From: Ianthella basta
Lineage: Eukaryota; Porifera; Demospongiae; Verongiida; Ianthellidae
Length of the DNA: 64,000 nt
Direction of reading: 5' to 3'
Assembly (NCBI GenBank): GCA_964019415.1
Contig: OZ025882.1
Location: 2,354,927 to 2,418,926 of the forward strand
Shown here: positions 1-64,000 of the stretch, in pieces
How positions within the stretch are numbered: position 1 is the stretch's first letter
Layout: each line of letters starts with the position of its first letter
Program-made: the position numbers and the translations under genes
Notes under the pieces: generated by a model
Databases searched by the model: none
The model's input: only the letters and a program-made list of their open reading frames with translations
What the model was told of the DNA's origin: nothing

Positions 1-468
1 GGAGAAAGGTGGAACACACTACAAAGAATGCTGAACTGATCATGATTTCTATTGGTAACTCTGTCACGTATGCACAGTTTGACATAATTATAGTTTTCTT
101 TAATTTCCCACTTCCCCGGCCCATGCGCACTTTTGAATATGTTACTGAACTCACAGGATCAGACATTATGCATGCAATTTTACTGTCCATAGATGCAAGA
201 AATATGCATGAAACAATTTTATTAGAAGCAATAACATAAGCATACAACACCTTGATCATTACTATGAATTACTATTAAAGCACATGTCTATATAGAAATA
301 CTGTGCATGTGTACATAATAGTAAATACAGCTAGCCCAAATGTGTATACAGCCATAGATACTGTGTAGTAGCTATGATACAGCGAACAAGCGGTTAATGC
401 TATATGCCAAAATCTTAATATGTGTGTTGTTCATATAAAAGGACAGTAAAGTGGACTGGGTTTGGTTG
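1..468. other. 3' flank of TRIM-A, duplicated at 31.6-33.2 kb
   Basis: No gene is seen here. The stretch lies downstream of the minus-strand TRIM-A stop codon and should contain its 3' UTR. It is clearly paralogous to 31575-33169, sharing the motif 'ggagaaaggtggaacacac' and the run near 'agaagcaataacataagcat'. The second copy carries a roughly 1.1-kb insertion that is absent here. Confidence 0.75.
218..223 (-). terminator. Candidate AATAAA polyadenylation signal for TRIM-A
   Basis: The plus strand reads TTTATT, which is AATAAA on the gene strand, about 250 nt past the TRIM-A stop. It is the best polyadenylation hexamer I see in the flank. A transcript end would be needed to confirm it. Confidence 0.4.
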
Positions 469-2850
469 TTAGTAGATCCCAACTTGATTGGCTTCACTAC
501 TAACTACCAGCAGGTCTCCATTTTGATCAAAGCTCACAGAGCGAGGAGTGTTTACATTAAGTGTATGCACCAGTTGTCCCTCTTGTATGAAAACAGACAC
601 ACGACTGTTGCTATAATTTGCTACCACAACATTCCCCTCTGTGGTGAAGGTAAGGCCAATAGGGCTACTGAGTTGGCCTTGTCCAAACTCCCTGACATAC
701 GTGCCATCAGCAGTGAAGACTTGCACTCGTGAATTGTTGTAATCACTGACATACAACTGTCCGTCTGGTGAGATGGCAATGCCACAGGGACAACTAAACT
801 GTCCAGCACCACTGCCGTATGATCCAAAGGTGCGAACCAGCTGACCATTCTGAGTGAGCACTGCTACATGATGGTTGTTGGTGTCTGCCACGTAGACCTG
901 GCCATTTGTATGGACTGCTACATCTATAGGGGCTTGTATCTGACCTTGCCCAATTCGCCTGACAAAAGTGCCATCTTCTCTGAAGATGTCTACACAGTGG
1001 TTGCTGTAGTTGGCAACAAACAGCAGACCATCAGCACTGGTGGCAAGGCCTCTAGGGTTGTACAGCTGACCTGGTCCTGTCCTTTGTCCGCCAAATGTCT
1101 TAACATGCTTCCTTTGAGCATCAAACACATGGATTTGGTGGGTATTACAATCACACACAAAGATATTGCCATTTGGAGACACAGCTATACCCCATGAATT
1201 GGTTTGCTGTGGAAACTGAAGGATTCCTTTGCTGGCCTGCAATTTCTGAATATCTCCAGTGACCTTCTTGGACACCCACTGACCCTGCAGGAATACAGCT
1301 GTTTCATCCTCAAGCCTCACTGCAAACGGGCTGCCCTTGATGTGGTCCCCATTCACCAGTACAGTAAGCTCACACTTCCCAGTGTACACTGCATTGAAGG
1401 CCACCTGGTACCGCCCACCACAACTGTCCTCCACCTCAGCTCTAATGGCCACACCGGGAAGTGGGCGGGCTGGACGAAGGAAGGCCTGCACTCTCTCTCC
1501 ACCACCACTGCATGCCACCCTGCTACTGTCCTTGGTGGTCAGAGTGAAGGCCACTGGTTTGGGGTCTAACTGCTCTTCCACTCCAGCTAAGGTGCACTCT
1601 TTGGGGCTTGCTCCTTGTTGGATATGGCCAAACTCCTTGATGGCTGAGAGGAGAGCCTGCTCATTGAGAGGAACAATACGCACCACAGGAGACACACAAG
1701 GATGGACTTGCTGCCCTCGCACTTTGATGGTGGTAGCTGATGCCCTCACCTGGACCACACTCTGACTGGAGATGACCTCATGTTGGCTGCCTTGGGAACA
1801 GAGGTGAGACAGAGCAGTGTGAGCAGTGGAAAGTGCAGCCTCTTCATCGCTCCAGGTCTTGACACTGTTGGTTATGAGGCCCTTCTTCTGGTTGCAAGCT
1901 GCTGTGATCTCCTCACACACCTCCTCCTCACGCTGTGTGATGGCAGTGCGAGCTCGTTCAAACAAGCGATGTGTGTCCTCCAGTGCCTTCTCTCTTGATT
2001 GATCCAAAGTGGTGCTCTGAGCCTCAAGCCCCTCCTTCCTCCTCTGGTGGGCCTTCCAGGCAGTGCCCACCACTTGCTGGGCCACCTTCAGTGACTGCCT
2101 GTGTCTCTGGGACACACTGGGATCCAGGTACTTGGGACGGTGAGGGCCCTTGTCCAGAGCACAGGCATGGCACATCAGAGTGTCACACCCCTCGCAGTAC
2201 CACTTAAGGATCTCATCGCCATGCCGGGGGCAGCTTTGGGGAACAGCCTTCTTCATGAAGACTGCCGCTGGGTTGGATGTCTGGTCCAGATCAAGAGAGG
2301 CTAGCTCTTCAATGGATTTGACAGTGTGACCACCAGTAAAGTCGCTCATGAGCTGGTGCCCATCAAGGCAGGCAGAGCAGAAGAACTTCCAACAGTCCGT
2401 GCAGAAGGCAACTGCTTTAGCACCACTAGTCTTGCAAGATGTGTTACCACACACCACAGGTGGGCTATCCCTTCGAATCATTTGTATGATCTTCCGACCT
2501 TCAATGTACCGACCCAGTGATCCATTGCGTACTGGAACACACGGGGCCTCAACTACTTTACAGGCATTCACACCTCGAGGTTGCTCTTGAGGTGCACATG
2601 TTGCATTGTTGTTGCATTCGGGGCATTGTAGGCGGCCATCTTGCTGCTCGACGGCTAGCAGGCACTCCCTGCACACAGAGTGCATGCAGCAGAGGAGGTG
2701 GGGGTCACACAGCTCCTTCTTGCACTGCACACATGAGGTATCAGGGGCAACAAGGAACACCTCTTCCTCTTCTGTTCTTGTTGCCTTTCGTTTCTCATTA
2801 GAAAATGCTTCAATTTCTTTAGTTAGTTTCTCAGCTGGTTCAGTTGCCAT
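469..2850 (-). CDS. TRIM-NHL protein A (RING, B-boxes, coiled coil, filamin-like, NHL repeats)
   Basis: This is a single-exon reading frame of about 793 residues with the TRIM2/3/71-type architecture, so it is probably a cytoplasmic RING-type E3 ubiquitin ligase. The RING is C40-x2-C43, C55-H57, C60-x2-C63, C76-x2-C79. B-box-like zinc fingers lie at about 134-175 and 207-238. A helical coiled coil spans about 245-350, a filamin/Ig-like domain about 430-535, and NHL beta-propeller repeats (several copies of an F-G-S-x-G-x-G-x-G-Q-type unit) run from about 550 to the end. I chose the ATG at 2850 over the one at 2880. The sequence just upstream (TTCCTGTAG, boundary at 2861/2862) looks like a splice acceptor, and the paralogue at 39137-41503 starts at the equivalent MAT. 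RNA or protein binding by the NHL propeller is family knowledge, not visible here. Confidence 0.9.
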   Translation of the reverse strand: MATEPAEKLTKEIEAFSNEKRKATRTEEEEVFLVAPDTSCVQCKKELCDPHLLCCMHSVCRECLLAVEQQDGRLQCPECNNNATCAPQEQPRGVNACKVVEAPCVPVRNGSLGRYIEGRKIIQMIRRDSPPVVCGNTSCKTSGAKAVAFCTDCWKFFCSACLDGHQLMSDFTGGHTVKSIEELASLDLDQTSNPAAVFMKKAVPQSCPRHGDEILKWYCEGCDTLMCHACALDKGPHRPKYLDPSVSQRHRQSLKVAQQVVGTAWKAHQRRKEGLEAQSTTLDQSREKALEDTHRLFERARTAITQREEEVCEEITAACNQKKGLITNSVKTWSDEEAALSTAHTALSHLCSQGSQHEVISSQSVVQVRASATTIKVRGQQVHPCVSPVVRIVPLNEQALLSAIKEFGHIQQGASPKECTLAGVEEQLDPKPVAFTLTTKDSSRVACSGGGERVQAFLRPARPLPGVAIRAEVEDSCGGRYQVAFNAVYTGKCELTVLVNGDHIKGSPFAVRLEDETAVFLQGQWVSKKVTGDIQKLQASKGILQFPQQTNSWGIAVSPNGNIFVCDCNTHQIHVFDAQRKHVKTFGGQRTGPGQLYNPRGLATSADGLLFVANYSNHCVDIFREDGTFVRRIGQGQIQAPIDVAVHTNGQVYVADTNNHHVAVLTQNGQLVRTFGSYGSGAGQFSCPCGIAISPDGQLYVSDYNNSRVQVFTADGTYVREFGQGQLSSPIGLTFTTEGNVVVANYSNSRVSVFIQEGQLVHTLNVNTPRSVSFDQNGDLLVVSSEANQVGIY

Positions 2851-2860
2851 GGTGATGAAT

Positions 2861-3780
2861 ACTACAGGAAGAGACCACATACAGTGTCTTAGTTGTTACA
2901 GTGACATGTTATGGCAAATGTCTAAGTGCTCTCTCAATTGACCAACATTGACACTGTTATCTAACTGTGCTTGATCAAATGTAGCTAGCAAGGTTTCAGC
3001 TGGGTGTACCACACACAGATGTAAATGAAAACACACTAACTGCTATCAAGACTTTGAGTTCTTCCACCTCCAATGACTTTAAGGATGAGTAAATAGCTAT
3101 GCTTCGACCCAGCAATTCCATTCAGACAAAGGGTTGAGTGCGAGCATCTAGTTTTCATGGTATGTAGGTTACGTTACCAACTCACACTGCGACATGACAC
3201 CAGCAAGAGCAGCAGCTAGCTAGCTAGCTATGGGCCAAGCATCAAAACTAGTAGCTATAAGGTAAGCAGGGGTAATTCTGTTGTGTCAGCCTACCACTAC
3301 TTATCGAGAGAGAGCGTGCTCACACCCGTTTAGGTTTAGAGAGTTCAGTGGATAGGTTGTAAAATAGCAGTGTTGTGGTGAGCTAAATCCCACTGCGAAA
3401 GAACAAGAGTCGAGACAAAACCCCTAGTGACGGACATACGTACAGTACGCTACCCGGTTTACCTTATAACCGAACACTAATAGTTCTTCAGCCTAGTTAG
3501 CTATCTAGCTAGCTAAACACAAATCATACTAGCTATGCTCAAATAACTAGACCTTATTCTTCTTGGACAAGCAACATAATTCGTATAACCACCAACAGAG
3601 ATAGAACAAACTTACACAAAGATGATCGATGGGTCTATGTGAGAGAGAAGAGAATATGTCCACAAGGCCCAATAAAGACTGACTAACCAACCCCCAACAA
3701 AGACTAAAATTGACTTCTGAACAAGATGCCGATGTGGACCTTGCATACACGTCACTACTCATACGTGCTACGTAGCTAGG
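2861..3780 (-). other. TRIM-A 5' intron and candidate non-coding first exon
   Basis: On the minus strand a good donor (GTAAGT, plus-strand 3610-3615) pairs with the acceptor at 2862-2863. This implies an untranslated first exon beginning upstream of 3616, perhaps up to about 3770, and an intron of about 750 nt. The region around the donor resembles 44229-44260 upstream of TRIM-C (shared 'aaacttac' and 'atgatcgatg'), which supports a conserved first exon. No coding sequence is seen. Confidence 0.5.
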
Positions 3781-3787
3781 TACTCTT

Positions 3788-3850
3788 GTGCCTAGCCTCG
3801 TCCCCAGCCCTTCTTGTTATCATGGATGGCCTGGGAATGAGGCTAGTGCC
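3788..3850. repeat. Small foldback element
   Basis: CTAGCCTCGTCCCCAG (3792-3807) is matched by the reverse complement of 3831-3846 at 14 of 16 positions, giving a stem with a loop of about 23 nt. It sits in the putative TRIM-A promoter region and is probably a MITE relic. Confidence 0.5.
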
Positions 3851-3955
3851 TAGCGGAAGATACAGGCTGACAGTTTAATACCGGGGCGAGAGAGCTAGGT
3901 AGCTATAGCCATACGTAGCTACAACTTCGTACAGCAGACACTCACTTGAGACCTA

Positions 3956-3968
3956 CAAGATGGCGGTC
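3956..3968 (+). promoter_or_regulatory. YY1-like motif at 5' edge of the retroelement
   Basis: CAAGATGGCGGTC matches the AAGATGGCGGC-type YY1 site. It lies 68 nt before the cysteine-rich ORF's second ATG (4036). It could be the internal promoter of the element or belong to the divergent TRIM-A promoter. Confidence 0.35.
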
Positions 3969-4035
3969 AATGACGGTTGAAGTATGATTTACTGATTTGG
4001 GAGACAGCACAAATCTTCGTACAGATCGGCTAATA

Positions 4036-4470
4036 ATGCCTTGCTGTAAATGCAATAGACATGGCACTTGTTCAGGATGTGGATGTGCCAAAGCCAGAAG
4101 AAATTGTTCGAACTGTTTGCAAATGAAATTGGACAAATGTAAGAACGTGAACGATCCAGGAGAAGCTGAGTCGAATCAGGAAACGGCAGCACCATCCCCA
4201 GAACTGCAAGGTGATGGAGAGGGGTTTGAAGAAGGAGAAGGTGAAGCTCCCAGAGAAGCCCCCAGACAGGTTCGGCATAATTTGCCATCTCCAGTTCAGG
4301 CTGATTGGGTGGATAATGAAGACTCAGTAGAAGGTGAGCCTAGATCTGAACCGCCAAACTTCATCTGGGGATATCGAAGTGGGGTTGAATTCTGTGAAAA
4401 AGTTCCAAGGGCTACGATGAAGTTGTACAGTGGTGAAGGAACCTGTTCCTACTCCCTATGGGTAAAGTAG
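4036..4470 (+). pseudogene. Retroelement N-terminal cysteine-rich (CXC-like) segment
   Basis: The frame opens with a dense cysteine cluster (C-x-C, G-x-C-x2-C-x-C, C-x2-C, later C) like a tesmin/TSO1 CXC zinc-binding motif, followed by an acidic, low-complexity stretch. Nucleic-acid binding is the likely role. The frame is lost at about 4460, where the downstream sequence continues in another frame (4458-4949). It may start at 3997 or 4036, and I prefer 4036 because the cysteine cluster begins there. Confidence 0.6.
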
Positions 4471-6541
4471 CCAAGTCATTCATCCAGGAAACTGCTGACC
4501 TGTTTGAGTCCTATGCCAGCAGGTCCACCCTTGAGAGTATTGCCTTAAAAGCGTGCATGCTGATGCATGTGCTGCTGCTACATAAGCCATCCCAAAAGAG
4601 CAAAGCAAAAGACCACGCTAACCATCTCAGAAGACGCTTAACACTTTGGAAAGCAGGTGACATTGATGCTCTCTTAATTGAGAGGAGGTGTATTCAAGCC
4701 CACCTGCCTAAGAGCGAGCTGCGCACAGCGAATGAGTCTGTTTCATGGCCCTTCAGCAAAATGATGTTTGCAGGGAACGTCAGAGGTGCTCTTAACTATC
4801 TGTCAAGACATACTTCCGGAACACCATTGAAGATGGATGACATCATTACCACTAATGATGGCTCCACCAAAACAGTGAAGATATCTTGCTGTCCCTCCAC
4901 CCTGAAGGACAACCAGCTGATCCAACAGCCCTCTTGGGCAAAGCCCTGACGAATGCATTGCCTATGGACCCCGTTATGTTTGAGTGCTTGAATGGAGATG
5001 TTATCAAAAACGTTGCCTTGCATTCAAAAGGATCTGCTGGACCATCGGGAGTGGATGCTGTAGCCGGGCGAAGAATGTGCTCTTCCTACAAGGAAGCTTC
5101 ATCGAACCTTTGTGAAGCCTTAGCGAGAGTTGCCCGTAGGATCTGCACAACTATGGTACCACCAGATGGACTGGGTGCGCTACTCGCATGCAGACTAGTC
5201 CCACTGAATAAGAACCCTTGGGTATGCCCTATTGGGGTTGGAGAGGTAGCCAGGCGAATCATCTGCAAGGCCATAATGATTGTTGTAAAGAAGGATGTTA
5301 TGGTATCTGCAGGTCCACTGCAAATGTGCACTGGCATACCTAGCGGTTGTGAGGCGGCTGTTCATGCCATGACAGAACTGTTCAAAGAGCCGGAGAGCCA
5401 AGGCTTGCTACTTGTAGATGCTGAGAACGCTTTCAACTCTTTGAATAGGAAAGTTGCACTTCACAACATCTCCTATGTTTGTCCTGCACTTGCTATTGTC
5501 TTGAACAACTGCTACCGGATGCCAAGTTGCCTGATTGTGCCAGGGGGAGGGGAACTACTCTAAGAGAGTACCACACAAGGTGACCCACTTGGTATGACCA
5601 TGTTTGCCCTCTCGCTCGTCCCTCTCATGCTCAAGTTGAATGAGATCTGTGAATCACTTTCTCAGGTCTGGTTTGCGGATGATGCCTTTGGGGCAGGATC
5701 TTTCAAAGGACTGAGGCAGTGGTGGGATGTGCTATCCACCTTGGGTCCATCTTTTGGATACCATCCAAAGGCATCTAAAACCTGCCTTGTCATACACCCG
5801 GATGATGAGGAGGCAGCCCAAGCAGTGTTTGGGGCAGCTGGCATCATTATTACCACTGAAGGAAAGAGGCACTTGGGAGGTGCACTTGGATCAGTCCCCT
5901 TCATGGAGGAATATGTGAAGCACAAGGTGGATGAATGAAGAATGGAGGTGGAGAAGCTTGCTGAAGTTGCAGGTAGTCAGCCACAGGCTGCTTATGCAGC
6001 GTTTGTGCATGGCACAAAGAACAAATGGAACTACGTGTGTAGAACAGTGGCTAATTGTGGCCATCTCCTGCAACCTGTGGAAGATGCAATACAACAGAAG
6101 CTCATCCCTACCATCACTGGAAGAACCCCATGCTCACGGGAGGAGCGAGCACTATTGGCTCTCCCAACAAAGCTGGGGGGATTAGGTTTGACAGATTCTA
6201 CTTCCATAGCTGACCACAAACACGATGCTTCTAGAGAAATCACAGCATCCATGGTTCAATCCATCATCAGCCAAGAAACAGTATTAAGTCAGGATCCTAC
6301 TATAGCAAACATCTCCATCAATGACATCAAGAGAAGGAAGAAAGAGCAACAGGAGAGCAACTTTGCAAGGATCTATGATGCCCTGGAGCCACCAAGTAGG
6401 AGACTATTGGATTGTGCTTGTGAGCCGGGCTCCTCTACATGGTTGTCTGCTTTACCTGTGGAGGATCATGGCTTTTGTCTCAACAAGAGCTCATTTAGAG
6501 ATGCTCTCAGTTTGCGTACGGCTGGCAACTGCCAGACCTGA
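4458..6541 (+). pseudogene. Reverse transcriptase core of the retroelement, interrupted
   Basis: Finger region S-A-G-P-S-G-V-D-A lies near 5034-5060, the 'PIGVGEV.RRI' block near 5229-5262, and motif A 'LLVDAENAFNSLNR' near 5407-5448. Motif B 'TTQGDPLGM' is near 5570-5596, motif C 'WFADDAFGAG' near 5670-5699, and motif D 'FGYHPKASKT' near 5755-5784. Breaks seen: a frameshift at about 4885, an in-frame TAA at 5561-5563 just before motif B, an in-frame TGA at 5936-5938 where a Trp codon is expected, and a 1-nt loss at about 6517. The catalytic Asp residues of motifs A and C are still present. Confidence 0.8.
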
Positions 6542-7186
6542 GCTCGAAGTGCGCCTGCGGCAAGCCATTCTCTGTGGACCACACAATGATCTGCCACAAA
6601 GGTGGGCTCCCACCCTATGGCACAATGAAGTGCGTGACCTGACTGCTGCCCTACTTGCAGAGACGTGTAAAGGTGTGTCCGTAGAACCTCCACTGCAAGC
6701 CCTTGATGATGAGGAATTCAACTTCTGCTCAAGCAATTGTGATGATGAGGTGCGACTTGACATCAAAGTGAGTGACTTTTGGTCAAAAGGAAGGGATGCC
6801 TTTTTTGATGTAAGTTTTTTTACCCAATTGCCCCATCCTATCGCCAGAAAGAGCTCAAGGCAATCTACAAGCAGCATGAGGGTGAGAAGAAGAGCAGCTA
6901 TGGTGAGAGAGTGTGTGAAGTTGAGAAAGCGTCATTTACGCCTCTAGTTTTATCATCAATGGGAGGAATGGCAAGAGAATGCACTATTTTCTTCAAGAGG
7001 CTAGCTGACATCCTGGCTGAGAAGAAGATCTGCTTCTCCAAGATGATGTTTCTGATTCACTGCAAGATTTCATTTGCCCTTCTTAGATCATCCATTCGCA
7101 CTATCAGAGGATCAAGATCGCTGTATCACCCGATTGCTCCATTTGATTTCACACTCATGCATGCCGAAGCCCAAGGGATGGGCTAA
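6517..7186 (+). pseudogene. Retroelement zinc knuckle and endonuclease-like C-terminus
   Basis: After the frameshift at about 6517, a C-x-C-G...F-S-V-D-H-x3-C knuckle is read in one frame, then the frame switches again to the 'HNEVRDLTA...RLDI...FFDVSFF' block (to about 6900). A last switch gives the 'EVEKASFTPLVLSSMGG' block ending at 7186. The D...D-x-K pattern of the sister copy is degraded here: the Lys position of 'DVK' is Ser. This is an inactivated PD-(D/E)XK-like domain. Confidence 0.65.
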
Positions 7187-7190
7187 CTAT

Positions 7191-7741
7191 GACTAACTAT
7201 TAACTATTATATCAACTATGACATTTGGTTTGTCTCTGCTGTGTTAAACTCACTTAACTTGTGATGCTTGTATATAGCTATCTGCGTAGTTAGCTAGCTA
7301 GCGCAGTGTAACTGCGATTAAATGAATACTGTGGATCATGGCTACCCCCCCCCCCCCCCACCCACACACTCTATTAGGAGCTCACTGTTCCTGTAACAAG
7401 GGCTTAAGCAGGGACAAGGTACGTATAATGACTCGCTGAGATACCCAAGTCGATCTCCCAATTCAGGCGTGGCGTCACGTGCGTCCCCTTGCTGTAGTTG
7501 AAGGGCCGGCTTTCTCTAGTCTGACGTAGCCACCTGCACATTCCCTGCCGCCATCTTGTCGAGGTGGTCGTAGCATAGACCCTACAGGGTCTATGGTCGT
7601 AGCTAGCTAAGTCAGATTAGGCTTTCTCTGGCGAGGCTGACACACTCCAGTGCAGTGACAGTCACTCCGACAATGTGACGATTTCTGTGAAGCTAGACTA
7701 AGAAAATCACGCTAGCTAGATTTCTTTCGTTAGGAATTAAA
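7191..7741 (+). promoter_or_regulatory. Putative G-alpha A promoter and 5' leader
   Basis: There is no coding sequence. A C15 homopolymer lies at 7345-7359. GCCGCCATCTTG (7547-7558) is a YY1-type site 184 nt before the G-alpha A ATG, and the surrounding 7440-7600 stretch is richer in CpG than the flanks, as expected of a promoter. The exact start site is unknown. Confidence 0.45.
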
Positions 7742-8346
7742 ATGGGAAATTGTGCAGGATGTCTACAAACACCAGAGGAGAGAGAAGCAAGAGCAAGGAC
7801 CAAGCAAATTGACAGGGAACTCGAGGAAGAAAAGCTCACTATCAATCGCCCTCTTAAGATCCTTCTTTTAGGCGAGGCGGCTGGGGCGTAGCTAGTAGTG
7901 TTGCTATAGCTAGCTAATTGTAGTGGGATGACAAGTAGTGCCAACGATCCAGAATGTAACATGCCGGTGCATGTGCTGTTTATGTTATAGGTACGGCTGA
8001 GTCAGGAAAGAGTACATTTGCGAAGCAGATGAAAATTGCCCATGGAGATGGGTACCATCAGGAAGAATTGGAGAGCTACAAGGTGTAACAAGTGTGGTGA
8101 TTGCATGGTTAATGTAGCTACACAAGTGAGCTAGAGGGAAATGTACCTATAAGGGAAGCCTCAAACAAGCAAACCATGAATGCTCATTGTGGCCTGAATG
8201 TAGTGGATTGCATAGTGATGCAGTTGTGTATCTTTGTTTGGTACTTGTGCCATGTATAGTCAGTGTAGTGGTGAAGGGGTGCACTAGACTGGGCAAGTTT
8301 GAGTTGTTTCTGCATGGGCATTGCAGAAGGTGCTATAGCTCCACTG

Positions 8347-8422
<76 letters not shown>

Positions 8423-11404
8423 ACGCGCGTGTGTGTGTACATGCATGTGTGTAGTTTTTTGACTAGTCTCGCTTCCATCCCCTATTTCCCCGTGTGCTTG
8501 TTATCATTCTGTTGCAGAGAAATATTCTATGCGCGATTGCACAATAATAGGGGCTGGAGACTATTAGTTGCCAGTTGGTAGTGGCCAAGTGTGGCTCAGG
8601 CCATTGACCTTTCTGGCATATCCTGTATGGCAACTCCAAATGAGCAATGGGATTATTGCTTTCATGGCAAAAGTCACATAGCACTCACTGGGTCAATGAA
8701 TGTAAAATACTGATCCTTCTTCCTTCCATCTACAGAGCACTATCTATGACAACCTCTTGACATTGATGCAGGCAGTCATCAATGGAATGGCCAAGCTTGG
8801 CATCACCCTGGTCAACCCAGAGAATGGGGTGAGGGGTTACTACTGTTCTGTTGGACGGAATGTAGCAGAATCAATCGCAACTAACTGCAGGATACTTGGC
8901 CTCGTAGGTCCCGTTTGTGTTCAGCGTCCTGCGTATATGGAGGCAAACTGTTCCGCAATCATTCTACTAGCTATGCATTTGCTCAATATTGATTTGCCTT
9001 TACTACGCTGTGTTATTCTCTCTTCTTTGTCTGAAGGAAGTACTGGTTCCTTTCTGTCACTTGTTTCTTTCCTGCCGTCCTAGCAATATGCTGAGGCTGT
9101 TGTGAAGTACCCTACACCCATCCCAGCTGGGGGATGTCTGCCTGAAGAGCTGGTGGTGGCCATCAAGGCACTATGGAGTGACAGCAGAGTGCAAGAGGCC
9201 TTCAAGAGGGCCCACGAGTACCAGCTGAACGATTCTGCACCATAGTGAGTGTGGGTGGAGGGGTTGTAGTGTGGGTGTGACTGGTCACATACATTACATA
9301 TGCAGCCTGTTGACTTATGACATGTCTGTGTGAGAGAGTGGGTGCCTAAGTACTGTGTGTGGTAATGTACACACATAATACACAGTTTGAAAGCAATTTG
9401 CTGGTACATATTGTACTATTGTATACATATTTTCTTTCTGCTGCATGGCTGGTGTGTGCTGTATATATGTAGTACAGAGTATGAACTCTCTACTGTATGT
9501 TGTTCAATCTTGCTGCTTGCCTGATATGGTTGGTCTCTGTTGAGTTCAATGTGTTCACTGGTTCACAGTGTGTGACACTCATTTGAGGTAGTTAAATGAA
9601 GTGGAACTTAATTCAAAGGGCAATCTGGGAGTTCCCATCACTTTGTACCTCCAGCCCTCACCTAAGATGTTAAAGATCCCTAGTGTGTGGATCCAAAGCT
9701 GGCATTTATTCGACCTGGCGTCTATTCTAATCCAGCATGGTCAATACCCAGACTCTATTTATAATAGCTGCACTGATTCCCAACTTCTATTTGAGCCCTG
9801 CCTCTATTTGGTCATACAGTCTGTTCTCTCACTGGAAACCTATGTTCAGTTCCCTGTTCCCAATGTTGCAAATTTTCGCGGGATGTATATTTCACGAATG
9901 CCCCTTTCCTGACAATTTCGTGATTTTAATTTCGCGAAGCCCTGAACATTTTGTGAATGGCTCCCTTTCTATGGAAGATATCACCACCTAGAGTGGCTCA
10001 GGCATCGATGTACGCTTTGTTTTGTTCTACTGACGCTCTACGGATCATTTCTGACCGTTTACGGATGTCTTCGTTTCATTTAAGTAGTTGCGTTCGCGAG
10101 TATAACGTTTCCAAGGATGGCTGGTCTGCATCAGCGGGAGCAGTTCTTCAGCGTGAACAGGAAAACGGAACAGCAAAGATCCTTATGCAGTGGCAGTCCA
10201 GAAAGACGGCCTGACTGTGGGACACGTTCCATGCACCATATCCTGCCTTTGCTCCATGTTTGTTTGGCACAGTGGCTCGATAGTATGCATGATTACTGGA
10301 GCGTCAATTACTCGAGCTGGCAAGTCCTTGGCAAAGACGTCTACGGTCTTAAAAGTAATCTTTGATCGTCTTCTTGTCCATTCAATCTGCACAAAAGAAA
10401 CGTTACTTTGCTACTCACTTACCAACTTAAGGCTTTCTGTACGTGCATATTGCCCTGGTAAATTGTAAGAATTTTTGCGAATTTAAATTTTGCGAACCTC
10501 CACAGATTCACGAAATTTGCGAAAATAATGTCCCGCGAAAATTTGTACGTTTACGGTACATAATTGTTCCCCCGAAGAGTAAGAGAATTCTTTCTTTGCA
10601 ATGATACCCACTGCTAAGGTTACAAGACTAGGAAAGTCTGAGCACACACAGTTAAACCATAATTATGTAGACTAACTACATTGTGTTATGTACTATGCAG
10701 TTGCGGCAGAGTCCAGAGCGACATCTGTTCTTGTACATGCATGCTTTGGGCCACTATCATTGCTCATTTCCCATGACCATCCTACTCCTGGTGATGGCGT
10801 GTGTTGAAGTCTTCTTATATTGTTCTGTGCAGCTTCTTCCAGGAGATGGATAGAATCCTGTCTGCCAATTACCTCCCCAATGAGCAAGATGTGCTTTGGT
10901 CCAGAGTAGTCACAACAGGTATCATTGAGACATCGTTCCATGTCAATAGGGTATTCTGTCACCTAGTTGAGGTTGGAAATCAGAGGTTCGAGACACTGAA
11001 GTGGAGCCATTGCTTCAGTGATGTCGCAGCTGTGCTGTTTGTCTGTGCCCTCAGTGGATATGACATGACACTGGTCAAAGATGGCAAGACAGTATGTTAA
11101 TATGTCTCTGTGTGTGTAGCTACATGTGTGCATACATTGAATTGGCCCACATTTAGAAGTGATAATGGTTGCTTTGTTCAATATGCTTGTGCTGCTGTGT
11201 GTGCAAGTGTGCCTGTGTTATTGCAATTGCATATTTACGGTACATACATAAACAATATATACTGTACCTACTATTGGCAAAATCTTCCAATACCCACCCA
11301 CACATACATGTACACACCCACACCACATACACACCCACACTACACATGCACACACCCACACCACGCACCCACATCACATGCACACCACACACATATACCT
11401 GCAT

Positions 11405-11473
<69 letters not shown>

Positions 11474-12817
11474 GACACGCACACATATATACACACCACA
11501 CACATACCACACACGTGTGCACACACACACACACATGTGCTGAATATATAACATATACATTGACCTCTTTACTCAGAACTGTCTAGAGGAATCCATGGAC
11601 TTATTCCAAGCCATCTGTAGCAACAAGTTCTTTGCAGAGATTCCAATAGTAAGTTCCTGACCAGGCTAGGGTGTCTTAGTGTATGCAATCACAATGGTAA
11701 CTTCACGTAAAAGTAAGACATTTTGACAGGTAGCTAACAAGCACAACTCAATAGAAGGAGGTGTACATAAGTATAGTTATATCAAATGGTGTGTAATGAG
11801 GGGTTGGCTGAGCTCAGTAAAGGTGATGGCTAACCAAAATGACATGAAGGGTGAAAGACATTCATCAGCATGTCTAGGCCTATATATGTATATGTAGCTC
11901 ACTTGAGCGATTAGTAGCTAATGCCATAGCCTATATCAATGGTACCGATACTAAATTTGGTAAAGGGCACCATCCATCTTCCGTATCAGGTCTGGTTATA
12001 TATTATACGTATCTGGTGTCATGTTCCTTCACCTCATAGCAGTATATACTCATGGTGTTACTCCAGGCTTTATTAGTTCAGTATAATAGCTCAGACTCTT
12101 GTCAATTAGCCTCCAAATGTTTCGAAGCCAACTGCTCCCATGCATAGCTATAGGTACTGACAGGTAATTATGTCTTGCATTGCTCTTTTACATGTCATGT
12201 GGTATAGTGCCTCCCAATTAAGAGTCCCAATGCAGTCAGAATGCTCTGCGTTTCATTACAGCAGGTTTGCAATAGTAGTGGTTTGCACCAGACTCTGTAC
12301 AATCTCCATTAAATGTTGTGAAATGGCTATAGATATAGCTAGTGTTTCTGCTCTTGTATGCATGTTTGGGCAGATTCTGTTTTTGAACAAACAAGATCTC
12401 TTTCGGAACAAGGTTCTGAATTTGGGGCACCATCTCAAGATTTACTTCCCTCAGTATGAAGGTATACACTATTACAATATTATGCATGTGTGTTTGTATG
12501 AATATATTTTGTTACATACATGTATGTATTGCAACATCCTGCTGTTTCATCAGGTTCACTTTGCATGCAACTAAATGCCGTAGTGCTAATATGTATATTA
12601 TGCATCTTATGGTGTTGCCTCCCATGCAGGCCCTGACTATGATGTTGACTCAGCTGGGAAGTTCATTATAGCCCAGTTCATGACACGGAAACATAGTAAA
12701 GACCACATCTATGTCCACTTTACAACAGCCACTGATGACTGTAGCAGGAACATTATTCCAATGGCAGTAAAAGATGTCATCCTCGTGGAGCATGTGATGA
12801 AAATGATGTCTGAGTGA
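7742..12817 (+). CDS. G-protein alpha subunit A (8 exons, 360 aa)
   Basis: Exons: 7742-7871, 7991-8082, 8736-8828, 9084-9244, 10833-11091, 11577-11648, 12374-12461, 12630-12817. Together they give 1083 nt, one open frame of 360 residues, the normal G-alpha length. The N-terminus MGNCAGC offers a myristoylated Gly2 and Cys residues for palmitoylation, so it should sit on the inner plasma membrane. The P-loop is GTAESGKST (44-52), the switch-I Arg is R183 in RVVTTG, the guanine-base motif is NKQD (274-277), and TTAT replaces the usual TCAT. The switch-II motif DVGGQ reads EVGNQ (205-209): the Gln remains but Asp and the second Gly are lost. The C-terminus VMKMMSE resembles no standard G-alpha tail. 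The first intron would use a GC donor. The helical domain is present. Confidence 0.85.
8347..8421. repeat. (TG)n microsatellite
   Basis: About 37 TG units in G-alpha A intron 2, followed by a short GCACGCGCG interruption and more TG-rich sequence. Confidence 0.95.
9869..10545. mobile_element. 677-bp MITE with 15-bp perfect terminal inverted repeats
   Basis: CAAATTTTCGCGGGA (9869-9883) is the exact reverse complement of 10531-10545. TTTCGCG/TTTGCGAA-like sub-repeats lie just inside both ends. There is no transposase frame. It lies in intron 4 of G-alpha A and is absent from the corresponding introns of the two fusion genes. No clear target-site duplication was found. Confidence 0.75.
11406..11470. 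repeat. (CA)n microsatellite upstream of exon 6
   Basis: A pure CA run in a CA-rich 250-bp stretch of G-alpha A intron 5, ending about 105 nt before the exon 6 acceptor. Confidence 0.95.
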
Positions 12818-13284
12818 TGTTCCCCCCACTACTTTCTAAACATTTAATTTGCTGTGAGAGTGTACTGTACATTTATTACACATGCATGTGCTTATTGGAG
12901 ACACAGATCCCTACATTGGCAATTTGGTATGTGCTTGATCATGCATGTATTCTATACTATACAACCTAATAGGTAGGTTAAACCTTTGGATATCTGCCAA
13001 ATGGAGTTTCTAAGCTTTGGTCAGTCCCACCTTGACATCTCACACCACAATTCAAGACCTTGCAATTGTGACTGGGTTTGTGACTGGGTGATATGTGCTA
13101 CATGACATTTTAGACAGACTAAAGATTATATAACCACTTAGGCATGTGCAAACAAGTGGAGGTCAGTACATAGTAACTTTAGCTACATACCGGTACTACT
13201 TACCAAAGACAACTGTGATGTATGCATGGAGACAATCCCACAATAGTGGCTAGGTCGCTGAGAGTTGTGAATGAAGTGGCCTCA
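12818..13284. other. Intergenic sequence between convergent genes
   Basis: The G-alpha A 3' UTR should lie here. I see no coding sequence, no canonical AATAAA close to the stop and no repeat. Confidence 0.5.
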
Positions 13285-13611
13285 CTACTGAGAATTAATG
13301 GTAAGGCCAACATTAGGTAAAGTATGAAGTTGCAACTGCCCATTGAGCCCAACCATATGCATGTCTCCTGCCATCACTGACACGGACACTGGAACAGTAG
13401 CTATCCTCTCAATAGCTGTTTTGGTGTACACCACCTCAGTGATTCTGCTGTACTCTACAACACTCACTGAGCACCATATCGCTAGGTCCATTTGTCGATT
13501 ATTGCCTGCACCCTCCAGTACCACCTTCCACTGAGTCACAGTGCCATGACTAGAGAAGTTGAGTTCTGGTATGATGTGCTGGTTTTCTGATACTCTATGT
13601 CCTCCAACAGA
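13285..13611 (-). CDS. Exon of a putative extracellular domain protein (partial gene)
   Basis: The minus-strand exon starts after the acceptor CTTTCAG (boundary 13611/13612) and stays open for 108 codons to a stop at 13285. It encodes a beta-rich stretch with 'IIPELNFSSHGTVTQWKV' followed by '.MDLAIW', a pattern I associate with sponge surface and receptor ectodomains whose cores read 'P-x-L-x-F-x-C-x-G-x-I-x-x-W'. That family match is from memory and unconfirmed. The stop may be real, or a donor (CAGTAGTGAGG) may end the exon. No partner exon in matching phase was found. Confidence 0.4.
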   Translation of the reverse strand, partial: SVGGHRVSENQHIIPELNFSSHGTVTQWKVVLEGAGNNRQMDLAIWCSVSVVEYSRITEVVYTKTAIERIATVPVSVSVMAGDMHMVGLNGQLQLHTLPNVGLTINSQ

Positions 13612-15281
13612 CTGAAAGTTTGTAAAGGCACCTAAGCATTCTTAGCAATAAAAGAATATCCATAATTATTTTACCATGAATGACATGATTACATATTTTC
13701 AATGCATGGAGATGGGACATGTGTAAATAATACAATTGTCCACCATCAAGTATATGTGTGTACACTTCGTTTACAGCATAATTATGCTAAAGTAATGATG
13801 TACAACCACAAGGACACAGAGACCCAAATGAAAGCTAATATAATCAATTAGAATGACTACAGTGCCAATGATTCCACAAAATTTTCTATTTCTCAAAAAT
13901 GATCGACACATGTACATACAATACATTATAGTAACTCAACTTTGCAGCATTTGAGAGTGACACTGAGTCAATATTCTAGTCTAAATGTCACATTACTCTC
14001 CTTTATGTGTATTTGCACATTGGCAGTGTCATTTATAATAAGAAAGGTGTTATGCCCCTATATTTATGTCAGCATTCAATTCCACTAATTTTGCATTATG
14101 TAAGTGGACAGAATGTGATGACTTGTAGATGGACTAAATCTGATGATATGCAGTGAAGGGGACCAAGTGTGTGAATGGAGTGTCACCCAATACAGTTTAA
14201 TGCTGATCAAGAGGTGTGCTTTCTGATCTCAGCATGAATTGGGCATAACAAGACAGACATTGTCTACAGGTTGGCAGTGGATTCAGCGTGTCAGCTACTC
14301 AACAGCAGCCACATTTGTCAAAGTGTTCAAGTTCCCTGTGTGCCATCGTTGCTGAGGTCTGTTCCCATTGTAGCTAGCTCATAACCATTTGCGCTATCTG
14401 TGCTGGTACCCAGCCAGATTGTTGCTCTACCTTACCTCACAAGGAAACAAGTAAGCTGGGCCATCTGTGCATCATAATCACAGCTGATGACGACTTTCTT
14501 GTTTTACATTTCAGTGGCAAAATCGATGTATACCTAAATGTACTACTATTCACTAAATGATGCTTCACATAATATTATAAATCAGTAACTGTTGCTACTG
14601 TGCAGTTGTTTCTCTGCTATAGAACACAGACTGTGAGTATCACATCTAGTTAGAACATGGCTAGACGCAGTGAGAGCATAGGCAATAGAGCATAGGTGTG
14701 AATATTGTGCATTGAAATTAGTCCAAGAGCACGGCTGGTATAAATTCAAAATGAACTACATAAGAATATTTCATTGCAGTAGGGACACATCTAAATCTAT
14801 GGTCACCATCAAAGTGCACAGTCATGTGTACTTACATACGTACATCATAGATCTATGCTTACATATTCTGTAATCGCTGAAACTGTGGTATATGCAAAGG
14901 CAATTTCAATAACACCTCAGTCAGGGGTCATATTTCAATGATTAACGCTGCACACAGGGTATATTCACCCCCAATTTAAGCACAGTGCTTCCCAGAAAAT
15001 AGCGGATGTAAAATTCCGGAAGAGGCTAATTTCCATCTTACACGAGCAAGGAAAGAGGTATAATATATTTCCTCAAAAATTGCAAAAAGGTGAGATTAGC
15101 AAAGCCCTCAACCACATTTTTTTTAAGTTGACAGAAAGAAAAGACTTTGGGATGTCTCTTGACTCATTAGCTAGCTCCTCCAATAATAAAACTAGTTGAA
15201 GGTCTGAGCTTGGGCACATAACATCCAGACACTGCATGTGTAGTTTGTGTACGGAACACTTACATACCCACACATCATTAC
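13612..15281. other. Non-coding stretch, probable intron or intergenic
   Basis: AT-rich, no convincing exon. A minus-strand donor-like GTAAGG near 14435-14445 might mark another exon of the ectodomain gene, but no supported frame goes with it. Confidence 0.35.
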
Positions 15282-15348
15282 CTTCCGCAGCCAAGGAGGT
15301 CCATGCTCTGCAGTAAAGCAGAAAAGTAAAGGGTATCAGCTGGATCAC
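15282..15348 (-). other. Possible signal-peptide exon
   Basis: From the ATG at 15348 the minus strand encodes MIQLIPFTFLLYCRAWTSLAAEG, a good signal-peptide profile, before a GTAATG donor at 15280-15281. It could be the first exon of the ectodomain gene at 13285-13611. However, it ends in phase 1 while that exon begins in phase 0, so at least one more exon would be needed. Confidence 0.25.
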
Positions 15349-15934
15349 AACTCCTTACTAACAGGCATCCTCAAACACATTTAGAAGCTGTTTCCGCAAC
15401 GTGTTCTGTGGCTATATGAACTTACCGTATCCCTGCAGCTGACTGCAGATGCTTGGGCTCGGTCTATCTGCGGTCATCCTAACCCAGTGAATGCTGCAGG
15501 AAGCTATTAATTGGTTTCATGCCTTAGTAAGGAATACAGGATCCACGCCTCAGCAACGCGTCGCACCATTTGCAAAGAGAGTGCGATATAGCATTGTACG
15601 GTACGGGAAGCACTGCCCATTAAAGAGAGCGGTAGCATTCTCTCTGTGGGTGGCCCGAAAACAGAAGCTGTACGACCGTACGGACTTCCGGTCCGCGTTG
15701 CCAGTACCGTTCTCCGCGTTCCGAGAGCAGCCAATGCGGCCGCTTTTCTCTTTATATGCGTACTTCACACTGGCTTTGAGTACATGCTGCCGTCTTCAAT
15801 AGATCGAAAGAAGCCTATCCATGACCTTCAAGTATTATTCGCTGCAGCCGTTCGTCTAGTTTCGTCGAAGTGCACTATGGCTAGAGTCTATTAAGGACTG
15901 GAGTAGCCATATGATATCGGGCACATTCCTAACA

Positions 15935-15942
15935 GACGTCAC
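15935..15942 (+). promoter_or_regulatory. CRE-like GACGTCAC upstream of kinase-G-alpha gene B
   Basis: GACGTCAC lies 18 nt before the ATG at 15960, followed by GTTGCGGCAAC. A related TGACGTCA...GGCAAC arrangement lies upstream of paralogue C at 44410-44424, so the pair is conserved between the two fusion promoters. Confidence 0.4.
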
Positions 15943-15959
15943 GTCGCGTTGCGGCAACT

Positions 15960-16883
15960 ATGGAGGCTGCCACTTGGTCACAAGAGCTGGGGCTCAATTT
16001 GAGAGACGTGCGAGAGACTGGAAGGAGGTTGGGCGAAGGGTCGTACGGCGAAGTGGTGGAGGTAATGTATTTAGGGACGGCGTGCGCAGCCAAACGGATC
16101 CACTTGGTTTGGGAAGAATTGGGCGGCAAACCCGAGGAGGAGTTTCAGCGAGAATGCGAAATCTGGAGTCGACTAAGGCACCCCAACGTCGTTCAGCTGC
16201 TCGGCCTTCTTTACAAACTGTCCAGTGGTCCAACTAGGAAGCTACCAGCGATCGTCATGGAGAAGATGGACTGCAGTTTGCGTCATGTAGCAGAGACGCA
16301 CCCTCGAGAAGCTCTCCCTCTACCAGTCAAAGTTCACCTCCTATACCAGGTAGCCCAGGGGCTAGCTTACCTTCACGGACTGCGTCCTCCCGTTGTCCAC
16401 AGAGACCTCAGCCCCAACAACATCCTCATCAATATAGACAGCATGACAGCAAAGCTGTCCGACTTCGGTGTTGCTCGAGTGTTTCACTCACAGGCCACCA
16501 GAGGGACCCGTGTACCCGGCACTCAGCACTTCATGCCCCCTGAGACATTTCCACAAGCAACAGCAGAAGCTGGGTACAGTGATCGTATTGATATCTTCTC
16601 GTTTGGCTGTATCATCATCTGTGCAGTCGCACACACATGGCCTGAGCCTCTTCCACCTGTCAGGCACACAGAAGAAGGGCAGCTGGTTGCCCTCACAGAG
16701 GTAGAGCGAAGACAAGAGTACCTCAATCTCTTTGATTCCCAAGAGAAGGCATGCTTTTATGGTATGGTTTGCAATTGCTTGGAGTTTAAAGCATCTAAGC
16801 GTCCAAATTCAATGTCACTGGTGGAGGATATGAGAGGGATCAGAGATGCCCACCCACTGCAGAATTATACTGACTTGCTGCAG
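15960..16883 (+). CDS. Kinase-domain exon of fusion gene B
   Basis: One exon of 308 codons carries the whole catalytic domain. Gly-rich loop is G25-E-G27-S-Y-G30 with V32, ATP lysine K45 (A-A-K), alpha-C Glu E65 in 'EFQRECEIW', and catalytic loop HRDLSPNN (H147, D149, N154). DFG is at 168-170 and the APE-like motif is 'PPE' (193-195). All key residues are present, so an active kinase is expected. The [11 protein letters not shown] loop suits the TKL group, which is inference. The exon ends CTGCAG|GTTAGT in phase 0. If the donor is not used, 20 more codons are read to a stop at 16943. Confidence 0.88.
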
Positions 16884-19800
16884 GTTAGTTTGAGAGACAT
16901 AGTATATAAACTCTGCATGGTGGGTGCTGTGGGGTTCTCTTAGTTGGTCCACTGTACTTGTGCAAGACTTGAAGTGTTATACAGTAAGCCATTCCTAGTA
17001 TACAGATGCTTTCTATTTTGCGGACGGTTTGCACGAACATGGTCGGATACAGAAGGGAGAATCTGTAAATAGTGATCATTTAACTCCTAATTTGCAGACA
17101 TCGAAGAGGAATTGATTGTGAGGTTTTCAAAACTATCGATACTAAAAGCAAGTCAGACAGTACAGGTTGAATGTATATAAGTCAGGCCAATTGGGCTAGC
17201 AGACAGTCGGCTAGCTCAATTGGGTTGTTCTAGAGCGAAGACAAGAAAGGGGGGAGAAGTGGCGGGTGGGAAAGAATTGTGGCTGAAACAGACCAAGAGC
17301 CTGGAGATATCACGCCAGTACCAGGTTCAGAGGCGTCTTAATCAGATGATACCACCATCCGGAGCCACAGATGTCTACCTGCAGCATACCCATTCGCTCA
17401 CTGTCCTCGTTCGCATACCCCGTCCGCTATCCATCGTCTGTGCAGACTGTCTGCAAAATTGAAAGTACCATTCTTATACATGTGCATGCACTCTTGCCTT
17501 CCAATTGACCAGCAAATGTAATTGACTATGGCATCTACATATACTGCGTGCATGACTGTACACTTAATTCTTCAAGACCCTGTTATCAAACTACTATAGG
17601 TAGTTGCAATAATGCCACAAACGTGTCACAGATTTATTGAATAGCAGCAGTGATCGGAATGCAGTGGGAGACCACTACAATAGCAAGTACAGTGTACAGA
17701 CCCCTGACCTTCAGCAACTTGCCCTGGTGGTGTTTTACCTTCCACCAACTGGCATTACCTTCCCTTTGCTGGTGTTTTTCTTACCATCAACTAGCATTAC
17801 CTTCTACTACCATCTACTACTTACCATCAACTAGCATTACCTTCGACAACTTGCACTGGTGGTCTTGTTCATAGTAGCACTGTACACAAACACTGTACTT
17901 GCACCAGCATTGATCGGAATGCAGTGGGAGACCACTACAATAGCAAGTACAGTGTTTGTGTACAGTGCTACTATGAACAAGACCACCAGACAGTGAGTGC
18001 AAGTTGTCGAAGGTAATGCTAGTTGATGGTAAGAAAAACACCAGCAGCGCAAGTTGCTGCAGGTCAAGGGACCATGCACCAGCATCAAACGACGCAAGTT
18101 AGAGCAGGATGCAGTAACAGCTATGGCACTTGCACTTGGACAGAATATTTTGTTCTCACTTAATTGAGTGTGATGTTCTTTTGACATCACATTGAAATGT
18201 CACTGATTCATTTAGCCTTCTAATTGAACAGCAGAGCCGTTAATTACCAATCCCCGCTGACTGCACAGCCACACTGACCACCTGCACTTTCCTACACAGT
18301 TTCGTGAGCATTTGCTGGATTTTATATTAACTTATTATAACACCCACAATCCGTATTAATGTACCGTAGCAAGGATATGGTGCTATGGCATTTTATATTA
18401 GCAATTTGGCGCCACCTTACACGAAAGTGAAGGCCTAATTAAAATTTTAGCCATATTTAAAATCCATTGATTGCCCTTAGGTTTTATACCTTGTCTACAG
18501 TCTGTGCCCCAGGGTGCCCAAAGTATCCAAACAATATTTAAATACATTACATGTACATCATGATGGTGTAAATCTAACTTTAATGATGAGTCTAAGAGAG
18601 TTTTCCATATCCTTAGGAATTAACAGTTGTTAAGAAGCAAGCCAAAGAGGAATCTGAAAGAACAGACAGAATTATCAGTGAATTGAGAGCAAAGGAAGCT
18701 GTAAGCCTGTGCATGTGAAATACATACTGCCGCTATATGGTAGATGTTTTCAGGTTCAAACATACAAACCATATGCATGTTCCGTGTTTGTTTTGTGCAG
18801 TAAACGAGATGGTCTGTACAGTTGCTTTAGATCTTTCTGTAATACCCTTTTTCATTCACAGGTGAGTGCACCCCAGGAGAAGGATAGCCCCTTGCTAAAA
18901 GAGGCAAAGGAACAGATATCTCACCAACAGCAACAGTTGCAGGTGTGTATATGGGGCTAATAATTTAGGCATCCCAGCATGCTGCAGTGCATCTATATAT
19001 CCACTGATGCATAGTGATCAATTCTTGGAAGAATAAGTCTCAGGCACATGAGAAAGTTGGCTTGTGTCCTTGAGACAAGGTTGTAGCACAATTAGGATAG
19101 AAACTGGTCTGACCATTAAAATTAATAGTGCTACGTAGCTACCTCATAGGGGCAATTTTGGTACCATCAATATCCCACTTACATGTGATCAACCGAGTTA
19201 CTGTAAAGTCATTTTGTCGCCGCATACATGCATCAAATGACCAACTTGCATTTGAGAGATAATATTGAATTGGTCATGATTTATAGCAACATGATCTTGC
19301 AATTGCACTTTGTATTATAGCAACAGCTATTGCATTTTGATAACTTGAATGTGTAGTATCACAATAGACCAACACACACTTTCAGTATGGATGGAGGATC
19401 TGCACTTATATTAAGGTGCTCTAACATTAACAGGATGTCGGCACATTCTCATGCATAATTATATGCAAGTGTCATTATGATAGTATTATATGGCCACCAT
19501 TTAGAGAGTAGAAAGTGATTGTCCATATAAGTGCTTTGTATTTTCATAGTAACTTGGCAAAACTCAGCCATCAGCTAAACCAAAAGAATGAGTTCAAGTC
19601 TCTATCATCAATCAACCAGCATCTTGCTTCATACTTATGTGACAGTTGTTGTGGCACAGAGGTGCAGTAAAGACTGTCATATAATACTTACAAACATTAT
19701 TATGCATATTGTTATGTACCTATTATGTGCATTTGCCTAGGAGTTGCAAGGTGAACTGAGAGAAATGCATTCACGGCTCACTGCAGTGCAGAAGGAGAAG

Positions 19801-22800
19801 GATATCCTGCTAAAGGAGGTGGAAGAGGAGAAGTTACAGCAACAACAACAGTTGCAGGCATGTTGGGTACCAGTAAGATACAGACCTGATTTCTGTGAAC
19901 ATGTAAGTATATTATGTTGATGGAAAGGAGACCCCTTGGCTGCAAGAGTGGCGCAATAAAGCACCAGCAGTGAGCCAAATGGTAATGTGTGAGCCCTCCA
20001 AGTTCTGATTCCTAGCGTACAAAAGAAGTCTACTTATTCACAAAATTTTTAAGCATATTATACAAGGCTTCACCTCATGTTCGGACTTCACAAAACAAGC
20101 TTGTGAATTTGAAAGTTCTCACACCAGGGACATTCACAACAGATACGTCCACAATATATACATCCATGTATGCAAGTTGAGGTGTCAGCTGCATACTCTA
20201 GCCACTTCGGCATGTAGGAAAGGGAGCTGTGCCTTAATTGCATCACCACCGTGTGGTCGTGATGCAAGCATGGTGTAAGGATGGTACTGTGTTTCCAGAA
20301 AACACATTAAATGTTACACATGTCATCATCTACTGTACGCATGTAGTAGTAGAACCGGGAGGGATGCACATGTAGTCAGCATTACATAGAGGATGAAATT
20401 CTATAGCCACTTTCACCAATCTCTCTCTATATGCATGCACCAAGCATATTGAACTTCATGCACAGATCTTTCCAGACACATACCCCCCTTTCACACGACC
20501 ACTTTAAACTGATTTTGAAAGTGTTTTAATAATGGTTTAAGTTGATTGCCTTCACATGGGCATAAAGCGGTTCATGGGCAATGACATCAATGACATCATT
20601 ATTCAGTTGTTGCTTTAATAGAAAACTGAGTATGTAAGGCATATGACAGCGATAAAGAGGCTACTTAGAGAAAGAATAATGAATATAGTTATAAGTATAA
20701 TGACAAAGGATAATAATAAATGACAATAACATCATACCAAAACACCTATACAGAAATGAATAAATAATTAGAACAAGCAGATAATTCAGCAAAACCAACC
20801 AAACCTAAAAATCACACTACTCGCATTGAGCAGCAGAGTCCTCTCTGCAGTCCCGAGGATGGCCGCTGTGTTGCCACGTTAGACTGCCACTGCAATCTGC
20901 TGTAAGAAGTACTGATGGGACAGTGGCTTTGAAGTGTCAGCTGCAATCCACCTGCCAAAGTCCCTGAAGAAGTGGCCTGCCTCTGGCCCCATTGCCCCCA
21001 ACATCTCCACTGCTTTTGGAACAAAGAAATGGCTGGGGTCTAGATGGACATGTTTCTCCCTCTTCCTACGTTACATCTCTGCTGCCACTGTCCCAGCTTC
21101 CCTCGTTGCAAGCACTGCATAAGATGGCGCCAGGGTATCAGGGCATGTGACATCCCAGACCAACACTCTACCACCTCTCCAGTTGTTTGCTTAGTTGATT
21201 AAGCGTGAGGTTAATATGACGGTGGCTGCCTTCGTTTGTTGGGCAATTTGCTACCGTAGGCATAGAAGAAAACGTTAAAAAAGGAAAAGAATGATTGTAG
21301 CAAACAAATACAATTGCAAGCCTTTTAAGACCAATGCAATTACAAGCCTTTTAAGACCTACAGGAGCAGAATTATGCAGCATGCATCATTCTACACAAGC
21401 ACAAATATGCAGCTGCTTAGAACATGCATAAGGAGCTTGGCTGGCCTACTCTGGCCTCCAGGAGGGCGGCAAGTGAGGCTATGGCTATGTCCCTCAACGT
21501 CTCTGGCTGTGGACCCTTGTACTTGGCAGACTTGTTCTAGCCAGCTGCAAATGCTCACCAGCACAGGACAAGGTCTGCCTCTTCTGGAGGTTTTCACCTA
21601 CCTCAAGTTAGGACAGAAATAGGGAAGAAGTACTTTGTGTACAAAGGAACATGCAGATGGAATGCCCTTCCACCCAGCTTGGGAACAGGTGGAGCCACTG
21701 CCATCTGTTCACATCTATTGGCTTACGATCTTAAGAAATTGTTTCAAAGCATGAGTCATTTGTCTCTTTCCATGCATATTATAATATCTACGTATGTGGG
21801 CACATGCATTGATCTGGAGACACATCTCCAATCACATGCTTGTCTATAGTGGGAATGTTTCCAATAGATGAGGAAGTGATTGCCAAAGTTCATGACTTAA
21901 AATTCTTTGTTGTCATATTGTAGACCTCTTCTAGTGGAAAGATGAAAGGTTGGGACAGGAAGAAGAAAGGTGACAAGGAACTCAAGGAGGCAGCAAAAGT
22001 AAGGAGTAAGCAAACTGACAAGGAACCCAGGAGAGACAAAGCTGTTACTGATAATTCAATCAAGATCCTTATCTTGGGTGAGGATTAGTTGTGGTTCTTG
22101 TATATGTTACGCGCATACCTCCAATTGACCACTGGGCATTGGTACAGGATCTGTATACTTGCACTGTATGTGTGTGTATATGTCATTCACAGGAGCGGGG
22201 ATGTCAGGGAAGAGTACACTTATGAAGCAGATGAAGATTATCTATGGAGGTGGTTATCAGCGCAAAGAGTTGGAGAGCTACAAGGTGAGAAGGAGGGTAT
22301 GTTCCAGTGGGAGGGAGTGAAGTCTCAATGCAAGGAGCTTTAGGAGAACAATCATTTAGGTGGTTTTTGTGTGCATATTCCTAATCTATGGATGCAGTGG
22401 TCTTGACAGCACATCCTGGTCGGTAGCTGTAGTAAGGTACTGCATGTTAGGGTGTGTTCAACCGCACCGGGACCCATAACTCCTTTGTGTAGGTTGATTG
22501 TAGTATGTGCCATGCTAATGTGCAGTATACTAAGTCTATAGCAATAGAATAGCAAGTGGTAAGCTCTTTGTGTGGGTAGATGACTGCCTGGACGTGCTCA
22601 AGACTTCAGCATTTAGAGGATCAGTGTAGTTGCTATCAGCAAACAGGAGAAACCAGGTTTATATACTTTAGTGCCATGTTCCTCATCTGTTGGCTGTATT
22701 GGGTAAGAGTTTCTGTTGAGTGCATGAAGTAATGTTTGCCATTCCTTGTCTTAGATGCTGTACTATGGTTATAATTTTGTATGAATTGTCCGTATGATGC

Positions 22801-24729
22801 TGTTCATCACCGCCTTGTAGCACTGATCATGATTAACTCTTGTGAGGATTGATATAGAACAGTGTTGCTGAAAATTTAGTATATTCTATTTTACCACAGA
22901 GGTGACTTTGTGTGTGTAGCTACATACAGTTAGCCTCTATTGTTCTGTTTCAACAGCTACTGTAATATATTGCATAGTCAAATATCGTAGTAGACAATCG
23001 AAGAGTTGCTGAGAGAACATTTTCAAGTCACTGCTCTCTTTACTCCTTTCTACCTACAGAGCCTCATCTATGACAACCTCTTGATGTCAATGTGGACAGT
23101 CATCAAGGGAATGACCAAACTTGGCATTTCTCTGGCAAACCCAGGTAATGAGGTAAGGAGGATACTTGCAATATTGTCCGTCATCATCCCTTGTTTGTTG
23201 CCCTTATTTCAGTCTTTTTGAGGCCACCACACACTTGGCTGGGTGTGGGTCTAATTGCTGATAAAGTGCTTAGCTTTGTCTCATGCTTACAACCTGAATA
23301 TACTGTATATACTGTATATGTTACGCGTATACCTCCAACCATACCCACGCACACCTCATGCCAGCCTTCCTATTCCACTTCCTATTTCTTCGTGCAACAC
23401 CAGCACCTGCTCTCTTCAACTTGATATGATAATATACCTCCATCATTAAACTCTCCTTCCTTTCTTCCACCCAAGAAATACGCTGAGGCTGTTGTGAAGT
23501 ACCCCACACCCATCCCAGCTGGGGGATGTCTGCCTGAAGAGCTGGTGGTGGCCATCAAGGCACTATGGGGAGATGGCGGAGTGCAAGAGGCTTTCAAGAG
23601 GGCCTATGAGTACCAGCTGAATGACTCTGCACCATAGTGAGTGTGGGTGGGGTGGTATAAATGTTGTGGTTTAGTAAAGCTTATTTTAGCACTGTATCTA
23701 GTACACGTCAACCCTTCCAATGTCCTTTTCCAGCAACTTCTCACTCAGTAACAATCCTGGCTGTGTCTTTGTGTAAGCATGTGCTTCCTCATGCTATGAG
23801 TACTTGGATGAGGCCATCCTATCTGAGTACCCTATCACAATAAAGGGTACAGACTGTTCAAGTTTTATGTATTCTACAGTTGGTAAAAATGTTAAAATGA
23901 CAGCTTTTCCTACATCGATTATGGCCTAGTCTAACATATAATGTTGGTTTAAACTGTCTCCGTCTTCCACCTCACATGACTGTCCTTCTGATGATGGTGC
24001 ATGTTGAAGTCTTCTTATATTGTTCTGTGCAGCTTCCTCCAGGAGATGGGCAGAATCCTGTCTGCTGATTACCTCCCCAATGAGCAAGATGTGCTCAGGT
24101 CCAGAGTACTCACAACAGGTGTCATTGAGACATCGTTCCATGTCAACAAGCTGATCTATCGGTTGGTGGATGTTGGAGGAGTGCGGTCTGAGAGGAGAAA
24201 GTGGATCCAGTGTTTTGATGATGTCAGAGCCGTGCTGTTTATCTGTGCTCTCAGTGGATATGACATGACACTGTTTGAAGACGGCAAGACAGTAAATTAC
24301 CTGTATTTTGTGTGTGCATACAGTATGTGTGCGTGTCAGTGCATGTGTGCATACATGTGCCATGTGTGTGTGTGTGTGTGTGCAGTGCATGTGTGTACCT
24401 TTGTGTGTGCCCAGCCTGTGTGTGCATAGTATACTACATTGCAATGGATCATTTGATTCTTTACCAAATTGCTGTGTGGATGAGGGTGCAATCAATGATT
24501 TGAGAGATGATGTATAGTATTAAGAGGCATGTACTGTATGTACGTATAATTATTGCAACTTGCACTGTGTGGTGGTGTACCATGGGGTGGTGGAGGTACG
24601 CAGTGTGCCATGGGGTGGTGGTGGTACGTGGTGCACCATGGGGTGGTGGAGGTACGTGGTGCACCATGGGGTAGTGGAGGTATATACGTACGTGATGGTA
24701 ATGGTGTTGATATTATTGTACGTACTGTA

Positions 24730-24764
<35 letters not shown>

Positions 24765-27552
24765 TGTAATATAATTATGCATTCAATCAAATGGGGACAA
24801 GAAGTGAACAGAAATATGAAGTGTACAGTGAATACAATTACATACTATTACATACCAACATACATACCAATTACATACATATAATTATGTATATATTTAA
24901 CAATAAGATACGTGTTATTATGCATGCAGCAGACAAAAACGAAAGACAGATATGCATGACATTAATTGTACAATCATACTGATCAATTAAATCAAATAAA
25001 ATCAATGAACCATTTATTAATATTATTATTATTTTTTATTGTGGATGTGTTAATTAAAATAACCTATAGCTTGATTGTGCCACATATTAATATGAATGTA
25101 CATGAGTAGCTGTTAACATTGCTTGTTATCAGTGACACTATGTTATCTATGATCGTATTGTCAGGGTCACTATGGCAGAAGTTAGGATTGATATGTTACT
25201 TTGTATACTGCTGTGTGTGTACTTGGACCTTTGTGTCACTGATGTACTTGGAATTCCACATACACATGTACTGTACCTTTGATGTTAGTTTGAATTTTCT
25301 GTCATGCATGCACTGTGTATATACATGTGTACACATGCACTCCTACAGTGTTTAAATATATTTTACTAACTGCTAATATTGTATGCATGTGTATATTTCC
25401 CAGAACCGTCTAGAGGAGTCCCTGAACCTGTTCCAAGCCATATGCAACAACAAGTTCTTCACAAAGACAACAATGGTAAGCTCATTGCCTTTACAAAGAA
25501 TCACCTTCATTTGCAAAGTTTGTGTAACTTACATAAAACATTAACTAGTTAGTTGTTAGCAGCTAATAATCTAAACTCTCCCAATGCTTCAGAATTGTAA
25601 CCTTACGTATATAATCTGGGGAAGCCTTTAGCCAGTAGGCTACAATTCCAGGCATCCAGTGAGCATGCTCATACACATACGCATGTACACCAGTGAATCA
25701 TGCAGTCTGTAGCTCAGTTTGTAACTCTATAGCCATTCAGTGGGCAGTGAGCTGACAGTAGGAAGTGCTGCCAATTGAATACTAGCTTGACCCTTACTAC
25801 TGGGATCCCATATACAGTATAGTCTTGGCACTTGAAGTTTGAATCTTTGACCCCGCCAAGTCCACCAGTACAGTTTCTACCACGAAACATCAGTATAAGT
25901 ACACACATCCTAGGGACCATTAGATGTCCCTGGGATATTACTTATACTTTGTTCTGGGTGCCTTGAGATGTAGTCTTCAGGCTAAAGTTTTTTTTCATCA
26001 GGTGAAATAAAATATCCTGGTCCTGATCCTGTGTGTTCTGGGTGCCTTGTGAAGTAGTCTGATCCTGTGTGTGTGCAGATCCTGATCTTGAACAAAATGG
26101 ACATCTTCCGGGATAAGATCATGCATTCAGGGCGCCATCTCAGAACATACTTTCTTCAGTATCAAGGTGTGTGCATATGTGTATGGCATGTGCATAGACT
26201 GGGTGCGTGTGCATGTGCCAGTATTTGCAAATAATGGGACTGGTACCTGTTACCAGCTCTCTCGATTGGTACAGACCTTTTTGAATCACTTGTTCACACC
26301 AGTACTGGTATCCAGGGAAACGCTTGCACGTCATTATACGGATTCATACGCATACTTACAGTATAATTGCAAAAACTAGTGGTTGACATAGATTGTGAAC
26401 TAGAGATTTTATTCAGCAATACTGCTCATGTTCATGTATAATACCATGATTTCTACTCTGGTACCCAGTGCCCAGTGTGGACAACCAACCTGAAAACGTC
26501 TGTACATAGACAGTGCTTCACATGCTAGCTTCATTCAAAGGAGACTATATAATCTAGCAAGCTAGAACCTTCTCTGCACCCTAGTGCTTACATAATTGTA
26601 AAAATACTGCAGAGAAAGTTGATTTAATCAGCTACCTGAAATGAGGATTGGGCCTTCAGCCGTCCTGAATCAAGTCAACTAGATGCATTATGTATTTGTT
26701 TCCACTTGTAATGAATGGGACAGACAAGCTTGTGGCTGAATTAGTGTACAGCAAAGACTATCAAGAGTGACCATGCCTGTGAGGGCAGAAGGACATATAT
26801 ACAGAATACTGTATGGCCAGTACTTGACAGGGTATCTATTTTGGCAGATTGGCAGTTTGAGAGTAATCCACCAGTATTTTCAACCACCAATAATTGTTTA
26901 CCATTATATGGCTTAAGGTTTACCCACTGCCAAAGTTTATCCCACGTAATGGCCATGGAATAATCCACCAAACTAAGTTCCTGCCAAAGGTTTTGGTCAT
27001 ATGGTATGAAGATGGTGACTCAAACTGCATTAATTGTTGCGTAAATGTTCAACTTCTATTCCAGAGATATCGGAAATAGGCAAACGTACTAGGCTGAGTT
27101 ACTTCATGAAAAGGCCACACTGCAGTGCATGTGGGATTGATGAATGCTTTTGTGTATAACTGGAGATCTTGAGATGACACTAGATGATGAAACTGAGTGT
27201 CTGGTTAGCCATTCTAATGGATTTGCTTGGTCTGAACACCTTGCACAGAGACAGCATGGTATAGTGCTGTCTGTGTGGGGATGGTTAGATTACACTGTGC
27301 TCTGTACTATCTGAAGTGCTCACATGTAGGTCAGTGCACGTGGTATTAACTTCCTGCGCAGGCCCTGACCGTGATGTTGACTCAGCTAGAAAGTTCATTG
27401 AAGGCGAGTTCAAGGCACGCAACCACAACAAAGACAAGATCATCTATAGCCTTTTCACAACAGCCACTGATATCAGCAACGTCCAGGTGGTTTTTAAGGT
27501 TGTATTTGATACCATCATCAAGGAGAACCTGGAGGCAGCACAGCCGATCTGA
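15960..27552 (+). CDS. Kinase/coiled-coil/G-alpha fusion protein B (12 exons, about 771 aa)
   Basis: Exons: 15960-16883, 18617-18700, 18862-18942, 19741-19857, 21924-22077, 22193-22284, 23060-23152, 23476-23636, 24033-24291, 25404-25475, 26079-26166, 27362-27552. The total is 2316 nt in one frame. The first four junctions are all phase 0, and the G-alpha part has the same exon lengths and phases as G-alpha A. Domains are kinase about 13-300, coiled coil about 309-402, basic linker 403-453, G-alpha 454-771. The protein should phosphorylate Ser/Thr or Tyr and bind GTP. P-loop is GAGMSGKST, switch I has R593, switch II is DVGGVR with Val619 at the catalytic Gln position, and the base motif is NKMD (684-687). 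Without MGxxxC there is no lipid anchor at the G-alpha start. No RNA evidence was available, so a two-gene reading is possible but less likely because paralogue C repeats the structure. Confidence 0.78.
16884..18616 (+). other. Intron 1 of fusion gene B
   Basis: A 1.7-kb intron holding the 17.65-18.07 kb inverted repeat. An 80-codon plus-strand frame at 17220-17462 has no recognisable domain, and I do not call it a gene. Confidence 0.6.
17651..18070. repeat. Large hairpin with an internal direct repeat
   Basis: 17858-17901 is a perfect 44-bp reverse complement of 17944-17987. The pairing continues with 17820-17854 against 17998-18032, and more loosely outward to about 17700 and 18070. A 45-bp direct repeat starting TGATCGGAATGCAGTGGGAG occurs at 17651-17695 and 17911-17955, the second copy forming the loop and part of one arm. 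There is no coding capacity. It is a foldback element or hairpin-RNA source. Confidence 0.75.
18617..19857 (+). CDS. Coiled-coil exons of fusion gene B
   Basis: Three phase-0 exons (18617-18700, 18862-18942, 19741-19857; 28, 27 and 39 codons) encode charged, Gln-rich heptad-like sequence, for example '[15 protein letters not shown]' and '[17 protein letters not shown]'. This suggests a dimerising spacer between kinase and G-alpha. The second and third exons share a 'KEKD.LLKE' repeat, so they probably arose by exon duplication. The last exon would use a GC donor (CAG|GCATGT). A GTAAGA donor 15 nt further on at 19873 also keeps the frame in this copy. Confidence 0.7.
20500..21370. other. Intronic insertion-like stretch
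   Basis: Part of the intron between the coiled coil and linker exons, without any counterpart I can see in gene C. It has an AT-rich half, then a more GC-rich half (20810-21180). Two frames there (plus 20934-21122, minus 20812-21024) overlap each other and show no known domain. A 22-bp direct repeat built on 'CAAGCCTTTTAAGACC' lies at 21310-21360. Probably old transposon sequence. Confidence 0.35.
21924..27552 (+). CDS. Linker plus G-alpha exons of fusion gene B
   Basis: Eight exons matching G-alpha A exon for exon. The first (21924-22077) corresponds to G-alpha A exon 1 but begins with an acceptor in place of the ATG and MGNC lipidation site. It encodes a Lys-rich linker ending IKILILG. The Ras-like and helical domains are complete. 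The C-terminus is ENLEAAQPI, similar in place to the receptor-contacting tail of canonical subunits but with an unfamiliar sequence. Catalytic Gln is Val and the P-loop Glu is Met, while Lys, Ser and Thr of GKST, the switch-I R-V-x-T-T-G and K-W-I-Q-C-F are retained. This predicts nucleotide binding with poor hydrolysis. Confidence 0.85.
24581..24692. repeat. 28-bp minisatellite, 4 units
   Basis: Four units beginning CATGGGGTGGTGGAGGTACG in intron 9 of gene B (the fourth incomplete). The equivalent intron of gene C (near 52727-52750) has about one degenerate unit. Confidence 0.85.
24729..24762. repeat. (TTA)n microsatellite
   Basis: About ten TTA/ATT units in intron 9 of fusion gene B, beside the minisatellite. 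Confidence 0.9.
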
Positions 27553-28204
27553 TTGAGAGTACACATATTCTTGCACTGAGCTGTTGTGTACATGGATAAT
27601 TATGTAGAGTTTGTATCTGTATTGTGTAGGATCTGCTGTGTATGCCATGTGTACCTGCATGCACCTTGCTACATATATTAAGGTATATTCGGTTTAGCTT
27701 GATTCCAAGTTTTGAGTGCATGTGGGTAACATTGTACTAGTTGTGAGAGTGTATGTTATACTTTTAATGCAGTATAAATACAATTTGAAAATAATTACAG
27801 AAGAGAGCAAATAATAATGTACTAAGTCTTGCAATTATTACAAGGACATAACTTCAGAGCTGCATGCAACTGTATATCAATGCACAGTTACATACAGTAC
27901 AGTATTATATTGCTCTGAACTGGGAGCTATACACCCACTGATCTACAGATCAAAAGAGAGTGACAGTGACAGTTGATTATAATTATACAATTCATATTAT
28001 AGCAGAGTCTTGATACTGCTAGTCTTGATGCATGTCTCCCCATGGAATCCTTTGTAACAAAGACAGACATGCTGCATGCACAGCAAGGTGTACAACAGTG
28101 GAGCTACCCATGTACTGGACACATGCAACCCATCATACGTACACACATCCTATAGTACCAGTTTTTATAGGCAGCTATACAGTGATACATTAAATTTACA
28201 ATTC
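27553..28204. other. 3' flank of fusion gene B
   Basis: No gene is seen. The stretch from about 27780 to 28000 is paralogous to 56130-56330 downstream of fusion gene C (shared 'cttcagagctgcatgcaact'), so the segmental duplication extends past both stop codons. Confidence 0.65.
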
Positions 28205-28424
28205 CTAGTTAGCTATATTAATCACCATGGAGGGCTGGTCCAGGTCCCAGGCCTTATCCTGACCAAAGGTGCCAATGTAGTGTCCCTTCAGAGTCCAGAG
28301 ACGTACAGTGGCATCCGCTGAGGACGAGAGGACCAGTGGCTCCCTCTCCTGACAGATCAGCTGTAGGGAGGTCACCTCTGTGCATATAGCTAGTGTGTGC
28401 CAACCGTGCAAGCCACCTGTTGTC
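28205..28424 (-). CDS. WD40-repeat terminal exon (partial gene)
   Basis: A minus-strand exon after the acceptor GTGTAG (boundary 28424/28425), open for 72 codons to a stop. It encodes one WD40 unit with 'LVLSSSADATVRLWTLKGHYIGTFGQ', the canonical S-S-S-x-D-x-x-V-R-L-W core, then 'KAWDLDQPSMV'. The trailing 'GTFGQ...W.L' reminds me of WDR49/CFAP337-type cilia-linked WD40 proteins, but that assignment is weak. No further exons were recognised upstream on the minus strand, so it may be the last exon of a long gene or an orphan relic. Confidence 0.5.
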
Positions 28425-28927
28425 CTACACAATTATAACTAATCATGATGGCAACCAGTGACCATCTCCCCTTCATTTATCCCTTTGGGCTCATCAGTTT
28501 GGCATACTGACCAGTTGATGCTGGATGGTTGGTTGCATGCTTCCACATATCCACTATGTATATTATATAAACACTTGTGGGTATTACTATAAAGCAGACA
28601 AGGGAGGATACAGTCAAAACGCTGTGAGTGACATTTTGTTGTAAAGACGTGATTGGTCACAGTGACCTGTTGAGACACTAATACTAATGTAGCCGAGTGG
28701 TAGGTGTATATACCCAGTACCAGTGATTAACTGTCATATGTGCCTCGATCCCAGCACTAGCACTAGCAACTTGCAACTCCCCACCCCCCCTTTGTCTTGT
28801 CTGACACAAGGAGCTGGGTGGTCTTTTACAGACTGTGAATTGGGGGAGCTAACAGGAATATTAATTCCCAAAAGTCACTAACCATTGCATTATAATAAGC
28901 CTCTGTTCTTCTTTATCTGCTTGACAG

Positions 28928-29472
28928 CCGTTGCAAAGACATACATATCAATACAACCTGTCAGACCAGACCATTTACTGTGAGTTGCTATATGCTTGGA
29001 ATAGTCAATAGACTATAGCCTAAGGATTTGACTGTATGACTGTATTGAGCTTAATTTGCACTGACATTTATAACCTGCTGACCAATTGTATCAACTAAAC
29101 TGTTGCTACTTTAATTGTGTTATGGTACATTATTATACATCTGCAGTGTGTGAGGAATGACCAGTTGTGGACGGCATGGCTGCGTTCACTGTCTGTGTGT
29201 TGGCTTGTATATATTGCTAATCGCTTGCTCCAGTATGTACTTGTGTGTTAATGAGATTCATGGATTGCCATGAGTGTGCATTGAGCATGTTTAGTGTTAC
29301 AGCATGCTTATGAACATGGAAATGTATGTGGTTGAGGCTGCTTAGAGATGCCTTGTACACATGTACCCATGCACTCATGCTTGCTAAAGAAGATAACTGT
29401 GCAACAGAGAAGTTTGTCAGCTTTGGCCTCCCACTTAATGAGCTGCTGATTGTCAGAGAGACGCAGCTGTTA
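28928..29472 (+). other. Possible exons of an unidentified plus-strand gene
   Basis: 28928-28979 is bounded by TTGACAG and GTGAGT and reads 'VAKTYISIQPVRPDHLL'. A piece near 29149-29195 reads 'VRNDQLWTAWLRSL'. 29390-29472 is bounded by GCTAAAG and GTGAGT and reads 'EKFVSFGLPLNELLIVRETQ'. The last vaguely resembles the start of GRAM domains ('F-x-L-P-x-x-E-x-L'), which is only a hint. The second and third pieces are repeated in decayed form at 63050-63095 and 63298-63360. Confidence 0.25.
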
Positions 29473-31570
29473 GTGAGTGACTGTGTGTGTACACATGTGC
29501 TTGTATGAAATTGTGCCAATGGTTTCCGCATTCTGCATCCTCCTATTGAGTGCATGTAACAAGTCTTACATTGTCTAACTACTCAATTAGTCCCCTGTAA
29601 CATGCACCTCACTGCGGCCCCACAATTGTTGGATGTGTGGGTTGATGAAGGGCAATAGTTTGTAGAGGAGGGGGAGTGACTTCAATTTGTATACAATTAT
29701 ATGTGTTGCTCCCAGCCCACCTACACACACTCAAGAACTTGGGGGTGTGTAGGTGGTATGGTAAGGTGTTGATCCTACAGTATGTAATTATGATATGTGC
29801 ACATGCAGCAGAGTAGGACACAGTGATACACTGATAGTCATTGCATCCAGGTACTCTGTTTACGCATGAATCAGAAACATGCATGTCAGTTTGAGGGACA
29901 TACATGATGAGTTAATTGGTGTTGCCACACCGAGCAAGGTGTGCATAGTCTATGCAGCTCATTCATTGTATTATGTATGTAGGGTCCATGTATGTAGGTG
30001 TGTCTTGTTGTGCTATCTGTAACATGTACTGGGTGATAATATGCAATGTACGTACTTGCTGTGTTAGATTAATATCACCCATATACTAAATGGGCTGGTA
30101 CCTGTTGACACAGTGTAGCATGACTATATATTATACACTGTTGTTGGGGAGGGTGCTTTGATATCTACATCAACTACTGTAATTATAATTGCTGCATAGT
30201 GAGTAATGTCTGGCTGTGTAGGCTACATGGCTGCAGTCATTGTTTGCTGATGTGTATAGCTCTTCATCATTTAATTTTGTTCCGGTTCCTTCTCCCTTAT
30301 ACTGGACAGTGCATTCTCAGTTATCCAGATGCTTCAGAGAGATAATTTGCAGCTTCGTTTTTGATTCTTTGCTGAACGTTTTTCTATGTCAGAAGCACAA
30401 ATCAATGAATTGTTGTCTTTGGTTCACTTCATCCACAGTTTATTCATCTTTAACCACTCTCAAGACAGTTCTGAGTAATTGGTAGTACACCAACACTACA
30501 CACCAGAGTGTACATAACTAATTGGCATTTAGCCCTCCAGTTTTATGCAATTTCTGTAATGCTCTAACCACTTTTAAATGCTTTGCATGCATGTATCTAC
30601 CAGTAGTCTCTTAACCAGTTCACAGATAATGACAAATGTGTACTACTTCTATATAGTGTGAAGGGTGTTGGAGGGCATAGTGAAGTGTACGTGTAGCTAT
30701 ACTAGAACACTGCATGCATTTACTTACTAAAGTTATTTTGTTATAAATTTATGCCTATGCGTGAAAGGAAAATGGCATGCATTTTTAATTATTTAAATAA
30801 TGCACGTGCGCACATCTATAATATCATGTTTCAGGTACTCCTTTATAACTAGTTTCAGATAGATGGAACATGAACATGCATGGTAGCTAGCTAGAAAATG
30901 GCATAGTGAGAGTAACAGGCTCAAGCCTAAATTTGATTTAAAGTCCTTCCACCTGAATTCTTGAGCCTGTTACATTGCCGCTACATTTAAGAGATAGGAA
31001 AAAGATGGCGATTGATTGCATGTGCACGAATTCCTGTTTCAATTTTCTACCAATCTTTACCAGAATGGGAGGGTATATTACGGCAATCCAAGGAGTGACT
31101 TGGTAGTTACCAACTTTACCGGTTGACTCCTTCAGATGAAATGAAGCAACATAAGAGTATTCAGTATGCACTTTCAATTGGTTTTATGGAGATAGATAGT
31201 CTAGGGATACTCCCATGCAATTAACTTATGTAGGTTGGGAATCCATGGCCACCTGATGGGCAGGTATTTTCAGCTAGTTCAGTTAAGAAGGAGAGCACAC
31301 TACCTCATTGTCTGTGCAAACACTACTACTGTGTTGTCTGATACAGCATGCATGCAGCTATAGCTACAGTAGGCATAACCCTTCAACATGCTATTATCAC
31401 ATTATATTTGTAGTGCATAATACTCTCACCCATAATGGCCGCAAACTGTAGGGTGGCAATTGTGGTTGTATAGTAGTCTTGCCATGCAGTGAGATCAGGA
31501 GCATGAGACTAGCTGTTTGCATCCCTCTCCCCCACCCCTCAGTCTGTAGATGACCATCCTGTGATGTCAG
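29473..31570. other. Intergenic, duplicated in part at 63.4-64.0 kb
   Basis: No supported gene. 29040-30110 as a whole is paralogous to about 62965-64000. The remainder (30110-31570) holds only AT-rich sequence with scattered TGCATG motifs. Confidence 0.6.
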
Positions 31571-31857
31571 ACAAGGGGAGAAAGGTGGAACACACTACAA
31601 AGAATGCAGTGAAACTTCAGCTGAACTGATCATGATTTGTCAGGTACGTACACACATTTAATATAGTTTTCATTGATTTCCCACTTTTTCAGTCCCCCAT
31701 GCAGTTTAATTTGAATGCTACTGAACTCACAGGATCAGACATAATTATGCAATTTTACTGTCTACAGATGCAAGAAATATAACAAAACATTTTTAGGGGC
31801 TGCCTGCGGCAGCCCCTATATTGTTTTCAAATTGACGTTTTCATATGGCTTCATGTT

Positions 31858-31860
<3 letters not shown>

Positions 31861-31897
<37 letters not shown>
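31861..31897. repeat. (AT)n microsatellite
   Basis: About 18 AT units inside the 1.1-kb insertion. Confidence 0.9.
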
Positions 31898-31899
<2 letters not shown>

Positions 31900-32192
31900 C
31901 GCCAACCTACGGTTGTGCGTCAATGCTTACATTTATATTGAATGTATTGGGCGATGTATTGGGTATAGGGAATTTATATTGTCGGCCATTTTATTCGGCC
32001 GGAAGTAGACCGTGTGCAAGGCCAAGGGACTTTGAAAACCGGCTTCGAAACGACGTCTTAGCGAACTTTGGACGTTCTCTTCCGCCTCTGATCCTGGAAC
32101 AGACTCCTACAGCACTTCTGGTCGACGGACAAAGAGACAGCTTCTAGACAGCGCCCAACAGGTCATCGACTTCGCCCGCGCCTTCTTCGATA

Positions 32193-32389
32193 ATGGCCGC
32201 GCCCGCCTCGGAGGACTTCACTCCACCGCCTGGAACACATGACAGGAGTAACGTAGAAACTGGTGAGCGCCGTGATATGTTGACGCTAACATTCTTCAAC
32301 CATTTCTAGCGTTGAAAAGCTTAGCTCGCACGGTTGCCCTTCTAAATGCTCTTCAGAACCTGGCCCACGCGTACTGCGCTGTAGCAAAC
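32193..32389 (+). other. Two exon-like segments inside the insertion
   Basis: From the ATG at 32193 the frame reads MAAPASEDFTPPPGTHDRSN to a GTGAGC donor (exon 32193-32262). The next segment (32310-32389) follows TTTCTAG, ends at GTACGT, and continues in frame as 'LKSLARTVALLNALQNLAH', a helical stretch. The two join to exactly 50 codons. A CCGGAAGT ETS-type motif lies near 31999-32006 in a CpG-rich block, like a housekeeping promoter. The protein is not identified. It looks like the captured 5' end of a host gene. Confidence 0.45.
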
Positions 32390-32560
32390 GTACGTAGCTT
32401 TTGCCATCACAGACCACTAGCTACTCTGGCGACTGTGGGTTCCTTGGTACATTATATTTCTGTGAATATTCACGGTAAATGCATGTGCTGTAAGCAGTCA
32501 TGTGTCTGTCTTTGCTGGAGATTTCTCTGTGCATGTGTGGTGTGTGCGTGTGTGGTGTGT

Positions 32561-32562
<2 letters not shown>

Positions 32563-32611
<49 letters not shown>

Positions 32612-32650
32612 TGTGTCTGTGTCTGTGTGTTTGCACATGTGTATGTGTGC

Positions 32651-32720
<70 letters not shown>

Positions 32721-32727
32721 ACATGTG
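32563..32727. repeat. Compound (TG)n array
   Basis: Two long TG runs separated by a TGTCTG / TTGCACATGTG interruption that itself recurs at the distal end (about 32717-32728). Confidence 0.95.
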
Positions 32728-33169
32728 TATGTGTGTGTGTGTGTCATGTAGCTATGTTTGGTGACTAGTGGTGTATGTGTACTGTCACTGAGGTGTATGA
32801 CACAATGTCATGTGTTACCAATCATGAGTGACAGAGCAGCGACCGAAGGGAGCAAGTATTTCGAGTTGGGGCGGCAGCCCCACGAGTTTTTTTAACTCGA
32901 AATACTTGTTCATTTGAAGCAATTACATAAGCATAAAAATTATCTTTTCAACACTTTGATCATTACTATAAATTATTATTAAAGTACATGTCTGTATATA
33001 AAATACTGTGCATGTGTACATACGTAAATACAGCCCAAAGGTGTACACAGCCATACCATGTATATAGTGTATGATACTGTGAACAAGCAGTTTATATTTA
33101 ATGATATACACCATAATCTTCAGTGTGTTGTTTGTATAAGAGAACAGTAAAGTGGACTGGGTTTGGTTG

Positions 33170-35394
33170 TTAATAGATCGCAACTTGTTTGGCTCCATAA
33201 CTAACTACCAGCAGGTCTCCATTTTGATCAAAGCTCACAGAACGAGGACTGTTCACATTAAGTGTATGCACCAGTTGTCCCTCTTGGTTGAAAATGAATA
33301 CACGACTGTTGCCATCACTTGCTACCACAACATTCCCCTCTGTGGTGAAGGTAAGGCCAATAGGTCTATAGCTGTTGAGTTGGCCTTGTCCAAACTGCCT
33401 GACATATGTGCCATCAGCAGTGAAGACTTGCACTCGTGAATTGCTGTAATCACTGACATACAACTGTCCATCTGGTGAGATGGCAATGCCATGGGGAGAA
33501 CTAAACTGTCCAGCACCACTGCCTCGTGATCCAAAGGTGTGAACCAGCTGACCATTCTGAGTGAACACTGCTACACGATGGTTGCTGCTGTCTGCCACAT
33601 AGACCTGGCCATTTGTATGGACTGTCAAATCTACAGGATGTTTTGTCTGGCCTTGACCAATTCACCTGACAAAAGTGCTATCTTCTCTGAAGATGTCTAC
33701 ACAGTGGTTGTAGTAGTTGGCAACAAACAGCAGACCATCACCTCCGGTGGCAAGACCATAAGGGTTGGACAGCTGACCTGGTCCTGTCCCTTGTCCACCA
33801 AATGTCTTAACATGCTTCCTTTGAACATCAAACACATGGATTTGGTGGTAGCTATAATCAGATACAAAAATAGTGCTATTTGGAGACACAACTATGCCCC
33901 AGAGATAACCAGGCTGCTGTGGAAACTGAAGAACCCCCTTGCTGGCCTTCAATTTCTGAATATCTCCAGTGACCTTCTTGGACACCCACTGACCCTGCAG
34001 AAATAGAGCTGGTCCATCCTCAAACCTCACTGCAAACGGGCTGCCCTTGATGTGGTCCCCATTCACCAGTACAGTAAGCTCACACTTCCCAGTGTACACT
34101 GCATTGAAGGCCACCTGGTACTGCCCACCGCCACTGTCCTCCACATCAGCTCTAATGGCCACACCGGGAAGTGGGCGAGCTAGTCGAAGGAAGGCCTGCA
34201 CTCTCTCCCCACCACCACTGCACGCCACCCTGCTACTGTCCTTGGTGGTCAGAGTGAAAGCCACTGGCTTAGAGTCTAACTGCTCTTCCACTCCAGCTAA
34301 GGTGCACTCTTTAGGGCTCGCTCCTTGCTGGACATGGCCAAACGCCTTGATGGCTGAGAGGAGAGCCTGCTCATTGAGAGGGACAATACGCACCACAGGA
34401 GACACACAAGGATGGACTTGCTGCCCTCGCACCTTGATGGTGGTAGCTGATGCCTTCACCTGGACCACACTCTGACCAGAGATGACTTCGTGTTGGTTGC
34501 CTTGGGCACAGAGGAGAGACAGGGCAGTGTGAGCAGTGGAGAGTGCATCCTCTTCATCGCTGCAGCTCTGGACACTCTTGGTTATGAGGTCCTTCTTCTG
34601 GTTGCAAGCTGCTGTGATCTCCTCACACACCTCCTCCTCACGCTGTGTGATGGCAGTGTGAGCTTGCTCAAACAAGCAATGTGCATCCTCCAGTGCCTTC
34701 TCTCTTGACTGATCCAAAGTGGTGCTCTGAGCCTCAAGCCCTCCTTCCTCCTCTGGTGGGCCTTCCTGGCAGTGCCCACCACTTGCTGGGCCACCTTCAG
34801 TGACTGCCTGTGTCTCTGGGACACACTGGGATCCAGGTACTTGGAGCGGTGAGGGCCCTTGTCCAGAGCACAGGCGTGGCACATCAGAGCGTCACACCCT
34901 TCGCAGTACCACTTCAGGATCTCATCACCATGTTGGGAGCAGCTGTGGGGATAGCTTTCTTCATGAATACTGCTGCTGGGTGGGATGTCTGGTTCATATC
35001 AAGAGAGGCTAGCTCTTCGATGGACTTTACAGTGTGGCTACCAGTAAGGTCACTCATAACCTGATGGCTATCAAGGCAGGCAGAGCAGAAGAACTTCCAA
35101 CAGTCCGTGCAGAAGGCAACTGCTTTTGCACCACTAGTCTTGCACGACGTGTTACCACACACCACAGGTGGGCTATCCCTTCTAACCATTTGAACGATCT
35201 TCTGACCTTCAATGTACCGACCCAGTGGTCCATTGCGTACTGGAGCACACGGGCCTTCAACCACTTTACAGGCCTTCACACCTTGAGGTTGCTCTTGAGG
35301 TGCACATGTTGCATTGTTATTGCACTTGGGGCATTGCAGGCAACCATCTTGCTGCTTGACAGCTAGCAGGCACTCCCTGCACACAGAGTGCATG
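33170..35394 (-). pseudogene. TRIM-NHL copy B, truncated and frameshifted
   Basis: Closely similar to TRIM-A and TRIM-C but dead. The 5' end is lost inside the RING (the first RING cysteines are missing). A 1-nt deletion lies near 34955 after B-box 1, a second 1-nt deletion near 34740 in the coiled coil, and a CGA-to-TGA stop at 33662-33664 interrupts the NHL region. Filamin and NHL sequences are otherwise well preserved and still end 'KQVAIY', as in TRIM-A's '.QVGIY'. The truncation point adjoins the G-alpha A intron 5 copy. A short product is conceivable but unlikely. Confidence 0.85.
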
Positions 35395-37165
35395 TGCTGA
35401 ATGTATAACATATACATTGACCTCTTTACTCAGAACTGTCTAGAGGAATCCATGGACTTATTCCAAGCCATCTGCAGCAACAAGATCTTTGCAGAGATTC
35501 CAATAGTAAGTTCCTGACCAGGCTAGGGTGTCTTAGTGTATGCAATTACAACGGTAACTCACATAAAAGCAAGACATTTTGACAGATAACTAACAAGCAC
35601 GACTCAATAGAAGGAGGTGTACATAAGTATAGTTATATCAAATGGTGTGTGATGAGGGGTTGGCTGAGCTCAGTAAAGGTGATGGCTAACCAAAATGACA
35701 TGAAGGGTGAAAGACATTCATCAGCATGTCTAGGCCTATACAGTACTTTTTGGGTTGGTTGTCCTGACCGGATGGTTGCAGTCGGTTATCGGCTATCAAT
35801 TATCAACCTGGTGACGTCATTTTTGCATGACTTTTAGTATACCCAATTCTATTGGCAGACAGTGTACAGGAGATTCAGGGTATGTGGCGAAGGCGGGCGA
35901 CCTGAATCATTGACTGGTCGTGATTCGACAGTTTTCTCAGCAGTCTGGAACGCAGGCTACAGAAAATCGTTGCACGCGATCGGTACGAGTCTGTTTGTCC
36001 CCCGTGCTGTCTGTTCACTTATCGAGAAGGCGTTTTCCTCTTGGTACAGAACGTCCCCACCATTCTTAGCCTTAAATTGTCCGAATATGCTTTGTTCCAG
36101 TCTTCCTCGTTCCAAACACCGCTGCTTCAGCTAGACTTGTAGCCGCCATAATGACGTCACCAGGTTGTAAATTGATAACCGATAACCGATTGCATATATC
36201 AGGTCGGGACAACCAACCCAAAAGGTTTTGTATAGATGTAGCTCACTAGATCGATTAGTAGCTAATGCCATGGCCTATATCAATGGTACCGATACTAAAT
36301 TTGGTAAAGGGCACCATCCATCTTCCGTATCAGGTCTGGTTATATATTATACGTATCTGGTGTCATGTTCCTTCACCTCATAGCAGTACTCACTCATGTT
36401 GTTTCTCCAGGCTTTATTAGTTCAGTATAATAGCTCAGACTCTTGACAATTAGCCTCCAAATGTTTTGGAGCCAACTGCTCCCATGCATAGCTATAGGTA
36501 CTGATAGGTAATTATGTCTTGCATTGCTCTTGTACATGTCATGTGCTATATATAGTGCCTCCCAATTAAGAGTCCCAATGCAGTCAGAATGCTCTGCGTT
36601 TTATTATAGAAAGTTTGCAGTAGTAGTGGTTTAGACCAGACTATGTACAATCTCCATTAAGTTTTGTGAATTGCATGGCTATAAATATAGCTAATGTTTT
36701 CACTCTTGTATGTTTGTGCAGATTCTGTTTTTGAACAAACAAGATCTCTTCCAGAACAAGATCCAGTATTCGGGGCGCCATCTCAGGACTTACTTCCCTC
36801 AGTATGAAGGTATACACTATTATAACATTATGCATGTGTTTTTGTACAAATATTTTGCTATATATACATGTATGTATTGCAACATCTTGCAGTTTCATCA
36901 GGTTCACTTTGCATGCAACTAAATGCCGTAGTGCTAATATGTATATTATGCATCTTATGGTGTTGCCTCCCATGCAGGCCCTGACTATGATGTTGACTCA
37001 GCAAGGAAGTTCATTATAGCCCAGTTCATGACACGGAAACATAGTAAAGACCACATCTATGTCCAATTTACAACAGCCACTGATGACTGTAGCAGGAACA
37101 TTATTCCAATGGCAGTAAAAGATGTCATCCTCGTGGAGCATGTGATGAAAATGATGTCTGAGTGA
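35391..37165 (+). pseudogene. Partial G-alpha A copy (exons 6-8)
   Basis: Exons 35434-35505, 36722-36809 and 36978-37165 match the last three exons of G-alpha A in length and phase, with the same introns. All three are still open: NKQD is kept, and the exon 7 copy ('[18 protein letters not shown]') looks more canonical than that of G-alpha A itself. The tail is again VMKMMSE. There is no P-loop, switch I or switch II, because everything upstream of intron 5 was deleted, so no functional G protein can be made. Confidence 0.85.
35741..36230. mobile_element. 490-bp MITE with about 85-bp terminal inverted repeats
   Basis: The left arm (35741-35823, including TTTTTGGGTTGGTTGTCC and ending CCTGGTGACGTCAT) pairs with the reverse complement of about 36147-36230. 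TATA flanks both ends (35737-35740 and 36231-36234). The paralogous site in G-alpha A intron 6 (near 11880) is unfilled and reads 'gcctatatatgtatatg', so this is a post-duplication insertion. A 90-codon internal frame (35862-36134) has no transposase features. Confidence 0.85.
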
Positions 37166-39136
37166 TGTTCCACCCACTACTTTCTGAACATTTAATTGCT
37201 GTGAGAGTGTACTGTACATTAAATTATTATTATTACACATGCATGTGCTTAATTGGAGACACAGATACCTACATTGGCAATTTGATATGTGCTCTGGAAA
37301 CCTTTTATTCACTGTTTCTGCACATCCTGCAGATGTAGAGTATGCAATGACATGGTCAAAATGTCTTTTTGGAGGTGTACTGTATGTTTGGTTTGTAAGA
37401 TTAATTTTACAAATTATCAAGAATAGTTACATTCATAAGATAGCAATGCAGGCTTTAACTTGCTCTCTCTATATATAGATGCTATAGGTGTCAGCTACAG
37501 ATATGGGAATATGCATGCTCCAAATGTAGCCAGAGCATCCACTCCAGCATCAAGAGGGATCAAGTTGAGTTGTCCAAGAACCAATAATAATATACCCAAA
37601 TTGAATATGCCCCAAATGCAGCCATAGATATGTACAATAATTACGTAGTATAATATTGTATATGGCACATGTATATATACCGGCATATACCAAACATATG
37701 CATGCGTGACAAAACTTTGCAGTAAAGAATGAAGGGCTTCAGCTGCAGCTGCAGTTGGTCACGCATTAGAAGGGTAGTTCTGCAACTTGCGCCCTACATG
37801 GGGAAGACCTGAATATCTGGTTGAAATGTCTTAATCAGTAAGGTTCCAACCCTGTTTGGAAGCCAGTATACATACCATGAGAACTATCATTCTCAAGAAT
37901 GATCACATGCATAATCCAATTGTGTATTATCTAGATTAGCTTACTCACAGCATTAATGTTAGCAACAGACAGGATGGTTAGACTTTGTGGATTCTCTGCA
38001 GCTGATAGAAAGTAAGCAAAACAATGTATGCGCAGCTATATACATAGTCTGCTGCAGCACATTGCTGGCCTAGCTTCATTCTTGTCTAAATTTGCCACCC
38101 ATTGTACAAGCATTGAGTTAATGCAAGAACTGTGCAGAGACTACTTTCGACAAATCTTAATTTATCTATCCACAGAATTCATAAAATATATTCTGCAAAA
38201 TTTCTGACATTATATTAAACTTATCTTGTGGCATTATGCAAGGTCATTAGACGAAACTAACACTCTATTGACTAGCCTACCAAACTGTAAGGATGTGTCC
38301 ACTCTGTCCAACATATCTCCCCCTCTACTACAGAATGCTCTTGGTCAGCGTTACAAAAAGCAGCTTGGTTGTTGCATGAGAGGTCAGAAGGAGAGGAGGG
38401 AGGTCTACTCTGAGATTGACCTCAAGTCCACACAGAGGTTGGGAGCAATCTGCTCACCATTCCAAGCACTGCAGCCACGGTAAAGGTGGTCTAGTCTAAG
38501 TTATTTCAATGAGTTTGTGCAATGACTGTTAGGCAATTTTATGGAAGGCTACCATGGTGGAATGGTACGGATGTGAGGTGTGGGGAGATCATATTTACAT
38601 CCCCCCCTTCAGTCCGTAGATGATTGTCCTGTGAATCCAGACAAAGTGGATCAGACTACAAAGCATGCAGTGAAATTTCAACTGAACTGATTTCTGTCAA
38701 ATCTGTGATTGTCACAACTTTAAGTACAATGTACTAGCATTTTGATTTGTCTTGTGTGCCAGCTCTGACTGTGATACTATGCTCGTGGAGAAATAGGGGA
38801 AGTGATATATTTTGATGCATGTTTAGGATGAGACATGCAGATTATTGTCCAAACATCCATTACTAATGGAACAATATAATTACAAGTATGCAATTATGAA
38901 TAATAATTACAATGCTATAATTATACAATAATCCTTGATCAATCAATCATTATTATTGCATACCTACATACAACTACATGCACATGCAATTGCATGTGTC
39001 ACTACTTATGCAGCTCAAGGTGTACATATATACAGAAATTTATGTGCACACAAAGCAGTACTATGTATGTATACTCCTTATTACATTTGTTGCAATTATT
39101 ATATGAAGGACAGTAACATACACTGTATGGGTTTTG
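37166..39136. other. Intergenic between the G-alpha A fragment and TRIM-C
   Basis: Mostly without signal. 38580-38700 is paralogous to 31540-31640, the TRIM 3' flank. A plus-strand frame at 38226-38483 ends 'ALGQRYKKQLGCCMRGQKER...', a basic, Cys-Cys containing tail that could be a terminal exon of an unknown membrane protein. I cannot support an acceptor firmly, so it is not called as a gene. Confidence 0.4.
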
Positions 39137-41503
39137 TTAGTAGATCTCAACTTGTTGTGCTCCAGTAACTACCAGCAGGTCTCCATTTTGATCAAAGCTC
39201 ACAGAATGAGGTTTGTTCACATTAAGTGTATGCACCAGTTGTCCCTCTTGGTTGAAAATGGACACATGATTGTTGCTATAACTTGCTACCACAACATTCC
39301 CCTCTGTGGTGAAGGTAAGGCCAATAGGGTTACTGAGTTGGCCTTGTCCAAACTCCCTGACATACGTGCCATCAGCAGTGAAGACTTGCACTCGTGAATT
39401 GTTGTAATCACTGACATACAACTGTCCCTCTGGTGAGATGGCAATGCCATAGGGATTTGCAAACTGCCCAGCACCACTGCCTCGTGATCCAAAGGTGTGA
39501 ACCAGCTGACCATTCTGAGTGAGCACTGCTACACGATGGTTGTAGTTGTCTGCCACATAGACCTGGCCATTTGTATGGACTGTCACATCCATAGGGCACA
39601 GTAGTTGACCTTGTCCAATTCGTCTGACAAAAGTGCCATCTTCTCTAAAGATATTTACACAATTGTCCATGTAGTTGGCAATAAACAGTAGACCATCTGC
39701 AATGATGGCAAGGCCCCTAGGGGCACGCAGCTTGTCTGATACTAGTCCTATCTCATGGTTCCTTTGAGCATCAAACACATGGATTTGGTGGGTATTACAA
39801 TCACACACAAAGATATTGCCATTTGGAGACACAGCTATACCCCATGAATTGGTTTGCTTTGGAAACTGAAGGACCCCTTTGCTGGCCTTCAATTTCTGAA
39901 TATCTCCAGTGACCTTCTTGGACACCCACTGACCCTGCAGGAATACAGGTGATGGCTCATCCTCAAACCTCACAGCAAACGGGCTGCCCTTGATGTGGTC
40001 CCCATTCACCAGTACAGTAAGCTCACACTTCCCAGTGTACACTACATTGAAGGCCACCTGGTACTTCCCACCACCACTGTCCTCCACCTCAGCTCTAATG
40101 GCCACACCAGGAAGTGGGCGGGCTGGACGAAGGAAGGCCTGCACTCTCTCCCCACCACCACTGCAGGCTACCCTGCTACTGTCCTTGGTGGTCAGAGTGA
40201 AAGCCACTGGCTTGGGGTCCAATTGTTTCCTTACTCCAGCTAAGGTGCACTCTTTAGGGCTCGCTCCTTGCTGGACATGGCCAAACACTTTGATCGCTGA
40301 GAGGAGAGCCTGCTCATTGAGAGGGACAATACGCACCACAGGAGACACACAAGGATGGAATTGCTGCCCCCGCACCTTGATGGTGGTAGCTGATGCCCTC
40401 ACCTGGACCACACTCTGACTGGAGATGACCTCATGGTGGCTGCCTTGGGAACAGAGGAGAGACAGAGCACTGTGAGCAGTGGAGAGTGCATCCTCTTCAT
40501 CGCTGCAGTTCTTGATGCTCTTAGTTATGAGGTCTTTCTTCTGGTTGCAAACTGCTGTGATCTCCTCACACAACTCCTTCTCACGCTGTGTGATGGCAGT
40601 GTGAGCTCGTTCAAACAAGTGATGTACATCCTCCAGTGCCTTCTCCCTTGACTGATCCAAAGTGGTGCTCTGAGCCTCAAGCCCTTCCTTTCTCCTCTGG
40701 TAGGCCTTCTTGGCAGTGCCCACCACTTGCTGGGCCACCTTCAGTGACTGCCTGTGTCTCTGGGACACACTGGGATCCAGGTACTTGGGACGGTGAGGGC
40801 CCTTGTTCAGAGCACAGGCGTGGCACATCAGAGCGTCACAACCCTCGCAGTACCACTTCAAAACCACATCACCATGTTGGGGGCAGCTTTGGGGAACAGC
40901 CTTCTTCATGAATACTGCTGCTGGGTTGGATGTCTGGTCCAGATCAAGAGAGGCTAGCTCTTCCATGGACTTGACAGTGTGGCCACCCATGAGATCACTC
41001 ATGACCTGATGGCTTTCATGGCAAGTGTGACAAAAGAAATTCCAGCAATCAATGCAAAATGCAACTGCCTTTGTGTTGTGGTTCTTGCACAAAGTGTTAC
41101 CACACACCACAGGTGGGCTATCCCTTCTAACCATTTGTATGATTTTCTGACCTTCAATATACCAACCCAGTGGTCCATTGCGTACTGGAGCACACTGGGC
41201 TTCCACTACTTTACAGGCATTCACACTATGAGGTTGCTCTTGAGGTGCACAAGTTGCATTGTTGTTGCACTTGGGGCATTGCAGGCGGCCATCTTGCTGC
41301 TTGACGGCTAGCAGGCACTCCCTGCACACAGAGTGCATGCAGCAGAGGAGGTGGGGGTCACACAGCTCCTTCTTGCACTGCACACATGAGGTGTCAGGGG
41401 TAACAAGGAATGCATCTTCTTCTTCTGTTTTTGCTGCCTTTTGTTTCTCATTAGAAATTGCTTTCTTTTCTCTAGCTAGTTGCTCAGCTGGTCCAGTTGC
41501 CAT
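39137..41503 (-). CDS. TRIM-NHL protein C (788 aa)
   Basis: An intact single coding exon with the same plan as TRIM-A: RING 'CVQCKKELC...CCMHSVCREC...CPKC', B-box 1 'CGNTLCKN...FCIDCWNFFCHTCHESH', B-box 2 'SCPQHGD...YCEGCDALMCHACALNKG', a coiled coil, a filamin-like domain and NHL repeats ending 'GAQQVEIY'. It is a likely E3 ubiquitin ligase. B-box 1 has diverged from TRIM-A ('HNTK' for 'SGAK', 'NFFCHTC' for 'KFFCSAC'). The ATG at 41503 follows an acceptor (CCTGTAG at about 41516-41522), and its first exon is probably near 44235, next to fusion gene C. Translation could start only here, because the duplicated upstream ATG runs out of frame. Confidence 0.9.
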   Translation of the reverse strand: MATGPAEQLAREKKAISNEKQKAAKTEEEDAFLVTPDTSCVQCKKELCDPHLLCCMHSVCRECLLAVKQQDGRLQCPKCNNNATCAPQEQPHSVNACKVVEAQCAPVRNGPLGWYIEGQKIIQMVRRDSPPVVCGNTLCKNHNTKAVAFCIDCWNFFCHTCHESHQVMSDLMGGHTVKSMEELASLDLDQTSNPAAVFMKKAVPQSCPQHGDVVLKWYCEGCDALMCHACALNKGPHRPKYLDPSVSQRHRQSLKVAQQVVGTAKKAYQRRKEGLEAQSTTLDQSREKALEDVHHLFERAHTAITQREKELCEEITAVCNQKKDLITKSIKNCSDEEDALSTAHSALSLLCSQGSHHEVISSQSVVQVRASATTIKVRGQQFHPCVSPVVRIVPLNEQALLSAIKVFGHVQQGASPKECTLAGVRKQLDPKPVAFTLTTKDSSRVACSGGGERVQAFLRPARPLPGVAIRAEVEDSGGGKYQVAFNVVYTGKCELTVLVNGDHIKGSPFAVRFEDEPSPVFLQGQWVSKKVTGDIQKLKASKGVLQFPKQTNSWGIAVSPNGNIFVCDCNTHQIHVFDAQRNHEIGLVSDKLRAPRGLAIIADGLLFIANYMDNCVNIFREDGTFVRRIGQGQLLCPMDVTVHTNGQVYVADNYNHRVAVLTQNGQLVHTFGSRGSGAGQFANPYGIAISPEGQLYVSDYNNSRVQVFTADGTYVREFGQGQLSNPIGLTFTTEGNVVVASYSNNHVSIFNQEGQLVHTLNVNKPHSVSFDQNGDLLVVTGAQQVEIY

Positions 41504-41741
41504 GGTGATGAATATTCTACAGGAAGAGACCTATACAATTTTATGAGGTGGGGGTCACACAGCTCCTTCTTGCACTGCACACATGAGGTGTCAGGGGCAA
41601 CAAGGAATGCATCTTCTTCTTCTGTTTTTGCTGCCTTTTGTTTCTCATTAGAAATTGCTTTCTTTTCTCTAGCTAGTTGCTCAGCTGGTCCAGTTGCCAT
41701 GGTGATGAATATTCTACAGGAAGAGACCTATACAATTTTAT
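41348..41741. repeat. 197-bp tandem duplication of the TRIM-C start region
   Basis: 41348-41544 is repeated almost perfectly at 41545-41741 (one visible difference, GGGGTAAC against GGGGCAAC). Each unit holds the splice acceptor, the ATG and the first 48 or so codons including the first RING cysteines. 197 is not a multiple of three, so reading from the upstream ATG shifts frame at the junction and stops after 74 codons. Confidence 0.95.
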
Positions 41742-42929
41742 GACTTAGCTGTTTCAATTATAGATGTTATGGCATGTATTTAAGTCTCTCAAAGTGGTGG
41801 GCCAACATTGGCATTGTCGTGCATTGCCAAATGCAGCAAAGTTTCTGCTGGGCATACCACACACAGATGGAATGAAATGCACAAACTGACAATCACATTA
41901 CTGCTAACTGATGAAAAAGCTCAGCAATTTACAGTAGCTATGCAGCCTGCATGCAGCATTAACATCACAGGTAATTACAAAAGCCCTTCAGACAGGACAT
42001 GATGAGTGGGCACCCTCATAAAACGCTTCTGCTAGGGAAATGCCTTCATTCCCAAGAGATAGTGATAGCTAAGCTAAAGTAGTTGCACTGAAGGAAGCCA
42101 AATGCTTTCAGTCTTTATTGTGATTTGGATCCATTGAAAGTTGCTATGTCAGTCTGGAAGTAGTGCTCGTGAGCTTGGAGGTACGCTACACAAAATACAC
42201 GTCAGAACTAATGTCAAAGTTCAGAAGTTTGTGAGTTAGTTGCTGCTTGCAACCAAACGCTGGAGCAACATCTGAATCAGTAACATACTGATTCTTCCAT
42301 CTCCAATGACTTTATAACAGTTTTAAAAATACTTATCTAGTAAGGATATGCTTAGTGTACGCTGCCAATCATTGGCCATTATGTGAACCATTAGTACCTG
42401 AGCCAAACAGAGTAGTCGACAACAATTTACAAAATAAATGAAGAAGCAGCCTAGCCAAGCAAAATGCTGTTTTAAGAAGCTATGTATGTGCCAGTTTGTT
42501 CTATGTACTTGAGAAGCTGAGCGAATGCCTTGTCATAAACTACAAGTAAGGCCAGCATCTCTTTTCTGTGTAGCTTGGCACAAGTTTCCTTGTGGAAGAA
42601 AGCTAGCTAAGCAATCCATAAAGTATTAGTTCTAGCTTTGTGCATACCTTTTTTCTACCTGTATGTGCATGATGAGTACGTTTGCATGACTACCGTTGTC
42701 AAACTGAGAGGAACACATTATTGCTTTGTGGATTTTGGTGGATTATGAAGGGAAATGGCGGTCTTTGTGATTCGGCTCAATTAGATAGCTCCAAAAAATC
42801 TCAGCTTCAATTAAACATCTGATTAACAAGCTGATGGTCAAACTTGAAGAAGATCCCTGTCCATGTGGAAATTACTTGAGTCACATTGCCCTACAGCCAT
42901 GCCTCTGTACTGCAGGTGCAACAAGCGTG

Positions 42930-43419
42930 GCCACTGTGGATGTGTCCACAGAGAGCAAGAGATTGTGTGTACCACAGCCAGTCACATACGCAATAATTAT
43001 GGATTATTGTAGCACACCCTTGTTGCTCTTTGCTATGAGGAAGTGCATGTCATGCAAGAGTTGTGACATCAAGGCAACATCTTTCAGGTTCGTGTGCATC
43101 CGTGAAATAGACTGTAGGGGTTAATGAAGGGTAGAGTATATTTACCAAATTAGAATAGGGATTCACTGCAGTACATTTTCAATTTATAATTAAAATGCCA
43201 TGGTGGTACCAAGCAGGTTTCATATACGTATACATGAAAATGTAGCTGTACAGCAGCAACTAGCTACACACACACTATGCTACAATGCAGCAACTAGCTA
43301 CAGTCACACACACACGCCATGGAGGCTGCCACTTTGCATCAGCTGAAGCTCAATTTAAGAGATGTGTGGGAGACTGGTTGGGCAAAGGCTCATTAAGTGA
43401 AGTGTTATTTAGCATTTCC
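42930..43419 (+). pseudogene. Relic duplicate of the kinase-gene promoter and first codons
   Basis: 42940-43320 aligns with 44250-44619, and from the ATG at 43319 the sequence reads MEAATLHQLKLNLRDVWETG, as in fusion gene C. It then loses the frame and is cut off at 43420 by foldback-element sequence, before the Gly-rich loop is complete. Many CpG sites of the intact copy are TpG or CpA here. It is non-functional. Confidence 0.8.
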
Positions 43420-43468
43420 AGTTAAAAACTCATGGGGCGCCGGGGTGCCCCTGAACTCGAACTACTTG
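43420..43468. repeat. Fragment of the GGGGC foldback family
   Basis: AGTTAAAAACTCATGGGGC...GCCCCTGAACTCGAACTACTTG corresponds, in reverse complement, to the terminal hairpin of the element at 32853-32908. It truncates the relic kinase copy. Confidence 0.7.
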
Positions 43469-44234
43469 CTAGCAATCTCCACATGAATGTTCAGTAGTTC
43501 AGAAAGTTGGGAATACGTACAGCATGACCTATATTATATGAGCAGTAGAGTCAGATGACTGAGTGAACTCGGCAGGGGCTGAGCATGTCTGGGCTTGCTG
43601 TCACCCTGTGGACCAAGTAAGGGTACTGGATTACCACCCCAACCTGTACCAGAGGTTAACCTTGGAGTCATACACTACACATTAGGTTACAGTCTAACCT
43701 AGGGTTAGGGCGAAAGGGGCCTTATGATTATGCCACACGTCTATAATGCCTTGTTAACTAACAGTGCCCACCTTCATTACTCAACTAGCTGGATATCCAC
43801 TCTGTATTCCCCCCATTCATTTCTATTATAAAAGTTTTCATGACATTGTAACAACGTCTGCAGTGTTAAAGTAACATTTGAGTATCTTCCACTATAGGGA
43901 ATTTGAAACACTTGCTTACCGGCTATCCCAGCCCAGTGTGTAGTACTTTAAACATGGGGAGCATTTGCGTTTCTATTTCATGAACTCCAGCTAGCCATGT
44001 ATATCTATTGTTAACTCGCAAAAAAATCGAGAAATTACAGTCCCGTGAAAGTTATTTTGTGTGCATACGGTATCTAATTATGAGGCAAAGCGTCAAAACT
44101 ACTAATTGAACAACAGTACTATCTCAGCCTACAAACACATACAGCTAGACCTCACTCTTTTGGGACAAGCAATAATATTCGTAAAGCTATGTAACTATAA
44201 TAGCCAATGACTGAGATACGTACATCAAACTTAC

Positions 44235-44619
44235 AATACAGAAATGATCGATGTGTCCACAGAGAGCAAAAGATTGCGTGTACCGCGACCAATCACTTCT
44301 GAATCAACCCAAACCTCGTACGCAATAATTATGGTTGTTTCAGCACACTCTAGCTCTAGCTCTTGTTGCTCTTTGCTATGCGGAAGTGCATTCACGTGAG
44401 AGTTAATTGTGACGTCATGGCAACATGTTCGTGCGCGTCCGCGAAATAGAATGTAATACAGGCCAAAGTATTTACCAAACAAGCGTGGATTCGCTGCACT
44501 GTACGTGTAGTACACTTTCAATTTATAATAGTTAACTACCAACATCACTAAATGCCACGATGGCACCAAGCAGGTTTCATATATACGTGAAAACGTAGCG
44601 GTACAGCAACTAACTAGTT
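44235..44619. promoter_or_regulatory. Putative bidirectional promoter, TRIM-C / fusion gene C
   Basis: A minus-strand donor (GTAAGT, plus-strand 44229-44234) marks the end of the likely TRIM-C first exon, and the plus-strand kinase ATG is at 44620, so both genes should start in these 385 bp. TGACGTCA (44410-44417) overlaps an X-box-like half site (ATGGCAAC), and the block 44400-44460 is CpG-rich. The kinase-B promoter carries a related GACGTCAC element. Confidence 0.5.
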
Positions 44620-55874
<11,255 letters not shown>

Positions 55875-56878
55875 TTGAAAGCACATACGTTCTTGCACTG
55901 AGCTGTTGTGTTCATGCATTGACAGTATCTGTAGATTGTATATGGTCTGCAGTGTATGCCATGCGTATGTGTGTCCATCTTGTTGCATGCATTTTTGGCA
56001 CTTCATTAATTTTCTGCATCAATATTTTTGGTCTAGCTTGATTCCAAGTTTTGAGTGTGAGGTAGCTATACTTATTGCAACAGTTTTTGCTAGACTTTCA
56101 ACACAGTACAGTTTGTAATTTCGCATATGATAATAGAAGAAAAGACAAATAATAATGTACTTGCAATTGCAAGGACATACCGGTAACTTCAGAGCTGCAT
56201 GCAACTGTATATCAATGTACAGTTACATACAGTATGTATATTGCTGTGAACTGGGAGCTACATATATACCCATGCATGCACTGAGTAATGGCAGAGAGAT
56301 TGGCAGCAATAATTGATTACTGTTATAAATGCCATTACTTCCTCATCTAAAACAATGACCTCAAACATAGGGTACCATTTGAAGAGTATATTAACATGCA
56401 TGATGATATCCAGTGATTACCATTCAATCTATTGCCTCTGCAGTGGCTAACTGCAAGCAACCACCCCCCTTCCAACTATGCACATGCACAGTAAATATGT
56501 ATATACACAATAGTCTTCAAGCACCTCTCTACACATTCATACATGCTGACAAATGCACTAACAATGCATACAATGACATGCAACACACACACCCAAGCAA
56601 ACAGCTATGAGTGAGCTAGCATACATTAGCAAATACTCATCATTGTGCACTGACAGTCAGCAGTACTGATTGAATGCAGGCATATGCATGAGAGTCACTG
56701 GTGTGTACCATAAAGTAAGTAATAATACAATTTTGTGCTATTCATGGTGCACCGAGTCTACATATGAAACATCATCTTCGTATATAGTTACACTATTGCA
56801 AATGTGTCAGTCCCTGCACACCGTGATTTTCAGATCTTTGTTGTATAACTTGTGTTTTATACACTACAAGTGTGTGTC

Positions 56879-56973
<95 letters not shown>

Positions 56974-57423
56974 ATGTGTGTACATATATGGTGCAAGGAA
57001 TGCATGTGTTCCTGTGTGTCTGAAACATTTGTGCACCAAATATGGGTACCCTTGTGCGCTATAGCTGAAGATGTACACTAGTGTGCTTCTGCTGATTATC
57101 TGCCAAATAGGGTCATGTATATAAGGTCAATATGCAGTGTAAAGTAGAAGGTGTACACGTTGGCACATATCACCTGAAATACGTTCATGCTAATCCCTCC
57201 TCTGTGTGGCTACTACGTATGTAGCTAGCTAGTATCATATTGACTCTCTCAGGAATGAATGGGAAGAGCAAACCAATACTATTGCATAATATATAAACAC
57301 TACATTGGTAGCAGTATCTAAGACACACTGTTACTTAACCTAAGAACACTAGTGCTACTACTGGCCTATCTATATTGCAACAGTTAATTGGTAGCTAGAG
57401 TTAGCTAAAGCAGTTTGTTCACT
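55875..57423. other. 3' flank of gene C and intergenic sequence
   Basis: 56130-56330 matches the 3' flank of gene B. Past that point homology with the B unit ends. A pure (TG)n array lies at 56885-56972. No gene is seen. Confidence 0.55.
56885..56972. repeat. (TG)n microsatellite
   Basis: About 44 TG units, intergenic. Confidence 0.95.
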
Positions 57424-58544
57424 TCAGTACACATACAGTTCAAACACTTCCACTGCGAAATCTTCATTGTCCGCTGGTTGATCACGGCACCAGTGTACTT
57501 CGATTACATCATTAGTGGTTGTGTTGAGGGCCCTATGAAACCACGGCAGGTTTGGCGAGTCACAGCAGGTGCTGCCAGCAAAGCAGTCCTCACCATCCCG
57601 GATGCGGTAGTTCCAGGCTCCATCTTGGCCATCACAGTAGTAGTGCTGCCCAACAAAGGAAGGTGGTGGAGAGGCAAAGTTGTTTGGGTGACAGAGACAT
57701 CTACCAGTATGACCAGCAGCGTATGTCCATATGTGGTGTCGTGGAGTGCCGTAAGTGATGGAGAGCCCCTTAACGTAGGGATTGTCAATAGTCCTATTTG
57801 TGTATAAAGCATCCACTGCATCTGGTGAACCATACATGTACCCTATTGCCTTCCCACAGACATTATTGAAGTTGAAGCTCAGTGTGGGGTTGTGCACAGA
57901 AGAGCAACCTGCAGAAGTTTGTCCAGCGCACATTCGCAGTGGAGACGTGATGGTCCTGAGCACTGAAGGGCAGGTCTGCTGAGGATCAGTCATGTTAATA
58001 TGGGCTATTTGTGTCCATCCTCCTGAGATGTTGCCACACTGAGTGCTATTCATTTCACAATAAATTAAACCTGCTGTGGCCCAGAGTCAGTGTTGACTGA
58101 GTAATACCTAGATGGAGCATTAGAATCACATTCATAGATTTCTTTGCAAGAAGTGAATGTATTGTCTGGAGAGGTGATGCTGCAAGACGGTTCTGGTACC
58201 GAAGTAATTGGACTTGTATTGCAACAGTTCAGCTTACTTACTTCTTCTCTGATCATGCTAAGAATACTTTCTTTCATCTCTTGCTGCTCAGTGCAGTTAA
58301 TTAGTGAACCAGGTGCAGGCAGTCCAGGGAGACCATCCCGGCCATCACGTCCAGGTGCTCCATCTCGTCCTGCTAGTCCAGCGGCACCGTCACGTCCCGG
58401 CTGTCCGTCTTTGCCATCTCTTCCCGGCATTCCAGGGATGCAAGCTGTAGTAGTGGCTGGGCAGGTGTCAGCTGCTTCTCCTCTGATGTAGACAGCACTG
58501 AAGCAGGATAAAGCAACAAGAAACTGGACTAGGAGGGGAAGCAT
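57424..58544 (-). CDS. Short-chain collagen-like secreted protein, with a frameshift
   Basis: From the ATG at 58544 a signal peptide (MLPLLVQFLVALSCFSAVYI) is followed by a Gly-x-y run of about 13 triplets ('GMPGRDGKDGQPGRDG...'), a Cys-containing linker, and a C-terminal domain starting 'YCEMNSTQCGNISGGWT' with 'NMTDP', 'GCSSV', 'GYMYGSP', 'IWTYAAGHTG', 'STCC' and 'EVFELYVY'. This pattern I know from sponge short-chain (spongin) collagens of the C4 type, extracellular matrix components. The two parts are in different frames: the collagen part stops at 58065 and the C-terminal part resumes at about 58064. Five extra bases near 58062-58068 explain the shift. An acceptor (CTTCAG) just upstream of the ATG favours 58544 over 58574 as start. 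It is a recent pseudogene, an allele or an assembly error. Confidence 0.7.
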
Positions 58545-58687
58545 GTCTGAAGAATGTATGAAAATTGGCTTCACCTCTTCTCAACCAGAAATTTGGTGTA
58601 TACTGCTGCTTTATTCAGTACACTAAATCTAGCTTGTCAGCTTGCTTACAGTTGACTGAAACTGCAGCTGGCAGCACTGTTTCTTCC

Positions 58688-58695
58688 TTTTTATA
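58688..58695 (-). promoter_or_regulatory. TATA box of the collagen-like gene
   Basis: The gene strand reads CAACTATAAAAAGG about 145 nt upstream of the ATG at 58544. A donor-like CTGTAAGC about 45 nt downstream and the CTTCAG acceptor before the ATG suggest a short 5' UTR intron. Confidence 0.55.
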
Positions 58696-58897
58696 GTTGT
58701 TGGAAAGCCACTTGTAACCACCTACCTTTGATGTGGTTATTTGCTATCATGACAATGTATTTTACTCATATGTACATGCAGCAGTGATAAACTATGCAGT
58801 ATGTGTCTCAATGGCATTATTAATGCTCTGTTGTAATTAAAATGTTTCAGCTGTTGTTCAAGACTATACTGAGACACTTTTGGCTATCTACATTTGG

Positions 58898-60739
<1,842 letters not shown>

Positions 60740-62523
60740 ATTTTGCTAGTTGACACCACTAATGCCTTCAATTCCTAGAACCGAAAAGCTGCCCTCGTCA
60801 ACATTCACTCTCTGTGTCCATCGTTAGCGATAGTCGCCACCAACATCTATAGAGGAGATGCTGCCTTGTTCATAGATGGGGAAACGGTGTACTCAAGAGA
60901 AGGAACTACCAAAGGTGACCCCCTTGCCATGTCCACATACGGCATTGCCATTCTGCCTTTGATCCAGAAGCTGCAGGGGTCGTATAGGCAGTTGTGGTTC
61001 GCCGATGACGCATCAGCAGGAGGAAAGATAACACAACTGAAAGAATGGTGGACAAGAATGCAGAGCATAGGTCCTTCGTTTGGGTACCATCCCAATCCTT
61101 CAAAGACGTGGCTCCTTACCAAGGAACAGCATTTGGAGACTGCCAAGGAGGTCTTTGAGGATTGCAACATACACATCACATCCACGGGTCAGAGGCACCT
61201 TGGTTCAGCCTTGGGGAGTGACTCTTTCCTAAGCGACTTCGTGGCCATGAAGATATCCACGTGGGTGGATGAACTGGAGAATCTCTCCGAGGTGGCAAAG
61301 ACAGAACCACAAGCTGCGTATGCTGCACTCACACATGGGTTGATAGCAAAATGGACGTACCTCATGAGAACTACCCCCGGCATCTCAGACCACATGGCCC
61401 CACTTGAGGAAGTACTCAGGCACAAATTCATTCCTGCCATTACAGGCAGGAAGACTGTAACCGACGAAGAACGGCAACTGCTGGCACTCCCTTGCAGAAA
61501 TGGTGGGTTAGGAATCATTGATCTCACCCACCAGTGCAGTTCGCGGTATGATGCATCAGTGGATGTGACAGCACCCCTGGTAGAGTTGATAATGGAGGAG
61601 AAGAATGCCGACAGCATTGTGAGATTGAACAGAAGAAGAGGAAATCGAGGCTAAAAGCAAACCAACACAAAGAAGTCGAGGAGAGGGTGAAGAGTCTTAC
61701 ACTGCCTGAGACACTTGGAGGGCTGCCAAGCTTGTCAGCGATAAGGGAGCATCAAACTGGCTCTCAGCGGTGCCACTTGAACGCCATGGGTTTGTACTTC
61801 ACAAGGGGGCATTTCGAGATGCCTTGTGCTTGAGGTACAGATGGTTGCCTGAAAAGCTGCCGACCAGGTGTGAGTGTGGGAGTGCCTTCTCCATCAACCA
61901 CGCCTTAAATTGTCCCAATGGTGCTTTTCCCAGTCTCCGACATAGCAAAGTGAGGGATTTCACAGGGAAGCTTCTTGCTGAAGTTTGCCCTGATGTGACC
62001 CTTGAGCCTGATCTCCAACCTCTTGATGGAGAGTCTCTTGATTTCGCCTCAGCCAACCAGGAAGACAATGCAAGGGCAGACATCCGAGCCAGAGGATTTT
62101 AGGGTGGCAACCATCAGTGCGCATTATTTGATGTCAAGGTCTTTAACCCAAACGCGCAATCCTACAGACGGTCATCCCTGGAGTCATGCTTCAGACGCGA
62201 GGAAAATGCAAAGAAACGAAAGTATGAACAACGCATCATTGAAGTGGAGCACGGCTCATTTATGCCCTTGGTCTTCTCCACCTCAGGCGGAATGGGGAAC
62301 TTGGTGTCCACATTCTACAAGAGATTGGCTTCACTTTTGTCAGAGAAGAGACATGCAGGAGGTCTACTCATCCACACTGGGCTGGATTCGCACTCACCTC
62401 AGTTTTTCCCTGCTCCGATCTGCAATCATGTGCATACGGGGAGCTCAATCAAGTTCCAAGCATGTGGTGAAGGGATGTGACAGCTGTGACCTCGTCACGG
62501 CAGAGGCCCACATCCGAGAATGA
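60740..62523 (+). mobile_element. 5'-truncated retroelement copy (RT to endonuclease)
   Basis: Homologous to 5400-7186. It begins abruptly at motif A ('LLVDTTNAFNS', with an in-frame TAG at 60776-60778), then motif B 'EGTTKGDPLAM', motif C 'WFADDASAGG' and motif D 'FGYHPNPSKT' in a long open stretch (60866-61654). Further on are the knuckle 'CECGSAFSINHALNC' (about 61872-61916) and the endonuclease-like 'RADI...FDVKVFNP' with 'YEQRIIEVEHGSF'. Breaks: a frameshift at about 61620-61655, a Trp-to-TAG stop at 62100-62102, a shift near 62360. The missing 5' half is the usual result of incomplete target-primed reverse transcription. No poly(A) tail is seen. Confidence 0.8.
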
Positions 62524-62964
62524 GAATGACGCTTGTAATAATACAAATAATCATCTGTAAATGTCAGGCATTGGACCCACATATCAGATTTTGACTCACT
62601 TACCACTATCTAATTATGACATGTACCTTTGTACCGTGTATTATTACATGTACTTGAAATTGTAATTATGTTCTTTGACATTATGTGTGTGACATACTCT
62701 ACTACAAGGGGAGGGTAATGTTAACACAATGGAACATGACTACTTTGTTATTGCAGACGGTGGGTTTGAATGTGTCTACAGTGTGTTATAGGACTGCATG
62801 CTCAGTGTTAGACAGCATGGCTGTAATCACTGCTTGACTTATATATTCATGTGAGGGTGTATTGTGTAAGTGTGTGCACCAATATGTATCTATAGACCTA
62901 TACATATGATGTTGTCTGTGCAGTGCACAGTAGTACTATGTGTTGGGTGGTACTCTATTTCAAG

Positions 62965-64000
62965 GGGAGATAACCTGTTGACTATTTGTATCAACTAGAC
63001 TGTTACTACTTTAATTGTGTTTTGATATATACGCCTGTAGTGGGTGAGGAATGATCAGTTGTGGACAGTATGGCTGCAGTCACTGTGTGTGTGTCAGCTT
63101 GTATTGCTGATCACTTGCTCCAGTGTGTATATACTTGTGTTAATGAGATTCATTAGCTTGGATTGCCATATGAGTGTGCATTGAGCATGTTTAGTGTTAT
63201 ACCTACCTCTTATGAACATGAAATTGTATGTGGGTGTGGCTGCTTGGAGATGCCTTGTGCACACATAACCATGCACTCATGTTTGCTAATTATAAAGGAG
63301 CTAATTGTGCAGCAGAGGAGTCCATTAGCTTTGTTGATTGTCAGAGAGACGCAGCTGTTAGTGAGTGAATGTACACATGTGCTTGTATGACTTTGTGCCA
63401 ATGGTTTCCGCATTCTGCATCCTCGATCCTTTTGAGTGCATGTAACAATTCATACATCATATAATTACACAATTATTTGTCTGTAACATGCACCTCATTG
63501 AGGACCCACAATTGTTGGATGTGTAGGTTGTGATGTAATGATTCGAAGGGCAATAGTTTGCAGGGAAGGGGCTGCAATTTATATGCAGCAATTGTATGCT
63601 TTGCTCCCAGCCCACCTACACACACTCAAGAACTTAATTCTACATCAAGGTGTTGATCCTATGATGATGCAATTGTGATATTGTGCACAGCAGAGTATTG
63701 AGGACACAGTGATACACTGATAGTCATTGCATCCACTCTGTTTATGCATGAACTCAGAAACATGTCTGCTTGAGGGACTTACTAGCTTGATCAGTTGGTG
63801 TTGCCACACTGAGCAAGGCATGCTTGGTCTATATGCAGCTCATTCGGTGTATTACACAGGGGCATGCATATAGGGTCCATGTATGTAGGTGGGTCTTGTT
63901 GTGCTATCTGTAACATGTACTGGGTGATAATATGCAATGTATACGTACTTGCAGTGTTAGATTACCCATCGGCTACGATATGGGCTGGTGTCTGTGTGAC
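62965..64000. repeat. Segmental duplicate of 29.04-30.11 kb
   Basis: Shares long colinear stretches, for example 'gtgtgcattgagcatgttta' and 'gtgtgcttgtatga...tttgtgccaatggtttccgc', with small indels throughout. It continues to the window end, which implies a further copy of the TRIM/G-alpha unit beyond it. No intact gene is seen. Confidence 0.85.

Follow-up and report, generated by a model that had tools for sequence, protein, structure and literature searches.

A probable gene fusion of a protein kinase, a coiled coil and a G-alpha domain in the sponge Ianthella basta

Introduction

Does the sponge Ianthella basta possess a gene in which a protein kinase is joined to a heterotrimeric-type G-alpha subunit? 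The question is raised by a stretch of 64,000 nucleotides (assembly GCA_964019415.1, contig OZ025882.1, positions 2,354,927 to 2,418,926 of the forward strand; hereafter the window), in which an earlier note had read the exons at 15960-27552 (copy A) as coding for a single polypeptide that couples GTP state to phosphorylation. To our knowledge, kinases and G-alpha subunits of animals are separate proteins. Roco/LRRK proteins combine a GTPase and a kinase in one chain in the order GTPase-COR-kinase, their Roc domain being Ras-like and devoid of a helical domain. Plant XLG proteins and mammalian XL-alpha-s are G-alpha proteins with a long N-terminal extension, and XL-alpha-s is made by splicing of an alternative first exon to G-alpha.

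Results

Gene model and domains of copy A

Splicing of the 12 predicted exons of copy A (Table 1) yielded one open frame of 771 residues plus stop, in agreement with the joined kinase-coil-G-alpha frame proposed before. The front part consists of a 924-nt (308-codon) kinase exon, followed by phase-0 exons of 84, 81 and 117 nt, and the eight G-alpha exons comprise 154, 92, 93, 161, 259, 72, 88 and 191 nt. Pfam placed a Pkinase domain at residues 20-289 (E 4.5e-38), and all kinase motifs are kept (GEGSYGEV at 25, AAKR at 43, HRDLSPNN at 147 and DFG at 168), which bears out the catalytic exon of the earlier note. The three coil exons held up as well: the heptad pattern of the linker, assessed by a scoring scheme of our own, was unmatched by 300 shuffles (0/300). 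A continuation of the coiled coil into the alphaN helix was rejected, since 285 (A) and 284 (B) of 300 shuffles reached the score of the N-terminal part of exon g1. The heterotrimeric G-alpha family (PF00503) matched residues 429-760 over positions 3-333 of its 333-position profile (E 1.2e-115) and thus confirmed a genuine G-alpha that has the helical domain. Its internal exon borders are common to copy A and to copy C, a stand-alone G-alpha gene in the same window. Roc and COR were absent from the Pfam matches of copy A at a threshold of E 0.001, and the N-terminal extension is made of kinase and coil and thus differs from that of XLG proteins.

The term "complete" for this G-alpha applies to its length and not to its catalytic residue. 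The nucleotide-binding motifs G1, G4 and G5 (GxxxxGKST, NKxD and TxA) are kept in copy A as GAGMSGKST, NKMD and TTATD; the catalytic glutamine of DVGGQ, kept in 114 of the 120 closest G-alpha relatives listed, is replaced by valine in copy A and by alanine in copy B. The N-terminal MG/C lipidation site is missing in A, which has an internal MKGW, and in B, which has an ACG codon; it is found as MGNC in copy C and in P (L031), a stand-alone G-alpha relative elsewhere in the genome.

Table 1 Features of the kinase and G-alpha loci in the window.
Feature	Position	Strand	Remarks
Copy A exon 1	15960..16883	+	whole kinase domain in a single exon, CpG-rich start (Pfam Pkinase; CpG o/e 1.08)
Copy A exon 2	18617..18700	+	coil, phase 0; homologous exons in L021, L023, L025
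Copy A exon 3	18862..18942	+	coil, phase 0
Copy A exon 4	19741..19857	+	coil, phase 0; GC donor CAG/gcatgt
Copy A exon 5 (g1)	21924..22077	+	former G-alpha leader and alphaN helix; ancestral ATG at 21942 now in MKGW; aligned with L031
Copy A exon 6 (g2)	22193..22284	+	P-loop GAGMSGKST
Copy A exon 7 (g3)	23060..23152	+	helical domain
Copy A exon 8 (g4)	23476..23636	+	helical domain; 96% identity with P
Copy A exon 9 (g5)	24033..24291	+	switch regions, DVGGV (Val in place of the catalytic Gln)
Copy A exon 10 (g6)	25404..25475	+	
Copy A exon 11 (g7)	26079..26166	+	NKMD
Copy A exon 12 (g8)	27362..27552	+	TTATD, C-terminal helix, stop
Copy B kinase exon	44620..45550	+	4-nt insertion, TGA just before donor (alignment)
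Copy B coil exons	46783-46866, 47773-47856, 48284-48394	+	phases and GC donor as in A
Copy B g1 exon	49174..49402	+	acceptor as in A; ancestral ATG is ACG; alphaN lengthened
Copy B G-alpha exons g2-g8	49498..55874	+	open frame, DVGGA
Copy C, stand-alone G-alpha	7742..12817	+	start MGNC; switch II EVGNQ
Partial G-alpha D	35431..37167	+	last three exons only (self-comparison and sequence)

Copy B and the other G-alpha copies

By alignment, exon order and splice sites of copy B (44620-55874) match those of copy A, as had been claimed for this paralogue. Its kinase frame, in contrast, is not intact: the insertion in the kinase exon shifts the frame, leading to the TGA immediately before the donor. 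The stretch occurs once in the assembly, and the Gly loop of its kinase reads GESSYG. Copy B is thus no intact fusion in the present assembly and was dismissed as a second intact example. The dN/dS ratios between A and B were 0.25 for the kinase, 0.32 for the coil, 0.25 for g1 and 0.31 for the G-alpha part. Near copy C, no kinase of the type described below was present among the matches.

The junction between coil and G-alpha

In the comparison with P, the 100 nt upstream of its start codon aligned at the equivalent place in copy A with a score of 62, which none of 1000 random places reached, and in copy B with a score of 36, reached by 3 of 1000 (start regions: P ATGGGAAATTGC; A ATGAAAGGTTGG; B ACGGTAAGTTGT). 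In place of the old G-alpha start, copy A has MKGW and copy B has ACG, and both lack the myristoylation glycine; copy A retains an in-frame ATG at the ancestral start position, with A at -3. The junction acceptor scores 8.2 in A and 8.9 in B, corresponding to the 98.4th and 99.1st percentile of 687 AGs, and the homologous site of P scores -3.3, or 0.0 in an alternative register in which P has no AG there. In both copies, the last coil exon ends at a GC instead of a GT donor, with a score of 0.5 that lies under all 25 training donors (lowest 5.2). Since most other donors of the kinase and coil part also fall under the training range, the splice matrix, built on 25 introns only, suits the front part of the gene poorly; the acceptor of exon 2 scores -1.5 (A) and -1.6 (B).

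The leader is not common to copy C, whose alignment scores are equalled by 411 (P versus C) and 664 (A versus C) of 1000 random places, and the argument from the leader therefore depends on P alone. P was at first assumed to be the intact parent. This was dropped since L030-L031 of the present assembly yielded neither g6 nor g7, so that P is informative only about the ancestral leader and start codon. The exon identities are patchy (g4: 96% for A/P versus 80% for A/B; g1: 80% for A/B versus 65% for A/P), which is a pattern that gene conversion would give.

CpG content and polyadenylation-type hexamers

The observed/expected ratio of CpG is 1.08 (A) and 0.99 (B) at the kinase starts, and 0.20 (A) and 0.28 (B) at the first G-alpha exon, for which P and C have 0.92 and 0.63 (window median 0.26). 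Around the start of P there are 15 CpGs, and at the equivalent places 0 in A, 2 in B and 7 in C; the CpG island of P's start is lost in A and B. As sole proof of a fusion, this argument was rejected, since the starts of the G-alpha gene L032 (0.11) and of three TRIM-NHL frames (0.08-0.20) are also CpG-poor, and little CpG is thus no proof that a promoter is absent. At 98 nt past the coil exon of A there is a hexamer of polyadenylation type (A[AT]TAAA), and the coil-to-G-alpha interval contains four of them in A and one in B. Since they are also sparse in the scanned 3' flanks (1 in A, 0 in B and 0 in C), the hexamer evidence is weak in either direction.

Kinase and coil cassettes elsewhere in the genome

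The combination of a single-exon kinase with subsequent phase-0 coil exons recurs in the genome, copy A matching the cassettes L021, L023 and L025. Behind the three kinase cassettes that rank next in closeness (C16:4572464, C14:3485873 and C22:5880605) lie, with matching orientation and phase, an eIF4G-like, a CAP-Gly (presumably CYLD-like) and a USP9X-like gene. In all of the five closest cassettes, the donor and the acceptor at the following gene are both of phase 0, and CpG is high at the kinase and low at the junction. The Pfam scan covered the retrieved loci except L022, L024, L027, L029, L030, L032 and L033.

Comparison with known proteins

No protein with both kinase and G-alpha was among the matches listed in the protein searches, nor was such a fusion found in the literature searched, which comprised titles and abstract openings, with most subscription papers outside its coverage, and is thus no proof of absence. 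The nearest listed match with an organism name is P0203 from Dysidea avara, an alpha subunit of G(o)-like type (68% identity). Copy A shares with heterotrimeric G-alpha the full Ras-like and helical domains, and the internal exon borders with the stand-alone copies of this genome; it differs in being fused behind a kinase, in lacking the N-terminal MGxC and in the replaced glutamine. Related kinases (about 35-45% identity) with other C-terminal domains are the sponge-type Kelch or SH2 models of Dysidea avara and metagenomic NHL proteins; PF00503 was found in 0 of the 120 listed kinase relatives, these proteins included. P0130 resembles copy A in having its two kinase domains N-terminal and its GTPase C-terminal, whereas this is a small GTPase, which we take to be Rab-like, without helical domain, and no coil was seen. 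The single chain is also the likeness to Roco/LRRK, from which copy A differs by domain order and by the helical domain, and the extensions of XLG and XL-alpha-s are no kinases. PMC12716839 describes GPCR-kinase fusions in choanoflagellates and sponges, in which components of a signalling chain are likewise fused to a kinase, the partner being the receptor and not G-alpha.

Discussion

The open frame, the domains, the homology of the junction exon, the gained acceptor, the changed start codon, the loss of CpG in the leader, a dN/dS below 1 in each part and the arrangement common to the five closest cassettes favour a fusion. We estimate a probability of about 0.7 that copy A is, judging from sequence, a real fusion gene that was duplicated as a unit to give copy B. 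A sponge-type kinase and coiled-coil 5' module would have come to sit immediately 5' of a G-alpha duplicate, and the last coil exon would have been spliced into the old G-alpha leader, whereby leader and old start codon would have become coding; the fused gene would later have been duplicated whole, the kinase frame of B being shifted afterwards. Copy A would then be transcribed continuously from the kinase start. The single polypeptide of the earlier note is thus retained for copy A only, on the indirect evidence of frame, junction homology, splice-site gain and CpG, and is lost for the frameshifted copy B.

Alternatively, there may be two adjacent genes, one for kinase and coil that ends after the coil, and one for G-alpha with an ATG of its own, at 21942 in A and further downstream in B. 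The GC donor, the ATG retained in A, the very large size of the kinase family (128 matches scored of 803 first-look candidates) and the more distant cassettes L028 and L034, which lack a C-terminal Pfam domain save for a 33-residue DUF7041 in L028, would all agree with this arrangement. We consider it unlikely, since the start codon is gone in B and the myristoylation glycine in both copies, the acceptor was gained at the identical place in A and B, and the G-alpha exon is CpG-poor whereas P has an island. The ATG with its A at -3 would also suit a locus that, like GNAS in mammals with XL-alpha-s, gives two products, the full kinase-G-alpha protein and a shorter one with G-alpha only, which would share their downstream exons; the low CpG at the G-alpha exon and the loss of the ATG in B make this very unlikely. 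A chimera that is transcribed yet functionless and decaying would be in line with the frameshift in B, the two exons missing from P in the present assembly and the absence of the catalytic glutamine from both fused copies. The low dN/dS across all parts, the frame of A, which is open throughout, and the retained kinase motifs of A speak against it, and we regard it as quite improbable.

With regard to function of the presumed fusion protein, the earlier note had proposed a kinase that is turned on and off by the nucleotide state of G-alpha, similar to Roco proteins. The conserved G1, G4 and G5 motifs and the union of kinase and GTPase in one chain are consistent with such a coupling of GTP state to phosphorylation. 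In G-alpha and Ras, however, GTP hydrolysis should be very slow without the catalytic glutamine, which is lost in both fused copies, and the order kinase, coil, GTPase differs from that of Roco, so that this switch appears quite unlikely. The loss of the glutamine makes a slowly hydrolysing docking module likelier than a GTP-state switch. Tentatively, we suggest that the coil would pair two kinases and that the G-alpha part, without N-terminal lipid site and hydrolysis glutamine, would remain GTP-bound for long; it would act as a docking module that recruits the kinase to effectors of G-alpha, to RGS proteins or to G-beta-gamma, and not as a timed switch.

As for the origin of the front part, we see an even chance that a transferable kinase and coil 5' module with a CpG-rich start and phase-0 donors was added in frame to the front of four or more unrelated genes, i.e. 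G-alpha (later duplicated) and the eIF4G-like, CAP-Gly and USP9X-like genes, each time capturing the transcription start and making the captured leader or first exon internal. If so, one and the same genomic process, acting repeatedly, would have brought kinases into G-protein signalling, translation initiation and deubiquitination, and the genome of this sponge would hold a natural series of such fusions. For the locus described here, the comparison with the stand-alone relative would show a 5' leader turning into coding sequence, and a protein that unites a kinase with a true G-alpha would connect two central signalling switches.

Kinase–G-alpha frame of copy A

The window corresponds to C15:2354927-2418926 in an assembly of 209 Mb and 96 contigs. 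As proposed in the earlier note, kinase, coil and complete G-alpha of copy A share a single frame: its 12 exons join to 771 residues. Pfam places Pkinase, with its catalytic motifs present, at residues 20-289; the G-alpha match spans residues 429-760 and covers positions 3-333 of the 333-position profile. The heptad pattern of the linker was reached by 0 of 300 shuffles. Residues 22-364 of the G-alpha part (369 residues) matched gustducin and Go/Gi structures, and the kinase matched many kinases in the PDB, with CTR1 on top and CDK2, Roco4 and IRAK4 also found. Among listed matches naming an organism, those of the sponge Dysidea avara were nearest for both the G-alpha part (68% identity) and the kinase (35-40%).

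When proteins between 0.55 and 1.75 times as long as the fusion were searched with its G-alpha part, 7119 candidates yielded 82 matches; none of these matches has a kinase domain listed or, by the pattern used, HRD- plus DFG-type motifs together. Kinase plus coil gave at least 144 matches from 7993 scored candidates, and PF00503 was absent from the best 120 of these. The Dysidea kinases among the listed matches carry Kelch or SH2 domains, and others carry NHL; kinases with varied C-termini are already known, and a G-alpha as C-terminus is not seen among the listed matches. In protein P0130, two kinase domains are combined with a small GTPase at the C-terminus, where copy A has a G-alpha. No kinase–G-alpha fusion was found in the literature searched by titles and abstract openings, and the statement that no kinase joined to a true G-alpha is known stood for the listed matches of the protein search. 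Copy A is rated as a putative fusion of a kinase to a signalling GTPase, belonging to a GTPase class that these searches did not show in fusions of this sort.

Features in and outside the window (window coordinates unless a contig or locus is given)
Feature	Position	Strand or orientation	Remark
Copy A	15960-27552		kinase, coil, G-alpha
Copy B	44620-55874		paralogue of copy A
Copy C	7742-12817		stand-alone G-alpha, start MGNC
P, stand-alone G-alpha	L031 1184-8984		canonical start and DVGGQ present
TRIM-NHL type frames	469-2895, 33662-34891, 39137-41530	(-)	duplicated blocks ~88-89% identical
Partial G-alpha	35431-37167		last three exons only; blocks 92-97% identical to copy C end
Candidate retroelement	3988-7190		open frames, by eye; just upstream of copy C
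Short duplicate	42939-43378		repeats the region upstream of copy B plus the initial 63 nt of the B kinase exon
L021 cassette	C16:4572464	same orientation and phase as next gene	eIF4G-like next gene
L023 cassette	C14:3485873	same orientation and phase as next gene	CAP-Gly next gene
L025(-L026) cassette	C22:5880605	same orientation and phase as next gene	USP9X-like next gene

Two of the TRIM-NHL frames have B-box, filamin and NHL, and one filamin and NHL only.

Junction between coil and G-alpha

Kinase plus coil and G-alpha may alternatively be neighbouring genes, against which speaks the comparison with P, ~160 kb upstream of copy A. The 100 nt preceding the P start align to the same place in copy A with a score of 62 (reached by 0 of 1000 random window places) and in copy B with 36 (3 of 1000). 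In A and B, the place of this leader is taken by a splice acceptor followed by six codons in frame. With a matrix trained on 25 G-alpha introns, the acceptor is strong in A (8.2; 98.4th percentile among 687 AGs) and B (8.9; 99.1st) and weak at the homologous site of P (-3.3). At the start site (P, ATGGGAAATTGC; A, ATGAAAGGTTGG; B, ACGGTAAGTTGT) the myristoylation glycine is lost in A and B, and the start codon itself in B. Points against fusion are the ATG retained at the old start in A, the low-scoring GC donor of the last coil exon, the leader of copy C, which showed no homology to the P/A leader when aligned against random window places, and the absence of two exons (g6, g7) from P in this assembly.

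CpG also argues against neighbours: in a generally CpG-poor window (median o/e 0.26), values are high at the kinase starts (A 1.08, B 0.99) and stand-alone G-alpha starts (P 0.92, C 0.63) and low at the G-alpha exon (A 0.20, B 0.28), with 15, 7, 2 and 0 CpGs around the G-alpha start of P, C, B and A, respectively. Since starts may be CpG-poor without being internal, as at the L032 G-alpha (0.11) and three TRIM-NHL frames, this is not decisive for fusion. An opposite-strand frame, presumably KLHL-like, appears to start within the CpG-rich stretch of the P start.

Related cassettes upstream of other genes

The genome kinase search scored 128 matches among 803 first-look candidates, with only copies A and B on C15; the family is very large, many members forming tandem arrays on C11 and others lying on C14, C8 and elsewhere. 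The five closest cassettes (single-exon kinase plus phase-0 coil exons) are A, B and those at L021, L023 and L025, the last three being 75-80% identical to A. In all five, the coil donor is in phase 0, and so is the acceptor of the next gene, which lies on the same strand; the chance of phase 0 throughout at four independent junctions is ~1 in 81, a rough, post hoc figure. CpG o/e is 0.99-1.09 at their kinase starts (for L023 and L025 covering the fetched start only) and 0.19-0.37 at the junctions.

The next gene is G-alpha after both A and B. At L021 it has one MIF4G piece above the Pfam cut-off, MA3 just below, and a PDB match to eIF4G1 (E 1.9e-5); the post-coil exon has no domain match and could be a terminal exon instead. 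The L023 gene, which we take to be CYLD-like, has CAP-Gly in two pieces, both slightly below cut-off (PDB match E 0.06). At L025-L026, where ~5 kb of N lie within L025, UCH_UBL1 and ARM_UBP24_USP9X-Y are above cut-off and UCH below, and a match to FAF-X (E 2.4e-10) starts at most 1 residue from the first post-coil exon. In the two more distant cassettes scanned with Pfam, L028 and L034, no C-terminal domain was found except a 33-residue DUF7041 stretch in L028.

Copy B and possible function

Copy B shares exon order and splice sites with copy A, as had been claimed, and the exon phases agree as well. The coil and G-alpha parts of B have open frames, but its kinase exon carries 4 extra nucleotides and runs into a TGA just before the donor. 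The insertion stretch occurs once in the assembly and may be a true frameshift or a sequencing error. Between A and B, dN/dS is 0.25, 0.32, 0.25 and 0.31 and dS 0.32, 0.40, 0.65 and 0.35 for kinase, coil, g1 and g2-g8, respectively; dS is similar in all parts except g1, as expected from a single duplication of the whole unit.

The earlier suggestion that GTP state is coupled to phosphorylation is supported only in part: the nucleotide-binding motifs are retained, but the catalytic Gln is Val in A and Ala in B. Among the best 120 of 3166 G-alpha relatives, this residue is Q in 114, V in one (P0238) and S in one (P0228), with four unscored by the pattern. A G-alpha without the catalytic Gln stays GTP-bound. 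Its loss together with that of the lipid site speaks for a G-alpha part that would serve the kinase, itself paired through the coil, as a long-lived docking module rather than as a timed switch.
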